64,000 bases of DNA, from positions 2,031,001 through 2,095,000 of the forward strand of contig NZ_CP134696.1 of assembly GCF_031851795.1 (NCBI RefSeq), written 5' to 3'. Every line of letters begins with the position of its first letter. The stretch's first letter is position 1. Below the pieces are notes generated by a model. The model was not told the DNA's origin, made no database searches, and saw only the letters and a list, made by a program, of their open reading frames with translations. The DNA is from Pontibacter sp. G13. GTDB taxonomy: Bacteria > Bacteroidota > Bacteroidia > J057. The position numbers and the translations under genes are program-made. This document shows positions 1 through 64,000 of this stretch, piece after piece.

Positions 1-1655
<1,655 letters not shown>

Positions 1656-1675
1656 CCCATCCGCGGACATTCAGG

Positions 1676-1713
1676 AAAAACGGACACTTCCAGCGATGGG
1701 AGTGTCCGTTTTT
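1676..1713 (+). terminator. Rho-independent terminator after metY
   Basis: A 16-bp stem with one G-U pair (arms 1676-1691 and 1698-1713) and a 6-nt loop ends in TTTTT. The A/T symmetry means it could also work in reverse, but no minus-strand gene faces it. Confidence 0.85.
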
Positions 1714-1814
1714 CATACGATCAAATAATGAACGGACGCTCTCAAATTCCTATCTTGAAGCATCCCGCATCCCCCCCAATAGATTCGCAGCAATCACACC
1801 AACCCATCTGCTAC

Positions 1815-2456
1815 ATGAAACCACTTATCCTTTCTATCCTGTCCTTGCTCTTCACCTGCTCGACTCCCCAATCAGGGGACAAGAAGCGCATCGACACCGG
1901 GGCATTTTCTATCGAAGTTCCTGCGAATTGGCACTACAAAAAGCAAAGCGGGATAGACAGCTTTGTCGGAATCATCGAGACGGAACACAGCGAACTTCAT
2001 TTCGATGTGAGCAGCATGGGCTATGCCAATCCATTGGTTCAAAGCGAAGCGGAATACATAGAATCGGGTCAATGGAAATGGACTCCTCTTCTACTGGCGA
2101 AGCGGAGTGAATGGGCTGCTGCTACCCAAAGTAAGCTTGAGGAGATTCAAATTCCCGAAGACGAGATTCAAAGGATCGATGGACGATGGATCGCGACATT
2201 GCTCCACCGTGACACCACCAAAACGATAGAAATCGAGATCCCAGCGGAGATCCTCAACTATACATGTTCCATCGACACGGTGGATGGATACTACCGAAAA
2301 ATCGTCCAGCCCAAAGTCGGAATCAAGGGCACGACAGGCATCTATATTCAGGCATTGAATGATTCCTACAATTTCAATCTCTGGGGAAAGGACCTAAACC
2401 CTCAAGAACAAGCCCAGGCGATCGAGGCTTTTGAGGGGATTCAGATTAGGAGATAG
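1815..2456 (+). CDS. Small lipoprotein of unknown function
   Basis: I do not recognise a family. I chose the ATG at 1815 because it opens a lipoprotein signal, MKPLILSILSLLFTC, with the lipidated Cys at residue 15; an upstream in-frame ATG at 1728 would bury that signal. The mature 200 residues alternate strands and charged loops (IDTGAFSIEVPANWHYKKQ), resembling the PsbP-like or DUF1795-type fold of bacterial lipoproteins, but this is only a resemblance. No catalytic motif is visible. It is monocistronic, lying between two terminators, and is probably anchored in the outer or inner membrane facing the periplasm. Confidence 0.7.
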   Translation: MKPLILSILSLLFTCSTPQSGDKKRIDTGAFSIEVPANWHYKKQSGIDSFVGIIETEHSELHFDVSSMGYANPLVQSEAEYIESGQWKWTPLLLAKRSEWAAATQSKLEEIQIPEDEIQRIDGRWIATLLHRDTTKTIEIEIPAEILNYTCSIDTVDGYYRKIVQPKVGIKGTTGIYIQALNDSYNFNLWGKDLNPQEQAQAIEAFEGIQIRR

Positions 2457-2484
2457 GAGAAATTCCAGATTCATTTAATATCAA

Positions 2485-2514
2485 AGCGAGGGAGCCCCAA
2501 CAGGCTCCCTCGCT
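2485..2514 (+). terminator. Hairpin terminator after the lipoprotein gene
   Basis: A perfect 12-bp stem (AGCGAGGGAGCC at 2485-2496 with its complement at 2503-2514) has a 6-nt loop. The following sequence has only a short T-run, so termination is likely but not textbook. Confidence 0.7.
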
Positions 2515-2641
2515 GCATGTTTCCCCAGATCCAAATGCCCCCGTCTACATTTATTCCTCGAAATGATCTAATCAGAAAATTTGAATTGGTATATTAGTCA
2601 ACCAATTTTCAAAACGCTAACAACATCCACCTTCAAACGAT

Positions 2642-3703
2642 ATGAGGGCTATGATTCAACAGACAGGTCTACCACTTCTTGCCATCCTCGCATGCTTGGG
2701 CTTACTCAGCAGCTGCGCCGAACCCAGCAGTCAGTCAGAACCAGAACCCGCACAAACCACCGTGTATCCGAGCGATGTGATCCCCTTCATGGATCAATGG
2801 AAAATCCTCTGCGGAGACGGTACCAAGGAGAAAAACCTCATCGACTACGAGCTGGACAATTTTTTCTATGTAGAAAATGACGGAGAATCGGATTGGGTTG
2901 TGTACAAAACGCCCAACTCGGGAATTACCTCCAAAACATCCAGCAACACCCGCACGGAACTGGGGCAGATCGATCGATGGACGCCCGAGATTGGCGGGAA
3001 ACTCACTGGTACTGTGAAAGTCATGCACGTTTCCACCACTGGAGATGCACGGGTAGCGGCTTCCTACTCGGTCGTTGTAGGACAGATCCATAGCGAGGAA
3101 GGCCATGAGAATGAACCGTTGAAGATCTTCTATAAGAAATTTCCGGGGCAGGAAAAAGGCTCTGTCTTCTGGAACTACGAGATCAATACCGAGGGCGACA
3201 ATTCGAAGCGCTGGGACTACTCCACGGCAGTTTGGGGATATGACATGTCCGTCATTGGCACGGCCCCCGATTCCTTCCCGGCAGAACCAGCTGATGGAAT
3301 CGCGCTTGGAGAGACTTTTTCCTACGAAATCAATGTCCACGAAGGCATCATGTACCTGACGTTTACCAGCGAAGGGCATGAGACGATGACCTTCACCAAA
3401 AATCTGCTTGAGTCTGAATTTGCCGAGGATGCGGACATTCCCCAACAGATCCGCACTCTGTACGCACCGATTGGACGAGATGGCATCGAACGCGCCCAAG
3501 CTTATGCCGGCGAGAAGCAATTCTTCAAGCAGGGCGCCTACAACCAGTCCAACGGCAAGGCCCCTGCCGACAACATCGTCTGGCACACCGGATCTGAGAT
3601 CTACGGAGGAGACATCGCCGAACAGTACGCGAATGGCTCCTACGCCGAAGTCTGGGTCCGCGAAGCCACGGTCGGCCCAAGCACAGCCCCGGAAGGAAAA
3701 TAA
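2642..3703 (+). CDS. PL7-family alginate lyase, lipoprotein
   Basis: It is predicted to cleave alginate by beta-elimination at the cell surface or in the periplasm. The lipoprotein signal ends LGLLSSC (Cys about residue 25). The three PL7 signature blocks are present in order: NTRTELG (R104, substrate-binding Arg), VVVGQIH (Q148 and H150, catalytic His region) and FFKQGAYNQSN (Y300, catalytic Tyr). The jelly-roll domain of about 300 residues fills the protein; no extra carbohydrate-binding module or T9SS tail is present, so lipid anchoring is the likely localisation. The second RTELR arginine of typical members is replaced (RTELGQ). It is a lone gene, not in an obvious alginate utilisation cluster, between two hairpin terminators. 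M/G or polyM/polyG preference cannot be read safely, although QIH is often linked with G-containing substrates. Confidence 0.88.
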   Translation: MRAMIQQTGLPLLAILACLGLLSSCAEPSSQSEPEPAQTTVYPSDVIPFMDQWKILCGDGTKEKNLIDYELDNFFYVENDGESDWVVYKTPNSGITSKTSSNTRTELGQIDRWTPEIGGKLTGTVKVMHVSTTGDARVAASYSVVVGQIHSEEGHENEPLKIFYKKFPGQEKGSVFWNYEINTEGDNSKRWDYSTAVWGYDMSVIGTAPDSFPAEPADGIALGETFSYEINVHEGIMYLTFTSEGHETMTFTKNLLESEFAEDADIPQQIRTLYAPIGRDGIERAQAYAGEKQFFKQGAYNQSNGKAPADNIVWHTGSEIYGGDIAEQYANGSYAEVWVREATVGPSTAPEGK

Positions 3704-3737
3704 ACAACCGATCTAGGCCCATCGCCTAGCAAGATCC

Positions 3738-3783
3738 CATGTTTCTGTGGGGGAGTCCTGCTTGGGGCTCCTCCTGAAACATG
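3738..3783 (+). terminator. Long hairpin after the alginate lyase gene
   Basis: CATGTTTC at 3738-3745 pairs with GAAACATG at 3776-3783, and an inner GGGGGAGTCC/GGGGCTCCTCC stem continues the hairpin. No T-tract follows, so this may be an attenuating or 3' stabilising structure instead of an intrinsic terminator. Confidence 0.55.
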
Positions 3784-3888
3784 CCCCGCTCTACACTGAT
3801 GAGCATGTGTCAATCCATATTTGGCAAGATTTTGATCATGAGGCATGAACCCAATTCGGTTGATTCGCTATATTAGGCTTTTCCAAAA

Positions 3889-6003
3889 ATGGAAATGGGG
3901 TCTCCCCTACCTAGATTGCTTCGCTTCATGGATCGCCTTGGACTACTGTGGATCATGCTGTTACCCCTTTGGGTGTCCGGTCAAAACCTAGACCGGGGCC
4001 TTATCTATGGGGAAGATCTGTTTCAGGTCAATCAGGCCTCCAATACCAACCTCATCCCCGTTCCGGACGATCCGACTCGCGGACAAGTCGTACGATTTGA
4101 ACCGCAAAATCCCCCCTACACCTTTTGGGCCAAGCGAAAGCGCGCACTCTCTATTTCCTTGTGGTTTAAGCCAGAGCGACTGGATGAGCATCCGGGCGTA
4201 CTGGTCGGCGGGCGCAATCATTTTTATTTGCGGTATCTTCCGAATCGACGCCTGCAATTCGTTCAATTCCGAAATGGAAGCGTCAAATCGGCCCACTATG
4301 TCGCGGACGGCGTATGGCAGCATGTCGGCGTCACGATCAATCCTGACGGCAACGTCCATCTGTACTACAATGGGCAATTGACGGAATCCGGCCAGATCGA
4401 TTCTTGTTGGTGGGAAAAACGTCAACAGATGATGGTCGGAGCCGATCACATGGGCGTGGCTGCGGATGGGTACCTCGACGATTTGCAGGTTTGGGATCGG
4501 GTCTTGTCTCACGAGGAAATGGAGCAGGCATTTGAGACTACCCAGAAAATTCCGCCTTTGGATCTGGGCCTATTGGCGTATCTGCCTTTGGAGCATTCTG
4601 CCGAGCCCGTTGGGCCATTTCCAGCCAAATTGATCGAGCAAAAGCATCCCACATTCGAAGCTTCCGGCGTACGATCCGGACTCCGCCTCGACATTCAGGA
4701 CGAAGAAATACTGGGTTATGAAGGATTGGAAATCGGTAGGCAAATGACGCTTTCGTGCTGGATGAGACCCGCTTCGGACTCCCTGCGAATGGCATTGTTG
4801 GGCAATCGAGCCTGGAACCTGCGATACTTGGCCCAAGCTCGGAGACTACAATTCAGCCTCTCCCTCGCCCGAAATATTCGGTCTTCTTATTATCCCATCC
4901 CCCCCAACGAGTGGGTCCATGTAGCGATAGTGGCTCACTATCATCACATGTTGGAATTCTATGTCAATGGAGAACGCATCGACCAGATTCCGCTTGCCTC
5001 CATTCCGGGAGCTTCCGAGGAGCTCTGGATCGGCAAAAATTTCTACGGAGACCCCTTTCAAGGATGGATTTCGGAGGTAGCAGTCTGGAACCGTGCACTT
5101 GATCACGCAGAAATTCGATCGGTCTATCTAGGGAAACTAGCTCCTGCCGTGGAAAAGGCCATCCAATCGACTCCTAATCTTTGGTCGTGGGTGTGGATCC
5201 TGCCATTTGTACTGGGCCTCTTGGTGATAAGCGCATGGTGGATCAGCAGAAGATCCTCATTTACCGATTCCCTGCCTCCGACCGTTCCATTGCAGGACTC
5301 TGCTACAAGGAATGCCATTCGATTTCTGGGTAATTTTCAAGCTTGGAATGCTCAAGGCGAGGATATCTCGGAGAAGTTTCCTCCCAATTTGATCCGTCTG
5401 CTGTTCATCATCCGAATGTATCCGATCTGGATGGGACGGCACGCCACTTCTGCAGATCTCAGCGAAATCCTCTGGCCCATGGACAAACCCGCTCAGCAGA
5501 AAAACAACCGAGGAACCCACATCCATCGGTTGCGAGGATTACTTCAGGGATTTGAAGGGGTATCACTGGAATTCCAGAAACGCTCCTGGCACTTGGTGGA
5601 AACGCAGCCACTCTCCATCGACGTGCTCCACACCTTCGCGGAGCTTGAAACCAACCATAAGATTCCCGGAACTCAATTGCTGCTGGACAAACGACTCTGG
5701 ATTGAAGGCATGACCCCGATTCGGGAAGCCTATCGTTCTCAGTTGGAGCAATTGCTGCGGACCGCCTGCGAATCCCAATCTTCGGTTCAGAATTGGGAAG
5801 AAGTATCGCACTTGGCGGCAAAATGGCAAGAATGGGACCCATTGGCAGAGGTTGCCATGCAATTCGAGTTTCAGGCGCTCCAACATCTGGGAGCGCGGGT
5901 CAAGGCACAGCGCGTATACGACCGATTTGCGCAGAGATACGAAAATGTGTTAGGCGAGCCCTATCCCACCAATGTGTCCGAAATACTAGCACAAATGGAT
6001 TAA
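3889..6003 (+). CDS. Membrane-spanning LamG-SARP transcriptional regulator
   Basis: Order of parts: signal peptide (to about residue 31, LPLWVSGQ); LamG/concanavalin-like domain 1 (about 85-214); LamG domain 2 (about 286-412); one transmembrane helix (about 430-452, WVWILPFVLGLLVISAWW); then a cytoplasmic half. That half matches a SARP: a winged helix at about 473-570 (IRFLGNFQAW, LLFIIRMYP, DLSEILWPMDKPAQ, THIHRLRGLL, SWHLV) and a BTAD-type helical repeat domain (about 578-704, WDPLAEVAMQFEFQALQHLG). I infer that the periplasmic LamG lectins bind a glycan and control DNA binding through the membrane. The nearest target is the sulfatase operon starting at 6102, whose upstream region holds periodic TTACCC repeats. 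The ATG at 3928 is an alternative start. Domain calls are by eye. Confidence 0.75.
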   Translation: MEMGSPLPRLLRFMDRLGLLWIMLLPLWVSGQNLDRGLIYGEDLFQVNQASNTNLIPVPDDPTRGQVVRFEPQNPPYTFWAKRKRALSISLWFKPERLDEHPGVLVGGRNHFYLRYLPNRRLQFVQFRNGSVKSAHYVADGVWQHVGVTINPDGNVHLYYNGQLTESGQIDSCWWEKRQQMMVGADHMGVAADGYLDDLQVWDRVLSHEEMEQAFETTQKIPPLDLGLLAYLPLEHSAEPVGPFPAKLIEQKHPTFEASGVRSGLRLDIQDEEILGYEGLEIGRQMTLSCWMRPASDSLRMALLGNRAWNLRYLAQARRLQFSLSLARNIRSSYYPIPPNEWVHVAIVAHYHHMLEFYVNGERIDQIPLASIPGASEELWIGKNFYGDPFQGWISEVAVWNRALDHAEIRSVYLGKLAPAVEKAIQSTPNLWSWVWILPFVLGLLVISAWWISRRSSFTDSLPPTVPLQDSATRNAIRFLGNFQAWNAQGEDISEKFPPNLIRLLFIIRMYPIWMGRHATSADLSEILWPMDKPAQQKNNRGTHIHRLRGLLQGFEGVSLEFQKRSWHLVETQPLSIDVLHTFAELETNHKIPGTQLLLDKRLWIEGMTPIREAYRSQLEQLLRTACESQSSVQNWEEVSHLAAKWQEWDPLAEVAMQFEFQALQHLGARVKAQRVYDRFAQRYENVLGEPYPTNVSEILAQMD

Positions 6004-6030
6004 ATCCCTTCTCATGGCGATAGGGGCGGG

Positions 6031-6066
6031 AATTTACCCTTCCGATTACCCCCCATTTTACCCCTG
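6031..6066 (+). promoter_or_regulatory. Three TTACCC direct repeats with 12-bp period
   Basis: TTACCC occurs at 6034-6039, 6046-6051 and 6058-6063, exactly 12 bp apart, inside the 98-bp gap between the LamG-SARP gene and the sulfatase start. The aligned 12-mers are AATTTACCCTTC, CGATTACCCCCC and ATTTTACCCCTG. Known SARP regulators bind short direct repeats spaced by about one helical turn, so this is a candidate operator for the upstream gene product. A C-rich low-complexity tract is the alternative reading. Confidence 0.5.
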
Positions 6067-6101
6067 ACCTTGCCACTTTCAGGGAGAAACAGCCATTTTC
6101 T

Positions 6102-7985
6102 ATGAATCAACTATTACCGCGTATCCGCCGGGGCATTGTCCTCCCGGTGCTGGCATTGATGGGATATTTGGGCATCCCGCTCCTTCATCAATCCCCCGCT
6201 CGAGCTGAGCATCCCTACCCCAAAGCTCAACCACCCAACATCCTTTGGATCATCACCGATGACGAACGAGCCGATGCATTGGCTTGCTACAATCGGGCAA
6301 AATTCGGCACGTCCAAGAGTCCTTTGGGATTTGTGATGTCACCCAGTCTGGATGCGTTGGCGAGCGAAGGGACCTTGTTCACCAGTGCCTATTGCAACGC
6401 CCCTGCCTGTGCGCCTTCGCGAGCATCCATGCACACCGGAAAGTATCCACACCACTCCGGCATCTATGGATTTGAGCGAAATCACAACCAACCTGATTTC
6501 TACACACCCACTGTGCCCGAGCAAATGCGCGCAGCTGGCTATGAAAACTCCCTATTCGGCAAACCCGGTTATCGGATCAATGAATACAAGAATGGAGTCA
6601 CTTGGAATGATCTCGGATTTTATGATCACAAGATCGACTACAAAATCATGAAAGCGGCCGCTGGGCACACCGATTTTGACTCCAAAAAGACCAAAAAAGG
6701 CAAAATTGAATATTGGCACTACCCTGACGGTACCGTCCGTGAGGTATTGATCGAGCGCAATGACGGTGAATTGACCCCGGAAGAGCAGGCAGCCCTTACC
6801 CAATTGGAAGAAGATCAAGACATCGTTCGTGCGTACAGCCGCAACATTTCCACCATGATCTTGGGCGGGGAAAGCTCTCAACCAGCAGACAACACCCTCG
6901 ATGCCAATATCACCAAGGCTTTCCAAAACTATCTCAGGCATCCCAACGAGATCTACCAACTCCCCAACGGCAAGGAGACGCATGGACCCGACACGCGCAA
7001 GCCTCAATTCATCAATCTAGGCTATCATTTCCCGCATAGTCCTGTCCTGCCTCCCAAATCCTTCCGCGATCGATTCAAGGACAAGGTCTACGAGATCCCT
7101 GATTTTTCGGAAACGGAACTGGAATCCTTGCCTCCACAGATGAAGACCCTCTACGACAAGATGAAGATTCATCCGATGACAGAGGATGAAAAGCAACAGA
7201 TTATCCGCGACTACTATGCATTCTGCGCATTTGGAGACTCGCTGATTGGGGCTTCCATTCAGGCATTCAAGGACTACTGCGAACAGCAAGGGCAAGAATA
7301 CCTGATCGTCATGGCCGCGGGAGATCACGGCTGGCATCTGGGGGAGCAAGGGATCAGTGCCAAATTCGGTCCTTACCAACACTCCAACCACACGGCCATC
7401 ATCGTGGCTTCTTCCATGAAAGATGCATATCCGCAAGGCCAAGTAGTGGACGAGTTTGTGGAGTTTGTGGATTTCGCGCCGACTTTCTTCACGGCGGCTG
7501 GGCTGAATGTCAACAAGTCCAAATTCAAGCACCTGGACGGGACGCCTCTTCAGCACATGATCTCAGGCAAAGTAGAGCCTCGGGATTATGTTTTGGGAGA
7601 AATCAACCACGTGTTTGGCCCGCGGGCATTCATGCGGAGTAAGGACTTTTCCTTCTCGATGCGGGTACGGAGTTGGAATGCCAAGCCCAAAAAGTCCAAC
7701 ATGGGCAAAAACATCAAGTGGGCGTTGAATGCTCCCGCCGAGGAGGTGGAGATGGTCTTATTTGACCTTCGCAGAGATCCACTGGAGCAACAGAATGTAG
7801 CAGATGATCCTGCCTATCGTGAATTGGCAGAGTGGTTCCGCAACAAACTCGGCAATATCGTACTCGGAGATGGTCGGATTGAATGTGATTGGTCGGAGGA
7901 GAATGCCTACCGCGTGGGAGACTTTGCCATTGGCGCTGACGACAAACAATTGGATATCCCCAACTCAATCATTCCGGTTCAATGA
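6102..7985 (+). CDS. Formylglycine-dependent sulfatase (S1 family)
   Basis: It is a secreted sulfatase removing sulfate esters from a glycan. The signal peptide ends near SPARAEH. The metal-binding start is PNILWIITDDERADAL, followed by the activation motif CAPSR (C103), whose Cys must be converted to formylglycine, then TGKYPHHSGIYG and the late AAGDHGWHLGEQG metal site. The length of 627 residues is longer than usual because of an insert around residues 190-300 between the activation site and the HFPHSP block. No T9SS tail is seen, so the periplasm is the likely place. Its TGA overlaps the ATG of the next gene (ATGA at 7982-7985), giving translational coupling with a secreted beta-propeller protein. 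Layout resembles choline/iduronate-2-sulfatase-like enzymes; the substrate is unknown. The formylglycine-generating enzyme is not in this window. Confidence 0.9.
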   Translation: MNQLLPRIRRGIVLPVLALMGYLGIPLLHQSPARAEHPYPKAQPPNILWIITDDERADALACYNRAKFGTSKSPLGFVMSPSLDALASEGTLFTSAYCNAPACAPSRASMHTGKYPHHSGIYGFERNHNQPDFYTPTVPEQMRAAGYENSLFGKPGYRINEYKNGVTWNDLGFYDHKIDYKIMKAAAGHTDFDSKKTKKGKIEYWHYPDGTVREVLIERNDGELTPEEQAALTQLEEDQDIVRAYSRNISTMILGGESSQPADNTLDANITKAFQNYLRHPNEIYQLPNGKETHGPDTRKPQFINLGYHFPHSPVLPPKSFRDRFKDKVYEIPDFSETELESLPPQMKTLYDKMKIHPMTEDEKQQIIRDYYAFCAFGDSLIGASIQAFKDYCEQQGQEYLIVMAAGDHGWHLGEQGISAKFGPYQHSNHTAIIVASSMKDAYPQGQVVDEFVEFVDFAPTFFTAAGLNVNKSKFKHLDGTPLQHMISGKVEPRDYVLGEINHVFGPRAFMRSKDFSFSMRVRSWNAKPKKSNMGKNIKWALNAPAEEVEMVLFDLRRDPLEQQNVADDPAYRELAEWFRNKLGNIVLGDGRIECDWSEENAYRVGDFAIGADDKQLDIPNSIIPVQ

Positions 7986-10900
7986 ATACCTTAACAAAAC
8001 TCGCATACTTATGTCTGGCCCTGCTCTTGGGGCCGGGCATCGCCCTCGCCGATTCGACGGTCTTCCATAGTGATTTCGAAGTGACGCTCGACCAACACTG
8101 GACTTCCAACAATGTCGGAGGAATGCCTCATTTTGAGCGGACACAGGCCGAATCCTACACCGGAAGTTGGTCCTTTCACATGAAGTTTTCCGCTGCGAAT
8201 CAAAAGGGAAATTTGACGACTGACCTTCCCATCGAGTGGAAACAATCGACCTCCTACCGAATCAGTTTTTGGTACAAGGCCACCACGCCCAATACCACGA
8301 CCACTTCCAATCTGAAGTTCTTCCAAGGAAACGGCACCAAGCTCGACCAGATCAATTTTGACTGGACCAGCTCGACTTGGACAAAATGGTCCGGCGAATT
8401 CATCCCCGGTGTAGACGATCCCTTGGGCAATGTGCTGTTTTCTTTCCGACCTAATGGCAGCGGAGGCGGAGAGATCTATATCGATGATGTCAAGATCGAG
8501 GAAATCATTGAGGTCGTGACCTTCGAAACGCTCCTAAAAACCCAATCCATCGCTTCGGACACCTCCATTGTCTGGCGCCAATTTGGCCCTGGGATGAGCG
8601 GCAACAACAAATCCGCCTTCTGGCATCCGACCGATCCGGACGTGTTGTTTATCGCGCCCAACATGGGCAATGCTTATCGTTCGACAGACCGGGGACTGAC
8701 CTATGAAACGATTATGGACCCAGATGCACCGGGCAACCGGACTGGGATCAGAGGACCGCGGGACATCACCAGTCTGGACTTTTCCCGCCAAGACCCCACG
8801 TTTGGATTCTGCACCGACGAGAAGAATCTGGGGCTCTTCGTGACGACCGACATGGGCAAAACTTGGCGATTGAAGACCGAGAACAACGGGACTTTCGGCA
8901 ATTCCTACTTGTCGTGTGTGGCGGTAGATCCTGCCGACGATCAGATTTGGTACGTAGGAGCGGGACGAATGCGAGATCTCGGGCACATCCTATTCTCGAA
9001 GGCTCAGCCTCACGGAACATTCGTAGACGCCCAAAGTCAAGGCAAAATCTGGAAGAGTACCAATGGCGGTGCCACATGGTCGTTGAGTGCAAGCGGACTC
9101 GATCCACAGGCAGAGGTGGAGACGATCTTGGTCGATCCCAACAATTCCTCCATCCTGTATTGCAGCACCAATTACGGATTCTACAAGAGCATCAATGCAG
9201 GCGCAACCTGGATCAAAAAGTCTACCGGACTCGGCAATGACGTGATCCGGTCCATGTCCATGCATCACGACGATAGCTCGGGAGCAGTGACGCTCTTTGT
9301 GATCAATTCAGTGATGTGGCGTGCCAATGGAAATACCGTGGCAGACTCCCTGGGAGGCGTATTCAAAAGTGTAGACGGAGGCGAGACGTGGCAAAATATC
9401 AATGGCAATCTCGCCATCGACTTGACCCAGTTTGCAGGCAACTCCTCCATCGAAAAGGCATACTACCATGTCGTGGCCTACTACTTCGGCATCACGGATG
9501 ATCAAGCCAAAAATCAATTTCCGGTTTTGCCATCCAGCTTGACCCAGCGAATCACCCAAGTCTCGGTGGACCCCAATGATGTCAATCATCTATTCTTGGT
9601 GAATATGTACTCCAATTCTTCTCGAAATGGCTTCAAGCCTGTCCAGTTGTGGCGATCAACCGACGGCGGTCAAAACTGGTTTGCAGCCGTGAGGAATGGC
9701 ACCGCATGGAATACAGGATCAGATATCGCCTATTGGCAGCAACGTGGCAATCCCATCGGTTCCAATATCAGTTTGCGCTACTTGAGTCACTGGATGGACC
9801 GCGATGACTACGAACGCAAGGCCTGTAATTTCGCCCGATTCAATGCCGACGGCACGGTCCTGCACACCCAGATGGCCAAGATTTCCCTGATGTCCTATGA
9901 CGGCGGCGACAATTGGGTAGACATCGATGATGAGATTGTGATCCCAGGCGAAGAGGCCTATGTGGGAGCAGGCAGCAGCAATGTTCCCGGACATGGATTC
10001 TATCAGCATCCAGATATGCCCGGCAAGATGTTCTGCATGGCGGGTGAAAATACCCTTTGGGTGACCATCCCGGGCGGGGACGCCATTCGTCCAAATGCGC
10101 AGGCTGCCCATTATTACAGCATCACCCCAGAGGAACAATCGCTGAGTTCCTATGTGATCGCACCGAACGACACCAACATCCGATATGCACTGTTTTTCCG
10201 TCAGCATAAACGTGGCGAGATCCTCAAAACCACGGATGGCGGACACAATTGGACTCCGATAGGAACCCCCATCCCCGCTTGGGATTTGCAGCAGCACAGT
10301 GGCGACCAGTCCGTACATCAATTGGGGTTGAAAATTGATCCAGAACGCCCAGATCATCTGTTTTTTTATGTGCCGGTTTCGAGCGGCAACATGAATTATG
10401 TAGGCAATTCGGCGACTGCATTCGGACTCCACAAATCGATAGATGGCGGCTTGACTTGGACAGAACCCAATACCGGTCTTCCTGCCTCTCTAGACGTCGC
10501 CCAATTGGTGTTTGATCCGCAAGACTCAGACATCATGTATGCCGCTATCCAAAAATCGAACGGCGGGCTTTTCAAGTCCGTGGATCAGGGGGAAACATGG
10601 AATGAAGTCTCCAGCGTATCTCCGCTGATTGGTTCCCTCGGGGTCAATGACATTCACTTTTCGGAGGACGGAAAGGTCTACATTACCACCGGGTATCGAT
10701 TCGCAGGCAAAAACGAAGGCGGGCTTTGGGTGAGCGAAGACGGTATGCTGACTTGGACCAAAATCTTGGATCATCCTTGGGTGTATCGAGTCCTGACCCC
10801 TCCATACGATCCCTCCACGATCATCACAGTGACGCTCGCCAATGGTAATATCGAAGAGATGAATCCGGGAACTTTCCTCTCCAAGGATGGAGGGGCGACT

Positions 10901-11569
10901 TGGGTGAAATGCAACACCGGAAACGGCCAGTCCGACCGAATCAACGATATCATCATCGACCAATACCAACCCGGCGTCTATTACACATCCACGTTTGGGA
11001 GCGGATGGTATGTGGCACATGATCCGAATCCCAATCCCGTATCGGGCATTACTTCCCTGGCTGTTTCCCCAAGTATTTTGCAAATGAGCTCAGGCGATCA
11101 GATGCAATTGACCGCTACGATCACTCCCACGAATGCCGATATCGACAAAGTGATCTGGTCCTCCGAAGATCCTTACATCGCGACCGTGGACAATCAAGGC
11201 ATGGTTACGGTCCATCAAGATGGTTCCACCACGATCTGGGCGAAAGCTGCTTACGGAGATGCCGAGGCTTCCGTGCCATTGACGGTGTCTACCAATCTGG
11301 AAACTCCCCGATTGGCGGATCTGGTGATCTATCCGAATCCCGCCAACACCGAAATCACCATCTCATGGAATCAAGGTGCATTTGTTCCGGAATCGTGGGA
11401 ATTGCTGGACCTTGGAGGTAGAAGGGTGTTGAGTGGAGCCATCAGCCAGAATGATTTGCGCAAACTGATGATTGAAACCAGCGATCTTCCCGATGGGGCA
11501 TACATATTGAAATTGACCCAACAGACTGAAACAATCAGCTCGATGATTCGAGTTCAACATACCAGATAA
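7982..11569 (+). CDS. T9SS-secreted beta-propeller (sortilin/GH74-like) protein
   Basis: 1195 residues: signal peptide (ALLLGPGIALA), a jelly-roll domain resembling a carbohydrate-binding module (about 24-175), then about 830 residues carrying a dozen Asp-box/BNR motifs (STDRGLTYE, TTDMGKTWR, STNGGATWS, SVDGGETWQ, STDGGQNWF, TTDGGHNWT, SKDGGATWV and others). Two fused seven-blade propellers as in GH74 xyloglucanases or Vps10/sortilin would explain this number. A bacterial Ig-like (Big2) domain follows (about 1019-1105), and a T9SS sorting domain starts at LVIYPNPANTEITISW (about 1114). It is exported to the cell surface or medium. I could not verify GH74 catalytic aspartates, so enzyme versus binding role is open. 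Stop/start overlap with the sulfatase suggests both act on one sulfated polysaccharide. Confidence 0.82.
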   Translation: MNTLTKLAYLCLALLLGPGIALADSTVFHSDFEVTLDQHWTSNNVGGMPHFERTQAESYTGSWSFHMKFSAANQKGNLTTDLPIEWKQSTSYRISFWYKATTPNTTTTSNLKFFQGNGTKLDQINFDWTSSTWTKWSGEFIPGVDDPLGNVLFSFRPNGSGGGEIYIDDVKIEEIIEVVTFETLLKTQSIASDTSIVWRQFGPGMSGNNKSAFWHPTDPDVLFIAPNMGNAYRSTDRGLTYETIMDPDAPGNRTGIRGPRDITSLDFSRQDPTFGFCTDEKNLGLFVTTDMGKTWRLKTENNGTFGNSYLSCVAVDPADDQIWYVGAGRMRDLGHILFSKAQPHGTFVDAQSQGKIWKSTNGGATWSLSASGLDPQAEVETILVDPNNSSILYCSTNYGFYKSINAGATWIKKSTGLGNDVIRSMSMHHDDSSGAVTLFVINSVMWRANGNTVADSLGGVFKSVDGGETWQNINGNLAIDLTQFAGNSSIEKAYYHVVAYYFGITDDQAKNQFPVLPSSLTQRITQVSVDPNDVNHLFLVNMYSNSSRNGFKPVQLWRSTDGGQNWFAAVRNGTAWNTGSDIAYWQQRGNPIGSNISLRYLSHWMDRDDYERKACNFARFNADGTVLHTQMAKISLMSYDGGDNWVDIDDEIVIPGEEAYVGAGSSNVPGHGFYQHPDMPGKMFCMAGENTLWVTIPGGDAIRPNAQAAHYYSITPEEQSLSSYVIAPNDTNIRYALFFRQHKRGEILKTTDGGHNWTPIGTPIPAWDLQQHSGDQSVHQLGLKIDPERPDHLFFYVPVSSGNMNYVGNSATAFGLHKSIDGGLTWTEPNTGLPASLDVAQLVFDPQDSDIMYAAIQKSNGGLFKSVDQGETWNEVSSVSPLIGSLGVNDIHFSEDGKVYITTGYRFAGKNEGGLWVSEDGMLTWTKILDHPWVYRVLTPPYDPSTIITVTLANGNIEEMNPGTFLSKDGGATWVKCNTGNGQSDRINDIIIDQYQPGVYYTSTFGSGWYVAHDPNPNPVSGITSLAVSPSILQMSSGDQMQLTATITPTNADIDKVIWSSEDPYIATVDNQGMVTVHQDGSTTIWAKAAYGDAEASVPLTVSTNLETPRLADLVIYPNPANTEITISWNQGAFVPESWELLDLGGRRVLSGAISQNDLRKLMIETSDLPDGAYILKLTQQTETISSMIRVQHTR

Positions 11570-11582
11570 TCAAGCTGTTCAA

Positions 11583-11628
11583 GGGGTTATCGACCATGTG
11601 TGAATGACAGTGTACACAAGATAACCCC
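11583..11628. other. Inverted repeat downstream of the propeller gene
   Basis: GGGGTTATC (11583-11591) pairs perfectly with GATAACCCC (11620-11628) around a 28-nt interior that itself holds TGTGT/ACACA. It starts 14 nt after the stop codon and has no T-tract; it could protect the mRNA 3' end. Confidence 0.5.
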
Positions 11629-11677
11629 GACTCAGCATCAAGACTAATAGTAGCATTCGATCAATGCGATCGACCGG

Positions 11678-11705
11678 AGAGGTTGCCACAAGCAGCCTCT
11701 TTTTG
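11678..11705 (+). terminator. Rho-independent terminator
   Basis: A 9-bp stem with one G-U pair (11678-11686 and 11692-11700) and a 5-nt loop is followed by TTTTG. It closes the sulfatase/propeller operon. The remaining 196 bases to the next start hold nothing else I can name. Confidence 0.75.
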
Positions 11706-11900
11706 TTTGGGGAAAAAATGAGAGGAGATCTGCCAGCATGAGGTTGGGTATGGCGCGAGCCCGCATATCAGTCCGACGATCTTACAGTTGAATGGGCGAA
11801 AGCAGGATGTTTCTGCGCATAGGAAATTCAGCCCACATTCCGTAAATTCAGAAAACGAGGCATGCATACGGTCTTGTTTACCTATTTCCCTACTACGCTC

Positions 11901-13232
11901 ATGAAACAATCTACTACCCCCCGAGTGTGCGTCATCGGCGCTGGTTGCTCGGGCATTACTGCACTGAAAAACCTTCTCCAAGCCGGTGTGACTGATGTGG
12001 TCTGCTACGAGCAGAATTCCGAAGTGGGCGGCAACTGGATCTTCACTGCCGGAGAGTCCCATTCTAGCGTCTGCGAAACCACGCACATCATTTCTTCCAA
12101 GACCTTGTCCGGCTACATGGATTTCCCCATGCCGGAGGACTATCCCGATTATCCCTCTCACGATCAAGTCTTGGCCTATTTTCAGTCCTACGCACGGCAT
12201 TTCAATCTGCATCCATACATTCAATTTAATACGACCGTTCAGTCTGCCGTGAAGCACCCCGACGAATCTTGGGAGATTACGCTGGACAATGGGTCTGTAG
12301 AGCGATTTGATTACCTTTTCGTTGCCAATGGCCACCACAGCGTGCCTCGCATGCCCCAACTTCCCGGTGTTTTTGAGGGGGAATTCCTCCATTCTCATTC
12401 TTACAAATCCAGCAATCCCTATCGCGGGAAAAAGGTCCTCGTGATCGGTGCGGGAAACTCAGGGTGCGATTGTGCGGTCGAGATCAGCCGTGTCGCCGAG
12501 CATGTGGGGATCTCCATTCGCAGTCCGAAATACATCGTCCCCAAGTTTTTCCTCGGGAAACCAACGGATACCTTCAACGAGGTGATGTCCTTCCTGCCCA
12601 AACCATTACTTCGCTTTTTGCAGAAGATCAGCCTGAAAATCCAGATTGGCTCCTACGAGTCCTATGGATTGAAGACGCCAGACTACCCCGTGGTCAAATC
12701 CCATCCGACGCTCAACTCGGAGTTGCTGTACAAGATCCGACATGGCAAGGTTCATCCCCGCAAAGGCATCTCGAAGGTCTCCGGGCATGAGGTGACCTTC
12801 ACCGACGGGACGACCGAATCCTACGATGTCCTCCTGGCTGCAACGGGTTACAAGATCACCTTCCCGTTTTTCGATGCTGACTTTTTGGATTATTCAGAGG
12901 CGGATCGGATTCCGCTCTATCTGCGCATGTTCCATCCTAACCACCCCAGTTTGGTGCTTATCGGCCTTTTTCAGCCTCAGGGAGCCATTTGGCCATTGAG
13001 TGACTACCAAGCCAAGCTCGCGGCGAATTACGTGATGGGGCGCTGGCAGATGCCCCAGAATGTGGAGACTTTGGCTGAGGCGGACTCGGATTTCATCGAG
13101 CGGGAATTCATCAAGTCCAAGCGCCATACCATCGAGGTTCACTATCATCCATTTTTGCGGACACTGGCCCGACAGATCCCCAAAGGGGCGCCCGAATGGT
13201 CCGGGGTTCCTTCCCAAGCCGTGCATTCATGA
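11901..13232 (+). CDS. Flavin-containing monooxygenase (FMO family)
   Basis: A class B flavoprotein monooxygenase using FAD and NADPH to oxygenate a soft nucleophile (N or S) or perform Baeyer-Villiger chemistry. FAD site: VCVIGAGCSGITALKNL near the N-terminus; then EQNSEVGGNW; the FMO signature FEGEFLHSHSY (FxGxxxHxxxY); NADPH site VLVIGAGNSGCDCAVEI; and LLAATGYKITFPF near the C-terminus. The length of 443 residues is typical. I use the ATG at 11901 because it leaves the usual short lead before the Rossmann strand; an in-frame ATG at 11862 adds 13 unlikely residues. Its TGA overlaps the next start (ATGA, 13229-13232), coupling it to an alpha/beta hydrolase and then a BKACE enzyme. The substrate is unknown; quaternary or tertiary amines are candidates given the BKACE partner. 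Confidence 0.85.
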   Translation: MKQSTTPRVCVIGAGCSGITALKNLLQAGVTDVVCYEQNSEVGGNWIFTAGESHSSVCETTHIISSKTLSGYMDFPMPEDYPDYPSHDQVLAYFQSYARHFNLHPYIQFNTTVQSAVKHPDESWEITLDNGSVERFDYLFVANGHHSVPRMPQLPGVFEGEFLHSHSYKSSNPYRGKKVLVIGAGNSGCDCAVEISRVAEHVGISIRSPKYIVPKFFLGKPTDTFNEVMSFLPKPLLRFLQKISLKIQIGSYESYGLKTPDYPVVKSHPTLNSELLYKIRHGKVHPRKGISKVSGHEVTFTDGTTESYDVLLAATGYKITFPFFDADFLDYSEADRIPLYLRMFHPNHPSLVLIGLFQPQGAIWPLSDYQAKLAANYVMGRWQMPQNVETLAEADSDFIEREFIKSKRHTIEVHYHPFLRTLARQIPKGAPEWSGVPSQAVHS

Positions 13233-14059
13233 GGTTGGAGCGAATCCATATTCCCGCCCAAATTCCCAATGGGAAACCACCACTTCTGTTTGTCCACGGA
13301 GCATTTAGCGGTGCTTGGATCTGGGAGCCTTGGATGCAGACGCTCTCCGCCCGAGGGTGGGATTGTCACGCGTTCAGCTTTCGGGGGCATGGCAACAGTG
13401 AGGTTCCTCCTCATCCCAATCGAGTGCGTGTACGGGACTATGTGGAAGACCTGAGAACGGTGTTGGCGGAGTTTAAGATTCCGCCCATTTTGGTGGGACA
13501 TTCCTTGGGAGGATTGGTGATTCAGCGCCATTTGATGGAGCGAGATGCGCCGGCCGTTGTGTTGGTGTGTCCGGTAGGGCCCAAGGGAACGTGGTATGCG
13601 ACCTTTGATTTTTTGAGGCGGCATCCGCTGGATTTCATCAAGGGATTGATCCATCTAGACTTGTACCAATCCGTCAATACGCCAGAGAAGACCCATCATC
13701 GATTCTACGCTGGTCGAGAATCTGCCGAATGGGTGGCGGCAGGTCATTCGCTGATCGAGGGAGAATCCTTCGCAGCGTATTTGGGAGATATGCTATTTCC
13801 CCGGATTCATCCTAGACAAAATCCCCAACCCCCTATGCTGGTAGTCTGTGGTGAGCTAGACCAATCTGTGGCTCCCAGAACTGTCAGATTTACCGCCCAA
13901 TTTCAACAAGCCGAACTACTCATGCTACCCAATCAGGGCCATATTCCCATGATGGTAGCTGACCGAGATACCATAGCGAGTCAAGTCAATGATTGGCTCA
14001 GCCGACAATCCGTCCCGATTGTGAACTCCATTCCTCCTGTTTCACCTCCATCTCCATAG
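13229..14059 (+). CDS. Alpha/beta hydrolase
   Basis: A cytoplasmic serine hydrolase of the alpha/beta fold. It shows the oxyanion motif LLFVHGAFSGAW, the nucleophile elbow GHSLGG (S92), the acid region VVCGELDQSV and the histidine in LPNQGHIPMM. Size (276 residues) suits esterases, lactonases and acyl-hydrolases. The ATG at 13229 is chosen because it forms the ATGA overlap with the monooxygenase stop; an upstream in-frame start at 13196 would add 11 residues inside that gene. A hydrolase after a Baeyer-Villiger-type monooxygenase is a familiar pairing (ester or lactone opening), so this may process the monooxygenase product, but that is inference. Confidence 0.8.
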   Translation: MRLERIHIPAQIPNGKPPLLFVHGAFSGAWIWEPWMQTLSARGWDCHAFSFRGHGNSEVPPHPNRVRVRDYVEDLRTVLAEFKIPPILVGHSLGGLVIQRHLMERDAPAVVLVCPVGPKGTWYATFDFLRRHPLDFIKGLIHLDLYQSVNTPEKTHHRFYAGRESAEWVAAGHSLIEGESFAAYLGDMLFPRIHPRQNPQPPMLVVCGELDQSVAPRTVRFTAQFQQAELLMLPNQGHIPMMVADRDTIASQVNDWLSRQSVPIVNSIPPVSPPSP

Positions 14060-14061
14060 CT

Positions 14062-14928
14062 GTGTCCGACCGAATCATCATCACCGCTGCCCTCACGGGC
14101 GTACTCGCCACTCGCAATCAAAGCCCACACATTCCCTACACCCCCGAGGAAATTGCCGAGGAGGGCCGAAGGGCTGTGGAAGCGGGTGCGAGTATCCTTC
14201 ACATTCATGCCCGTCAACCCAATGGGCTGCCAGCCTATGACGTGGAAACTTATCAGCAGATCGATCAGGCCGTCAAAGCTGCCTGTCCCGGTGTGATCAT
14301 CAATTACTCCACGGGTGCGATCGGGATCTCCAACGAGGAACGAATCCATCATGTGGATGCGCTCAGTCCCGATATGGCCGCACTCAACATGGGGTCGATG
14401 AACTATGCGATCTACTCCAGAAAGTCCAAGCAGTTTCACCACGATTTCGTCTTTGCCAATCCCTTCAAGGATATCCAATTTTTTCTGGAGCGGATGAATG
14501 CCGCAGGTACGCGCCCAGAAATGGAATGCTTCGATACAGGGCATATTCACAATTCTGCTCCCTTGATCGATATGGGATTGCTTCAGGCTCCTTTCAATTA
14601 CAGCTTGATCATGGGCGTCCTGGGCGGCATCCCGGCCACGACTGAAAATCTAGTCCATCAAGTGAGTCAGCTTCCGGCTCAGTCGCACTGGCAAGTCATC
14701 GGCATCGGTCGCAAGCAATGGAAAATGATTGCAGCAGCCATCACGATGGGAGGAAATATCCGGGTCGGATTGGAGGACAATCTGTATCTTCCAGACGGTA
14801 CACTTTCTCCCTCTAATGGAAAAAGCGTGGAAGAGGCCGCTCAACTAGTCCGGACCCTTGGGGCCAAAATCGCCAGTATCGAGGAGGCCCGTGCCATGTA
14901 CCAATTGCCCATTCAGGTGGATGCCTGA
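14062..14928 (+). CDS. Beta-keto acid cleavage enzyme (BKACE, DUF849)
   Basis: The family condenses a beta-keto acid with acetyl-CoA to give acetoacetate and a new acyl-CoA; 3-keto-5-aminohexanoate and dehydrocarnitine are known substrates. The Zn-binding HxH is H47 and H49 in SILHIHARQ, and the catalytic Glu region is VGLEDNLY (E238). The DTGHIHN and LGGIPAT blocks also fit. The start chosen is GTG at 14062, two bases after the hydrolase stop, because the family begins with a short lead before IIITAALTG; an ATG at 13993 would overlap the upstream gene by 67 bases and add an unlikely tail. Its place as third gene behind an FMO and a hydrolase suggests catabolism of a keto acid carrying an amino or other polar group. 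Confidence 0.87.
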   Translation: MSDRIIITAALTGVLATRNQSPHIPYTPEEIAEEGRRAVEAGASILHIHARQPNGLPAYDVETYQQIDQAVKAACPGVIINYSTGAIGISNEERIHHVDALSPDMAALNMGSMNYAIYSRKSKQFHHDFVFANPFKDIQFFLERMNAAGTRPEMECFDTGHIHNSAPLIDMGLLQAPFNYSLIMGVLGGIPATTENLVHQVSQLPAQSHWQVIGIGRKQWKMIAAAITMGGNIRVGLEDNLYLPDGTLSPSNGKSVEEAAQLVRTLGAKIASIEEARAMYQLPIQVDA

Positions 14929-14954
14929 AGGGACAAACCCACTCAAAAACCATT

Positions 14955-15449
14955 ATGTTACTAAGGAACAACCAATTAATAAGCACCATAGATATTTCCA
15001 TTTCATTGGCTTTTTATAGAGACTGCCTAGGATTCTCTGTCATTCAAGCAGACGAAGATTGTGGGATTGCCTCACGCGATGATACCAAGATTTTTCTTTG
15101 GAAATGCGAACCCATGATTGATCCACAACCCACTAGCTGTACAATTTTTGTCTCAGAGATCGATGCCTTGTATCAGGAAATGAAGGAGGCAAATGTCATT
15201 CACCCAAACGGTCCTCTGGCAGATCAACCTTGGGGAGTGAGGGAATTTTCGATTTTGGACATCGACGGAAACTTGATCCGCTTCGGACAGCTAATCACAG
15301 GCGTACAAAAAAAAAATGAACCCCGGCTATCCAACAGGACAGACCGGGGAGATCCACGACTCAATTTTCGAGAAGACGTGTCAGGGGTTCTTTTTACCGC
15401 AGGGAGACTACCTCGCTATGGTAGGCCGTTTCTGGTCCACAGAAAGTGA
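14955..15449 (+). CDS. VOC-family (glyoxalase/bleomycin-resistance-like) protein
   Basis: Residues 1-115 form one VOC module: QLISTIDISISLAFYRDCLGFSV at the start and GVREFSILDIDGNLIRFGQ at the end, the usual beta-alpha-beta-beta-beta pattern that dimerises to build a metal or ligand site. The module normally ends at about 115-125 residues. Here the frame continues for 45 residues through an A10 run (15307-15316), through the terminator hairpin of the opposite gene and into antisense of the C25 peptidase end, with no domain-like sequence. One extra A would give a stop after residue 121. The tail is therefore probably not a real domain; an indel, slippage or sequencing error at the homopolymer are options. 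Ligand unknown. Confidence 0.7.
   Translation: MLLRNNQLISTIDISISLAFYRDCLGFSVIQADEDCGIASRDDTKIFLWKCEPMIDPQPTSCTIFVSEIDALYQEMKEANVIHPNGPLADQPWGVREFSILDIDGNLIRFGQLITGVQKKNEPRLSNRTDRGDPRLNFREDVSGVLFTAGRLPRYGRPFLVHRK
15307..15349 (-). terminator. Rho-independent terminator of the C25 peptidase gene
   Basis: On the minus strand a CCCCGG/CCGGGG stem (arms 15344-15349 and 15321-15326) is followed by TTCA and ten Ts. It lies 45 bases past the peptidase stop and explains the A10 run seen in the VOC gene on the plus strand. Confidence 0.75.
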
Positions 15450-17688
15450 CCCGTACGGAAGAGAGTTCGCTTGCCATGCTGATGGAAGCTTCTCCTTGCG
15501 CATTTAGCATGCTACGGCCCAGTACTTTGCCAGATTTCGGATCGGTCAAAATCACAAATGGCGGGACCAGTCTTTGCTTCAACTTGGGCAGTTCCTCACA
15601 TTTTGCACAGACCAACTGAGGCTCCAATTTGGCACCGATGAAGAGTCCTCCTTCTTCCAATGGCTTGATATCTGTACCCAGCACGAACAAGAGGTATTGG
15701 CGAGTTTTGACCTTCACGGTCGGGTCTCCCAAAACGTTGTAGATGGTATTTTCCTTGACGACGGAACTATCTGATCCTCCACAAGAAAGAACATATCCTT
15801 TGGCATGATTGAGGATATCTCCCACGCGTCTTCTGGAAGTCAGGAGCGGCCCGAAAAAGTTCAGCTGCGGGAAGATCGCATCGAACAATCCCTCAGCCAT
15901 TTCATTGTTGCGGACGGTGCTGGAATTCCGCGTATCCCCCACAATGGCAATCGCTCCATGCTCTTGACGAAGGAATTTTTCGGACCAAGAAACGGTGGAG
16001 TTATTCGCTCCTGCCAGAGTCGGGGCAGTTTCATTGTCAAACATCCCAGAGGCGCAATTGATGGAGAAAACCATCGGATACTCATCGTTGGAAATGACGA
16101 GCTGATCAAGATCTGTTTTGCCAAATGAGGGGGTACCCCATCGGGTGAAGTTCCCATGATCGCGATGGTACAGAATGGAAGTACCCTCATTCACCACGTC
16201 GATGATATCCTGGGTGGTTCCACTCCAATTGAAGGCCGGGCTTCTCAATTCCAGCGGCAACAATGTTCCATCACGGTAGCGCAATGGAGCAGTATTCTGC
16301 TGCTGAGCGCGATAGATCCGATTCAGGGTGTAATTTTGTGGGAGCGGATCAAGGTGTTCATAGATGGTCTGCGTCACTTCTGTAAACCAACGTGCGGCTT
16401 GACCGTCGGGGATGGAGTCATTTCCATCGGTATCTTGAAACTCTGCCACCAGCGAAATGGTGCTCGCATAGGCAGAATTGGTCAGGGTGGTACTAGTTTC
16501 GTAGGCAATCACGCGTTCTACATACTGCATCGCATCTGCTTCGGTATCCACCGGAAGACGGCCCAAAGCCAACTCAGGCACAGATGGGTTGATGTCGTGA
16601 TCCAACAGCATTCCATACCATTGATCCCCTGCACAGTCAGCGCCATTGGACGTAATCCCGATGTAGTGAGTAGGAATAAATTCCGCATCCCCCATCAGCA
16701 TCACGTACTGAGGTTTGACAATCCGCGTATTGTAGAAATCCCAGATGTACTCCTTGATGTGTTCATCCTCTACCTGAGCGACAGTCACACCAGCAGCACT
16801 GGCAATGGAACTCATCTTGATGACGGTCGTCCGCAATCCCATAGTTCGTTTATGTACCGCCAACGTATTGGCAGCATCTAGAAAGTCTTCAGGGGTGATA
16901 ATCAAGAAATCCGCTCCGAGGAACAAAGGCACCCAGTCGATCAGTTTGGTGCGATCGATGAAGATTTTCCGGTTGATCACCAAGTCGGCAATCACCAAAG
17001 GACGTTGGAAGTGATACTTGTCGATTGCGTCCATTTGCTCGATGAATTTCTTGGACACATTGGGTTGTTGGCGGAATACGCCTTCTCCGCCCTCAAATGG
17101 CAGGCGTACTTGCAGTTTTGTACTATATCGGAGGACCCCCTGCGCATATTCGGTCAGCGGAAAAGACACGCGCCAGATATTGACTTGGCCGCCTTGGACC
17201 AGGGTCATCGTGACCCCATTTTGGAAAGTGAAAGAGCTCCGATCGTAGGCTTCCTTGTCAAAAGCGAACCGAGGCATCACCTCCGGAATCGAGGCCACCA
17301 GTTCCTCTTGGACCGGCATGAGGCGCATTTTTTCCTGAATTTTCTCTCCGGCAGCCTCAATCTGAATTTTGCCGGGCTTGGCGTTGAGGGGAAGCGCGAC
17401 CAAGCAGGAATAGCGGAGAATCTCGGGTTTGCCTACATATTCAGGGCCAGACTCCAGATAGCGTTGGGTCTTTCCAGGGTGAATAATTTGGCTGAATTCT
17501 CCTCCCTCAGTTTTGACTTCGAGAAAGGACAACTTGGGAATATTGATTTCCATGATCAGGCCCGTGGTTTCGGAGCGCACCAGCCGCGTCTGAATTTCCG
17601 CGGATCTTTCTTGGGCAGAAATGGGCAAAAACATGCTTGAAAGCAACAGTAGGACTGTCAACCGAAGGGTAATATGAAATCGTTTCAT
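15394..17688 (-). CDS. C25 gingipain-like cysteine peptidase
   Basis: A secreted cysteine peptidase of the gingipain/PorU type. The start at 17688 opens a signal peptide (MKRFHITLRLTVLLLLSSMFLPISA, then QE); the in-frame start at 17763 adds 25 residues ahead of it. A propeptide-like beta region leads into the caspase-like core, with the catalytic His in ILYHRDHG (H511) and the Cys in FSINCASG (C545), both in C25 context. After LGDPTVKVKT, where a normal C-terminal Ig or T9SS tail would begin, it carries a distinct tail of about 95 residues with a CAKC pair, LPKLKQRLVPPFVI, DPKSGKVLGR and SVRVTFCGPETA. No standard T9SS YPNP motif is seen. A broken second copy of this tail lies upstream (18018-18290). 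Target proteins are unknown. Confidence 0.85.
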   Translation of the reverse strand: MKRFHITLRLTVLLLLSSMFLPISAQERSAEIQTRLVRSETTGLIMEINIPKLSFLEVKTEGGEFSQIIHPGKTQRYLESGPEYVGKPEILRYSCLVALPLNAKPGKIQIEAAGEKIQEKMRLMPVQEELVASIPEVMPRFAFDKEAYDRSSFTFQNGVTMTLVQGGQVNIWRVSFPLTEYAQGVLRYSTKLQVRLPFEGGEGVFRQQPNVSKKFIEQMDAIDKYHFQRPLVIADLVINRKIFIDRTKLIDWVPLFLGADFLIITPEDFLDAANTLAVHKRTMGLRTTVIKMSSIASAAGVTVAQVEDEHIKEYIWDFYNTRIVKPQYVMLMGDAEFIPTHYIGITSNGADCAGDQWYGMLLDHDINPSVPELALGRLPVDTEADAMQYVERVIAYETSTTLTNSAYASTISLVAEFQDTDGNDSIPDGQAARWFTEVTQTIYEHLDPLPQNYTLNRIYRAQQQNTAPLRYRDGTLLPLELRSPAFNWSGTTQDIIDVVNEGTSILYHRDHGNFTRWGTPSFGKTDLDQLVISNDEYPMVFSINCASGMFDNETAPTLAGANNSTVSWSEKFLRQEHGAIAIVGDTRNSSTVRNNEMAEGLFDAIFPQLNFFGPLLTSRRRVGDILNHAKGYVLSCGGSDSSVVKENTIYNVLGDPTVKVKTRQYLLFVLGTDIKPLEEGGLFIGAKLEPQLVCAKCEELPKLKQRLVPPFVILTDPKSGKVLGRSMLNAQGEASISMASELSSVRVTFCGPETAYHSEVVSLR

Positions 17689-17945
17689 GCGAGTGAATGA
17701 TTGGTAGGAAACTTGAGAAGCTGTCCATCGCGTGTTCTTTCTTGAGAAGAACCCCATACGCAACTGCTTCTTTCTACCCCCAAAACTGACTATTCCCCCA
17801 CCCCCACAAAAGCGGGGATACCCCTGAAAATGAATTTCCGCATAACTACCAATTTACCCCCGAACTAATACTTGCAGGTTGAATTTATTGTCAAGTGTTT
17901 ATGCCTGATTTTCAGCGAATACCGCCTACCCAATCGCCCATTCGA
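17689..17945 (-). other. Upstream region of the C25 peptidase gene
   Basis: No gene is seen. On the minus strand it holds several G-runs of the type GGGGGTA or GGGGT (around 17776-17861), including GGGGGTAAATT at 17851-17861, which is the reverse complement of the AATTTACCC core found upstream of the sulfatase. The spacing here is irregular, so I do not call it an operator. Confidence 0.3.
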
Positions 17946-17985
17946 GCAAAAACAAACCCTCAACCCCACTATGGGTGGTCGAGGG
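17946..17985 (-). terminator. Rho-independent terminator (minus strand)
   Basis: On the minus strand CCCTCGACC pairs with GGTTGAGGG (arms 17977-17985 and 17957-17965) and is followed by TTTGTTTTTG. It ends the transcript carrying the 18300-18833 gene and the broken domain copy. Confidence 0.7.
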
Positions 17986-18017
17986 CTATCCACAATACAA
18001 TGAATCTTGCGTCTCAC

Positions 18018-18290
18018 TTAGAGCTTGAACCAGCGAGACATAGGCGCCGTGTGTGGTCCCGCATAGGGCACGCGCACCTGTGAAATATCTTGCGAGAAGG
18101 GAAGGAATCATTTTCCAGACTCCGTCATGATTCCCCTACCCAATACCTTGCCAGTTTTGGGATCTTGCACAATCACCCAAGGGGGAACAAATTTATGACG
18201 TAATTTCGGCAAATCCACACAGGAGGTACAGAGTGGTTTATTTTCGAGATTCGCAGCAATAGGGAGCGGAGAAAATTGGGCGCAATACAT
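18018..18290 (-). pseudogene. Broken copy of the C25 peptidase C-terminal domain
   Basis: Read from 18290, the frame gives PIAANLENKPLCTSCVDLPK, then VPPWVIVQDPKTGKVLGRG and ESGK, then an in-frame TGA at 18108-18110. The same frame continues FLPFSQDISQVRVPYAGPHT to a TAA at 18018. The C25 peptidase tail reads LEPQLVCAKCEELPKLKQRL, VPPFVILTDPKSGKVLGRS, then ASELSSVRVTFCGPET. The two align without gaps across the TGA, which sits at an Ala position. So this is a duplicated domain interrupted by a stop, without its catalytic part. The first ATG lies three codons after the stop of the 18300-18833 gene and in the same frame. A live 60-residue protein with two conserved cysteines (CTSC) cannot be fully excluded. 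Confidence 0.75.
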
Positions 18291-18299
18291 ACTCGAACC

Positions 18300-18833
18300 T
18301 CACCCCGTAGAAGTTCCGTGCATCCCCAAGGTATCGATCAATCGATCCATGAACTCGGATTCTCCGTCGCTGAATTCTACCGCTCCGAATCCCAAAAATC
18401 CCCCTTCCTTGGCGGCACGGGCTACTTGTTCGGCGATGTCCAATAGCCATGTCTTGTAGGAAAAGGAGGATTCAGGAGCTTTCTTATCCAGCAGTTTGTT
18501 CAGACGAGGGGCATCCTCCAGCACCAGATCGATCAAATCATGCGGCTTTCTCGCTCCTCGATCTTCGAAGTACTGACGCACGTGTCGTTGAAGTCCCTCT
18601 ATCCATTCGCGATCCGACATAGAGGTATCCTCCCTTTTTCCGATGGTGGAAACTAGTTCGTCATGGGGAAATCGCTCTGCACCGTGGTGATAAGCCGATG
18701 AACTCGCGAACATTTCTTTCATGGTTCCCGTGATGCCGCTTTTTCCAGCAGCGGACATGGCAGCACCCACCATGGCGGGGTAATAGCTGAGAAACTCCCA
18801 TTCCTCCGGCTCAAAACGTTCTTTGATGGTCAT
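18300..18833 (-). CDS. Hypothetical helical cytoplasmic protein
   Basis: 177 residues with no signal peptide or membrane segment. It begins MTIKERFEPEEWEFLSYYPA, continues with an Ala/Gly-rich helix (MVGAAMSAAGKSGITGT), and ends in the helix AVEFSDGESEFMDRLIDTLG. The last part faintly resembles TerB-like or DUF533-type helical domains, but I do not assign a family. Codon usage matches the neighbours. It diverges from the RND efflux operon with 196 bases between the starts. Its stop lies 9 bases before the ATG of the broken C25-tail copy in the same frame, so the pair may be the result of one rearrangement. Confidence 0.65.
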   Translation of the reverse strand: MTIKERFEPEEWEFLSYYPAMVGAAMSAAGKSGITGTMKEMFASSSAYHHGAERFPHDELVSTIGKREDTSMSDREWIEGLQRHVRQYFEDRGARKPHDLIDLVLEDAPRLNKLLDKKAPESSFSYKTWLLDIAEQVARAAKEGGFLGFGAVEFSDGESEFMDRLIDTLGMHGTSTG

Positions 18834-19029
18834 GAAAAATCAATTGAAGGAAAAATATACCGACCCTTTGAACTGATAGCGATTGGATGCCCGATTCATC
18901 CGCAGGAATCAATTCAATAATTCAAAAATCGTACATCCCAATGTTTTGTTTTTCCAAAATCATATTCAACAGTTATCCAAGCTCTATGGTTAATTAGCCA
19001 TCATCAACCATTTCAGTAAACCACATTCT

Positions 19030-20214
19030 ATGCATTTCTCGGTGCTATGGGTATTCCTACTGGGGTTGGGAGTTCTGATGACTGCTGGGTGCTCCCAGAC
19101 GCCAAAAGGTCCCCCCCAAATGCCCCCACCCAATATTTCCTTTGTCGAAGTCGACAAGAAACAAGTTCCGCTAGTCAAGGAATTTGTGGGGCAGCTATAT
19201 GGATACCGAGATGTGCCCATTCGTACGCGGGTAGAAGGGTATGTTCAAAGTTTGCACTTTCAGGAGGGTTCCAATGTCAAAAAGGGACAGCTCCTATACA
19301 CCATTGATCCACAGCCATTTCAGGCAGAGGTAGCCGCAAAGGAAAGTCAATTGGCTCAGTCCAAGATTAATTCTATTCGCGCAGCAAGTGATTTGGAGCG
19401 ATACGAGCCACTGGTCAAGGTCAATGCGGTGAGTCAAAGTGATTACGACGCGGCCAAAGCGGAGGATGGAGCTTCACGAGCCGCCGTAAGGGCCGCTGAA
19501 GCAGACCTCAAACTCGCCAAGATCAATCTCAGCTATACCAAGATCTATTCGCCCATCAATGGATTGATAGGACGTACTGATGCCAAAATCGGAGAATTTG
19601 TAGGAAGAGATCCCAACCCTGTCATCCTGAACCAAGTGTCCCGGATTGACACGATGCTGGCAGAATTCTTCATTACTGAAACCGACTACCTGTCTGTTGC
19701 CAGAGCCTACCATGAAAGCTATGGAGACAGCCTCCATCTCAATCCAGCAGATGAGCGGACCCCATTCACCTTGGTGCTGTCTGATGGTTCCATTTTTGAC
19801 CATAAAGGGAAGTTCAACTTCATCGACCGCGAAGTAGATCCAGCCACTGGCTCCCTACTGATTCAAGCCTCGTTTCCCAATCCCGAACGTATTCTTCGAC
19901 CGGGGCAATTTGCTCGGGTGAGGGCATCTATCGAAAACGATCGGGGGGTAATGGTCATTCCACAGCGATCAGTTTCAGACCTTCAGGGCAGGCATTTGGT
20001 GTATGTACTCCAGCCTGATTCCACGGTCAAAGAAACGGAGATTAGCCTCGGTTCAGCTACCGGAGACATGTTCATCGTGTCAGAAGGATTGAATGTGGGG
20101 GATCAGATCGTCGTCGAAGGTCTCCAAAAAGTTCGGGATGGTGCCAAAGTGGTTCCTAACACCATCGAATTCATTTCCAAGCAACCCGAAGGCGTGCCAA
20201 CAGAAACTCCATGA
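19030..20214 (+). CDS. RND efflux periplasmic adaptor (AcrA/MexA type)
   Basis: The periplasmic adaptor of a tripartite multidrug pump. It has a lipoprotein signal MHFSVLWVFLLGLGVLMTAGC (Cys 21). Next come a split biotinyl-lipoyl domain (VEGYVQSLHFQEGSNVKKGQ and YTKIYSPINGLIGR), an alpha-hairpin between them (AAKESQLAQSKINSIRAAS), a beta-barrel and a membrane-proximal domain (VEGLQKVRDGAKVVPN). Length 394 is standard. It is the first gene of a three-gene operon and overlaps the pump gene by 4 bases (ATGA, 20211-20214). No regulator is adjacent; the nearest is the TetR gene 1.8 kb past the operon end. Confidence 0.93.
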   Translation: MHFSVLWVFLLGLGVLMTAGCSQTPKGPPQMPPPNISFVEVDKKQVPLVKEFVGQLYGYRDVPIRTRVEGYVQSLHFQEGSNVKKGQLLYTIDPQPFQAEVAAKESQLAQSKINSIRAASDLERYEPLVKVNAVSQSDYDAAKAEDGASRAAVRAAEADLKLAKINLSYTKIYSPINGLIGRTDAKIGEFVGRDPNPVILNQVSRIDTMLAEFFITETDYLSVARAYHESYGDSLHLNPADERTPFTLVLSDGSIFDHKGKFNFIDREVDPATGSLLIQASFPNPERILRPGQFARVRASIENDRGVMVIPQRSVSDLQGRHLVYVLQPDSTVKETEISLGSATGDMFIVSEGLNVGDQIVVEGLQKVRDGAKVVPNTIEFISKQPEGVPTETP

Positions 20215-23200
20215 GCCAAATCAAACCGCATTTTTTCGTCAAGCGGCCGATTATGGCCATCGTGATTGCGATCGTGACGCTCATTGTGGGAGTGGTATCC
20301 ATGCTGGGCCTTCCGATTGAGCAATATCCCAACTTGACACCGCCTATCGTACAGGTGCGGGCGACCTACACCGGAGCCAACGCACTGAATGTCGAGCAAT
20401 CCGTTGCTTCGCCATTGGAACAAGAAATCAATGGGGTGGACAACATGATCTACATGAAGTCCACCAACTCCAATGATGGTACGATGAGTATCGAGACCTC
20501 CTTCGAGGTAGGAACCGATCCGGATATGAACACGGTTTTCACCCAAAACCGCGTATCGGCAGCTACCGCTAAGTTGCCAGAAGAGGTCAAGCGGCTCGGG
20601 GTCACCACGCGAAAGTCCTTGCCCAATATCCTGATGCTCGTCTCGCTATATTCCTCAGATGATCGCTACGACCAGAACTTCCTCGGCAACTACGCCTTGA
20701 TCAATATGCGGGATGTGCTTTCGCGGATTCGAGGGATTGGGCGAGTGGACGTTCTGGGAGCAAGTGATTATTCGATGCGGATCTGGGTCAGGCCCGACCG
20801 ACTGGCTAAATTGGGGATCTCGATTCCAGAGCTCAATAATGCCATTCGGGAACAAAATATCATCGTACCCGGGGGTAAATTCGGCGCAGAACCTGCTCCG
20901 CCCGGGACAGAATTCACTTATACTGTCAGGCTCCCCGACCGCCTCCAAACCGAGGCAGAGTTTGGGGAAATTGTCGTTCGTACCAATCCAGATGGATCAC
21001 TGGTGCGGATTCGTGACATCGCTCGGGTAGAATTGGGTGTGGAGACCTATTCGGCTTTTACGCGGGTAAATGGGAAGAACTGTGCCTTGATCGCCATCTA
21101 TCAGGCTCCGGGGTCCAATGCGGTGGAGCTGGCTTCGCAGGTATCCCAAAACATGGAAGTATTGGCGGGTCGATTCCCCACTGCGATGGAGTACAAGGTT
21201 TCGCTCGATACCACCAAATCCATTACTGCGGGGATCAAGGAGATCGTCGAAACGCTGGTGATCGCACTTGCGCTGGTTATTCTGGTGGTGTTCATCTTTA
21301 TCCAAGACTGGCGGGCCACCTTGATTCCGACCTTGGCAATTCCGGTATCATTGGTGGGGGCTTTTATGCTTTTTCCACTGTTGGGATTCTCCATCAACGT
21401 ACTGTCGCTACTGGGATTGGTACTAGCCATCGGGATTGTGGTGGATGATGCCATCGTGGTAGTGGAAGCTGTCCAGGTGAAAATGGAGGAAGGTTACTCC
21501 GCCAAGGAAGCGACTTCGCTAGCCATGTCGGAGGTTACGGCTCCGGTCATCGCCACGACGTTGGTTCTGATTGCGGTATTCATTCCGGTATCGGCAATGG
21601 GGGGTATCACAGGGCGTCTGTACCAACAGTTTGCCATTACGGTAGCCGTATCTGTGACATTCTCCTCGATCAATGCATTGTCCCTTTCGCCAGCACTTTG
21701 CTCATTGCTGCTTCGCCCCAAGGACCCCAACGGGGATAAAAAACGAGGGCTTTTGTCGGGCTTTTTCGCGGGATTCAACAAGGCTTTTGACAAGTCGACC
21801 AATGGTTATATGAGCTTCACCAGCATTGTGGGCAGGAAAATCACCCGCGGGACTATATTCCTACTCTTGGTGGTGGTCGCGGCGGTATTCTTCGGTCGAT
21901 TGGTTCCTGGAGGATTTATCCCAGAGGAAGATCAAGGATACTGTTTCGTCAATGTCCAGCTTCCCAATGCGGCCTCGCTCCAACGATCAGATGAGGTCAC
22001 GCGGAAAATCGAGCAAATGGTCATGCAGATTCCAGGCGTAGATTTGGTGTCCACCGCAACGGGTTTCAGTATGATTTCCGGAGCCATGTCTTCGAATGCA
22101 GGCTTCATGTTCATCACGCTCAAAAATTGGGATGAACGCGACAAGACCGCCAACGAAATCGTCCAAGCGATCAATGGCATCTTATTCACCCAAATCGTGG
22201 AAGCACAGGCATTTGCCTTCGGTCCTCCTGCGATTCCGGGGTTGGGAAATGGTTCTGGATTCAGTTTGATGCTTCAGGACCGGGTAGGCTCGACCCCGGA
22301 GTTTCTAGCGCAGAATTCGGCGGCCTTCATGCAGGCAGCCATGGCTCGGCCCGAGATTCAGACGGCCTTCACGACCTATCAAGCCTCCGTCCCACAGAAA
22401 TACATCGACCTCAATACCGACAAAATCCTCAAAACAGGGGTGACATTGAATGATGTCTATACCACGTTTGGGGCATTCTTGGGAGGCGCCTATGTGAACG
22501 ACTTCAACCTCTTTGGTCGATTGTATCGGGCCTACATCCAGGCTGAACCGCAGTATCGCCAAAATGAAAAGGGGCTCGAACTCTTTTATGTCAAAAACCG
22601 AGATGGCGACAATGTGCCCCTCGCAACTTTGGTAAACGTCAAGGAGATCACCGGGCCGGAGTTCACCTATCGATTCAACCTGTACCGATCTGTAGAAATC
22701 ACCGGTTCGCCCGCTCCGGGGTACACCTCTGCGCAGGCATTGACTGCCTTGGAGGAAGTGGCAGCCGAGGTACTTCCTGCGGAAATGTCCATCGCCTGGA
22801 ACGGCATGTCCTATCAGGAAAAGGAAGCCTCAGGGACCGGATACATCGTATTTGTGTTTTCCCTGATATTCGTCTATCTGATTCTGGCGGCGCAGTACGA
22901 GAGCTGGTCGCTTCCGATGAGTATCCTGTTGGGAACACCTTTCGCGGTATTTGGGGCATTGTTCTTCCTCTGGGTGGCGCGATTCATGTCGCCTTCCTAC
23001 GAAAACAATGTATTCACCCAGATCTCGCTGGTCATGCTGATTGCGATGGCTGCGAAAAATGCGATCCTCATCGTGGAGTTTGCCAAGCTGGAATTTGACA
23101 ATGGCAAGAACCTCTACGATGCGGCGATGGAAGGCGCCAGATTGCGTTTCCGTCCGATCCTCATGACGGCCTTCTCCTTCATCTTGGGGGTACTGCCGCT

Positions 23201-23477
23201 GATTCTGGCGAGTGGTTCCGGGGCCGAAGCCCGAAAAGTCATGGGGATGGCTCTGCTGGGTGGGATGGTAGTAGCCACCGTGATCGGGGTATTCATGTAT
23301 CCGATGCTATTTATCCTGATCGGCCGGCTCGGCAATTATGAGGGAAAGCGTGAGCAGGAAATGGCCCGTACCGCAGATCCATTTGACGTGCCTCCCCTAC
23401 CCGTTCCTCCCCCTGAAGGCAGCCAAGATTCGATTGATCCAGATATAGATACAGCTACTGAAGACGACGACCCTTGA
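20211..23477 (+). CDS. RND efflux inner-membrane pump (AcrB/HAE1 type)
   Basis: The proton-driven trimeric pump of the efflux system. Twelve transmembrane helices in the RND pattern: helix 1 at FVKRPIMAIVIAIVTLIVG, then the first periplasmic porter domain, a helix block with GIVVDDAIVVVEAVQV (the paired Asp residues of TM4 that relay protons), a second porter domain, and a C-terminal block with AMAAKNAILIVEFAK (conserved TM10 Lys). Length 1088 compares with about 1045 for AcrB; most of the excess is an acidic, proline-rich tail (LPVPPPEGSQDSIDPDIDTA). The HAE1-type signatures indicate amphiphilic drug substrates, not metals. Coupled by overlap to the adaptor, and its stop lies 2 bases before the ATG of the channel gene. 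Confidence 0.95.
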   Translation: MSQIKPHFFVKRPIMAIVIAIVTLIVGVVSMLGLPIEQYPNLTPPIVQVRATYTGANALNVEQSVASPLEQEINGVDNMIYMKSTNSNDGTMSIETSFEVGTDPDMNTVFTQNRVSAATAKLPEEVKRLGVTTRKSLPNILMLVSLYSSDDRYDQNFLGNYALINMRDVLSRIRGIGRVDVLGASDYSMRIWVRPDRLAKLGISIPELNNAIREQNIIVPGGKFGAEPAPPGTEFTYTVRLPDRLQTEAEFGEIVVRTNPDGSLVRIRDIARVELGVETYSAFTRVNGKNCALIAIYQAPGSNAVELASQVSQNMEVLAGRFPTAMEYKVSLDTTKSITAGIKEIVETLVIALALVILVVFIFIQDWRATLIPTLAIPVSLVGAFMLFPLLGFSINVLSLLGLVLAIGIVVDDAIVVVEAVQVKMEEGYSAKEATSLAMSEVTAPVIATTLVLIAVFIPVSAMGGITGRLYQQFAITVAVSVTFSSINALSLSPALCSLLLRPKDPNGDKKRGLLSGFFAGFNKAFDKSTNGYMSFTSIVGRKITRGTIFLLLVVVAAVFFGRLVPGGFIPEEDQGYCFVNVQLPNAASLQRSDEVTRKIEQMVMQIPGVDLVSTATGFSMISGAMSSNAGFMFITLKNWDERDKTANEIVQAINGILFTQIVEAQAFAFGPPAIPGLGNGSGFSLMLQDRVGSTPEFLAQNSAAFMQAAMARPEIQTAFTTYQASVPQKYIDLNTDKILKTGVTLNDVYTTFGAFLGGAYVNDFNLFGRLYRAYIQAEPQYRQNEKGLELFYVKNRDGDNVPLATLVNVKEITGPEFTYRFNLYRSVEITGSPAPGYTSAQALTALEEVAAEVLPAEMSIAWNGMSYQEKEASGTGYIVFVFSLIFVYLILAAQYESWSLPMSILLGTPFAVFGALFFLWVARFMSPSYENNVFTQISLVMLIAMAAKNAILIVEFAKLEFDNGKNLYDAAMEGARLRFRPILMTAFSFILGVLPLILASGSGAEARKVMGMALLGGMVVATVIGVFMYPMLFILIGRLGNYEGKREQEMARTADPFDVPPLPVPPPEGSQDSIDPDIDTATEDDDP

Positions 23478-23479
23478 AC

Positions 23480-24910
23480 ATGAAGCACACGCTATTCGCC
23501 CTGCTGGCCATGCTCACGCTGTGGTCCAGCTGTAAATTTCATCCCGCCTACGAAGGAATCCCGATGGAGAATCCAATCTCTTTCAGGATGGACTCCGTAG
23601 CGACAGATACCATCGTCAATCTCCGGTGGTGGGAGGCTTTCAATGATCCCTATCTCGATACGTTGGTGGCGGTCGCCCTCCGCAACAACCGAGATGTGCG
23701 CATTGCAGCCAATCGGATCGAACAGTCCGAGAAGTTCTACAAAATCACCAAGGCTGACTTTTGGCCTTCCTTCAACGGATCTATCGACCTACAGCGAGGG
23801 AATCTCATCGGCGGAATACCCGGGCAGGGAGAGAATAATCTGCTAACAGGGTTCCTCAATGGTTCGTGGGAATTGGACTTTTGGGGGAAATTCCGCAGTG
23901 CCAATGAAGCAGCACGGGCCGATCTGATCGCTTCAGAATATGGCCATCGGGTCATCCAGATCTCATTGATCTCGCAGGTAGCCCAGACCTATTTTCAAAT
24001 GCTGGAGTTTCAGGCGCGAATCGACATTTCCGAGCAGACGCTTGCCCTTCGGGACTCGATGCTGGGGATTATCTTGGAAAGGTATGAAGCGGGAATCATC
24101 GCAGAAATTGATGTGAATCAGGCCCAAATCCAGCGGGCCATTGCCGCGAGTTCCGTTCCCTTGTACCAACGCCAATTGGTACTGACAGAAAATGCCCTGA
24201 GTGTTCTGATCGGGGATAATCCCCAGAAATTCACCCCAGTCGTCACGCTTGTCAATCAGGAAATGCCCGATGAAATTCCTCCGGGGCTTCCCTCTTCGCT
24301 GCTTACCCGAAGGCCGGACATTCTTCAGGCGGAGCAATTTGTCATCGCTCAAAATGCCACCATCGGCATCGCCAATGCCAATCGGTTTCCGGCAATCAGC
24401 TTGACCGGAGCGTTTGGACTTGCCACGCTGGATTTGAGCAATCTCGGAGGCGGGTTCCCGGGATGGTCCATCGGTGCGTCATTGCTCCAACCCATTTTCA
24501 ATTTTGGTCAGCTCAAACGGCAGGTAGAAGTCGAAAAACTGAAACTGGAAGAATCCATCCTGAATTACGAGGCAGTGGTGTTGAATGCCTTTCGGGAAGT
24601 GGAAGATGCCTTGGTGTCTATCCGGACTTTGAAAGAGGAGATTGAATACCGCAGAGACCACGTTGAAGCCGCACAAAATGCCCTCATGCTCTCTCAGCTT
24701 CGATACGACAAAGGGGTCACTTCCTATCTGGAATACTTGGAATCCCAACGGCAGGCATTTGAAGCCCAGCAAAACTATGCGGGTACCCGTGCAGAATTGC
24801 TGAGTGCGTACGTGTCACTCTACAATGCACTCGGAGGAGGCTGGATCAGTCCAGAAGAAGAGGCAGCAGCAGAAGCAGCCGAACAGGAAGAAGCGGAGGA
24901 AGACCGCTAG
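23480..24910 (+). CDS. RND efflux outer-membrane channel (NodT/OprM type)
   Basis: The outer-membrane exit duct of the pump. Lipoprotein signal MKHTLFALLAMLTLWSSC; then the internally duplicated TolC architecture, with NRDVRIAANRIEQSE and NGSWELDFWGKFRSANEAARADL in the first half and LLTRRPDILQAEQFVIAQNA (the family RRPD motif) opening the second. I use the ATG at 23480, since the earlier TTG at 23474 overlaps the pump stop and only adds two residues. The C-terminal 20 residues are almost all Glu and Ala, which is unusual but may be tolerated in the periplasmic end. The stop overlaps the convergent DUF2141 gene by 4 bases, so the two operons share their ends without a terminator hairpin. Confidence 0.93.
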   Translation: MKHTLFALLAMLTLWSSCKFHPAYEGIPMENPISFRMDSVATDTIVNLRWWEAFNDPYLDTLVAVALRNNRDVRIAANRIEQSEKFYKITKADFWPSFNGSIDLQRGNLIGGIPGQGENNLLTGFLNGSWELDFWGKFRSANEAARADLIASEYGHRVIQISLISQVAQTYFQMLEFQARIDISEQTLALRDSMLGIILERYEAGIIAEIDVNQAQIQRAIAASSVPLYQRQLVLTENALSVLIGDNPQKFTPVVTLVNQEMPDEIPPGLPSSLLTRRPDILQAEQFVIAQNATIGIANANRFPAISLTGAFGLATLDLSNLGGGFPGWSIGASLLQPIFNFGQLKRQVEVEKLKLEESILNYEAVVLNAFREVEDALVSIRTLKEEIEYRRDHVEAAQNALMLSQLRYDKGVTSYLEYLESQRQAFEAQQNYAGTRAELLSAYVSLYNALGGGWISPEEEAAAEAAEQEEAEEDR

Positions 24911-25335
24911 AAATGTTGGAGATTGATCACGATTTCTTGGCCGGATTCGGTGAAATCAAACTTGGCGTCCTTGAACTTGGGAGGTCCAAAGGTGCCTGAA
25001 GCATCATTGGACGCTCCGACGGACTCCTTGGGAATGCCGATGAAATTGGTGTCCAATTCCCCATTGGTGTTTTTATCGTGAAACACCGAAATGGCATAGG
25101 TACCAAACGCCAGATCGTCCACCCGGATCGTGGCGGTACCATCGCTAATACCTGTAAACTCCGCCATCATGGCCTTTTCAGAATCACTGGGAAAGCCTTT
25201 GTCTGTGTTGAAAAGGCTGTATCCTACACGGCCTTCCGAGGATTTGAATCCTTTGACCTTCACGATTAACGTACCTGATTGGGCTTGAAGGGACACCGTA
25301 AGAAATGCTAAGGCGATGAAGAAGAGGTATTTCAT
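24907..25335 (-). CDS. DUF2141 secreted protein
   Basis: A small secreted beta-sandwich protein common in Bacteroidota. Signal peptide MKYLFFIALAFLTVSLQA followed by Gln. The family blocks are all present: GTLIVKVKGFKSSEGRVGYSLF, DDLAFGTYAISVFHDKNTNGELDTNFIGIPKE and the GFSNDA-like GASNDASGTFGPPKFKDA, close to the end. Length 142 is normal. The family function is not established. It overlaps the efflux channel gene by 4 bases in convergent orientation. Confidence 0.88.
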   Translation of the reverse strand: MKYLFFIALAFLTVSLQAQSGTLIVKVKGFKSSEGRVGYSLFNTDKGFPSDSEKAMMAEFTGISDGTATIRVDDLAFGTYAISVFHDKNTNGELDTNFIGIPKESVGASNDASGTFGPPKFKDAKFDFTESGQEIVINLQHF

Positions 25336-25443
25336 GGGAACAGCTTGTGTGAATGATCGTGGGAGCGTTCTATGCCCTAAGTTGAGGGAATTTTGCCAAA
25401 GATCCGGAACAATTTTCTCCAGATCCTTGGCTCCAAAATTGGG

Positions 25444-26520
25444 CTACGAGGGCTCTTTGATCGAAATCTCAAACAGCGAAGGCCAGCGCTTTCCGGTGAT
25501 CAGCAGATGGCCGTTGTCAGGTCGGTAGGCTATGCCGTTGAGGACATTCGCAGGATGATTAACCAATCCCTGCGGAACTAGTTTGGTGAGATCCATCGTT
25601 CCGACAACTGCTCCTGTTTGTGCATCGATTTTCACAATCTCGTTGCGCATCCAGATGTTGGCGTAGATGAATCCATCCACATATTCCAGCTCATTGAGGC
25701 TATCTACAGGCGCTTCGTGATCGTAGATCTGCAATTCCCGCTGGATCACATAACTCGCCGTATCCATGTACATGAGGCGATTGGAGCCATTGGAGAAGAT
25801 CAGCGAAGTCCCGTCAAAGGTCATCCCCCACCCTTCCGTCGGTTTGGAATAGGGAAATGATTGGAGCTTGTTGAAGGTCTTGAGATCGTAGACATAGCCT
25901 TCCATGGCCTGGTAGGTCAATTGGATCAATTTGCCATTCACAATCGAGATCCCCTCTCCGAATATCTTGCCTTGATTCTGCTGCTGCTTAATGATCTTTC
26001 CGGTCCTGAGATCTGTCTTGAAGATCCCCGATTCCCCCCAATCGCCCGTGCCTTCATACAATGCACCTTCATGGAAGACGAGCCCTTCCGTGAAAAATCC
26101 CTTTTCGTGTGGATACATGGCCACAAACGACCATTCGATTTCCTGAGGGGCCGATCCCGCCAAGATCACCACTGGGAGCGTACGCGTGCCCTTGAGGTCT
26201 CCTGCATGAACCTGGAAGATCAAGTTGTGCAGGCCCACTTCTTTCGGTGCAGCCGAGATGGTAAAGGATTTGGAAGAAAATGTGCCCATTCGTTCGGAGT
26301 CCCACATCCCTACGATAGAATCCACTTGGATGGAGTCGGCCCAACCCAATTCCACAAAGAGAGAATCTCCCCAATTGATGGATTGCTGCGAGGAGGGCGC
26401 GACAATCTGAAAAGGGACACTAGGCTTGGGAGGAGGTGGCGGCGGGGTAGCTGGTTGGTCGGATGAGCATCCCGAAAAGATCGAGATGACGAGAAGCATA
26501 ACGAGGGAAAAACGTGCCAT
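25444..26520 (-). CDS. Glutaminyl-peptide cyclotransferase, lipoprotein
   Basis: It converts N-terminal glutamine of exported proteins to pyroglutamate. The ATG at 26520 gives a clean lipoprotein signal MARFSLVMLLVISIFSGC; an upstream in-frame start at 26586 does not. A proline linker (PPPPPPKPSVP) and an Ig-like N-terminal domain precede the five-bladed plant-type cyclase propeller (from about residue 130): FFTEGLVFHEGALYEGTGDWG (metal-site Glu region), EGWGMTFDGTSLIFSNGSNRLMYMD, LNELEYVDGFIYANIWM, and VLNGIAYRPDNGHLLITGK. The C-terminal block is intact. Several secreted proteins in this window seem to expose Gln after signal cleavage and would be substrates. Divergent from the TetR gene. 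Confidence 0.87.
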   Translation of the reverse strand: MARFSLVMLLVISIFSGCSSDQPATPPPPPPKPSVPFQIVAPSSQQSINWGDSLFVELGWADSIQVDSIVGMWDSERMGTFSSKSFTISAAPKEVGLHNLIFQVHAGDLKGTRTLPVVILAGSAPQEIEWSFVAMYPHEKGFFTEGLVFHEGALYEGTGDWGESGIFKTDLRTGKIIKQQQNQGKIFGEGISIVNGKLIQLTYQAMEGYVYDLKTFNKLQSFPYSKPTEGWGMTFDGTSLIFSNGSNRLMYMDTASYVIQRELQIYDHEAPVDSLNELEYVDGFIYANIWMRNEIVKIDAQTGAVVGTMDLTKLVPQGLVNHPANVLNGIAYRPDNGHLLITGKRWPSLFEISIKEPS

Positions 26521-26654
26521 ACAGAAGCATTGATTCATCAGGGTACGCGTGAGCGAATTTGGGTCATCTGTCGCATCACTACGCACAAACTTACCAAATG
26601 AAGCCCGAGTGGGAAAAGATTTCCTCGGCTGGTCTGAAATTGATTGGTTACAAA

Positions 26655-26686
26655 TTGGTCGATTTGATACAATTCAAATATATTTA
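26655..26686 (+). promoter_or_regulatory. Candidate Bacteroidota promoter of the TetR gene
   Basis: TTGG at 26655-26658 and TATATTTA at 26679-26686 are 20 bases apart, close to the known Bacteroidota -33 (TTTG) and -7 (TAnnTTTG) pattern. The ATG follows 24 bases later. Confidence 0.4.
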
Positions 26687-26710
26687 GGCAATCAATGTAA
26701 CATTTGTCCC

Positions 26711-27289
26711 ATGTCAAAGCGTACAGAGATCCTAAAGACGGCAAAAGCCATATTCAACAAGTATGGGTTCAAGCGGGTGAGTATCGAGGAGATTTGCACA
26801 CAGGCAGGCGTCAGCAGAATGACGTTTTACCGGGCCTTCTCCAACAAGACAGCGCTGGTCATTGCCGTCATCACAGAGATGTTTGAAACTGAAATGGCCG
26901 AAACGAACGCACTCATAGCAGGCAGCCAATCGCTCGCAGATCAATTGCATATCATTTTCGAGCGCAAGGTGAGTTTCTCTGAGTCGCTCAGTGAGGATTT
27001 CACCCGGGACGTCCTACTCCCAGCCAATACTGAAATCGAGGCACATCTTGCCCAGCTTATCAGGAGGAAAACGGAGTGGATGATGGCATTGATCCGGGCA
27101 GGGCAATCTCGCGGGGAGATTGATCCCCACTTGAATCTCGATTTGGTTCCCACACTCTTTGACAGCTACATGGATACAGCCCATAAGATCAAAGCGTCTG
27201 GCGACCGAGTTTCCGAGCAAATAAATGCCCTCGCGGGATTTTTCATCCGGTCTCTGGGAATACAGGAGCCCATTCGGCCTTCGGTCTAA
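26711..27289 (+). CDS. TetR-family transcriptional regulator
   Basis: An N-terminal helix-turn-helix of TetR type is clear: ILKTAKAIFNKYGFKRVSIEEICTQAGVSRMTFYRAFSNKTALV (residues about 7-50), followed by a variable helical ligand domain. The length of 192 is typical. The ATG at 26711 is chosen because the HTH begins at once; the earlier in-frame start at 26549 adds 54 residues of non-helical sequence. A metallophosphoesterase follows after 17 bases and is probably co-transcribed. The regulator also lies 1.8 kb after the RND pump, whose families are frequently TetR-controlled, but no shared operator is visible between the two upstream regions. Confidence 0.88.
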   Translation: MSKRTEILKTAKAIFNKYGFKRVSIEEICTQAGVSRMTFYRAFSNKTALVIAVITEMFETEMAETNALIAGSQSLADQLHIIFERKVSFSESLSEDFTRDVLLPANTEIEAHLAQLIRRKTEWMMALIRAGQSRGEIDPHLNLDLVPTLFDSYMDTAHKIKASGDRVSEQINALAGFFIRSLGIQEPIRPSV

Positions 27290-27306
27290 GCTTGAATAAC
27301 TAGAAA

Positions 27307-28407
27307 ATGAAACAGATGATTTTGATGTTGGTAGGATTCCTCGGAGTGATCGTAGGGGCCAATGTCTACTTGGCACAGCGATTTGGAGCGGCTTTCGGAT
27401 TGGAAAATCTCTGGCCGATGTATGTCGCATTTGGATTGGCCACCGTGTTTTCCATGGGAGGACTGATGGCATGGACCCACTCGACCTCAGCCTTGGGGAA
27501 CCTCCTTTTTGGCGTGGCATCCATTATGGTGGGATTTCTCCTCTACCTCATCCTCACGACAGTGGTCGTACACCTAGCTTCGCTGGTATTGCCGATGACT
27601 GCCTTTCAGGCTGGGGGCGCAGCCCTGATTCTCGCGGCGCTGATTTCAGGCTACGGAGTGTGGAACTCCTATCAAGTACGCACCACCTATCCCGAAATCG
27701 AAATCACGGGATTGGATCGGCCCGTACGTGCGGCTCACTTGACAGATACGCATTTGGGCCACTTTCGAGATGGAGACGATCTCGCCAAAATCGTGCAGAC
27801 CATCAATGAAGAAAACGTGGATGTCGTCTTCTTCACGGGTGACTTGCTGGATGGAAAAATTCAGCTGAAACGCGAAGCTATGGCACCGCTCGCCAATCTG
27901 GACGCTCCGGTATTCTTTGTTGAAGGAAACCATGACGAGCATACAGGCGTGGATGCAATCAAAGGGTATCTGAGGGAATTGGGGGTAGTGGTACTCGAAA
28001 ACCAGATCACCGAATGGGAAGGAATCCAGATCGTGGGCTTGAATCACATGCTGGCAGATGACCAGACCACCAATGTGCACGCCGACCCGAATGGGCCTAC
28101 CATCCAGAAGACCTTGGGAGCCATGAGTCTGGATGCAGACAAGCCGACCATTTTGCTTCACCACGGTCCTGATGGTATCCAATATGCGCATGAAGCAGGT
28201 GTGGATTTGTATCTCGCCGGGCACACCCATGCAGGTCAAATGTGGCCCCTCAATTACGTGGCCGAGATGATGTTTGACTACAATCGGGGCCTTCATCGAT
28301 ACGAAGACACGCAAATCTACGTGTCGCAGGGAACCGGGACATTTGGTCCTCCCATGCGAGTCGGTACCGAGAGCGAATTGGCGATTTTGACGCTGCTTCC
28401 CAAGTAG
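27307..28407 (+). CDS. Membrane-anchored metallophosphoesterase (YaeI/YkuE type)
   Basis: Four predicted transmembrane helices in the first 125 residues (MILMLVGFLGVIVGANVYL; MYVAFGLATVFSMGGLMAW; LLFGVASIMVGFLLYLILTTVVV; GGAALILAALISGYGVW) precede a calcineurin-like phosphoesterase. All five metal motifs are present: AAHLTDTHLGHF, FFTGDLLDG, VEGNHDEHTG, LLHHGPDGI and LAGHTHAGQMWPL. The YaeI/YkuE group hydrolyses phosphodiesters such as lipid A or phospholipid derivatives, and the anchor suggests a membrane substrate. It follows the TetR gene by 17 bases; the two likely form one unit. Confidence 0.88.
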   Translation: MKQMILMLVGFLGVIVGANVYLAQRFGAAFGLENLWPMYVAFGLATVFSMGGLMAWTHSTSALGNLLFGVASIMVGFLLYLILTTVVVHLASLVLPMTAFQAGGAALILAALISGYGVWNSYQVRTTYPEIEITGLDRPVRAAHLTDTHLGHFRDGDDLAKIVQTINEENVDVVFFTGDLLDGKIQLKREAMAPLANLDAPVFFVEGNHDEHTGVDAIKGYLRELGVVVLENQITEWEGIQIVGLNHMLADDQTTNVHADPNGPTIQKTLGAMSLDADKPTILLHHGPDGIQYAHEAGVDLYLAGHTHAGQMWPLNYVAEMMFDYNRGLHRYEDTQIYVSQGTGTFGPPMRVGTESELAILTLLPK

Positions 28408-28448
28408 GCAGCAGGACAACAGGATATATCGGGATTACAGGATCTCGA

Positions 28449-28511
28449 ACCACACATGATTGTGCTGAGTGATTCAGGGGCAGGACCTTCGGGGCTTTGC
28501 CCCTGTGTGGT
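28449..28511 (+). other. Nested inverted repeat, possible terminator
   Basis: An outer ACCACA/TGTGGT pairing (from 28449, to about 28511) encloses CAGGGGCA (28475-28482) pairing with TGCCCCTG (28498-28505). It lies 41 bases after the phosphoesterase stop and may end that operon, though no T-tract follows. The rest of the 28408-28622 gap, which turns AT-rich from about 28550, shows nothing else. Confidence 0.4.
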
Positions 28512-28622
28512 ATTTAAGATCGTACTAAGGGGTAGATTTGGGAGACTTGATTGCTGATCAAAGGAATTCTCAAGTGCCTGTCAAGGTGATGAAATTTTTT
28601 TAGAATAATTCTTGAATAATGA

Positions 28623-29081
28623 TTACTCCCCCATTTTTTGTAAAACCAAATCTTTCAATGAAGAAGAAAGCCAAAATCCATGATTCTCTAGTTTTTCAAG
28701 AATGAGTCTTCCAGAGTCGATCAGACCTTTTTCTTTAGCCTTGATTAGGATTCCAATCGTGCCAGTAACTCTCAAGTCAAGATTGGTAGCGACTTTTCTC
28801 CCTTTTCTTTCATCAATTAAGATTCGCCCTTTAGGGAAGGCCATTGCCAGAGCTATAGCACTTGCTTCTCCCTCATCCAAGTGTAGAGATAATAATTTGA
28901 ACTGTTTAATATCATATTCATCTGAAACCTCAATCCATTCAGGGATCTCAGCATGAATTTCTGCCCTTACAATATCTGAAATAAGGATTCTATCATAAAG
29001 ATCTTTAAGGACCGATTCGTATCCGATATCTAATAGCGCAATCAATGGACTTGAATCAGATACAATCAGGTTTTCAGGCAT
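28623..29081 (-). CDS. DUF3368 PIN-like toxin
   Basis: A PIN-fold nuclease of the DUF3368 type, the toxin half of a type II toxin-antitoxin pair. It starts LIVSDSSPLIALLDIGYE (first acidic residue of the PIN active site), then ISDIVRAEIHAE, LDEGEASAIALAMAF (central Glu), ILIDERKGRKVA (paired Asp/Glu), and VTGTIGILIKAKEKGLI, the DUF3368 signature. Length 152 is standard. It overlaps the antitoxin gene by 8 bases. Codons are clearly more A/T-rich (many AAT, ATT, TTT) than in the neighbours, indicating recent gain. Confidence 0.87.
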   Translation of the reverse strand: MPENLIVSDSSPLIALLDIGYESVLKDLYDRILISDIVRAEIHAEIPEWIEVSDEYDIKQFKLLSLHLDEGEASAIALAMAFPKGRILIDERKGRKVATNLDLRVTGTIGILIKAKEKGLIDSGRLILEKLENHGFWLSSSLKDLVLQKMGE

Positions 29082-29301
29082 TGGCTATGTCTTGTTCGAT
29101 TTCTTCGATACCGTATTGAAAAATGGAAACCTTATACTTTTTCCCAAGAAGTTCGATAAAAGCCTGTTTGGACAAGCCTACCATCTCTGCCCCTTGTCCA
29201 GTGGTAATGAGTCCCTCCTCAAACAGTTTGGCAGCAAAGAGCATACTCAGCTCGAATTGACTGAGATGCAGGCCTTTGGGGAGATTGAACTTGATGCTCA
29301 T
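29074..29301 (-). CDS. UPF0175-family antitoxin
   Basis: 75 residues in the UPF0175 pattern: LPKGLHLSQFELSMLFAAKLFEEGLITTGQGAEMVGLSKQAFIELLGKKYKVSIF, a small helical DNA-binding protein regularly paired with DUF3368 toxins. It lies upstream of and overlaps the toxin by 8 bases, the usual antitoxin-first order. It is AT-rich like its partner. It probably represses its own operon; no clear palindrome was found ahead of it. Confidence 0.87.
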   Translation of the reverse strand: MSIKFNLPKGLHLSQFELSMLFAAKLFEEGLITTGQGAEMVGLSKQAFIELLGKKYKVSIFQYGIEEIEQDIANA

Positions 29302-29408
29302 CAGTTAGTCATTTTTTAGTTAGGGTAATATAATGAAATTAGACTGGATTAAGCCTGCTATACGGCACTTCTAGCCATGCGGTCTATCCGCACCTTGCCT
29401 ATTTCGCT

Positions 29409-29580
29409 GTGCGGCTGGCAGGAGAGGGGTGAAGGATGGGAACGGTGCGAGGTACGAGCAGTCCGGAGCCTTCAGCGGAGGACGGAGCAAAGCGAACCCG
29501 TGTACAGCCTGACCCTGCGGCTAGACCTGCCAAGCGGCATCTAGGTTGCCAAGTCCGCAGGGGCACCCCCAAATACCCAT
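29409..29580 (+). repeat. Structured intergenic element, copy C
   Basis: One of three related elements in the window. It begins GTGCGGCTGGCA and ends GGCACCCCCAAATACC. Inside, GTCC (29461-29464) and GGAC (29480-29483) pair around GGAGCCTTCAGCGGA, at the position where copies A and B also carry a hairpin. It is GC-rich beside the AT-rich toxin-antitoxin pair. Frames open in it are not conserved between copies. Confidence 0.6.
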
Positions 29581-29606
29581 CATCTGATCTCCCTCCTCGC
29601 CACATA

Positions 29607-29639
29607 CAAAAAGGGCCCCACCCAAATTGGGCGAGTCCC
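29607..29639 (-). terminator. Rho-independent terminator of the MBL gene
   Basis: On the minus strand GGGACTCGCCC pairs with GGGTGGGGCCC with some G-U pairs and one mismatch, and is followed by TTTTTG. It lies 24 bases beyond the MBL hydrolase stop. Confidence 0.7.
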
Positions 29640-29663
29640 TGACCATCATAAATATGCTTTGTG

Positions 29664-30494
29664 CTATCGGGTAGCTCGGCGCGACTCAAATAGTTTGGGA
29701 AGGCCAGCATCGAGTAGTTGCTGTCCCTGATAATCGGGGAATGCCTCGATCAGCGCCACCTTCATCGCTTCTGGAGACTCGGCTGTCTGGAAGATTTGTT
29801 CGGCCTGATCCAGATAGTTCACCATCTCTGGGATGATCGTCCGCTCTGCATGATCTCCATGACCGCAGATGAAATGATTCATCCCGTCATAGCTGGTGAG
29901 TTTTTGGACGGCATTGCGCCATCCATCGAAGTGGCCGTGCGCCAAGTACAGATGCGTCTGGTTGTACAGCAAGTCCGCGCAGATCATGGTGTTGAGGACG
30001 GGAATCCGAATGGTCATGATGGATTCAGCCTCTACGCCCTGAAACTCCTCAAAGCGGATTTTCACGCCATCGTATTTCTCGACGCCGGGTTTTTGGATGT
30101 TGTCCACGAGAGTTGGCGCATCGGGAATCTGGTTGCCCAAAAACTCTTTCTGAGCTTCGATAGTCGCCTCTCCAAATTCCTTGATCGCCTTGCGTGTGGA
30201 TGCGCTGGCGAAGGCCTTGGCGGAACCATACTGCTCTAGCCCAAAGTAGTGATCGGGATGCGCATGGGTGATGATCACCTTTTCGATCGGCTTTTCGAGG
30301 GACCGTACGAATTGTGCGAATTGCTTGGCCTGAGGACGCAGATATTGGCAATCCACGACGATCAGGCGTTGATCCGTCTCGATGACATGGGAATTCACGA
30401 AGGCCGAATCGGCTCCCCCAATGAATGTATGGATGGCTGCATGACTCCCTCGGATCGAAAGGATATTGGAGGGAAGTGCGGATGAACTACTCAT
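29664..30494 (-). CDS. MBL-fold metallo-hydrolase
   Basis: A metallo-beta-lactamase-fold hydrolase with the zinc motif THAHPDHYFG (HxHxDH), LYNQTHLYLAHG and HFICGHGDHAE near the third metal site. 276 residues from the ATG at 30494; the extra 13 residues from an in-frame start at 30533 look non-native. No signal peptide, although IRGSHAAIHTFIGGADSAFVNSHV resembles secreted members. The substrate cannot be told. It is downstream of, and on the same strand as, the SDR gene with a 163-base gap, so it is likely a separate unit. Confidence 0.82.
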   Translation of the reverse strand: MSSSSALPSNILSIRGSHAAIHTFIGGADSAFVNSHVIETDQRLIVVDCQYLRPQAKQFAQFVRSLEKPIEKVIITHAHPDHYFGLEQYGSAKAFASASTRKAIKEFGEATIEAQKEFLGNQIPDAPTLVDNIQKPGVEKYDGVKIRFEEFQGVEAESIMTIRIPVLNTMICADLLYNQTHLYLAHGHFDGWRNAVQKLTSYDGMNHFICGHGDHAERTIIPEMVNYLDQAEQIFQTAESPEAMKVALIEAFPDYQGQQLLDAGLPKLFESRRATR

Positions 30495-30657
30495 GTTTTT
30501 TCGGGTTTGTTGGATAACAAATCGTAGGAACATGAACCTGAGCCTTCCCGAATTGTTGATTTTCTACTTCCTAAACCCTCCTGATTAGCAGCAGACTCCG
30601 AAAATAATTGGGCGCACCCGCCCGGCACCGAGACGCATTCGATACCGGGCTTAGCGA

Positions 30658-31650
30658 CTAGACGTGGGCAAATTCTACGGGAAATGGGGCATAGGCTTCT
30701 TGCACGATTTGCCAGAAGGTCTCCCGGAGCGCTGGATCAGTCAGCGCGGCATTCATGGGTTTCTGATTGGTCAATTTGCCGAGTGCCTTGCCTTCCGGGG
30801 CGCCGATGATATCTCCATTCCGGCCGATCTTGCCTGTCAGGCTATCGACAAATTTCTGCGCACCGGCTTTTGGGCTTTGTGCCAATCCCAGCAATCCCAT
30901 GATCCCGAACGCTACTTTCTCCATGAAAAATCGCTGAATAGGAGGCGTAGTCGCCAATCCATTGGTTCCGTAGGTGAGTCCGGGCGTAAACCAAAGCACC
31001 CTTCCTGCAAAGCCCGTTTTCTCGGCGATCTCTGCCAGTTTCGAGGAAAGGATCGCGCTGGAAAGTTTGGAGGTACCCATCGCAGCCATTGCGTGATACG
31101 CGGGCAGATTGTCTCCTTTCACCACATAGTTGCGAAATTCATCAGGGCCCGAGAATTCAGGCTTGGGAATCAATCCGGGAATCCCACGTGCGCCCTCTCC
31201 TCCTGCAAACACGATCGTCGCATCCTCGGCGATCAATCCCCGCTTGAGGAGATTGACCAATGTCGCATATCCGCCGAGTGCATTCTGCGAGATGGTCCGT
31301 TCCACATTGAGTCCATTCCAGTTTACAGTCTGGCGTTCATTCCCGAATACCACTCCTCCGGCCTGCAAAAACACCACGTCAAATGGATGCTGCTTCGGAA
31401 GCTTGGCCACTGCCTCCTCGATGGCCCGAGGATCGTTCATATCAAATCCCCCCACTGCCTCCACGATGGTAGATTGTGCGGGATTCGAAGCCAATAAGCG
31501 GGCTTTCGCTTCATCGCCTTTGGATTGGGTACGGGTGGCCATGATGATACTTCCCGCGCCTTGTTGGTAGAGCAATTGCGTGGTTTCGAAGCCCATACCT
31601 CCATTGGCTCCGGTGATCAAGATCGATTGGTTGGTGAGTGATCGTTCCAT
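30658..31650 (-). CDS. Short-chain dehydrogenase-like protein lacking the usual Tyr
   Basis: An SDR resembling the protochlorophyllide-reductase/WWOX-like group, with a cofactor motif ILITGANGGMGFETTQL, then FDVVFLQAGGV and TIVFAGGEGAR. At the active site the normal YxxxK appears as MGTSK (M191 and K195), so the catalytic Tyr is replaced by Met; a Tyr at 185 is six residues further upstream. The fold seems intact over 330 residues, so it may be a non-standard or non-catalytic member. Upstream (31707-31739) lies a two-half-site sequence almost identical to one in front of the DUF4345 gene, which suggests control by the AraC regulator at 37.5-38.4 kb. Confidence 0.8.
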   Translation of the reverse strand: MERSLTNQSILITGANGGMGFETTQLLYQQGAGSIIMATRTQSKGDEAKARLLASNPAQSTIVEAVGGFDMNDPRAIEEAVAKLPKQHPFDVVFLQAGGVVFGNERQTVNWNGLNVERTISQNALGGYATLVNLLKRGLIAEDATIVFAGGEGARGIPGLIPKPEFSGPDEFRNYVVKGDNLPAYHAMAAMGTSKLSSAILSSKLAEIAEKTGFAGRVLWFTPGLTYGTNGLATTPPIQRFFMEKVAFGIMGLLGLAQSPKAGAQKFVDSLTGKIGRNGDIIGAPEGKALGKLTNQKPMNAALTDPALRETFWQIVQEAYAPFPVEFAHV

Positions 31651-31706
31651 GTTTTGTATCGGTTTGTTGATACAAATGAACGCGAATCTGGCCGCGAGGC
31701 TTTGGA

Positions 31707-31739
31707 GGATCAGCCCAATGATTGGGAGGATTGGCCCAA
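31707..31739 (-). promoter_or_regulatory. Two-half-site operator upstream of the SDR
   Basis: GGATCAGCCCAA (31707-31718) and GGATTGGCCCAA (31728-31739) are direct repeats 21 bp apart with GATTGGGA between them. The same arrangement occurs at 37447-37479. It lies 57 bp upstream of the SDR start, and two direct half-sites on one DNA face suit an AraC-family dimer. Confidence 0.65.
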
Positions 31740-31743
31740 GTCT

Positions 31744-33030
31744 TCAGAATTGGAAATCAAACCAATTTCCGCCCGGTCCTGAATAAGTAAAACTGAACTG
31801 CAGTCGCAGAAAGGATGCCATCGGACATACCATCAGGAAGGAGGTTCCCACCGAAGCCAGATGGCGCTTTTGGGTCCAATCGCCCAAATGATGTCCCCCA
31901 TTGCCCCAGCTTCCATACATGGCGTGCTCCAGGGCAAACCAAGCCGTATTGACATAGCTCAGATGGAGTCCCACGTACGCGGCGTAGATATTGCGCCCAG
32001 ATAGCTCTCCGGTTTTGTATCCGCGGATGTCATTGGCACCGCGATAGTACCAAAGCGAGGGAATCTCAGAGGTGGTATGCGCACCGGAAATCCGAGTACT
32101 GATCTGTAGAACCCGATTGAAGATTTTGTGGTATTCTGCTCCCCATTCGGCATATTGAAAGCTGGGGCTTTGCTCGTTGAACCCGATTCCTGCTCCAAAT
32201 CTCAGATAGGCCATGGCCCCATCTTTCCGGAGTCGCTGCGAATTGACGGTGCCTATGGACTCGTAGAGCGCTAGTTTTAGTCCCCGATAGGTATACTCCT
32301 CGGGATGAGGCAATTCCAGCAAGGTGGAATCCAGCAACGCTCGATCGGTCTGGTGTTGGAAAACTTCAAATTCTAGATTGGGGGAAACGGTGTATCGGTA
32401 ATCCTGATGATTGGGAGCGCCAACCACTCCATAGAAGGAACGGCGTTGAAAGGCGACAATCGATTGGCGTTCTCGCCGTTCGATCTGAGAAAGGACGCGA
32501 TTCCCGAATGTTGTCCCCAAGGCCAGCGTTGAATTTCCCGGGAGCAACTGACGGGGAATTTCTGTTCGCAAATCCAGCTCATTTCCCACGGTATTGAAAC
32601 CCGCACGAATACGAACCCGGATATTCCGCCCCAGAAAATTGAGATCCTCGACCCCCAATCCAATCCGATAGTCCTGCTTGCTCCCCTGAATGGCAATGAT
32701 GGGATAAATGGTGAATCCGTCTCGGGCTGTGATGACCAAGTGAGTCCTTCCATCTTCCAGCGTATCCAATCGGTGATCCACAGTCGCAAAATTGCCGATG
32801 TTCCAGACGCGTTGGAGCGAGGTGTCAATCTGTCCTTGCGTGACGGCATCTCCCGGCTGAAAGAGCAGCTCCCGGAAAACGATGGATGCTTTGGTGCGCC
32901 AATTTCGTTCGATCGAAATCGTGTCGATCACCATGATCTTCGGTTCGGTCGAGTCTTGGGCAAATAAATCGGCGGTCAGGCTCCAGAGTAATCCCAGGGC
33001 CATCGCCAAGCGTAGCGTAGTAGTATACAT
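31744..33030 (-). CDS. Omp85-type outer-membrane protein with one POTRA domain
   Basis: The signal peptide MYTTTLRLAMALGLLWSLTADLFA is followed by QD. Residues about 30-110 resemble a single POTRA domain (IMVIDTISIERNWRTKASIVFRELLF, WNIGNFATVDHRLDTLEDG). The rest is a beta-barrel of the bacterial surface antigen type, with the NDIRGYKTGELSG stretch that matches the Omp85 RGF/RGY motif on loop 6, and a C-terminal Phe. 428 residues is short compared with BamA (about 800), so this is not the essential assembly factor but a small paralogue. The ATG at 33030 is preferred over 33204 for the signal peptide. The cargo or partner is unknown. Confidence 0.78.
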   Translation of the reverse strand: MYTTTLRLAMALGLLWSLTADLFAQDSTEPKIMVIDTISIERNWRTKASIVFRELLFQPGDAVTQGQIDTSLQRVWNIGNFATVDHRLDTLEDGRTHLVITARDGFTIYPIIAIQGSKQDYRIGLGVEDLNFLGRNIRVRIRAGFNTVGNELDLRTEIPRQLLPGNSTLALGTTFGNRVLSQIERRERQSIVAFQRRSFYGVVGAPNHQDYRYTVSPNLEFEVFQHQTDRALLDSTLLELPHPEEYTYRGLKLALYESIGTVNSQRLRKDGAMAYLRFGAGIGFNEQSPSFQYAEWGAEYHKIFNRVLQISTRISGAHTTSEIPSLWYYRGANDIRGYKTGELSGRNIYAAYVGLHLSYVNTAWFALEHAMYGSWGNGGHHLGDWTQKRHLASVGTSFLMVCPMASFLRLQFSFTYSGPGGNWFDFQF

Positions 33031-33141
33031 ACATGAAGTGTAGGAGAAACAATATATTGAATAGTCATTTAATTTATTAGACGATATTTCAAAAAATTGA
33101 ATTTCACGGCTATTTCTTTCTACTAATTTCCTCAAAATGAA

Positions 33142-33173
33142 AGCAGGAGCTCCGCTTCCACGAAACTCCTGCT
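33142..33173 (-). terminator. Terminator of the 33208-33834 gene
   Basis: AGCAGGAG (33142-33149) pairs with CTCCTGCT (33166-33173); on the minus strand the stem is followed by TTCATTTTG. It lies 35 bases after the stop of the upstream minus-strand gene. Confidence 0.6.
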
Positions 33174-33207
33174 CTCCTGTTTTAGTAGGCAAATCTCCCT
33201 CCAAGTC

Positions 33208-33834
33208 CTATTTCACGACAGATTCTCCCAAAACCATTTCGAAGATGATATAGTGTGGCAAGTCAAACTCCTTGCCCCAATCCTCGATGGAGACATCGCT
33301 CTGATCCACGGCACACCACATTTTGTAACCATCCTTTTGGTAGGGCAGAATATAGGCGAAAGCAGGGAATGCCTGTCCAGCCTGAATCTCCACTTCCGTC
33401 CCTGTATCTCTGAGCGAATAGTCATCGGATTCGGTCGCATCATAAAAACGTTCAATTCCGACCCACGGAAACCGCACATAGAGCTTCAATTGATCTTGGG
33501 ATACCTTCTGTCCCATGATCCGGAATCGCACCGTATCGGCATTCAAGGGCCCAATCATGCGGGTGCTGGGAGAGTGAATCAAGGTATCAATCTGTTTCAA
33601 TTCCCCATTCCATATTTCTTTGGCGATGAGGGAATACTCCTTGCCTTTGAGGTTTTTGCCGGCAATCATCACCTGATAGTAATCGATTCCCTGAAAGGTA
33701 TACAGGTCCATCAAATCGGTCCGATCTGGACCATGCGAGGCGTGCATTTCAATTTTTCGGGCGGGGGCATCTTGGCAGAATCCAATCTGGAAACCGACCC
33801 ACAACAGGGCCAGCAGCGAGACAAGTGATTTCAT
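33208..33834 (-). CDS. Secreted protein of unknown function
   Basis: 208 residues with a signal peptide (MKSLVSLLALLWVGFQIGFC, then QD). The mature part is beta-rich with many aromatic residues (FPWVGIERFYDATESDDYSL, YILPYQKDGYKMWCAVDQSD). I recognise no family and no catalytic motif. It is flanked by a terminator and by a 255-base gap with only minor hairpins (for example ACAGGAA/TTCCTGT at about 33859), so it seems monocistronic. Confidence 0.65.
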   Translation of the reverse strand: MKSLVSLLALLWVGFQIGFCQDAPARKIEMHASHGPDRTDLMDLYTFQGIDYYQVMIAGKNLKGKEYSLIAKEIWNGELKQIDTLIHSPSTRMIGPLNADTVRFRIMGQKVSQDQLKLYVRFPWVGIERFYDATESDDYSLRDTGTEVEIQAGQAFPAFAYILPYQKDGYKMWCAVDQSDVSIEDWGKEFDLPHYIIFEMVLGESVVK

Positions 33835-34089
33835 GAAATTGGGTAGTTAGCATGAAAAACAGGAACCGTTCCTGTCCTCTCAAGCTAGACAGATCTCCGG
33901 ATATTTCGTTGCACGGAGGCAAAATCCTCCTTCCGGCGCACCTCCGTATCAGGCTATTAGCCGCTCCATTTTTTCATTCAATTTGTCAGGGAAGCCTTTC
34001 GGATCATCCACATGAAATGCCGAGACAGAAACGGATTTTCGGCTCCCGTAGATACCTATGAGGATTTGGGGCTCAAGGAAGGTGAGCTA

Positions 34090-35250
34090 TCAGGGCGCAT
34101 CATCCCCGAAAAAATAGCTGTAAATCTGATCGATGGAATAATTCCCGAAGTATAAGTCTGTCGCCGTCTCGGTGTAGAGAAACATGATCACATCGTGCTT
34201 GGCGAGCGTCTCGGACCAGGGCAGATCATTGGGATTGACTACAATACCATCGTGAGAATCAGGATACGCCTCGGAATGGTAGTAGAAAAACTGACCTCCT
34301 TTGAAGGCTTCCTGAGCGAAGGTCTTGCCCCACGGTCCCCAGTAGAAGCTGTCTCCAATCGTCAGCATACTCAGTCGGTCGTGAGTGGAATCGATCTGGA
34401 AGTAGTACTGCGGATATCCCAACAGACCATCTGGAATGTCAGACATCAAATTGAGACTCACTTCGATATCGGCATCCCGTCCCCGTGCTTCCGTACTTTC
34501 CTGGATCTCCATCAAGACCAAGTCCGGCAAATCCAACGACAACTGACGCTCGAAGTAGCGCACCAACGAATCCGTCACTAAATACTCTGCATATTCGCTC
34601 CAATGAATCCCCGTTTTGGGCATCAGGGGGTAGGGAACAGAATCTCGGATCTCATAAAACCAAGCCATGCAATCCATGAGGTGAATGCCTTGGCGCTGCA
34701 TATCCGCGATGGTCACGGGGTAGTTGGTTGGCTTCTGCTCAGTAGGCAGCATGTGATCAGGTACATATTCGGGGTACAGGCGCCCCTTGCCCGGAGCAAT
34801 CATCACCAGTAGATCCTTGCCCAGTCCGTTGAGGGTATCTTGTATCGCTTTGAGTTTCCGGTTGCGCTCGACGATGGCATCCACGCCCATGAAGTTATCA
34901 CCTTTCAGGGACTCGATATAGCGATGCTCGAATAGCACCCCGTCCTTCCCGGCAAAGACATATTGGGCATGTGTACGGCCATAAAGCTGATATTCAAGCT
35001 CATTCCGTAGTCTGACCAACGACGGCCGAAATCCCACTTCGGCATTGAGTTGGGCTTCAGCCTCGGATTGAAATTTTCCGGAGAACCATGATTCGACGGA
35101 AAGTTGAGCTTCAGGAGGATTGGTAAAGGCCCCTTGCAATGCCGGAACCCGAACCCAATTTGTCCACTGCTGAAGAGCCGGTAGCGTCAAGACCCCCACC
35201 ATCAGAATTGCCAGCAACCAAAGCCACCATGTGATGAATCGCTTATTCAT
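34090..35250 (-). CDS. AlgX/AlgJ-like SGNH acetyltransferase partner (DHHW family)
   Basis: A type II membrane-anchored periplasmic protein (helix WWLWLLAILMVGVLTLPAL near the N-terminus) with an AlgX/AlgJ SGNH-like domain. Visible motifs are VFAGKDGVLFEHRYIES, LLVMIAPGKGRLYPEYVP, KTGIHWSEYAEYL (His of the DxxH-like pair) and LTIGDSFYWGP (the GDS serine). Such proteins take acetyl groups from an MBOAT partner and add them to an exported polysaccharide. The gene starts 3 bases after the MBOAT stop, so they form an operon. In Pseudomonas the polymer is alginate; here the polymer is unknown and no polymerase is adjacent. Confidence 0.82.
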   Translation of the reverse strand: MNKRFITWWLWLLAILMVGVLTLPALQQWTNWVRVPALQGAFTNPPEAQLSVESWFSGKFQSEAEAQLNAEVGFRPSLVRLRNELEYQLYGRTHAQYVFAGKDGVLFEHRYIESLKGDNFMGVDAIVERNRKLKAIQDTLNGLGKDLLVMIAPGKGRLYPEYVPDHMLPTEQKPTNYPVTIADMQRQGIHLMDCMAWFYEIRDSVPYPLMPKTGIHWSEYAEYLVTDSLVRYFERQLSLDLPDLVLMEIQESTEARGRDADIEVSLNLMSDIPDGLLGYPQYYFQIDSTHDRLSMLTIGDSFYWGPWGKTFAQEAFKGGQFFYYHSEAYPDSHDGIVVNPNDLPWSETLAKHDVIMFLYTETATDLYFGNYSIDQIYSYFFGDDAP

Positions 35251-35253
35251 GAG

Positions 35254-36675
35254 CTAGAATCTAAAGTAGATGAAGGGATTGAAGTCGGAAGAGGCAATGT
35301 ATGCGATGGAAAGAACCAGCAAGCATAGCGAAATGAGGGTCCACCCCAAGTGGGAAATGGGTCTGTAGCGGTCTCGGAAGAATGCGATATTGGCCCAGTT
35401 CTCCCCCAGACGACTGAGTGGGAGAAAGGAAAAGAGGGCCGCAACTGCCAGAATTGGATAGAAACCCGGCAGCACATTCGGCATTTGAAACGAGGAAATA
35501 TCCGCCAAGGACCCAAGATACAGACCAATCTCAGAAAGCGACTCCAGCCTGAAAATCACCCAGCCAATCATCGTCACCAAAAAGGTGAACAGCACCGAAG
35601 GAATGTGCCCAAATCGATCCAACAACTTCACGAGGAAGAGTCGATCCAAAATCAGGAAGCATCCATGAAATGCCCCCCACAGCACGAAATTCCATGATGA
35701 GCCATGCCAAAGTCCGGAGATCAGAAAGACGATCCAGAGATTGGCATAGCGTCTGACAGTCGTTTTGGAGCGATTCCCCCCTAGCGGAATGTAGAGATAA
35801 TCCCGCATGAAATCCCCCAGCGTGATATGCCAGCGTCGCCAGAATTCGGAGATATTTCGGGAGATGTAGGGGAAATGGAAATTCTCCGGGAAGGTGAATC
35901 CCATCATCCGGCCGAGGCCAATCGCCATATCGGAGTATCCGCTGAAGTCAAAGTAGATCTGGAAAGTATAGGCCAAAATCCCCAGCCATGCCATTCCTGC
36001 ATCCAATTGGGTGAGATCCCCATTCATGATCAGATCTGCCTGCTCACCCATCACATTGGCGATGAGCACCTTTTTGCCTAAACCGATACAGAACCGGTAG
36101 CAGCCAATCAGGAAATTTTCGACCTTGGATTCTCGATAGAGGATTTGATCTGCGATGGTATTGAACCGGACGATCGGCCCGGCAATCATCTGCGGGAAAG
36201 ACATGATGTACAGCAGATAATCCGTGAGCTTGTCGAGTGGATCATGGACCTTGCGATACACATCGATGGCGTACGTCAAGGTCTGAAAGGTGTAAAAGGA
36301 AATCCCGATGGGAAGCAGCACTTTCGTCCAGGCAAATGGCTCCATCCCAACAGCAGCCATCATGGCGTGGACATTGTCTACGAAGAAATTGGCGTATTTG
36401 AAGTAGAGCAATAACCCCACATTCATGGCGAGAGAAGTACCAAGCAGGAGCTTTCGGGTGCGATCCTGGGTGGATCGATGCATGGTCTGGACGAGGTAAA
36501 AGTCCAGCATGGTCGATCCCAAAATCACGAAGACAAATTTCGGCGCTCCCCAGCTATAGAAGAGGATACTGAACAGCAGAATGACCAGATTCTTCCCCTG
36601 TCGAGGGGTAAGTGCATAGACCAGCAAAAATGCCGGCAGAACATACAAAAGAAACAGGCTACTACTGAATACCAT
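35254..36675 (-). CDS. MBOAT O-acyltransferase (AlgI/PatA type)
   Basis: A polytopic inner-membrane O-acyltransferase that moves acetyl groups across the membrane for polysaccharide O-acetylation. It has about ten hydrophobic helices, the AlgI-like block FDFSGYSDMAIGLGRMMGF, EFWRRWHITLGDFMRDYLYIPLGG, and the invariant His in SGLWHGSSWNFVLWG (H324). The ATG at 36675 (MVFSSSLFLLYVLPAF) is the family-like start; an in-frame start at 36711 adds 12 polar residues. The 473-residue length is typical. It is followed after 3 bases by the AlgX-like gene, giving a compact two-gene acetylation system. Confidence 0.9.
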   Translation of the reverse strand: MVFSSSLFLLYVLPAFLLVYALTPRQGKNLVILLFSILFYSWGAPKFVFVILGSTMLDFYLVQTMHRSTQDRTRKLLLGTSLAMNVGLLLYFKYANFFVDNVHAMMAAVGMEPFAWTKVLLPIGISFYTFQTLTYAIDVYRKVHDPLDKLTDYLLYIMSFPQMIAGPIVRFNTIADQILYRESKVENFLIGCYRFCIGLGKKVLIANVMGEQADLIMNGDLTQLDAGMAWLGILAYTFQIYFDFSGYSDMAIGLGRMMGFTFPENFHFPYISRNISEFWRRWHITLGDFMRDYLYIPLGGNRSKTTVRRYANLWIVFLISGLWHGSSWNFVLWGAFHGCFLILDRLFLVKLLDRFGHIPSVLFTFLVTMIGWVIFRLESLSEIGLYLGSLADISSFQMPNVLPGFYPILAVAALFSFLPLSRLGENWANIAFFRDRYRPISHLGWTLISLCLLVLSIAYIASSDFNPFIYFRF

Positions 36676-36718
36676 AAAGCTAGAGGGACTCTGCCTTGCT
36701 CCCGCGCGCAAGGCGGCC

Positions 36719-36726
36719 CAAAACTA
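36719..36726 (-). promoter_or_regulatory. Candidate -7 element of the MBOAT operon
   Basis: TAGTTTTG on the minus strand matches the Bacteroidota -7 consensus TAnnTTTG exactly. It lies 43 bases upstream of the MBOAT ATG. A good -33 partner is not clear. Confidence 0.4.
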
Positions 36727-36858
36727 CCAAACAATTATCCATTTGAAAAGTGCGAATCCCAGACTATTCGGGGAACCTATCCCCTGACCTGAATGTCAGC
36801 TTGGTACGGACGATTTCTGCGACCTGCATCTATTGCCGATCCGTCCCCCTAAACGCAC

Positions 36859-36885
36859 AATGGGAGACGAAACTCATCTCCCATT
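36859..36885 (-). terminator. Hairpin after the DUF4345 gene
   Basis: AATGGGAGA (36859-36867) pairs with TCTCCCATT (36877-36885) around a 9-nt loop, 40 bases past the DUF4345 stop. No T-tract follows on the minus strand, so the call is moderate. Confidence 0.5.
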
Positions 36886-36925
36886 TCCGAGGGTGAATCA
36901 CCCTACGTGTCTGTATGATTTGACG

Positions 36926-37357
36926 CTAGGCATTGGCAGGGGCAGTGGTAGGCTGGCGGAATTGGGCAGGATCACGAAAGCGGAAGTAGGCAATCAGTAC
37001 CACCACTCCGACCACCAGCTCCACCACTGTGGCTTTGACGAGGGTATCGGAAGGCATGCCATCCACAAGGATGGACACCACTCGGCCAAGCCCGAAAAAG
37101 AGGTAGAGCAATGCCGCCGTAACGGTCGAGGCATAACGGATGCGCGAGAAGATCACGCCGAGCAAGATGACCAGTCCTCCACCGAGCATGAGACCACCAT
37201 TGCCGCGAATATCATTGAGTAAGGAGAGGTTGCCAGCGACGTCTACCCCATTTCGGGCGACGAAAGCAATGGGATTCGTCAGGGAAAAAATGCCCACACC
37301 GATCAACATGGCGGCAGCGATGAACAAGATGACTTGGAGTACGATGGATGATTTCAT
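36926..37357 (-). CDS. DUF4345 membrane protein
   Basis: Four predicted transmembrane helices in 143 residues: VLQVILFIAAAMLIGVGIFSL, then NDIRGNGGLMLGGGLVILLGVIF (the conserved RG-GG stretch of the family), TVTAALLYLFFGLGRVVSILVDG, and ATVVELVVGVVVLIAYF. Start at ATG 37357, since the earlier in-frame start at 37426 only adds soluble sequence. The function of the family is unknown. It lies 126 bases downstream of the AraC gene and has between them the operator 37447-37479, shared with the SDR gene. Confidence 0.8.
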   Translation of the reverse strand: MKSSIVLQVILFIAAAMLIGVGIFSLTNPIAFVARNGVDVAGNLSLLNDIRGNGGLMLGGGLVILLGVIFSRIRYASTVTAALLYLFFGLGRVVSILVDGMPSDTLVKATVVELVVGVVVLIAYFRFRDPAQFRQPTTAPANA

Positions 37358-37446
37358 TGCGATGGTAATTGGAGTGAAATGGAGGTCCGAATGGTGGACC
37401 CTTGCAACACTCCAAAGGTCGGGCATCGCTGAGGCAAGCTTTGGGA

Positions 37447-37479
37447 GGATCGGTTCAAGGATTGGGAAATTTGGCCCAA
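37447..37479 (-). promoter_or_regulatory. Two-half-site operator upstream of DUF4345
   Basis: GGATCGGTTCAA (37447-37458) and AATTTGGCCCAA (37468-37479) lie 21 bp apart with GATTGGGA between them, matching the SDR operator at 31707-31739 over 33 bp and its flank. It ends 5 bases before the AraC stop codon and lies 90 bp upstream of the DUF4345 start. Confidence 0.65.
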
Positions 37480-37483
37480 ACCC

Positions 37484-38359
37484 CTAGACAGCCTTGCGGT
37501 ACTCGCTGGGAGACATCTGAAACGCTGCCTTGAAGAGCTTGGAAAAATACCCGATATCATTGAATCCGACATCGTAGGCGATATCCGAGATTCTCAATTC
37601 TGTGGATTGCAGAAGTTCCTGTGCTTTGATGAGGCGTTTGGTCTTGATGTATTGATTTGGGCTGCTATCGAAAACCGTCTTGAATTTTCGCTTAAAGGAC
37701 GAAAGGCTCATTCCTGCGAAAAAAGCCAAATCCTCCACACTCAGATCTTCATAGAGATGGGAGTGGATGATCTCCTTGAAATCATAGGATGGCGTCCGAA
37801 ATAAGCCTCCCAGCATTGCCGTGATGGTTCCATTCACATCGGATTGCAGCAATACTTGGATCAATTCCCGCACCTTGAGCTTGAGGATTTCTTCATTGGC
37901 GAGGCGGCGGTGGTCAAACAGCATCACCATTCCCTGCATAAAATGCGACAGCATGAGATTGGGAGTGATCCGTTGGAGCGATTTGGGAAGCTCTCCTCCA
38001 GTTCGGGAGAATACTTCCGGCATTTTGTCATCATAGACATACCGGAGCAGATCTGGCATCAGATGCATGATGATCACCTGAATCGGCTCGTCATCGCCGT
38101 GCATGAGCCAGTGATTGACAAAATTGTCCGTGTTCATGAGGAAGCAATCCCCATCCTTCAGATCTTCCTGATGATTGGGTACATAAATTCGCGAACTCCC
38201 GTGGATGATTCCCACGAACCGCGCTTCATCGTGAAGCGAGGCATGGGCCTTGAAGGGTGGCTGGAAGGTGGCTCGGCCGAGAAAGACCTTGCCATTGAGT
38301 TCGAAATGCTCCTGTTTGAAAGACACTACACGACTGATTTGGAGGAAAAAGATGAGCAT
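37484..38359 (-). CDS. AraC-family transcriptional regulator
   Basis: The N-terminal cupin-like sensor domain (about 1-180, with VPNHQEDLKDGDCFLMNTDN) is followed by a C-terminal AraC DNA-binding domain with two helix-turn-helix units: LSVEDLAFFAGMSLSSFKRKFKTVF and ISDIAYDVGFNDIGYFSKLFKAAFQMSPSEYRK. The ATG at 38359 is used because the more upstream start at 38377 is GTG. It probably controls the adjacent DUF4345 gene and the SDR at 30.7-31.7 kb, both of which carry the same operator. Divergent from the SGNH hydrolase gene with 115 bases between starts. The effector is unknown. Confidence 0.9.
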   Translation of the reverse strand: MLIFFLQISRVVSFKQEHFELNGKVFLGRATFQPPFKAHASLHDEARFVGIIHGSSRIYVPNHQEDLKDGDCFLMNTDNFVNHWLMHGDDEPIQVIIMHLMPDLLRYVYDDKMPEVFSRTGGELPKSLQRITPNLMLSHFMQGMVMLFDHRRLANEEILKLKVRELIQVLLQSDVNGTITAMLGGLFRTPSYDFKEIIHSHLYEDLSVEDLAFFAGMSLSSFKRKFKTVFDSSPNQYIKTKRLIKAQELLQSTELRISDIAYDVGFNDIGYFSKLFKAAFQMSPSEYRKAV

Positions 38360-38474
38360 TTTTTTCGAATATCCCACCCAAGCAACCCATTCGAAGCAAT
38401 AGATGTCTGAGATTCAAAGGTTCCGGAAACCAAGCTGTGCGGTAATTTGGTACATTTCCCCAAATCCCAGTCAG

Positions 38475-39218
38475 ATGAATCGATTCGCCATTTTCGCCTG
38501 CTTGCTGATATGGGCATGGAGCCTCTCCCACTGCCGAAGCGATGCCGTAGATCCCTGCGCAGATGATGGAATAGCCGAAACTGCCACCGCCATCTTGCCT
38601 TTGGGCGATTCACGCGTGGAAGGCAATCGCCCCAATTATGAGAGCTACCGCTATGAACTCTGGCAACGAATGATCCAGACAAATTCCTCGGTGGATTTCA
38701 TTGGCAGAAGACAAGACGAGGCGGCATATCCGATCATCGGGGGACGGTGCTTTGACAATGATCACGAAGGGTATGGCGGAGCGACTTCGGGTGAATTGTT
38801 GGAGATTGTGCGAGGATTTGGCGCGGATGTAGATCCCGATATCGTCCTCTTGGGAATTGGGGGAAATGATCTACTCCAAGGGGTAACCAATGTGGAAACG
38901 ATTGGCGACCATATCTCCTCCATCATCTCTCTGCTCCGCCAGCGCAATGATTCGGTGGTCATCATCCTCGAGCAAATCGCTCCAGGAACGCCGAGCATCA
39001 TGACCGTGGAGCTCACCCAGCGTTTCGATGCATTCAACGCCTCAGTGCCTGCCTTGGCGGATTCCCTCTCTTCCGATGCATCTCCCATCGAGGTGGTGGA
39101 TATGGCCACGGATTGGAAGGTGGAATATTTCGCCGATGATGTACATTACAATGAAGCGGGCGCACAAGAAGCTGCGAATCGATACTTCAGTGCCACTCGG
39201 GAGTTCTTGGGACGATAA
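38475..39218 (+). CDS. SGNH/GDSL hydrolase, lipoprotein
   Basis: A secreted esterase-type hydrolase with a short hydrophobic signal (MNRFAIFACLLIWAWSLSHC). Block I is ILPLGDSRVEG (nucleophile Ser in GDS), block II has HEGYGGATSGEL (Gly), block III is LLGIGGNDLLQG (Asn), and block V is FADDVHYNEAGAQ (DxxH). The full catalytic set is therefore intact. 247 residues from the ATG at 38475; the ORF extends upstream to 38403, but without a signal peptide. Related members deacetylate glycans or hydrolyse esters at the surface. A hypothetical lipoprotein gene follows 96 bases downstream. Confidence 0.85.
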   Translation: MNRFAIFACLLIWAWSLSHCRSDAVDPCADDGIAETATAILPLGDSRVEGNRPNYESYRYELWQRMIQTNSSVDFIGRRQDEAAYPIIGGRCFDNDHEGYGGATSGELLEIVRGFGADVDPDIVLLGIGGNDLLQGVTNVETIGDHISSIISLLRQRNDSVVIILEQIAPGTPSIMTVELTQRFDAFNASVPALADSLSSDASPIEVVDMATDWKVEYFADDVHYNEAGAQEAANRYFSATREFLGR

Positions 39219-39314
39219 GAAAAAGTGGCCTGCAGATGCATCCTTTGGACGTGGGAATGCTACTACCCTCCAGATTCCTATTCGTGGAATTCCCCAATGT
39301 CCGAATCATTTGCT

Positions 39315-40052
39315 ATGAACAAATTCCTCTACGCTCCCCTATTCTTGTTCGCTGCCTGTTCCGGTACGCAGTCCATTTCAGACTCCTCCTCCCATTCACC
39401 CGAAATTTGGAATCCCCAAATCGCCCGTGCGCAAGCTGACCGATACGAGGATTCCACCCAATGGAATCAAGCCCAATTCCAACAGGAGCTGCCACTCGCT
39501 GAATTCTTGCGAGCCTACGACCTGCCGCTACAGCTTTCGCCATTTCCCACGCCCGAATACGATTCTCCCGGCAACGGCAATGCAGAATTGTCCCTCACCA
39601 TTTCTGGCAAGAAGCTCACGGGACAGACCATCACCTTGGCGAAGGGTACAGGTACGGAATCGCTATTTGAAACGATAGAAGGAGATGAAGCACACTATTT
39701 CACGATTTTGGCCATTTCTGACGAATCCGATGCCGAACAACCCGTAGTAGCCTCCTCCCGAAATCACCCCAATTATCTCGCCCAAGGCAGCTTGAATCCT
39801 ACGAGCAAAGGTCGAGTAGATTGGGTCGCTGTACAGATGGCCGACGGGCATTCAATTGCCGTGGTCAATGGTAGGATTTTCGATTTGAGCGCCGGACGAA
39901 TTGTGCTGGTCGCGCAAAAGCAGGACGGTTCCATCAGGTTTCGCCAATTGCCCGAGGGAGCGATGACTCCCACCCAAATGACTGATTGGCAGGCTACAAT
40001 CTCTCAAGAAACAGAAGTCATCTCGTTTTTTGGGGAAAGCGGCAATCTGTAA
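39315..40052 (+). CDS. Lipoprotein of unknown function
   Basis: 245 residues with a lipoprotein signal MNKFLYAPLFLFAAC (Cys 15); this sets the start at 39315, 30 codons inside a longer frame. The mature part includes a beta-rich stretch with TLAKGTGTESLFETIEGDEAHYF, VDWVAVQMADGHSIAVVNGRIFDLSAGRIVLVAQKQDGSIRFRQLP. No family recognised and no catalytic motif seen. It may be co-transcribed with the SGNH hydrolase upstream. Confidence 0.65.
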   Translation: MNKFLYAPLFLFAACSGTQSISDSSSHSPEIWNPQIARAQADRYEDSTQWNQAQFQQELPLAEFLRAYDLPLQLSPFPTPEYDSPGNGNAELSLTISGKKLTGQTITLAKGTGTESLFETIEGDEAHYFTILAISDESDAEQPVVASSRNHPNYLAQGSLNPTSKGRVDWVAVQMADGHSIAVVNGRIFDLSAGRIVLVAQKQDGSIRFRQLPEGAMTPTQMTDWQATISQETEVISFFGESGNL

Positions 40053-40088
40053 ACCCTTGGGTGAATGTTTCCGATGATGTCCCTATGA

Positions 40089-40107
40089 CCAATTTTCCGT
40101 AAATTGG
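40089..40107. promoter_or_regulatory. Inverted repeat upstream of psd
   Basis: CCAATTT (40089-40095) and AAATTGG (40101-40107) form an inverted repeat with a 5-nt spacer, 40 bases upstream of the psd start. It includes TAAATTGG, close to the Bacteroidota -7 motif TAnnTTTG. The same TTCCGTAAATT string also lies upstream of the FMO gene near 11841. Confidence 0.35.
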
Positions 40108-40146
40108 AGGGTTGTTTTACCTAAGCCCGATCAATTCACAGGGGAC

Positions 40147-41025
40147 ATGCAGATAACCTATATCGATAGACACACCGGAGAAATCAAGCACGAGAATCCA
40201 CCCGCAGAGGGATTGCTGAATGCACTTTACCACAATCCATTCGGCAAGATGGCGCTCCTGCCATTGGTGAAGCGGAAATTCATCTCCGAGTTCTATGGAC
40301 GTAGCATGAAAAGCCCCTCATCGGTCAATCGCATCGAGGAATTTGTCCAGAAAATGGGCATTGACATGAGCGAATCCCTCAAACCGATCGATGCATTTGG
40401 TTCCTTCAATGAGTTCTTTCATCGCGAACTCAAGCCAGAAGCACGTCCCATCGGTTCGAATCTGGTATCGCCGGGGGATGGTCGGTTGCTCGCTTTCGAA
40501 AGCGTCAAGGAGATCCACAACTTTTTCGTCAAGGGACGAGAATTCACCCTGCCAGAGTTTTTGGACAATGAAGAATTGGCTGCCAAGCATCAAGATGATG
40601 TGTTGATCATTCTGCGGCTTGCTCCGAATGATTACCACAGATTCCACTTTCCGTATGCTGGCACTCCCGGACCGATTCAGCGGATCAAGGGAAGCTACTA
40701 TTCGGTTTCGCCTTATGCCTTGGCGGGAAATTTCACCAAGGTCTTCTGCGAAAATAAGCGTGAATATTGCCTGCTCGATACCCCAGACAAGGGAGAAATC
40801 GTCATCGCTCCCGTAGGCGCCACGATGGTGGGAAGTATCATCGAGACGTACCAACCCAATCGTCCCGTCCGAAAAGGAGATGAGATGGGGTACTTCGAAT
40901 TCGGAGGCTCAACTATCGTCATGCTCGTGGATCGAAACAAGGTGAGCATCGACGAAGATATTTTGGCCAATACCCGCAACAAAATGGAGACATTCGTCAA
41001 GATGGGGGAAACCATCGGCGCGTAA
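40147..41025 (+). CDS. psd: Phosphatidylserine decarboxylase
   Basis: The last step in phosphatidylethanolamine synthesis, at the inner membrane. The proenzyme self-cleaves to create a pyruvoyl group; the cleavage site is FEFGGST, between G254 and S255, a variant of the LGST motif seen in many members. The acid/base residues are in SPGDGRLL (Asp) and PNDYHRFHFPYAG (His), and PYALAGNFTKVFCENKRE is the family substrate-side block. At 292 residues it is the long (PSD-B) type, not the short Bacteroidetes/archaeal type. A GNAT gene follows 24 bases later. Confidence 0.93.
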   Translation: MQITYIDRHTGEIKHENPPAEGLLNALYHNPFGKMALLPLVKRKFISEFYGRSMKSPSSVNRIEEFVQKMGIDMSESLKPIDAFGSFNEFFHRELKPEARPIGSNLVSPGDGRLLAFESVKEIHNFFVKGREFTLPEFLDNEELAAKHQDDVLIILRLAPNDYHRFHFPYAGTPGPIQRIKGSYYSVSPYALAGNFTKVFCENKREYCLLDTPDKGEIVIAPVGATMVGSIIETYQPNRPVRKGDEMGYFEFGGSTIVMLVDRNKVSIDEDILANTRNKMETFVKMGETIGA

Positions 41026-41049
41026 CGTCCCGCTTGCACGACCCCTTGC

Positions 41050-41577
41050 ATGAGATTCAAGACTTTTGAGACAGACCGCCTACAGCTCATTCCGACGTCT
41101 GAAACCGATGCGGAATTCGTGCTGAGATTGATGAATACCCCCAAATGGATTCAGTTCATTGGGGACCGCAATGTCCATACATTGGAAGATGCCCGTGCCT
41201 ACATTCAGAAGCGGATGCGGCCACAGCTCGAAAGACTGGGCTACTCCAACTACACGGTCATTCGCAAGGATGATGGCATGAAAATAGGTTCTTGCGGCCT
41301 GTATGATCGAGAGGGCTTGGAAGGAATCGACATTGGCTTTGCATTCCTGCCGGAATTTGAAGGAAAAGGCTACGCATTCGAAGGTTCCAAACGGATCATG
41401 GATGCGGCCATCGAAGATTTTGGGCTTACCCAGATCAATGCCATCACACTTCCGGCAAACACATCCTCCCAGAAATTGCTGGAAAAGCTCGGCCTCTCTC
41501 TCGAAAAGTCCATGTACCTCCCCAATGACCCCGAGGAATTGTACCTGTATGTTTGGCGGGCAAATCGGGATGTATAG
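41050..41577 (+). CDS. GNAT-family N-acetyltransferase (RimJ/RimL-like)
   Basis: An acetyl-CoA-dependent acetyltransferase. Starts RFKTFETDRLQLIPTSETDAEFVLRL, with the Rim-type FETDRL entry; then IGSCGLYDREGLEGIDIGFAFLPEFEGKGYAFEGSKRIMDAAIEDFGL, the core GNAT acetyl-CoA-binding strand and helix, and LPANTSSQKLLEKLGL. Size 175 is standard. The acceptor is unknown; the RimJ-like group includes ribosomal protein and small-molecule acetyltransferases. Gap of 24 bases to psd suggests one transcript. Confidence 0.87.
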   Translation: MRFKTFETDRLQLIPTSETDAEFVLRLMNTPKWIQFIGDRNVHTLEDARAYIQKRMRPQLERLGYSNYTVIRKDDGMKIGSCGLYDREGLEGIDIGFAFLPEFEGKGYAFEGSKRIMDAAIEDFGLTQINAITLPANTSSQKLLEKLGLSLEKSMYLPNDPEELYLYVWRANRDV

Positions 41578-41787
41578 ATTTCTCTGAATCATGCTCCCTC
41601 CCATTGATCGAGATGATCCTTCCAAGCCGTTCTGATACACATTCCCTAGTGTTCGGCACATATCCACGCGAAGCGCATTTCCCCCCCTCCCGAACTAGAT
41701 TCCGAACAGAAATAACGCTTTAAAAGGATGTTATGATCCTACGGACAATCACCCAGAACCCAAGGATCAGACGGCTATTTTCCGGAT

Positions 41788-42582
41788 ATGAACACACTTG
41801 GAAAATGGCTGATGATGATCGTCCTGATTTCCTCAGTCGCTTGGGCGCAAGATAGTCCCAAGGCTCCCCCTTCCGCCGAGGAAATCGCCAAAGCCAACAA
41901 TCCTCTGGCAGATATCTTGGCTTTCAATGTCCACTACTACTATCGTCCCCGTCTCAACGGAATCGATGGCGGCATGGCCAATACCCTTTGGTTTCGGTTC
42001 GCCATGCCGACTGGTCCTGTCCTTTGGCGGGTATCTGCGCCGCTGGAAACTCGATTCATCAACAATCCTACCACCAATTTCAGCGCTTCAGGACTGGGAG
42101 ACATCGACTTGTTTGGCGCATACCTCGTGAAGAGCGAACCAACCTTCACCTTTGGGATCGGACCTTCGATTGCGTTCAACACAGGGACGACCGATGGCAT
42201 TGGCTCTGGTCGCAATTCCCTGGGACTAGCGGCGGTGATCTATGCAGTTCCGATTCCTCAGATTCAGATCGGGGGATTGATAATCTGGCGTACCGATATC
42301 GGCGGAGATGACACCCGAGAGAAAGTGAACTTCATCGCAATTCAACCCTTCTACTTCTGGCAATTGGGCAAAGGCGTCTACTTTCGGGGAGCGCCCATCA
42401 TCCCCATTGACCTAGAGAATGGCGGCAACTATTCTGTCCCATTGGGAATCGGCGTGGGAAAGGTCGCTAAGATCGAGGGCATCGTATTCAATTTCTTCAT
42501 GGAAGCAGAGCCCAGTATCCTCGTGGTGGGAACCGGACAACCTACTACCCAGATATTTGGAGGGGTGAATATGCAGTTTTAG
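41788..42582 (+). CDS. Outer-membrane beta-barrel protein (transporter-like)
   Basis: Signal peptide MNTLGKWLMMIVLISSVAWA, then QD. The 240 mature residues alternate short amphipathic strands (ILAFNVHYYYRPRL, TFGIGPSIAFNTGTTD, IQPFYFWQLGKGVYFRGAPIIPIDL) and end in Phe, as in barrel proteins. It resembles the neuromedin-U-like or MetA-pathway-of-phenol barrels often annotated as transporters. It does not reveal a substrate. It is convergent with the DUF4386 gene 17 bases further on. Confidence 0.7.
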   Translation: MNTLGKWLMMIVLISSVAWAQDSPKAPPSAEEIAKANNPLADILAFNVHYYYRPRLNGIDGGMANTLWFRFAMPTGPVLWRVSAPLETRFINNPTTNFSASGLGDIDLFGAYLVKSEPTFTFGIGPSIAFNTGTTDGIGSGRNSLGLAAVIYAVPIPQIQIGGLIIWRTDIGGDDTREKVNFIAIQPFYFWQLGKGVYFRGAPIIPIDLENGGNYSVPLGIGVGKVAKIEGIVFNFFMEAEPSILVVGTGQPTTQIFGGVNMQF

Positions 42583-42599
42583 GGAAATGGCCACAGTCA

Positions 42600-43316
42600 T
42601 CAGGCAGATTTGCCGCCCCAGCCCAACAACCAGATGGCCAATCCCAATTCCCCGGCGATCATCGGAAGCATGAAGATCATTTCCACGGTAGATTCTACCG
42701 CGGCAAAACCACTCCAGATCAAAGGCATGGTGTCTAGGACCACGTATCCTAATCCGCCCAACATGAGCAGGCCGCTCAACAACCGGAAGCGCCAGTCAGG
42801 TCGATAGGCGAGATAGCCCATGACGATCAGATGCAGGCCAAAGACGATCAGGCCCCAAGTCCAGATTTGCTCGAATCCCATGAGATATTGGGAGGCTTGC
42901 AGGGCCCAAACATGCTCCCCTACCCCATCAAAGGTTTGGACAAGCGTGATCAGTTGGTCCAATTGGACCAACTGCCCGATAGCAATGGCCAAGATCGCCG
43001 AGTAGCCCAATCGCAACCAGCCCCCCAAGCGAGCAACTTGAGGCCCCTTTTCGGAGAAGCAGGCAAACAGTCCCCAAGCTGCCACCAAGTCGAGAATCAG
43101 AATCAAGGTCCAGCCCAAAATACCCGATTTGAGCTGCTGAGGCTGTTGGGTGAGGGCTTGCCATTGCTCGATTGGAGCGCCAAGATCCCACAACGGTTGA
43201 AAAATGCTCATGACCCACCCGGCAGCCAGAGCCATGAGGACAATCGCCCCACCCGTCGTGATGGCAATCCATCGGGGGGAGATTCGGGTCGGTGTATGAA
43301 GATGCGTATATGACAT
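42600..43316 (-). CDS. DUF4386 membrane protein
   Basis: Six predicted transmembrane helices in 238 residues, with the family-like features of a short N-terminal region (SPRWIAITTGGAIVLMALAAGWV), an AWGLFACF segment, and LMLGGLGYVVLDTMPLIW near the C-terminal half. Start at ATG 43316; the earlier in-frame start at 43352 lies inside the palindromic control region. Function unknown. Divergent from the Crp/Fnr gene, with which it shares the region containing the palindrome and the TTGACNNNGGTTAAGA motif. Confidence 0.8.
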   Translation of the reverse strand: MSYTHLHTPTRISPRWIAITTGGAIVLMALAAGWVMSIFQPLWDLGAPIEQWQALTQQPQQLKSGILGWTLILILDLVAAWGLFACFSEKGPQVARLGGWLRLGYSAILAIAIGQLVQLDQLITLVQTFDGVGEHVWALQASQYLMGFEQIWTWGLIVFGLHLIVMGYLAYRPDWRFRLLSGLLMLGGLGYVVLDTMPLIWSGFAAVESTVEMIFMLPMIAGELGLAIWLLGWGGKSA

Positions 43317-43348
43317 GCTTATTTGATTTTGAGCAAGTACACACCTTC

Positions 43349-43366
43349 TCAAGAGAATTCTCTTGA
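43349..43366. promoter_or_regulatory. Perfect 18-bp palindrome in a divergent promoter region
   Basis: TCAAGAGAATTCTCTTGA is a perfect 18-bp inverted repeat between the divergent DUF4386 (43316) and Crp/Fnr (43432) starts. Dimeric Crp/Fnr proteins bind two-fold sites, and placement supports autoregulation, although it differs from classic Crp or Fnr half-sites. Confidence 0.55.
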
Positions 43367-43378
43367 CGATGGTTAAGA
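43363..43378. promoter_or_regulatory. Motif TTGACNNNGGTTAAGA, copy 1
   Basis: TTGACGATGGTTAAGA. The same motif with the same spacing (TTGACTTGGGTTAAGA) lies at 45100-45115 upstream of the oxidoreductase. Both copies are 47-50 bp upstream of a minus-strand gene. This copy touches the palindrome and sits just before a possible -33 element of the Crp/Fnr gene. Confidence 0.5.
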
Positions 43379-43412
43379 TTGGTCAAATCCTCCACAAGAA
43401 TTTGTACCTTGA
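43379..43412 (+). promoter_or_regulatory. Candidate promoter of the Crp/Fnr gene
   Basis: TTGG at 43379-43382 and TACCTTGA at 43405-43412, 22 bases apart, approximate the Bacteroidota -33 and -7 elements. The ATG lies 20 bases downstream. Confidence 0.4.
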
Positions 43413-43431
43413 TTCATCAGATCCATTTCTC

Positions 43432-44058
43432 ATGAATCCACTTTCTCCCCTTCCCGAAAGCCACTGGACCCAAGTGCTGCTGGATTTCTTCGAACGATTC
43501 CAACCGTTGACCGACACGGAACGGGAAGCCCTTCGAGCGGAATCCGACATACGCATTCTCCCCAAAGGCACCCTGCTTTTGAAGGAGGGGCAAGCCTGTC
43601 AGACCTGCTTCTTCGTGTTGAAGGGCTGCGTACGCCAGTACCAATTGCAGGATGGAGAAGAGATCACTTCGGCCTTCTTTTTGGAGGAAGAAGTCGTGGC
43701 GTTGTTAGGCCCTCCCGGAGAAGTTCCGGTCTCCAACTGCTATTGGGAATGCACGGAAGATTGCGTCCTCGCGGCCGGAACACCTGAGCAGGAAACAGAC
43801 ATGTACGCTCGATTCCCGAAGTTTGAGTCGATCTCCCGTCAGATTGTGGAAATTGGGTTTGGCCGCCAGCAGGCATGGCAAGCTTCCTTTCTCACCCAAT
43901 CTCCCGAGCAGCGATACCTACAATTGCTCGACACCCGTCCGGAGTTGGTCCAGCGGGTGCCGCAATATCAACTCGCCAGCTACATCGGGGTCAAGCCAGA
44001 ATCCCTCAGCCGCATTCGCAAGCGCATGAACGACCGCAACAAGTCATCCGCACGCTAA
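43432..44058 (+). CDS. Crp/Fnr-family transcriptional regulator
   Basis: The cyclic-nucleotide-binding-like domain (about 20-120) includes LPKGTLLLKEGQACQTCFFVLKGCVRQYQLQDGEEITSAFFLEEEVVA, followed by a C-terminal winged helix (YQLASYIGVKPESLSRIRKRM). The cAMP phosphate-binding residues of Crp are not conserved and there is no Fe-S Cys cluster, so the effector is unknown, as for most Bacteroidota members. 208 residues from the ATG at 43432; the start at 43363 would place the promoter motif inside the gene. Its stop overlaps the convergent oxidoreductase by 4 bases. Shared motifs suggest it controls itself, DUF4386 and the oxidoreductase. Confidence 0.88.
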   Translation: MNPLSPLPESHWTQVLLDFFERFQPLTDTEREALRAESDIRILPKGTLLLKEGQACQTCFFVLKGCVRQYQLQDGEEITSAFFLEEEVVALLGPPGEVPVSNCYWECTEDCVLAAGTPEQETDMYARFPKFESISRQIVEIGFGRQQAWQASFLTQSPEQRYLQLLDTRPELVQRVPQYQLASYIGVKPESLSRIRKRMNDRNKSSAR

Positions 44059-45050
44059 GCTACATGGAGGATCACATTGCCACGTTTATGCCCCGGATCA
44101 ACATATCGGTGTGCCTCTACGATTTCATCGAGTGGGTATCTCCGATCAATGACAATCTGGAAATCGTGCGCCGCCATCAATTCCATCAAGTCGATCAATA
44201 GCGCCCGTACTTCGGGAGCGGGGCGCATTCCTGTAGCGGAGAAAAGGGCTTTTTGAGCGCCGAAGTATGAGGTCCAAGTCATCTGGGCCAATAATGGCAA
44301 GCTCAAGACAGGCGACAAATACACCCCATGTGCTGTCAATGCTCGTTTCGCAGCGCTAAAGCTGCTTTTTCCCACCGTATCGAAAATCACGTCATAGGTG
44401 TTTTCCTGCTCGGTAAAATCTGTCTGCGTGTAATCGATCACGTGATCTGCGCCCAAGGATTTGACCAACTCCGCATTTCTGCCACTACAAACGCCGGTTA
44501 CCTCCGCACCCCAGATTTTGGCCAATTGGACAGCAGCAGTCCCCATGCTTCCGGAAGCTCCATTGATCAGGATTCGTTGCCCCGGCTTGAGTTCGATCAA
44601 ATGCTGTAGGAAATTCATGGCTGTTACTGCACCATCGCAAATGGTAGAAGCTGCTTCGAATGACAAATGCGCAGGTTTCTGCACCACGACGCCATCCTCC
44701 GAAATGAGCACATACTCGGCATGGGCACCAAAAGAGAGGCCGGTCTCGCCCAAAACATGATCCCCCACCTTGAATTGCTTCACCTGGGTGCCGACAGCCA
44801 CCACCTCTCCCGAGAATCCAGTTCCCGGAATCTGTTGTTTGGGCTTGCCAAGGCCTGTGACCAATCGGCCATATTTGGGGGTTCCCTGACGGAGCATTCC
44901 ATCTGCGGCAGAGACAGAGGCGGCATGGACCCGGACGAGGATTTCCTGATCGGACGGGGTGGGAATGGGCACCTGAGCGAGGGACAAAACTTCCGGCGCG
45001 CCGTAGGCAGTGGCCGTTACGGCCTTCATATGTTTGGTTGAGAATTGCAT
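44055..45050 (-). CDS. NAD(P)-dependent medium-chain oxidoreductase (quinone-reductase-like)
   Basis: An MDR-superfamily oxidoreductase of the zinc-free quinone reductase/enoyl reductase type. GroES-like N-terminal half (MKAVTATAYGAPEVLSLAQV, IPGTGFSGEVVAVGTQVKQFKVGDHVLG) and a Rossmann cofactor half (ILINGASGSMGTAAVQLAKIWGAEVTGVCSG; GADHVIDY; YDVIFDTVG). The structural-zinc cysteines of alcohol dehydrogenases are absent. 331 residues is normal. The motif TTGACTTGGGTTAAGA at 45100-45115, 50 bp upstream, matches the one near the Crp/Fnr gene, suggesting control by it. Convergent overlap of 4 bases with that regulator. Confidence 0.88.
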   Translation of the reverse strand: MQFSTKHMKAVTATAYGAPEVLSLAQVPIPTPSDQEILVRVHAASVSAADGMLRQGTPKYGRLVTGLGKPKQQIPGTGFSGEVVAVGTQVKQFKVGDHVLGETGLSFGAHAEYVLISEDGVVVQKPAHLSFEAASTICDGAVTAMNFLQHLIELKPGQRILINGASGSMGTAAVQLAKIWGAEVTGVCSGRNAELVKSLGADHVIDYTQTDFTEQENTYDVIFDTVGKSSFSAAKRALTAHGVYLSPVLSLPLLAQMTWTSYFGAQKALFSATGMRPAPEVRALLIDLMELMAAHDFQIVIDRRYPLDEIVEAHRYVDPGHKRGNVILHVA

Positions 45051-45099
45051 GATGTTTTTAGATTTACATGCAAGGTCGTGAGGGGGCAGCAGCGGTCCA

Positions 45100-45115
45100 T
45101 TGACTTGGGTTAAGA
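45100..45115. promoter_or_regulatory. Motif TTGACNNNGGTTAAGA, copy 2
   Basis: TTGACTTGGGTTAAGA lies 50 bp upstream of the oxidoreductase start. It matches copy 1 (43363-43378) at 13 of 16 positions, with all three differences confined to the spacer. Confidence 0.5.
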
Positions 45116-45226
45116 AAGCATTTAGAACTAGCGTGGGTGGGAAGTCAAATATTCGTTAAGGAGTTGAATCCAGCCCCAGGAAGGCGCATGTTTGGGAAAA
45201 ACCTCACCTTCAAACCTTCCTATCAG

Positions 45227-46459
45227 ATGAGAACAGTATTTACCCTCGTGATTGCAGCGTTTATTTCCTCATTTGTCCAAGCACAGGACGCTCCCTATTC
45301 CACCACGGTTCAATCCACCATTCAGGCCCTCAATACCCAGTCTGTCGATCTATTGAACCCTTTGCTGGCGGATGATTTCACCATTTCAGGGCATCAGGGT
45401 CAAGTTGCCCAAATGATTTTGCAGCAGATTTTCAGTCAAGTCAAAGATTCAGTGTTGACACATACCTTGATCAGCGAGACACAAACAGACGCGGGATTCG
45501 AACAACGGTATGAATTCGTCTATGAAGGACTGGGAACCAAGGAAGCCGTGTTTGTATTCAATGAATCAGGATTGCTCCGTTCTTTCACGCCCTTCCAGAT
45601 GCAGGTCAAAACCATGAGTCAAGCGCAGCCGGAAGCAGAACTTCCTCAGCAGGATTCCATCCATATTCCCTTTACGATGGCGGGAAATCTGATCGCCATC
45701 CAAGCTCAGTTGAACGGCGAGACAAAAACCTTTTTGCTCGATAGCGGCGCTCCTCGGGTGATCTTGAATGCCCATCATTTGCCCAAATCAGGGACAGCCT
45801 CGACACTGGGAACTTCTCAGGGGGTGAATGGCTCCATCTCCGGGATGAATATCGAAGAGGTAGATGAATTCGAATGGGCAGGAATCAAACAGCAATCTGT
45901 AGAAATGATCTCCATGGATCTCAGCCACCTAGAGACCGAGCTAGAAACCGAGTTTCACGGCCTGATCGGATATGACTTCTTCAAAGCGTATGACCTGTAT
46001 CTGGATTATTCGCAGCAAAAGATGATGCTTATCAAGCCCGAGAAATCAGCCGAGTGGCTCGGAACTGCCGAACTGACCGTGCCCTTTGAACTCCAAGGCC
46101 ACATCCCAGTGGTTCCCGTCCAAATCGGTGATCGCACCCTCAGCATGGGGTTGGACACCGGAGCCGAAAGCAACCTGATCAGCCTAGATCTTTCAGACGA
46201 ATTGGCTAGGCGCTTGAAATCCACGACTACCTCCGAACTCAAAGGGGCAGACCAGAGCGTGGTCGAAGTCCAAAAAGGCACCCTCAAATCCATGAAGATT
46301 GGCGGTCGCAAATTCAAACAGCAGACGACTGTATTCAGCGACATTTCTCACCTCAACGACGGTTATCATCTTCAGCTCGATGGCTTGATCGGGTATCAGG
46401 TACTTGCCCAAGGGCCCGTACTGATTTCCTTTGTGCGCGAGGAGTTGAGGTTTTGGTAG
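45227..46459 (+). CDS. Secreted double retropepsin-like aspartyl protease
   Basis: Signal peptide MRTVFTLVIAAFISSFVQA followed by QD (the start at 45227 is chosen for this). An N-terminal domain (about 20-130) resembles an NTF2/SnoaL-like fold: LNPLLADDFTISGHQGQVAQMIL. Two retropepsin-like halves follow: the first with FLLDSGAPRVILN (D172) and a later GLIGYDFFKAYDLYLDY, the second with MGLDTGAESNLI (D310) and LDGLIGYQVLA. Two halves in one chain could form the complete two-Asp active site of a pepsin-like pseudo-dimer. The first has DSG and the second DTG, both functional forms. It probably acts in the periplasm or outside. Terminator follows. Confidence 0.82.
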   Translation: MRTVFTLVIAAFISSFVQAQDAPYSTTVQSTIQALNTQSVDLLNPLLADDFTISGHQGQVAQMILQQIFSQVKDSVLTHTLISETQTDAGFEQRYEFVYEGLGTKEAVFVFNESGLLRSFTPFQMQVKTMSQAQPEAELPQQDSIHIPFTMAGNLIAIQAQLNGETKTFLLDSGAPRVILNAHHLPKSGTASTLGTSQGVNGSISGMNIEEVDEFEWAGIKQQSVEMISMDLSHLETELETEFHGLIGYDFFKAYDLYLDYSQQKMMLIKPEKSAEWLGTAELTVPFELQGHIPVVPVQIGDRTLSMGLDTGAESNLISLDLSDELARRLKSTTTSELKGADQSVVEVQKGTLKSMKIGGRKFKQQTTVFSDISHLNDGYHLQLDGLIGYQVLAQGPVLISFVREELRFW

Positions 46460-46475
46460 CGAAAAAGCTCATGTC

Positions 46476-46513
46476 AAAAAGCGGAGGCCATCCATCAGGA
46501 AAGCCTCCGTTTT
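46476..46513 (+). terminator. Rho-independent terminator of the aspartyl protease gene
   Basis: CGGAGGC (46482-46488) pairs with GCCTCCG (46503-46509), extended by A/T pairs and followed by TTTT. It lies 17 bases after the stop. Confidence 0.75.
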
Positions 46514-46572
46514 GAGTTGGGGGAATGATATATGCCTATCGAGGGGCAGATCTGGGGGTTTTGCGTCTGTGT

Positions 46573-46767
46573 CTACCCATTCGGCAAGGTGATAAATGGA
46601 TCTCCGAGATTGGGCTTACCACTCAGCTTTCCGCTTTTGTAGGCATTGAGAATATTGCTGGTATCTCGCACCACCGAGGTATCGAAATCAGCCAAAGAGT
46701 ACACTTGGGTAGCACCCGATTTATCTTTATCTGTAAACCAGATCGCATCATTGCGAAACAGGTCCAT
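46573..46767 (-). pseudogene. C-terminal remnant of an AAA15-family ATPase
   Basis: The frame reads MDLFRNDAIWFTDKDKSGAT, then QVYSLADFDTSVVRDTSNIL and NAYKSGKLSGKPNLGDPFIT, ending in a stop at 46573. This resembles the extreme C-terminus of AAA15/COG1106 ATPases (FRRDQIWFTEKDK-GATxLYSLADF pattern), several of which belong to abortive-infection or other defence modules. Nothing of the ATPase (no Walker A, ABC signature or Walker B) is present upstream: the frame meets the terminator and end of the next gene within about 20 bases. It therefore seems to be the leftover of a deleted gene. It has no known promoter or partner now. Confidence 0.7.
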
Positions 46768-46783
46768 CCCTGAATACCCACAC

Positions 46784-46818
46784 AAAAAAGCCAAATCGGA
46801 GCTTTTTCCGATTTGGCT
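46784..46818 (-). terminator. Rho-independent terminator of the PD40 gene
   Basis: On the minus strand AGCCAAATCGG pairs with CCGATTTGGCT around an 8-10-nt loop and is followed by TTTTTT. It lies 32 bases past the stop of the 46850-50062 gene. Confidence 0.85.
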
Positions 46819-46849
46819 TTGAAGGTTTGAATAGACCACGGCGAACCCG

Positions 46850-49800
46850 TCAATCCACCCTGACCCGGAGCATTCCGCAATCTCGCATGGTGGACCGCAA
46901 TTGAATGGTCTGTTTACGGATGCCATCATCCACCGTGATCGATGCGGTATTGGGTGGCTGGGTACCGAGGTTGAGGGCGTAGAGAATGATGAAGTTGTCC
47001 CCTTTCTTGAGTCGATACGTGTAGACCTTGCGCTTCTTGGTGAGGCCATAATTTTCCACGAGCCATTCGCCGTTGATATTCACCGAAATGGTGTCTCTGT
47101 CAAATGCGGCATGGTCCCAGATATGGATCGTCACTTCCTCTGATCGCACCCGCATGTTGTGCTGGCTTTTGATCCGACGATTCCGAAGGCGTTTGGGGGT
47201 TCCATCATCGCCCAATTTCAAATCAATCTCCGGTTCTGGTGTTTCTTCGACCACCACAATTTCGGGGGCTTCCGGTCGGTTATCAGCGGTCACCAATGGG
47301 GAATTGAAGGGGTCGTCCCCGCAGCGAATGACTTGAAGCGGCTCTGAAATCCGATTACATCCATCGGATACAATTTCCACCTGATAGGTCCCCGGTTTGT
47401 AGGCGGAATGTTGTCTTCGATCAGCTCCTGCAATCAAAGCTCCATCGATGTACCATTGGTACTGGACTCCCTCGATGCGGTCCGTAAACAGGTGTGCAGG
47501 CTGCTCATCGCAAATCGTTACGGGTTCCCGGTCTGAGCCTAAAGATTTGCGCTTTCCGTATTTCATGACGAATGTATTGGAACCACTGGTCAGGTCAAAT
47601 TGCTGTCCGGGGAAGTTGCTGGTTCGAGCAATTCCCGCGACAAACACTTCTCCATTTGGGCTGGCGGAAATGGCCGGCTGATCCAATCGGGGTTCGTGTG
47701 CTGCACCACGACCCGTCCAGAGCAACGTCTGGTTGTTGAATCGGTTTAGGACAGTCACAAATGCATCGCCTTTGTCAGAGATTCCGGAGACATAGCAATC
47801 TCCATTAACAGCTTGAATTCTGGCGATTGCAGCTTCAGAGTTGATCGGCGTTCGGAGTTTTCCCCGCCAGAGTTCGTCCCCTTGCGAATTGAGGCGTATC
47901 CAATTTCCACTTGTCAAGAAGAAGGTATTCCCCGCGCAATCTGTCTGGATGTCTCCGAATCGGTTGTACATCCCCGGATCTTCATTCACATATTTGCGGG
48001 CCCACTGACGATTTCCATTGCCATCGAAACACGCCAAAAATAGGTTCTCGCCCTGCATATTGGCACGGACGACCTGATCCCCGAAATTGACGACCAGCTT
48101 GAATCGGCCACCGACATATACGCGTCCATTGCAATCCACAGAGACATTGTTGCCCATCTCGTATTTGTCCCAATCAACATGCCAAGTCTTCAGCCAGATC
48201 AATTCCCCTCTCGGAGAGTGTTTGGCCAAGAACATCCCTCCACGGGCAGATGCGCTCCGTTTCTGGCGTCCCATCTCCAGCGTGTCCCGGAACCTTCCGG
48301 AAGAATAGACATTGCCGAGCGCATCCATCGCAAGGCCTGTCACCTTTTTGCGTGATTCGTCCTTGGTCCACATCATCCGGCCGTCCATTCGGTATTTGGT
48401 CAGGTATCGGCTGTTGTCGGCCAAGACGAAATTGCCATCATCATCTACCGCGATGAATCGATTCTTGGCATCCACCTGAGAGATAAATGGGTAGTTGCCA
48501 CGGTACAGCCCCTCTTTGGTAAAGGCGGCCACTTCGTCGATGTATTTGCCCTTTTTCCCGCGTGTGCGAAGGACGTATGCCTCTCCATTGGGGCTGACGG
48601 CCACATCCCGAATATGGGAGGTACCATTGGCCTTGGGGAGCTTATTGGTCCAGAGCCAATACGGCAGGCTAGGCAGCTTACCGGTGAGCGTATCTGCAGC
48701 CGCATAGATGCCCGGCTGCTCGAATTTCTTGATCTTCTTGGGTTGGGAGGTAGAACCGCAATTGCCATTGAAGATTTTGACGGAGTAGTTGCCCGGCTTG
48801 CCTACCCAATAGGTACGATTTTGTGCGTCGGGAATCTCTCCATTGTTGAGCATCCATTGGTACTCAAATCCCTCCCCGATGGGCGCGGTCAATTTCAGGG
48901 AATCATCCAAGCACATCAACGAGCCATCTACCCGAATTTCCGTGGTTGGGGGACTGACGAATTGAACCCATTTGACCTCCGAAGTATCGGTGCAGAACCG
49001 AGTTTTTCGGATCAGCTGATAAGACCCATCTTTTTGGGTAATGAGGGTCCGTTCATTGGCACCGGGAATAATCCGGCCGTCGTTGATCCATTGGTACCTG
49101 ATTCCGGGCAAGGTGGAATAAGCGGCTTCCATCTTGATGGATTCGCCCTTGCACACCCTGATATTTCCCTTCGGATAGATCTCCGTTTCGCAGGTAGTCA
49201 GGTCCAAAAAGAAAATATCGTTGCTTCCCAAGCTCTGGTGATCACTGCACCAATAGGCCTCGCTGAGATCTTCAGACAGGTAAAAGTCAAAATCTTCATC
49301 GGGCGTGCTCACAGGAGGCCCAAGGTTCACGGGTTCAGACCATCTGCGCCAGCTGTTGTCCAAGCGGTAGGAAACGAACACATCGTGGCCGCCCAAGCCT
49401 CTATGCCCATTGGAGTTGAAATAGAGGGTTTTCCCGTCCTTGGCGAGGAATGGAGCATCTTCATCTCCCTCGGTGTTGATGTCTGGGCCGAGGTTGATTG
49501 GTTGGGACCAAGCAGTATCGTTGATGGGAAAGCAAATGTACAGGTCGGAGCCGCCATAGCCACGATCGGATTCATTGGGGAGCAAGAGGACATTGCCCGG
49601 TCCTTTGAAGAAATCCTTGTAATGCCCTTTGTACTTGAACTTTCGGATGTTGAGCTTTTGAGGCGCCCGCCAATACCCATCAGGGGTCTGCGTACTGTAG
49701 GCGATGCCTTGGGTATTGACTCTTGGGGGAGTCTGGTTGAGCCAAAGGGTATCATTGTCAGGGGAGACTTGCCAGACAAAATCCTGACCTTGGCTGTTGA

Positions 49801-50062
49801 GCGGAGGTCGGAGGCGTACGGCTTTTCCCCAAGAGCCATTGGCGTTCCGGTGGGAATACCAGATGTCCCCCGGGTCGTAGATACCTCCCGTGTTGGCAGG
49901 CGTTTCCCGTCTCCAGAAAAACAAATGCTGTTTGTCCGGTGAAATGATGGGCTCCCGTTCTTCAAATTCGGAATTGACCTGATAATCCAATCTGATGGCT
50001 TCCTGCCCGAAGGCCCCTCCGAGGCAGATTCCCCAGAAAATCAAGGTTAAGACTATACGCAT
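46850..50062 (-). CDS. Giant secreted PD40/Ig-like repeat protein
   Basis: 1070 residues with signal peptide MRIVLTLIFWGICLGGAFG, then QE. First a PD40-type beta-propeller (REPIISPDKQHLFFW, DDPF-like blocks such as NESDRGYGGSDLYICF and SNGHRGLGGHDVFVSYR), then Ig-like or PKD-like units each ending GSYQL or GNYSVKIFNGNCG, then an SBBP-type propeller (residues about 440-830: DAVSPNGEAYVLRTRG, MDALGNVYSSGRF, VDCNGRVYVGGRF), and another Ig unit (YQWYIDGALIAGADRRQHSAY). It ends with a domain of about 90 residues (VTIHIWDHAAFDRDTISVNI, ending CGMLRVRVD) instead of a T9SS YPNP tail. The role is probably adhesion or surface binding. Divergent from the subtilase gene, 444 bases apart. Confidence 0.75.
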   Translation of the reverse strand: MRIVLTLIFWGICLGGAFGQEAIRLDYQVNSEFEEREPIISPDKQHLFFWRRETPANTGGIYDPGDIWYSHRNANGSWGKAVRLRPPLNSQGQDFVWQVSPDNDTLWLNQTPPRVNTQGIAYSTQTPDGYWRAPQKLNIRKFKYKGHYKDFFKGPGNVLLLPNESDRGYGGSDLYICFPINDTAWSQPINLGPDINTEGDEDAPFLAKDGKTLYFNSNGHRGLGGHDVFVSYRLDNSWRRWSEPVNLGPPVSTPDEDFDFYLSEDLSEAYWCSDHQSLGSNDIFFLDLTTCETEIYPKGNIRVCKGESIKMEAAYSTLPGIRYQWINDGRIIPGANERTLITQKDGSYQLIRKTRFCTDTSEVKWVQFVSPPTTEIRVDGSLMCLDDSLKLTAPIGEGFEYQWMLNNGEIPDAQNRTYWVGKPGNYSVKIFNGNCGSTSQPKKIKKFEQPGIYAAADTLTGKLPSLPYWLWTNKLPKANGTSHIRDVAVSPNGEAYVLRTRGKKGKYIDEVAAFTKEGLYRGNYPFISQVDAKNRFIAVDDDGNFVLADNSRYLTKYRMDGRMMWTKDESRKKVTGLAMDALGNVYSSGRFRDTLEMGRQKRSASARGGMFLAKHSPRGELIWLKTWHVDWDKYEMGNNVSVDCNGRVYVGGRFKLVVNFGDQVVRANMQGENLFLACFDGNGNRQWARKYVNEDPGMYNRFGDIQTDCAGNTFFLTSGNWIRLNSQGDELWRGKLRTPINSEAAIARIQAVNGDCYVSGISDKGDAFVTVLNRFNNQTLLWTGRGAAHEPRLDQPAISASPNGEVFVAGIARTSNFPGQQFDLTSGSNTFVMKYGKRKSLGSDREPVTICDEQPAHLFTDRIEGVQYQWYIDGALIAGADRRQHSAYKPGTYQVEIVSDGCNRISEPLQVIRCGDDPFNSPLVTADNRPEAPEIVVVEETPEPEIDLKLGDDGTPKRLRNRRIKSQHNMRVRSEEVTIHIWDHAAFDRDTISVNINGEWLVENYGLTKKRKVYTYRLKKGDNFIILYALNLGTQPPNTASITVDDGIRKQTIQLRSTMRDCGMLRVRVD

Positions 50063-50506
50063 AGGTTATGTATCAGCGATGCTGAATCGATATAAGTTCC
50101 GTGAAAATTCAGAGGTTTGGACGCTCAAAAGCAGACAGGCTTTACATCCCGCGAATTTAAGGCCCTCATGCCAATGAATCGCGCTTTCGGGCTTGACCTA
50201 TTGCGCGACTAGCGAGTCATGAAAACCTCACTTGCTTCGACTGGGGCTGTTTACCTGCCTTATTTCCCCCAGATCACCGAGCAATCATCCCCTCCTTTCG
50301 TCAAGATGCCCTAGGTCAATGGCCTTCACCGTGCAAGCTGAAAAGCGAACAGTAGCGTGCATTTTCGCTAATGCCCAAATTTAAGCACCCCGCATCAATA
50401 ATTTCCATCCTCCTCCATAGCGAGATATTTCTACCCCAACTCCCATTTTGTTTCCAGCCCCTGCACCGCTATTTTCGACATTCGGGCTCAATCAATCCCT
50501 CCTTTT
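50063..50506. other. Divergent intergenic region
   Basis: The 444-base gap between the divergent PD40 and subtilase genes should hold both promoters. No gene, RNA or convincing palindrome was identified. It contains several TTTGTT- and CCCC-rich stretches but no clear -7 TAnnTTTG match. Confidence 0.3.
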
Positions 50507-53500
50507 ATGTCTCGCAATGCATTGCATCTCCTCCTCTGTTGCCTGCTTCCTAGCATGCTTTGGGCACAATCTCCTGATCATGTCTCCGGCCAGCTAATCG
50601 TACAGCTGATGCCCGGGCATTCCATCGACCAACTTCAGGCTGATTTCCAACAAGACCCCAACGATCCGGTGACGTTGCGCCATCTGAAATCGCTCTCACC
50701 GAGGCTCAATCTCCATCTCATCTCCTTTGATCCCCAACACCACGAAGGCGCATTGCTCAAGCGCGTTCATTTCCACCGTCGCGTGATTCATGCCCAATAC
50801 AATCACTTCGTGGAATCCCGCAAACATCCATTGCTCAGTCCCAACGATCCCGACTTCCCCCAACAATGGGCCTTGGAAAACACCGGGCAATCCGGCGGAT
50901 CATTCGATGCGGATATAGACGCAACCGAAGCCTGGGACATCACGACGGGGGGACTTTCAGCCTTGGGGGATTCGATCGTCATAGCAGTCATAGACGATGG
51001 ATTTTCCCTAGACCACGAAGATTTGAATTTCTGGAAAAATTATGGAGAAATTCCCGGAAACAATATCGACGATGACGGGAACGGGTACATTGATGATTTC
51101 AATGGTTGGAATGCCTATAACTCCACCGGAGCCATGACGCTGGCCACGCACGGAACGCACGTCACAGGCATTGCTGCAGCCAAAGGAGATAACAACACCG
51201 GAATATCGGGCGTCACTTGGGATGTCAAAGTCATGCCTGTTGCCGGATCTTCCGGTACCGAGGCGGTCGTGATGGAAGCCTACACCTACGTATTGGAAGC
51301 TCGCGCCCGCTACAACGAGACTCAAGGTCAATCTGGTACATTTGTCGTGGCAACCAATTCTTCATTTGGGGTCAATTTCGGAGACCCTCAGAACTTCCCC
51401 ATCTGGTGTGCCCTCTACGATTCTCTAGGAGCCCAAGGAATCCTGAATGTGGCTTCCACCATGAATATCGGATCAGATGTGGATGTAGTGGGAGATATTC
51501 CTACCTCCTGCGGAAGTGATTGGCTGATTACCGTGACCAATACCACCGACAACGACAGCCGGAATTCCGGAGCTGCTTTTGGAGCCAATACAGTGGATCT
51601 TGGAGCCCCCGGAACCAATGTCTACAGCACGCTTCCAAGCCAGTCTTACGGATTCGATACGGGGACTTCCATGTCGGCACCACAAGTGACGGGGGTACTC
51701 GCCCTGATGTTCTCAGCGGCATGTCCCGCCTTCATGGTCCAGTATCGTAATGATCCCGGACAGGCTGCTCTGGCCATAAAAGATTATCTACTGCAAGGGG
51801 TGGATACCCTCCCCGGATTGACAGGATTTACGGTTACAGGCGGGCGGTTGAATGCCTTCCAAGCGATCAATGTCCTGCTCGATAGCTGCGAATCCCTCAA
51901 TATCGGGTGCTTGCCGGCATACGGATTGGCCGCTACTTCGAACAGCGACACCACTGCTCGGCTAACTTGGGCATTGGTGGATTCCTCGGTATTGGGACAG
52001 ATCAGATATCGCCCGGTGGGGGCAACCGCTTGGATTCTCAGCGACACCCTATCCATACCAGAACTGAACCTATCGGGGTTGAATGGATGCCAAGATTATG
52101 AATTTCAGGTGCAGACCATTTGCGATAGCTCTACGAGCGGGTTCTTCTCCACGAGTACCTTCCAGACGTTGGGTTGCTGCGAATCACCCGCAGGAATCAC
52201 CGTCATCCAAAGAACGGATACGGCGGCCACGCTAGGCTGGATCGGCGTTTTTGGGGCTACGGGATACGAACTCTTGCTCCAAGCTCCGAATGGGACCAGC
52301 CAATCCTTCCTTTCACCAGACACCACATTTGCCTTCACGGACCTCATCGCATGTAGTAGGTACCAGCTCCGAATTGCGACGATCTGTGAGGGTGAGCAGA
52401 CTGATACGAGCGAAGTTTTCCTGTTTGATACGGAAGGCTGCGGTGCTTGCCGGGATTCGATGTATTGCCCTTCCCGAGGGACGGACGTGACCTTCGAATG
52501 GATTCAGCGCGTCCAAGTTGGCCCTATCGACCAAGTATCAGGCGCCAATGGAGGCTATGGAGATTTCACTGCATTCACGTCCCAATTGGTGATCGACTCC
52601 ACGTACGATGTAGAATTGACCCCCGGATATGCTAGCATGGCATTCACCGAATCGTGGAGAATTTGGATTGATTTCAACCAAGATGGGGTATTCGATTCCT
52701 CCGAATTGGCACTCGATCCCATTCCGCAGATCGGACCGCTCATCAGCCAGATCACCATTCCTCCAGACGCATTCGAAGGAAATACCCGTATGCGTGTCAG
52801 CATGAAGTTTCCCGGTTTTAGTGGCAATGAATTTCCCACTCCCTGCCTGCTCTTCACCGAGGGCGAGGTCGAAGACTACTGCATCACCTTGACCTTTGCG
52901 GATACTCCACTTTGTGTCGTTCCCGTCCCCGAAACCGTCATTCTGGAAACGACCCCCGGCAATATCAGAAATGCGACTTTGAGCTGGGAGCATGCCGATG
53001 ATGCGGGTGAATTCCAGATCCAATACCGCCCTATTGGAGGAAATTGGACCACCGAAACCCTGACCGATACCTTCCGAGTCCTGACGGGATTGGAAGATTG
53101 TCAGCAGTACGAATGGCGCGTAGCGAGTCTATGTAGCGGGGTATTCAGTGGATACACTTCCACCCAAATGTTCACAACTCAAGGATGCGGGACCTGCCTA
53201 GATTCCGTGTATTGCGAAACCAGGGGCATCAATCCCGATTCCATCCGCATCCAATCCTTCCAATTGGCCGATGTCACCAATACCTCCTCGGGCGAAGGAT
53301 ATGGCGATTTCACCCAAATCTTCCTCGGACTCCATCGAGGAGCGGATTATCTGCTGGAATTGACCATGAATCGATTCGGAGAAAACTTCCCCTACACCAC
53401 GACAGGATGGGTAGACTGGAACCAAAATGGCGTATTTGACCCCGCTTCTGAGACGCTTTTCAATCGAGTCGGAATCACTCAGGACACCATTCAGGCGACC

Positions 53501-53893
53501 ATCTCCATTCCAGATTCTGGCCTGTATGGCAATGCCAGATTGCGCGTATCGGTCTCTACAGATAACTCCATCGATCCGTGTGGGGCATTTGACATTGGGG
53601 AAGTGGAAGATTACTGTCTGGAGTTTTTGGCGCCCATTTCTGTAGAAGATCCATTCACCGAGCTGTTCAAGGTATACCCCAATCCATCCACTGGGATCGT
53701 ATTCATCGAGCATCCCCAGTCGGTACATGGTTTTAGGTTGCTGGATCTGGCGGGGAGAGAATTGGACAGATGGGACGCGGACCTTCAAGGGCAAACGAAG
53801 CGAGACCTCACCCAGTTCTCCAATGGCTTGTACCTGCTGGAATTCATCTCACCCAAAGATCGAATGACCCTCAAACTTCAACTCAACCGATAG
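50507..53893 (+). CDS. T9SS-secreted subtilisin-like (S8) protease
   Basis: 1128 residues. Signal peptide MSRNALHLLLCCLLPSMLWA, then QS; a propeptide with the LIVQLMPGHSIDQLQADF inhibitor-like start; S8 domain with catalytic Asp in VIAVIDDGF (D163), His in HGTHVTGIA (H215) and Ser in GTSMSAPQV (S388). Then two or more Fn3 repeats (GATGYELLLQAPNGTSQSFL; YQWRVASLC), and two GEVED domains (WIDFNQDGVFDSSE ending GEVEDYC; WVDWNQNGVFDPASE ending GEVEDYC). The T9SS sorting domain starts LFKVYPNPSTGIVFIEHPQ and ends NGLYLLEFISPKD. The enzyme is surface-exposed or released. The DUF4287 gene follows 2 bases after its stop. Confidence 0.9.
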   Translation: MSRNALHLLLCCLLPSMLWAQSPDHVSGQLIVQLMPGHSIDQLQADFQQDPNDPVTLRHLKSLSPRLNLHLISFDPQHHEGALLKRVHFHRRVIHAQYNHFVESRKHPLLSPNDPDFPQQWALENTGQSGGSFDADIDATEAWDITTGGLSALGDSIVIAVIDDGFSLDHEDLNFWKNYGEIPGNNIDDDGNGYIDDFNGWNAYNSTGAMTLATHGTHVTGIAAAKGDNNTGISGVTWDVKVMPVAGSSGTEAVVMEAYTYVLEARARYNETQGQSGTFVVATNSSFGVNFGDPQNFPIWCALYDSLGAQGILNVASTMNIGSDVDVVGDIPTSCGSDWLITVTNTTDNDSRNSGAAFGANTVDLGAPGTNVYSTLPSQSYGFDTGTSMSAPQVTGVLALMFSAACPAFMVQYRNDPGQAALAIKDYLLQGVDTLPGLTGFTVTGGRLNAFQAINVLLDSCESLNIGCLPAYGLAATSNSDTTARLTWALVDSSVLGQIRYRPVGATAWILSDTLSIPELNLSGLNGCQDYEFQVQTICDSSTSGFFSTSTFQTLGCCESPAGITVIQRTDTAATLGWIGVFGATGYELLLQAPNGTSQSFLSPDTTFAFTDLIACSRYQLRIATICEGEQTDTSEVFLFDTEGCGACRDSMYCPSRGTDVTFEWIQRVQVGPIDQVSGANGGYGDFTAFTSQLVIDSTYDVELTPGYASMAFTESWRIWIDFNQDGVFDSSELALDPIPQIGPLISQITIPPDAFEGNTRMRVSMKFPGFSGNEFPTPCLLFTEGEVEDYCITLTFADTPLCVVPVPETVILETTPGNIRNATLSWEHADDAGEFQIQYRPIGGNWTTETLTDTFRVLTGLEDCQQYEWRVASLCSGVFSGYTSTQMFTTQGCGTCLDSVYCETRGINPDSIRIQSFQLADVTNTSSGEGYGDFTQIFLGLHRGADYLLELTMNRFGENFPYTTTGWVDWNQNGVFDPASETLFNRVGITQDTIQATISIPDSGLYGNARLRVSVSTDNSIDPCGAFDIGEVEDYCLEFLAPISVEDPFTELFKVYPNPSTGIVFIEHPQSVHGFRLLDLAGRELDRWDADLQGQTKRDLTQFSNGLYLLEFISPKDRMTLKLQLNR

Positions 53894-53895
53894 GC

Positions 53896-54414
53896 ATGAA
53901 ACGTACCATCTCGGAGGAATCCATCCTCAAGGCTACGGGCCAGCAATGGGACGAATGGTTCCATCTCATGGATGCTGCCCAATGCACAGAAATGTCCCAC
54001 AAGGAAATGGCCCAGTGGCTGGAGACCGAGCACGGTGTCAGTATGTGGTGGTGTCAGGCCATCACGGTCCAATATGAACGCGAACGTGGGCTGCGGAAGG
54101 TCAATGAGAAGATCGGAGGATTTGAGGTGAGCGTGAGCAAGACGGTCCAGATGCCGATCGAAGAACTTTATGAGCGCGTGCATGGCTGGTTTTTGGCGCT
54201 ACCCGATATCGAGATCCGAGTCGCCAATCCCAACAAGAATATGCGGATCACCTGGCCAGACACTACGAATGTAGTCGTTCACGTCTGGGACAAGGGGCCC
54301 GCGAAATCTCAGGTGGTGGTCATGCATGAAAAGCTCTCCACGCAAGAACTCGTCGAACCGACCCGCGCATACTGGAAGGCCCAAATCCCGCTGATGGTTG
54401 ATTTTGAGGCTTAG
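53896..54414 (+). CDS. DUF4287 protein with SRPBCC-like C-terminus
   Basis: Residues 1-70 match DUF4287: SEESILKATGQQWDEWFHLMDAAQCTEMSHKEMAQWLETEHGVSMWWCQAITVQYERERGLR. The remainder resembles an SRPBCC/START-like domain (FEVSVSKTVQMPIEELYERVHGWF, VVVHVWDKGPAKSQVVVMHEKL), a combination often annotated in Bacteroidota and Actinomycetes. It is probably cytoplasmic; function unknown. The start lies 2 bases after the subtilase stop, so the two are in one transcript, but a functional link is not evident. Confidence 0.82.
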   Translation: MKRTISEESILKATGQQWDEWFHLMDAAQCTEMSHKEMAQWLETEHGVSMWWCQAITVQYERERGLRKVNEKIGGFEVSVSKTVQMPIEELYERVHGWFLALPDIEIRVANPNKNMRITWPDTTNVVVHVWDKGPAKSQVVVMHEKLSTQELVEPTRAYWKAQIPLMVDFEA

Positions 54415-55434
54415 GAGCGTTCACACGCTAAGTATTTTCATCCGAATCAGGGCCCGACTCCATCAAAAAGACGGGATACTCCACAACAAATCCTCCCAAG
54501 CGAATTTTTCGGTCGGAAGCCCTACCCTGCTCTTTTTTCGGAATGTGGGTTTTGAGGAAAACGGACAGGCATGAAAGTCCAATTTTTTTGCCCTTTTTTC
54601 CGAAAAAATCGGCGGCGTAGATACGGCCATTCGAAGCATTCTGGACAGGCCGATCCTTCTGACATTCAGGCAACCATTTTTCAGCCGAATCGGTCCATTG
54701 TTACGAGTCTGGAAATACCACTTTGGGACACGAAGTTCTCCGAGAACCCAGCCGATCTCCCGCTTACTCAAGCGCGAGTACAAGCCGAAAAGATGGGCTA
54801 AAAACGATCCAACAATGATTCCAGAATCCCTGACAGTCAATCAATTTGACAGGTCGCATGTTTCGGATTCCCCAAGCAACACGCCCGTTTTGGGACATAG
54901 GAGATTTCCTAGAACTACCGCAAGCGTAAAGTGCGGATGATAAAAATCACATATAACGAAAAACTTTTCTCATCCGTTGCCTGCTTATTTGTTTGATTGT
55001 CAAAACAGAAAAAGCTGCAAATTGCGAATCCATAAAATTTCCGGCGGGTTGATCTCCTGAAATTTCTCCGACGGATGCTTTGGATTCAAAATTTTTTGGC
55101 TAATTTTCACTGACCATTCGCACTATACAGCACTTAAATCAGGCGGTGATGGGATGATTGCAAACCGTCCTGAAACATTTCAAAAGCGGCAGTGACTGGG
55201 GAATTTTTTCAGATAACAATCTGATTCACTGCCCATTCAACGAAACGAATTTTGACGGCTCTCAGGAATAATTCTGACGCGGCTCCCAAAAGGACCACGC
55301 CAGCCAAATTCCAAACGCATAACATTCGCCTGACAGGAAGCAGTGATTATTGCTACGATATTCACGATTTTCCTAGATCTTACACTACTTACAGCTAGCT
55401 TCATTTAGATCTGGCACCGAAAAAAAGATGTACT
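54415..55434. other. AT-rich intergenic region before the desaturase gene
   Basis: About 1 kb without a recognisable gene. On the minus strand 54428-54673 gives an open frame whose upstream part (TDSAEKWLPECQKDRPVQNAS) and later part (GRIYAADFFGKKGKKIG) look protein-like, and the adjacent frame 54463-54840 includes SKREIGWVLGELRVPKWYFQ. They may be pieces of a frame-shifted decayed gene, but I do not recognise it. From 54900 on the DNA is AT-rich with runs of T and A. It holds the desaturase promoter, which I could not pin down. Confidence 0.35.
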
Positions 55435-56520
55435 ATGACGTTCCAACGGATCAAATTCTCGAAGGAAGTAGACTTGGACTTCAGCAAGACGCTCAAAAAG
55501 CGCGTGCGCGAGTATTTTGAGAAAAACCAGATTCCTAGAACAGGCGGGAATGCCATGATTATCAAGGTCGCATTCATGCTGGCCCTGTACTTGGTTCCCC
55601 TCGTTTTGATGCTTACCGGTGTGGTTACTTCCGATTGGGGAGTATTCGGCATGTGGTCCATCATGGGAATCGGACTCGCCGGGATCGGTTTGGCCATCAT
55701 GCACGATGCCTGCCACGGAGCCCTTTCCTCCCACAAAAAAATCAACAATTTCTTGGGCTATGTCCTCGATTTTGTAGGCGGAAGCTGCTCTCTCTGGAAA
55801 ATCCAGCACAATGTCCTTCACCACTCTTTCACCAATATCGAAGGACATGATGACGACATTGCACCTGTAGGCGTACTTCGCTTCTCTCCTCACGCTGAGA
55901 AAAAAGGCGTTCACAGATTCCAGTTCCTCTACGCGTGGTTCTTCTATGGCCTCATGACCTTCTCATGGGTGACTTTCAAGGACTTCCGTTTGGTACTCCG
56001 CTACAACAAAAAAGGCCTTACACGCGGCAAGAAACAAGCTGTCGGACCGATGATGACCCGCTTGTTCTTCGCCAAAGTGGCTTATTACACCTACATCCTC
56101 GTGTTGCCACTCGTATTGATGGACAACGCTTGGTGGGTGATCGTAGGATCTTGGTTTACAATGCACTTCATCGCTGGATTGATCCTCGCGTTGATCTTCC
56201 AACCTGCGCACGTAATGCCAGATTCCAAGTACCCATTGCCTGACGAGTCCGGACACATGGACAACAGCTGGTTCATTCACCAATTGTTGACTACCACCAA
56301 CTTCTCCCCGAACTCCAAATGGTTCTCTTGGTACGTAGGTGGCCTGAACTACCAGATCGAACACCACTTGTTCCCTAGTATCAGCCACGTACACTACCCG
56401 AAACTGTCCAAGATCGTCGAGGAAACTGCCAAAGAGTTTGACTTGCCTTACAACAAGCAGCCAAACTTCGTGAAAGCAGTTTGGGAGCACGGCAAAATGC
56501 TCTACATGCTCGGACGCTAA
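55435..56520 (+). CDS. Membrane fatty acid desaturase (acyl-lipid/acyl-CoA type)
   Basis: A di-iron desaturase in the inner membrane, introducing double bonds into acyl chains. The three His boxes are HDACH (H90-H94), HNVLHH (H125-H130) and QIEHH (Q307, H310-H311). The Gln in the third box is typical of front-end (delta-5/delta-6-like) desaturases. Four or more transmembrane helices surround them (VAFMLALYLVPLVLMLTGVV; FGMWSIMGIGLAGIGLAIM). 361 residues; no cytochrome b5 domain, as in bacterial members. Codon choice is more biased (many C-ending AAC, TTC, CAC) than in neighbours, consistent with strong expression. It is a single gene behind a long leader and ahead of a strong terminator. Confidence 0.92.
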   Translation: MTFQRIKFSKEVDLDFSKTLKKRVREYFEKNQIPRTGGNAMIIKVAFMLALYLVPLVLMLTGVVTSDWGVFGMWSIMGIGLAGIGLAIMHDACHGALSSHKKINNFLGYVLDFVGGSCSLWKIQHNVLHHSFTNIEGHDDDIAPVGVLRFSPHAEKKGVHRFQFLYAWFFYGLMTFSWVTFKDFRLVLRYNKKGLTRGKKQAVGPMMTRLFFAKVAYYTYILVLPLVLMDNAWWVIVGSWFTMHFIAGLILALIFQPAHVMPDSKYPLPDESGHMDNSWFIHQLLTTTNFSPNSKWFSWYVGGLNYQIEHHLFPSISHVHYPKLSKIVEETAKEFDLPYNKQPNFVKAVWEHGKMLYMLGR

Positions 56521-56543
56521 TCATACAAAAACACAACCCTATT

Positions 56544-56578
56544 GGGCTTGTCTCCATCTGCGAGGCAAGCCCTTTTTT
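56544..56578 (+). terminator. Rho-independent terminator of the desaturase gene
   Basis: GGGCTTG (56544-56550) pairs with CAAGCCC (56566-56572), followed by six Ts. Confidence 0.9.
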
Positions 56579-56664
56579 ATTTGTCCTTGCGCTCCATACA
56601 CATGACTGATGGATTCAAGATGCTTCCAACCGGGTATCGGAGAATTGCCGAGATGTGGATGAAG

Positions 56665-56831
56665 CTTTGGGTGTGCCCCAGCGTGCAGATATTGGATACT
56701 GCGCTTGGATAAGAGGTCGCTGGGTCGGTCCCCTACGGACTCGCTGATCGCTCGGTCCCTCCGCCCAAGGCTCCGGGACTTCGGCAAAGCCTCACCCTCC
56801 GGACACCTCACACCGCCCCAGACAGCCGCAC
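56665..56831 (-). repeat. Structured intergenic element, copy A
   Basis: On the minus strand it begins GTGCGGCTGTC (56831) and ends GGGGCACACCCAAAG (56665). Its centre, GACCGAGCGATCAGCG followed by AGTCCGTAGGGGACCGAC and CCAGCGACC, matches copy B nearly base for base. A GTCCC/GGGAC hairpin (56775-56779 with 56755-56759) encloses GGAGCCTTGGGCGGA, as in copy C. It fills the gap between the desaturase terminator and the 56959 gene. Confidence 0.65.
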
Positions 56832-56958
56832 ATCTATCTCCCGATCTTGCTCTTACGAATAAACCGATCAAATACATTCGTTAGGCCCTCCCCTGAATGG
56901 GTGATGAATTCATGCCCGAAAGCGTGAGGTTGAGGAACTCATCCCTAATCCCCGCGAC

Positions 56959-57372
56959 ATGATTTTTCAACACTCCCTCTACCACATCCGATGGGCGGAG
57001 GACAAGCAAATTCTCGAATTGGTCTGGAAACCCACCACCCAAGATCTGGTGGCAGAGGAATTTCAGGCAGCGCTACACAATTTCGCGGGTTTCGGCGCGA
57101 CGTATGGCGTCAGTTCCATGCTACAGGACATGCGGGACTTTATGGATTATCTCCCCCCAGAATTACTGCGTTGGAGAGACATCGTGGTTTCCCCGCGGTA
57201 TCGGCAATTTGGGCTTCAAAAGATGGCGTTCCTGTATCCCCCAGAAATGGCGCCCAAAAACATGGGAAATGCGCCCATCCAGATTCGGGGCTATGCCGAG
57301 GAATTCTTTGATGTCTATGAATCGGCCACAGATTGGCTATTGACGGATATTCGCCCCAGAAAAGCAGGCTAA
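56959..57372 (+). CDS. Hypothetical protein, possibly STAS-like fold
   Basis: 137 residues, no signal peptide. The pattern YHIRWAEDKQILELVWKPTTQDLVAEEFQAALHNF, then SMLQDMRDFMDYLPPELLRW, resembles the SpoIIAA/STAS-type small cytoplasmic proteins common in Bacteroidota, in which a strand-helix core follows an N-terminal strand. This is only fold-level similarity. No catalytic motif. It overlaps the convergent glycosyltransferase by 4 bases. Confidence 0.6.
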   Translation: MIFQHSLYHIRWAEDKQILELVWKPTTQDLVAEEFQAALHNFAGFGATYGVSSMLQDMRDFMDYLPPELLRWRDIVVSPRYRQFGLQKMAFLYPPEMAPKNMGNAPIQIRGYAEEFFDVYESATDWLLTDIRPRKAG

Positions 57373-59447
57373 CGAACGGAAGTGGCGATCCTCACCTCCA
57401 TCTCATCGATGGTACCCGGAATCCTATCGGGGTTCCAGACATAGATTTTGATGACTCCGCCAGGAGGGAGCGTTTCTGACTTGACCCAGAGCGCTACAGG
57501 CACGGGACTCCAATTGCCACGCGCACGGACGTACTGTTCCATCCGCTGTGATTCGGAATGCTGAATCACGCCATCCTCCTCCACTGTGATGACAAGCTTC
57601 GCACTGGAAATTTCCTCGGACCTGAATTGGAGGACTGCTTGAATGCGGGTCAGTTCCCCAAGCTCAGCATCCAGATCCGAAATCGGCAAAGTGAAAGTCC
57701 CCGCATATTCGGCTAGCTCAAGTGCATATTGCCCTTCGAAAGGCGATTTGAGCGTCAGAAGATCAGGCGTCCAATCCCAATGTGCGGCCGAATCTTCAAA
57801 CCCCTGTGTATATCGAGCCACTCCTCGCCAATCAGATTCCAGAAGGGGCAAATGGGTGGCGCTCCACAGCTTTCGATCGTGCGCTCCTTCCCAAAGCAAA
57901 TGCTCAGGTTCTTGGGTGTACGCTACGTATGGAGGCAAATCTTCCCAAGATTGTCCGGTGAGGTGCCAAGTATAGGGATTCATGAGCAGTACCACATCCT
58001 CATGGAGCGAATCCACCTGATCCAAATATTGAAAACTCACCCATTCATTCGCAGCTTCCGCAGCAAAACCATCCCAGAACCGCCCAAATCTCGTTTGTGC
58101 ATCATTGGTGATCACAGAACGAGGGCCTGGCTGTCCAGCTAGTGCCTGCATGATTTCGTGCTGCTGCTGACGATACTCGATGGATCTGGCATATTGAATA
58201 GGTTGCCAGAGCAGCCCCAACCATCCCCAAAGGCCTAAAATCATGGCGAGCTTGAGTCCTGCTTGGCCCCGATTTCCCAGCAGTCGGCAGATTGGCAACA
58301 AAGCCAACAGGAAATATAGACTCCCTACAAGCCATTGTTGGTCCCAGCAGGTCCAGACAGTCATCACCGCCATCCAGATCGTCCAGCCCCAACTAAGCTT
58401 GTTGTCAGCATAGATCTGCCCCAATACCCATGCAGCAGGCACAGCGGCTACCGCTACGAGATAGAGATAATGTCGAGGATCGAGGCACATCGGCACATAG
58501 GAGGTCGGGGAAATGGTCATGAAATTCGCTGCCAAGAAGAATCCCAAAGCGATTACACTGCCCCAAAGCATGTCAGGTCTCAGCCGCATTCGCGCTCGAA
58601 TCGAAGGAGAAATCCAGCCTCCTACCAAGATGACGGGCGCGACCAGCATCCCATTTCGATTGGCCATTTGCCAGAAACCTGCCAGCAGTCGTTCCATCAA
58701 GACGGCCAAAGGTTGTTGATCATAGCTACAGGAATTGAGGTACCCATTGGCACCGATGGCAGCAAACCTTGCCCACGGATCTCCCAGCCAGAGGGTGTAG
58801 CCAACTAGATACAAGCTCACGCAAACTCCCATTGTAACAGCGGCAGATACCCAAAATCTTCGCTGCCTGCCACGCACCAAATCCCAGCCTGCAAGCACGG
58901 CCCATACAGGTACCGAGAGCAGAATCGTTCCTTTGGAGAGGAATGCCCACATCCAGGCGAGCGAAAACATCATTCCCCAGCCGATTGCCTGCCGACTATT
59001 TTGCCAACTGGAAAGATAGGCTATCCATCCTCCAAAAACGCCTATTGCGACATACAGATCAGGCATGAGCTTGTCCGTGTAGAATAGCCACCAATGACAG
59101 CCTGCAACCAGCAGCAAGCCTATCAATCGAATCCCCCAGCCTTGGGCGCTTAGTAGTCGATAAACGCCCCACAACATCAACAGAGCCATACCTAGACTCG
59201 GCAAGGCCATCGCCCCGTCGGAAACTCCAAAGATGGAAAAGGAAATCGCCGTCAATCCGATGACTGGCAGGCGGTGGGTGAAATGATCCGTGGCATCCAC
59301 CTGTCCCAAGGTCCAGCCATGTGCCAATTCAGCGTATTGGAGATCGTCATAGCCAAATGGCCCCAGATAGGCCCAGAGGTGATGGGCAATGAGGAAGGCA
59401 CCGATGAGGATCGGCATCCAGGGGAATTGGGAACGAAAAAAACGCAT
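57369..59447 (-). CDS. GT39-type (ArnT/PMT-like) glycosyltransferase
   Basis: An inner-membrane glycosyltransferase with about twelve helices in the first 430 residues. The motif GPFGYDDLQYAELA near residue 30 carries the paired acidic residues (DD) of GT-C enzymes in the first periplasmic loop, which bind the lipid-phosphate donor; TDKLMPDLYVAIGVFGGW and a later SPTSYVPMCLDPRHYLYL support the family. The last 240 residues are a soluble periplasmic beta-sandwich, unusual in ArnT. It transfers a sugar from a polyprenyl-phosphate to a lipid or protein target not identifiable here. The sulfatase gene lies 77 bases upstream on the same strand. Confidence 0.82.
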   Translation of the reverse strand: MRFFRSQFPWMPILIGAFLIAHHLWAYLGPFGYDDLQYAELAHGWTLGQVDATDHFTHRLPVIGLTAISFSIFGVSDGAMALPSLGMALLMLWGVYRLLSAQGWGIRLIGLLLVAGCHWWLFYTDKLMPDLYVAIGVFGGWIAYLSSWQNSRQAIGWGMMFSLAWMWAFLSKGTILLSVPVWAVLAGWDLVRGRQRRFWVSAAVTMGVCVSLYLVGYTLWLGDPWARFAAIGANGYLNSCSYDQQPLAVLMERLLAGFWQMANRNGMLVAPVILVGGWISPSIRARMRLRPDMLWGSVIALGFFLAANFMTISPTSYVPMCLDPRHYLYLVAVAAVPAAWVLGQIYADNKLSWGWTIWMAVMTVWTCWDQQWLVGSLYFLLALLPICRLLGNRGQAGLKLAMILGLWGWLGLLWQPIQYARSIEYRQQQHEIMQALAGQPGPRSVITNDAQTRFGRFWDGFAAEAANEWVSFQYLDQVDSLHEDVVLLMNPYTWHLTGQSWEDLPPYVAYTQEPEHLLWEGAHDRKLWSATHLPLLESDWRGVARYTQGFEDSAAHWDWTPDLLTLKSPFEGQYALELAEYAGTFTLPISDLDAELGELTRIQAVLQFRSEEISSAKLVITVEEDGVIQHSESQRMEQYVRARGNWSPVPVALWVKSETLPPGGVIKIYVWNPDRIPGTIDEMEVRIATSVR

Positions 59448-59524
59448 GGCTAGGGATCAATTGAGAGCAAATTAAGCAATCCCCCTTGAATCCCCGACCA
59501 TGCGTATGGCAAATGATTGTGCGA

Positions 59525-61120
59525 CTAGTCGATTGTCACCTGACTTCCCCACCAATCAGGGTTGGGTTGATAGTCCGGGGACAGCATGGATTCGCGTTGC
59601 TTTTCCAAAGCGGGCCACTTCTTGTTCACGACCTTGTTGTGGTATTGGGTATGCGCTTCATCGTCGTAAGCTTCATCCGGCGCTGGCATACGGGCGGATT
59701 GATCGGCCAGCCATTGTTGGAGTTGCGTATGGAGCTTCTCCGCAAGGTTGGGATGTTCATCTGCGACATTGTGGAGTTCCGCCGGATCTTGGTCGAGTTG
59801 ATACAGCGCCCCTTGCTGAGTCTCGTGGTAGTAAATCCATTTCCAATTTCCCTGACGAATGACGGAACTCGGATCTCCTCCTTGATTGCCGTAGTGGGGA
59901 TAGTGCCAATACAGCGGACGATCCGCCCAAGTCACTTGCTCGCCCTGGAGAATCGCCAACAGAGATTGCCCATCCAAATGAGCGCCTTCAGGAGCAGCGG
60001 CTCCGATGGACTCCATGATCGTCGGATAAAGGTCAGCACCTGTAGCGGGTACTTCTGAGGAGCCTCCTTTCATCGCGCCATTCGGGAGATACACCATCAA
60101 CGGTACACGCAGGCCTCCTTCCCATTGGTATCCTTTCCCTCCACGAAGCGGTGCATTGCTGGTAGAGAATGCATCCCCCGATGCCACGCCTCCATTGTCT
60201 GAGGTAAAGATAATGAGGGTGTTGTCCATCATGCCCGTTTCCTCCAAGGTGTTTAGGACCTCTCCGATTGCATCGTCCATGGATTCCACCAATCCAGCAT
60301 AGACAGGATTGTCCTGATACTGACGAATGGGGAGTTTCTTCTCCATTTCGAAGCCAGATTCAGCGATTCCTTGCTGCTCAGCTTTGTCGCGATATTTGGC
60401 CCATTTCTCCTCGGTCGTTTGAATCGGTCCATGGACAGCGTAGAAGGAAAGCATCGCAAAGAAAGGGGTGTCGGCTGAACTGCGAATAAACTCGGAGGTC
60501 TCACGCGCCAATCTCATGGAGAGGTTTTCACCGTTGGGGCCATCTTCCAGGTTGGGGTTTTTGAAGGGGGCAAAATATCCTCCCTTGGGACTTCCAGCAT
60601 GAAAGCCTCCCCGGTTGATGTGAAACCCGTGATCTTCGGGGTGAGAGCCTTCTCCGCCAATGTGCCATTTCCCCGCAAAGAAGGTGTGATATCCTTCCGA
60701 GGCCAAAGCCTCTGCAACCGTCACGCGATCGGCAGGAAGCTGCATTTCATATTCCGCAGGCAGCATCAAGTCATGGCGATTGTGGCTGCGCCATGCTTCG
60801 CCCGTTTTGGCACCGATCCAGTCCGTGATTCCGTGCCGAGCAGTAAACTCTCCCGTCATGATACTGGCACGGGCGGGAGAACAAACTTGGCAAGTGGAAT
60901 ATCCTTGGGTGAATACGACTCCTTGAGCTGCCAATCGATCGAGGTTGGGCGTTTCGTAGTAGGTACTGCCCATGAATCCCACATCATGCGCCCCAAGGTC
61001 ATCGGCGAGGATCAGCAGGACGTTGAGTTTGGGAGCGGCTTGGTCGGCAGTTTGGGTACACCCAGTCCAAGCTAGGCTGGATACCCACAACGCGAGAATC
61101 GGTAGTAGACGGAAATGCAT
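59525..61120 (-). CDS. Formylglycine-dependent sulfatase, lipoprotein
   Basis: Second sulfatase of the window. The ATG at 61120 gives a lipoprotein signal MHFRLLPILALWVSSLAWTGC; the in-frame start at 61204 would extend it by 28 residues. It starts KLNVLLILADDLGAHDVGF (metal Asp pair), has the activation motif CSPAR (C80) in CQVCSPARASIMTGEF, then FAGKWHIGG and a late FTSDNGGVASGD. 531 residues. The HYPHYGNQGGDPSSVIRQGNWKWIYY block is common in the arylsulfatase A-like S1 subgroup. The substrate is unknown. It needs the same maturase as the 6102 gene, which is absent here. Confidence 0.9.
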   Translation of the reverse strand: MHFRLLPILALWVSSLAWTGCTQTADQAAPKLNVLLILADDLGAHDVGFMGSTYYETPNLDRLAAQGVVFTQGYSTCQVCSPARASIMTGEFTARHGITDWIGAKTGEAWRSHNRHDLMLPAEYEMQLPADRVTVAEALASEGYHTFFAGKWHIGGEGSHPEDHGFHINRGGFHAGSPKGGYFAPFKNPNLEDGPNGENLSMRLARETSEFIRSSADTPFFAMLSFYAVHGPIQTTEEKWAKYRDKAEQQGIAESGFEMEKKLPIRQYQDNPVYAGLVESMDDAIGEVLNTLEETGMMDNTLIIFTSDNGGVASGDAFSTSNAPLRGGKGYQWEGGLRVPLMVYLPNGAMKGGSSEVPATGADLYPTIMESIGAAAPEGAHLDGQSLLAILQGEQVTWADRPLYWHYPHYGNQGGDPSSVIRQGNWKWIYYHETQQGALYQLDQDPAELHNVADEHPNLAEKLHTQLQQWLADQSARMPAPDEAYDDEAHTQYHNKVVNKKWPALEKQRESMLSPDYQPNPDWWGSQVTID

Positions 61121-61298
61121 ATATTCAGCGTGTTCAGTTTTCGGCAACATAGTTCTCCTTGGTGGAAAAGTCATTCCCCCTACCCCATTCCAGACAAATG
61201 TCACGTCAATTTGAACATAATTGCCCTACCCATCGAGTTACCACAAATGATTCTAATGAGTTTTTGGGTGGCATGGCTACAAGTACCCCCCTCTCAAG
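61121..61298. other. Short gap before element B
   Basis: Sequence upstream of the sulfatase start (minus strand). No feature other than the likely sulfatase promoter, not located. Confidence 0.3.
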
Positions 61299-61490
61299 GT
61301 GCGGATGGCAAGTGTGGCGTGAGATGCCTGAAGTGGCCGACGTCAGGAGGAGTCGGGGATCTGATGGCGTTGGCCTATCGCCATCAGATCCCCGACCGAG
61401 TGATAACGAGCACGGAAGGGATCGACTCGGCGACCCATCGGCCAAGAGTCGAATCCATCCTGAGCACGCCGAGGCACGCCCAGATACACC
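61299..61490 (+). repeat. Structured intergenic element, copy B
   Basis: Begins GTGCGGATGGCA and ends GGCACGCCCAGATACACC. It contains a perfect 18-bp hairpin (61352-61369 with 61379-61396, 9-nt loop) at the same relative position as the weaker hairpins of copies A and C. It then continues GACCGAGTGATAACGAGCAC and GGAAGGGATCGACTCGGCGA as in copy A. A few bases beyond lie unrelated sequence and the serine hydrolase stop (61558). Confidence 0.65.
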
Positions 61491-61557
61491 TCCCAATACA
61501 GCTCGGAATTCAAGCTAGCTACCTGATTGGATGAGATAGTAGAAGCATCAGCAATCC

Positions 61558-62742
61558 CTATTCAAACATCACCTTGAGGGTCTCGTTGTAAATATTCTCT
61601 CTTGGAGCGCCGTCATAGGCGGCTGAATTCGTCAGGAGAATGAAGGTCCGATCCGTATCGGGGAAATACTGGGCGATAGACAAGAATCCATCAATCGCAC
61701 CTGTATGCCCAACCGACCATCCATACGGTGTCTGGTTTCGCTCCAATCCGTAGCCATTTTGGGCGTGCCCGATCGTTTCATCCACCCAATCCTCGGGCAG
61801 ATCAAACCAGCTGGTCATGCTATCCAGGGCAGTTTCAGAGACCAATTCCCCCTTCATCAATTCCTCAAAAAATCGTCCAAGGTCCTGCGCATGGATGGCG
61901 ATTCCTCCATCGGCAGTCACCAATTCATCCTTGTAGAGAAACTCAGATTCGACGTACTGTGCCGTGCCGTAGAAATCCGCATATCCTTTCACTAGGCTCG
62001 CTGGAATGGGCTCTGTCGCAGAGTAGTAAGCACTGGTCAGATGGAGCGGATTGAATATCTCATCACGGTACACTTCCTCCAACGTTTTGCCAGAAGCCGC
62101 TTCGAGAATGATCCCCAGCATGACGTAGTTGGTATTGGAATAGCCGTAAGTCTCTCCTACTTCAAACCAGGCAGATTTTCCATAGGTAAATGCCAGCACA
62201 TCTTCTTGCGTCCATCCATTGTCGAATTGGTTGAATCGCTGCATCCCCTGAGAAAGCGTGTAGTAATCGGCGATCCCTGAGGTGTGGTCCAGCAGATGAC
62301 GAATCTGAGCTTCATCGGCATTTTCGATGCGTTTCACCACCTCTTCATCCATCCATTTGGATACGGGATCGTCGAGAGACAAAACCCCTGCATCGATATA
62401 GGCAAATACAGCCGCGGCAGTAAAGACCTTGCTGATGCTGGCAATCAGAAACGAATTGCATGGCTGCATGGGTACGTCCGAAGCAATGTCCGCAGTTCCG
62501 GCGGCTCCCACCCAAACCCCGAATTCGTCCTTGACCATGAGCGTGGCGCCGACGATGCCCAATTTCTGGTTGCGGTCCAGAATCTCCTGATAGGTCGCAG
62601 CCCGAGGATGCATATCGCTTGAGTCTGCCACATCGAATTGGCATTGGTAGGTACTTACGGGAACTACCTCATTGGATTGACACCCGACGAGACCTAGTAC
62701 AACGGCAGTGATTGACAAATAAAATGTGAAGATCCGATTCAT
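61558..62742 (-). CDS. Serine hydrolase of the class C beta-lactamase type
   Basis: A penicillin-binding-protein-like serine hydrolase. Lipoprotein signal ITAVVLGLVGC (Cys 21). Active-site SxxK is S102-K105 in LIASISKVFTAAAVF, YxN is Y201-N203 in YGYSNTNYVMLG, and the third box is VGHTGAIDGFL (HTG). The length of 394 residues is typical of the broad beta-lactamase/DD-peptidase/esterase group, so resistance cannot be assumed. The gene overlaps the upstream barrel gene by 4 bases (ATGA on the minus strand at 62739-62742), so both are made together. Confidence 0.87.
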   Translation of the reverse strand: MNRIFTFYLSITAVVLGLVGCQSNEVVPVSTYQCQFDVADSSDMHPRAATYQEILDRNQKLGIVGATLMVKDEFGVWVGAAGTADIASDVPMQPCNSFLIASISKVFTAAAVFAYIDAGVLSLDDPVSKWMDEEVVKRIENADEAQIRHLLDHTSGIADYYTLSQGMQRFNQFDNGWTQEDVLAFTYGKSAWFEVGETYGYSNTNYVMLGIILEAASGKTLEEVYRDEIFNPLHLTSAYYSATEPIPASLVKGYADFYGTAQYVESEFLYKDELVTADGGIAIHAQDLGRFFEELMKGELVSETALDSMTSWFDLPEDWVDETIGHAQNGYGLERNQTPYGWSVGHTGAIDGFLSIAQYFPDTDRTFILLTNSAAYDGAPRENIYNETLKVMFE

Positions 62743-63329
62743 GATTTGAAGGTATAGGTGACACCGATTTTGAGGAGTGAATGAGGAAAGAAGGGGATGC
62801 CATTGGCAAATGGAGCTTCCACGGCGAAATGCTGACGGATGAATGGCTCGAAACGGGAATTGTTGGGGAATGCCAATCCGAGACCGACATCGGCAATTAC
62901 CCGAGGTTTTCCCAGCTGATTGATGGCGCTGAAATCCCCCGTTTCGGGATCGATCTCATACACCTCGTTGGGATAGAAATGGTGCATGTATCCAATCCCT
63001 CCCGAAGCATCCAGTCGGAGATTGCGGTGCGCCTCCCAACCATATTGGTACCCGCCTCGCAGATAAATCCCCGTTTCCGCCCGCTCGTGGAAGTACCCGC
63101 CCAGGGCGACATTCCAGCGTTGCAAGGATCTGACTCCATGCGTTTCACGGAGCGTAACTTCCACCTCGACCCCCGGATGGATCGGTGTGTAGGAGGTGAA
63201 GGGCCAAGTCGTGCTTTCGTGCATGACTGCGACAGAAATTCCTTTGAGGCCGTTTGGGGAGATCGTTTGCTGGGCCATACAGGCAATGGGAATCCAGCAA
63301 GCCCAGAACACCCAGAAGTGCTTGAACAT
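62739..63329 (-). CDS. Probable outer-membrane beta-barrel protein
   Basis: 196 residues from the ATG at 63329, which opens the signal peptide MFKHFWVFWACWIPIACMA, then QQ. Alternating amphipathic strands (SVAVMHESTTWPFTSYTPIH, VEVTLRETHGVRSLQRWNVALGGYFHERAETGIYLRGGYQYGW, HRNLRLDASGGIGYMHHF) and the C-terminal KIGVTYTFKS match an eight- to ten-stranded barrel. No family assigned. Translationally coupled to the serine hydrolase. Confidence 0.68.
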   Translation of the reverse strand: MFKHFWVFWACWIPIACMAQQTISPNGLKGISVAVMHESTTWPFTSYTPIHPGVEVEVTLRETHGVRSLQRWNVALGGYFHERAETGIYLRGGYQYGWEAHRNLRLDASGGIGYMHHFYPNEVYEIDPETGDFSAINQLGKPRVIADVGLGLAFPNNSRFEPFIRQHFAVEAPFANGIPFFPHSLLKIGVTYTFKS

Positions 63330-63614
63330 GACAATGAGTTTGAAGAAGCTTTGGATGGCTTCCGTGTGAAAAAGTGAGGATTGCGTCAGTGAGGTTAACG
63401 AACGAAATACAACCTCCAGCTCCAGAGGTTGACCCCGATCACGGCGAGATTTCACGGGTTCATTCTGTTTTTTGGAGGATCAGGCGGGCGGGTCCCAACC
63501 GAGCTTGGGTGGGCTAGATCCTTGCGGCCCATCAGAAAAAGGCCGCCCTTGAGAGAGCGGCCTTTGGGGATGAATTTCTATTTCGAGGATAACCGGAAAG
63601 GTTTAGCAGTTCGA
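63330..63614. other. Intergenic region with hairpins
   Basis: No gene. AACCTC/GAGGTT (about 63408-63427) forms a short hairpin. From 63476 a longer fold is possible, GGATC...GATCC enclosing CCCAA...TTGGG, up to 63520. The terminator at 63536-63565 follows. Confidence 0.4.
63536..63565 (-). terminator. Terminator of the edge gene
   Basis: AAAGGCCGC pairs with GCGGCCTTT (63538-63546 and 63557-63565); on the minus strand TTTTTC follows. It lies 50 bases after the stop of the 63615 gene. Confidence 0.8.
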
Positions 63615-64000
63615 CTATTGAACGGCATTTTCAGGATTCACCCGACTAATTCTTAAAGTCGAGGAATATCCAGAGTTCAACATACCGATGTGTTTGGAAA
63701 TCTGAGCAAATTGGATGATCCCTGTTTTCGCATCGAATCTTGAGATCATCTTGATAAAGAAGTTCAACTCTAAATCAATCTCATCCAGCTTGGGATTTTC
63801 CTCCTCAAATTCCTCTGCAATTTTCGATCTGATCGCTTCTTTGAATACCTTTTGATAGGCCTTTTGATCCAAATAGTTGGAGTCCATGGATTCGTAGGAA
63901 TCAGGGGATTTGCGGTTACCAATTGGCAGGAAGGAGGTAGCCTCCAACATCGGCATTTTCACATCTTGGATGCTCACCTCACTCTTTTCCACAGGCTTAG
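63615..64000 (-). CDS. Hypothetical protein, 5' end outside the window
   Basis: The frame has no stop up to the window edge, and its only start near the edge (63992) is GTG, so the real start is probably beyond position 64000. The visible part is charged and helical: YQKVFKEAIRSKIAEEFEEENPKLDEIDLELNFFIKMISRFDAKTGIIQFAQISK. No family recognised. It ends STLRISRVNPENAVQ. Confidence 0.55.
   Translation of the reverse strand, partial: KPVEKSEVSIQDVKMPMLEATSFLPIGNRKSPDSYESMDSNYLDQKAYQKVFKEAIRSKIAEEFEEENPKLDEIDLELNFFIKMISRFDAKTGIIQFAQISKHIGMLNSGYSSTLRISRVNPENAVQ

Follow-up and report, generated by a model that had tools for sequence, protein, structure and literature searches.

A protein of 704 residues, encoded at positions 3889–6003 on the + strand of the window—the whole 64,000-nucleotide stretch of Pontibacter sp. 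G13 DNA analysed here—is probably a transmembrane, one-component activator of the SARP type that controls the polysaccharide genes around it, where we infer the ligand, the DNA site and the activating effect. The open frame, Pfam and a family profile mark it as a candidate transmembrane SARP-like regulator, and its ORF, two LamG domains and one transmembrane helix, all proposed in a first-pass annotation, were confirmed by ORF calling, Pfam and hydropathy.

Pfam finds Laminin_G_3 twice in the whole protein (E 2.2e-44); with each LamG half scanned by itself, the two domains score E 7.7e-22 (residues 85–210; 4141–4518) and E 3.3e-22 (residues 283–409; 4735–5115), on the + strand like every other feature of the regulator. 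A predicted transmembrane helix follows at residues 435–453 (5191–5247), with two arginines behind it. Its mean hydropathy is 2.08, against a calling threshold of 1.6 and maxima of 0.62 in windows starting at residues 61–400 and 1.02 in those from 477 onwards; the topology is taken from hydropathy and charge only. Because the N-terminal hydrophobic core (residues 11–29) reaches only 1.35, below that threshold, the probable signal peptide at residues 1–31 (3889–3981) is called by inspection only; were translation to start instead from the ATG at 3928 (M14), the signal peptide would look more typical. Pfam returned no kelch match over the whole protein and no match to a kinase, receiver or AraC domain at E ≤ 1.

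Read from sequence alone, the case for SARP and BTAD domains in the C-terminal half is weak. The BTAD score is 18.3 bits for the whole protein and 21.0 bits for residues 477–704, against a Pfam gathering cut-off of 22.1, and at E ≤ 0.1 the Pfam BTAD model matches only 8 of 40 SARP-part rows, the window protein included. When the SARP profile by itself was searched against PDB sequences, the best match was SaeR, at E 0.17. A single-sequence AlphaFold model of residues 456–704 was poor (pLDDT 53; no position ahead of model residue 153 reached 50) and was replaced by a model of residues 477–704 built with 67 relatives in a 68-row alignment. This second model has a mean pLDDT of 74.8 and a pTM of 0.50; within model residues 1–90, seven of nine ten-residue blocks lie at 83–92 and the remaining two at 66 and 76, while residues 102–128, in the BTAD-like part, fall below 50. 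It comprises three helices and a two-strand wing, forming a predicted OmpR/SARP-type winged helix (residues 477–572; 5317–5604), and then a BTAD-like helical domain (residues 579–704; 5623–6000). The third helix of the winged helix (residues 534–552; 5488–5544), which is DSSP helix 58–76 of the model and is marked by conservation, is the putative DNA-recognition helix.

The first-pass annotation had read this half as a SARP winged helix plus BTAD domain and had suggested comparing it with AfsR and EmbR structures; the AlphaFold model, Foldseek and VIA-align agree with that reading. In Foldseek against the PDB only six chains reached E ≤ 0.001, every one of them AfsR (8hvr and 8k60, E 5.5e-5 to 9.7e-5) or EmbR (2fez and 2ff4, E 1.7e-4 to 5.2e-4), with modest TM-scores by query (0.42–0.54) and rmsd of 6.7–9.6, as is expected if the two domains pack differently. 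VIA-align also placed AfsR on top (Z 11.0, 193 aligned, rmsd 5.7), with EmbR at Z 9.9 (197 aligned); Z values of this size are middling, and rows no more than 1 apart count as tied. Over roughly the first 100 residues, winged helices alone match at rmsd 2.2–2.5, namely RitR (Z 10.5), CssR (9.9) and TcpP, CadC and SaeR (9.8 each), and ToxR follows at 8.8. We place the weight of the fold call on AfsR and EmbR because both cover the whole model (residues 1–228). On the model, the C-terminal half is thus predicted to be an OmpR-type winged helix followed by a BTAD-like helical domain, the fold of the SARP type. Since a transmembrane helix is predicted at 435–453, we file the protein as a membrane-bound SARP-like regulator and not as a classical SARP; classical SARPs are cytoplasmic, and most of those known come from Actinobacteria and antibiotic gene clusters.

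Relatives of the C-terminal half occur in other Bacteroidota. It matched 10 of 296 genomes of the phylum at E ≤ 0.01, its own included, and in five of the others the match was at least as good as E 6.5e-11; most of these matches lie in long open frames that end in the SARP-like part. No second copy was found in its own genome. Profile A1, made of 8 rows, was run on four sets of genomes. At E ≤ 1e-6 it matched 27 of 395 in the phylum, 26 of 149 in the class of genome G290 and 32 of 150 in the family of genome G303; in the window's class, at E ≤ 0.001, it matched 5 of 295. At E ≤ 1e-40 the corresponding counts are 11/395, 3/149, 30/150 and 2/295, with the window's own genome counted in the first and the last. 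Many of the weaker A1 matches are other SARP-like proteins. A contig scan with a further profile (A2) gave 159 relatives, and the best 80 of these 159 stretches yielded 79 named loci in Larkinella, Spirosoma, Dyadobacter, Mucilaginibacter, Pedobacter, Chitinophaga and other genera. Their open frames encode 815–913 residues, and a short GGYG-type motif resembling kelch repeats precedes the SARP part in all 79; eight relative genomes searched whole hold one or two copies each.

The first-pass annotation had proposed counting LamG–transmembrane–SARP proteins beside sulfatases or CAZymes in Saprospiria genomes, and among close kin that count, taken for sulfatases, stands at one so far: in 12 genomes of the same family, a single-sequence search with the C-terminal half, which may miss divergent copies, found nothing credible (best E 0.149). 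Across 60 relatives, a search with the single protein had matches at E ≤ 1 in 8 genomes, its own included; two of these matches (L010 and L012) are unrelated proteins, and five further ones at E 0.03–0.5 were taken as chance. A count of PF03704, present in 38 of 60 relative genomes, was dropped, as it included many short stretches and 10 of 14 controls matched too, 7 over the cut-off.

Scored against a profile made without it, the window protein reached 113 bits (E 1.4e-34), compared with 67.6 for the best SARP-like protein from outside the family. A tree of 49 rows separates the 30 transmembrane-family rows, labelled beforehand and including the window protein, from 19 distant SARP-like rows with branch support of 100/99; the window protein forms a long branch that cannot be placed precisely, and the tree program warns about joining such rows. 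Its SARP part is 19–27% identical to those of its relatives. Judged by these comparisons of sequence, the protein is a divergent member of a Bacteroidota family of transmembrane SARP-like (TM-SARP) proteins. That family is apparently undescribed in the literature, Pfam and NCBIfam: on the relatives scanned, the two databases gave kelch matches and no name for the SARP-like part, and the titles and abstracts listed from the open-access literature yielded no description, which is no proof of absence.

These results bear on two other readings of the protein. It might be an adhesin-like LamG surface protein whose SARP match is false, and it is true that above the Pfam cut-off only LamG appears and that the LamG region has seven other weak matches in the genome (E 9.8e-6 to 0.43); the structure search, with its AfsR and EmbR matches, and the profile match nevertheless largely refute this reading, and the TM-SARP layout common to the relatives also speaks against it, so that we regard it as barely credible. 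The second reading, somewhat less far-fetched and still improbable, keeps the SARP fold and gives up DNA binding, making the protein a membrane-anchored adaptor or a sequestering decoy. Its divergence and long branch, the BTAD score below cut-off and the replacement of three positions nearly invariant in the family (F4, D55 and V67) would suit such a role; against it, the winged helix retains further positions that vary little or not at all in the family (among them G5, L48, W53 and, in the third helix, N63-N64-R65), in a part of the model that is confidently predicted. We retain a DNA-binding SARP-type regulator as the preferred reading.

The relatives share the predicted topology of that regulator. 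A segment of hydropathy at least 1.6 lies ahead of the SARP part in 77 of the 79 loci (from the best 80 of 159 stretches), the remaining two reaching 1.48 and 1.54, and lysine and arginine are more numerous after this segment than before it in 76 of the 77. A hydrophobic N-terminus is present in 68 of 79, and between residue 76 and the transmembrane region none of the 79 has a further segment at or above 1.6. By comparison, 0 of 11 distant SARP-like proteins reach 1.6 before the SARP part, one being borderline at 1.59 (a twelfth, with its SARP part at the N-terminus, was left out); in two, a segment exceeding 1.7 occurs at another place. Read from their first residues, the 12 resemble proteins of the ATPase or TPR type.

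The sensor is a different matter. A typical relative carries an N-terminal domain, a kelch propeller, the transmembrane segment and the SARP-like part; among ten relatives scanned whole with Pfam, kelch models match nine and Laminin_G_3 none. De-replication of the 79 loci at 70% identity left 27, and 24 of these (L232, L243 and L256 being left out) supplied N-terminal domains for closer comparison. None of the 24 received a convincing Pfam assignment or a Laminin_G_3 match; the best PDB match had E 0.051, and hhalign gave a probability of 0.7% for the window's LamG against this domain, so that no similarity is demonstrable. On these three results we gave up the view that LamG underlies the family as a whole. 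Weak hints in the relatives are a Laminin_G_2 match in L061 (E 0.02) and Gal-bind_lectin matches in 2 of 24 (best E 0.0081). As far as domain matches tell, then, the window's sensor differs from that of its relatives, with twin LamG domains in place of a kelch-based part.

Around the window regulator lie genes for polysaccharide breakdown. Directly upstream is a gene for a PL7-type alginate lyase (2642–3703, + strand; Alginate_lyase2, Pfam E 5.3e-49) with a lipoprotein-like start, whose product carries QIH and FFKQGAYNQ, which we take to be PL7 alginate lyase motifs; PF08787 has three matches over cut-off in the genome. Downstream, after a gap of 98 bp, comes a sulfatase gene with a CAPSR motif of the formylglycine type (6102–7985, + strand; Pfam E 3.9e-32), overlapping by 4 bp a gene for a secreted BNR/Sortilin-type propeller protein with Big_2 and a type IX secretion tail (7982–11569, + strand; Pfam and NCBIfam). 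No SusC or SusD gene stands directly beside the regulator. The first-pass annotation's placement of the regulator next to a sulfatase operon thus stands for the downstream side and was incomplete in lacking the lyase, and the sugar-degradation setting it implied is borne out both here and at the sugar loci of named Bacteroidota relatives.

The four genes may not form one transcription unit. A strong hairpin at 3738–3783 (+ strand) lies between the lyase and regulator genes, in a 76-nucleotide stretch with a folding energy of −29.3 kcal/mol (z −2.99; matched by 2 of 200 shuffles), which suggests that the lyase may be a separate unit and weakens a one-operon reading of all four. Another hairpin, ahead of the lyase gene at 2485–2514 (−26.4 kcal/mol, z −6.35), is terminator-like on the − strand, and a third, past the propeller gene at 11676–11702 (+ strand), is terminator-like with 11 pairs and a T-rich tail (z −1.55); the total of terminator-like sites in the stretch is not above that in shuffles. 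The 64 kb contain just two copies of the motif TATATTAG, one ahead of the lyase gene and the other ahead of the regulator gene. It resembles the −7 promoter box of Bacteroidota, and two copies are likewise present in 6 of 100 shuffles. A repeat scan of three intergenic stretches revealed no clear repeated operator upstream, giving one 9-nucleotide pair at a spacing of 60, and Rfam had no match at gathering threshold in positions 1–20000.

The relatives' neighbourhoods point the same way as the window's. Among the Pfam matches listed for the 53 immediate neighbours of the 27 de-replicated loci are GH92 (8), TonB plug (7), GH99 (4), GH95 (3), GH43 (2), GH2 (2) and SusD_RagB (1); those listed for 60 control proteins include SusD_RagB (1) and CarbopepD_reg_2 (3), and counts with HMMs were used instead. 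Eight HMMs made from neighbour clusters (GH99, GH92, SusC, SusD, GH95-like, GH3, GH95 and GH43) find a sugar-locus gene at ±1 in 20 of the 27 loci, compared with 38 of 535 control ORFs, and within ±3 in 25 of 27, compared with 64 of 375, where the controls come from 40 arbitrary stretches in ten genomes covering part of the genera only. These counts are to be read with the families having been chosen from the same neighbourhoods, the labels beyond Pfam's being our own and the loci being related by descent. Before de-replication (best 80 of 159 stretches) the figures are 68/79 at ±1 and 76/79 at ±3. A GH92 gene adjoins the regulator in 41 of 79 loci, 26 times downstream on the same strand and 15 times divergently (control ORFs, 1/615). 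SusC makes up 12 of 155 neighbours at ±1 against 15 of 615 control ORFs; SusD, found within ±3 in 24 loci, makes up 1 of 155 against 7 of 615 and so shows no enrichment directly beside the regulator. Another set comprised 39 regulators, some of them from genomes already counted, and 24 of these have a SusC-like gene within ±4.

Members from other classes of the phylum (genomes G290, G187, G148, G239, G802, G832 and G877) differ in setting: reading the neighbours of L059–L063, L166, L167 and L169, we recognised no sugar gene, finding proS, SDR, epimerase, ABC and other genes, and for this reason we do not extend sugar regulation to the whole family. The same members lend something to the view that the window protein is a transmembrane SARP-type regulator of a non-sugar cue—envelope stress, a surface protein or a peptide—standing beside the lyase and sulfatase by chance, as do the lack of SusC and SusD among its direct neighbours and the general knowledge that glycan binding is not universal among LamG domains. 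We consider this unlikely, though deserving more weight than the other alternatives: the immediate neighbours of the window regulator are a PL7 lyase and a sulfatase, and the named relatives are strongly tied to GH92, GH99 and SusCD loci.

Under the preferred reading, that of a sugar-responsive activator, the two LamG domains would face the periplasm and bind an oligosaccharide, plausibly derived from an algal polyuronate or a sulfated glycan and released by the neighbouring lyase and sulfatase; it is from these neighbour genes that an alginate or sulfated-glycan fragment suggests itself as the ligand. Binding would alter the pairing or orientation of the protein through its single transmembrane helix, the signal passing inwards, and the cytoplasmic winged helices would then bind DNA near the promoters of the lyase, regulator and sulfatase genes, activating and not repressing them. 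The BTAD-like part may help the protein dimerise and engage RNA polymerase, as in AfsR, a polymerase contact carried over by analogy of fold only.

Several known systems resemble parts of this design. With the SARP family, as represented by EmbR and the SARP region of AfsR, the window regulator shares a winged helix followed by a BTAD-like domain over the full model length; it differs in its predicted membrane anchor and extracytoplasmic sensor and in a BTAD score below the Pfam cut-off. ToxR, CadC and TcpP, all three among the structural matches, are likewise one-component, membrane-anchored regulators with an OmpR-type winged helix, but their DNA-binding domain is N-terminal, whereas the putative one of the window protein is C-terminal and has a BTAD-like domain added. 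The first-pass annotation had set the protein apart from SusR and the hybrid two-component systems (HTCS) of Bacteroidota, and for SusR the contrast was too strong: according to PMC3878776, SusR of Bacteroides sits in the membrane, its sensor in the periplasm and its DNA-binding domain in the cytoplasm, a working principle common to both. The paper states that this domain of SusR is not significantly similar to any other known DNA-binding domain. Both, too, have a predicted or described C-terminal cytoplasmic DNA-binding part and lie near polysaccharide genes (PMC3878776); the window sensor is LamG, and the likeness is one of layout. HTCS, according to the same paper, join a periplasmic sugar sensor to a DNA-binding part within a single chain at polysaccharide loci, as the window regulator would, and differ from it in having the kinase, receiver and AraC domains that Pfam did not detect in it. 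Transmembrane transcription regulators of many hybrid types are enriched in Bacteroidota according to a 2023 survey (PMC10269533), and BTAD, SARP and kelch are absent from its main text. Closest are the kelch-bearing TM-SARP proteins of Bacteroidota, with a homologous SARP-like part, a transmembrane helix, the same topology and sugar-locus neighbours, differing in their unassigned N-terminal domain and kelch propeller where the window protein has two Laminin_G_3 domains.

To our knowledge, many sugar loci of environmental Bacteroidota lack an obvious regulator, and a sensor–transmembrane–SARP layout beside GH92, GH99 or SusCD genes now supplies direct candidates. The evidence tips modestly towards TM-SARP proteins constituting an unrecognised class of polysaccharide-locus regulators, with an exchangeable sensor (mostly kelch, twin LamG in the window) and a SARP module driven from the periplasm. 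With that module presumably working from the membrane, an extracellular cue could reach DNA within one molecule, and the LamG variant suggests a swappable sensor, which matters for predicting substrates and for building biosensors. If this is true, a SARP-like class would stand beside SusR, HTCS and ECF sigma/anti-sigma pairs in Bacteroidota, and the periplasm would there directly drive a DNA-binding module whose known examples are mainly cytoplasmic regulators of antibiotic production in Actinobacteria.

Several loci of the TM-SARP-like family (most members of which join an N-terminal domain, a kelch propeller and a transmembrane helix to a SARP-like part) lie in other classes of the phylum Bacteroidota. 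At L063, two such genes stand in tandem (8328-12864, - strand), one with the kelch propeller and the other, of 685 aa, without a recognised sensor domain; at L169 (6313-10070, + strand), a full-length gene is followed by a 277-aa ORF that carries the SARP-like part and lacks a strong transmembrane segment. Two overlapping frames at L060 (7333-9956, + strand) share one broken TM-SARP-like gene, the break being a frameshift or sequencing error. Within the window's own class, a different genome, G403, contains a 52-aa open frame (contig C133, 3429-3578; locus L069) matching the end of the profile built from the SARP-like parts of family members (E = 7.5e-13), perhaps the remnant of a degraded copy or an artefact of the contig.

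Elsewhere in the window lie genes for an HlyD-type periplasmic adaptor and an AcrB-type RND transporter, followed by a 478-aa ORF (19030-24910, + strand); a gingipain-type Peptidase C25 protein (15394-17763, - strand), possibly PorU, the type IX secretion peptidase; and another sulfatase, with a CSPAR motif (59525-61204, - strand), about 50 kb from the first and on the opposite strand.

The 64 kb hold no more than two copies of the octamer TATATTAG, both on the + strand: one at 2590-2597, just upstream of the alginate lyase gene, and the other at 3869-3876, just upstream of the regulator gene. Two copies also arise in 6 of 100 shuffles. The pair could possibly represent a promoter or operator element shared by the lyase and regulator genes.
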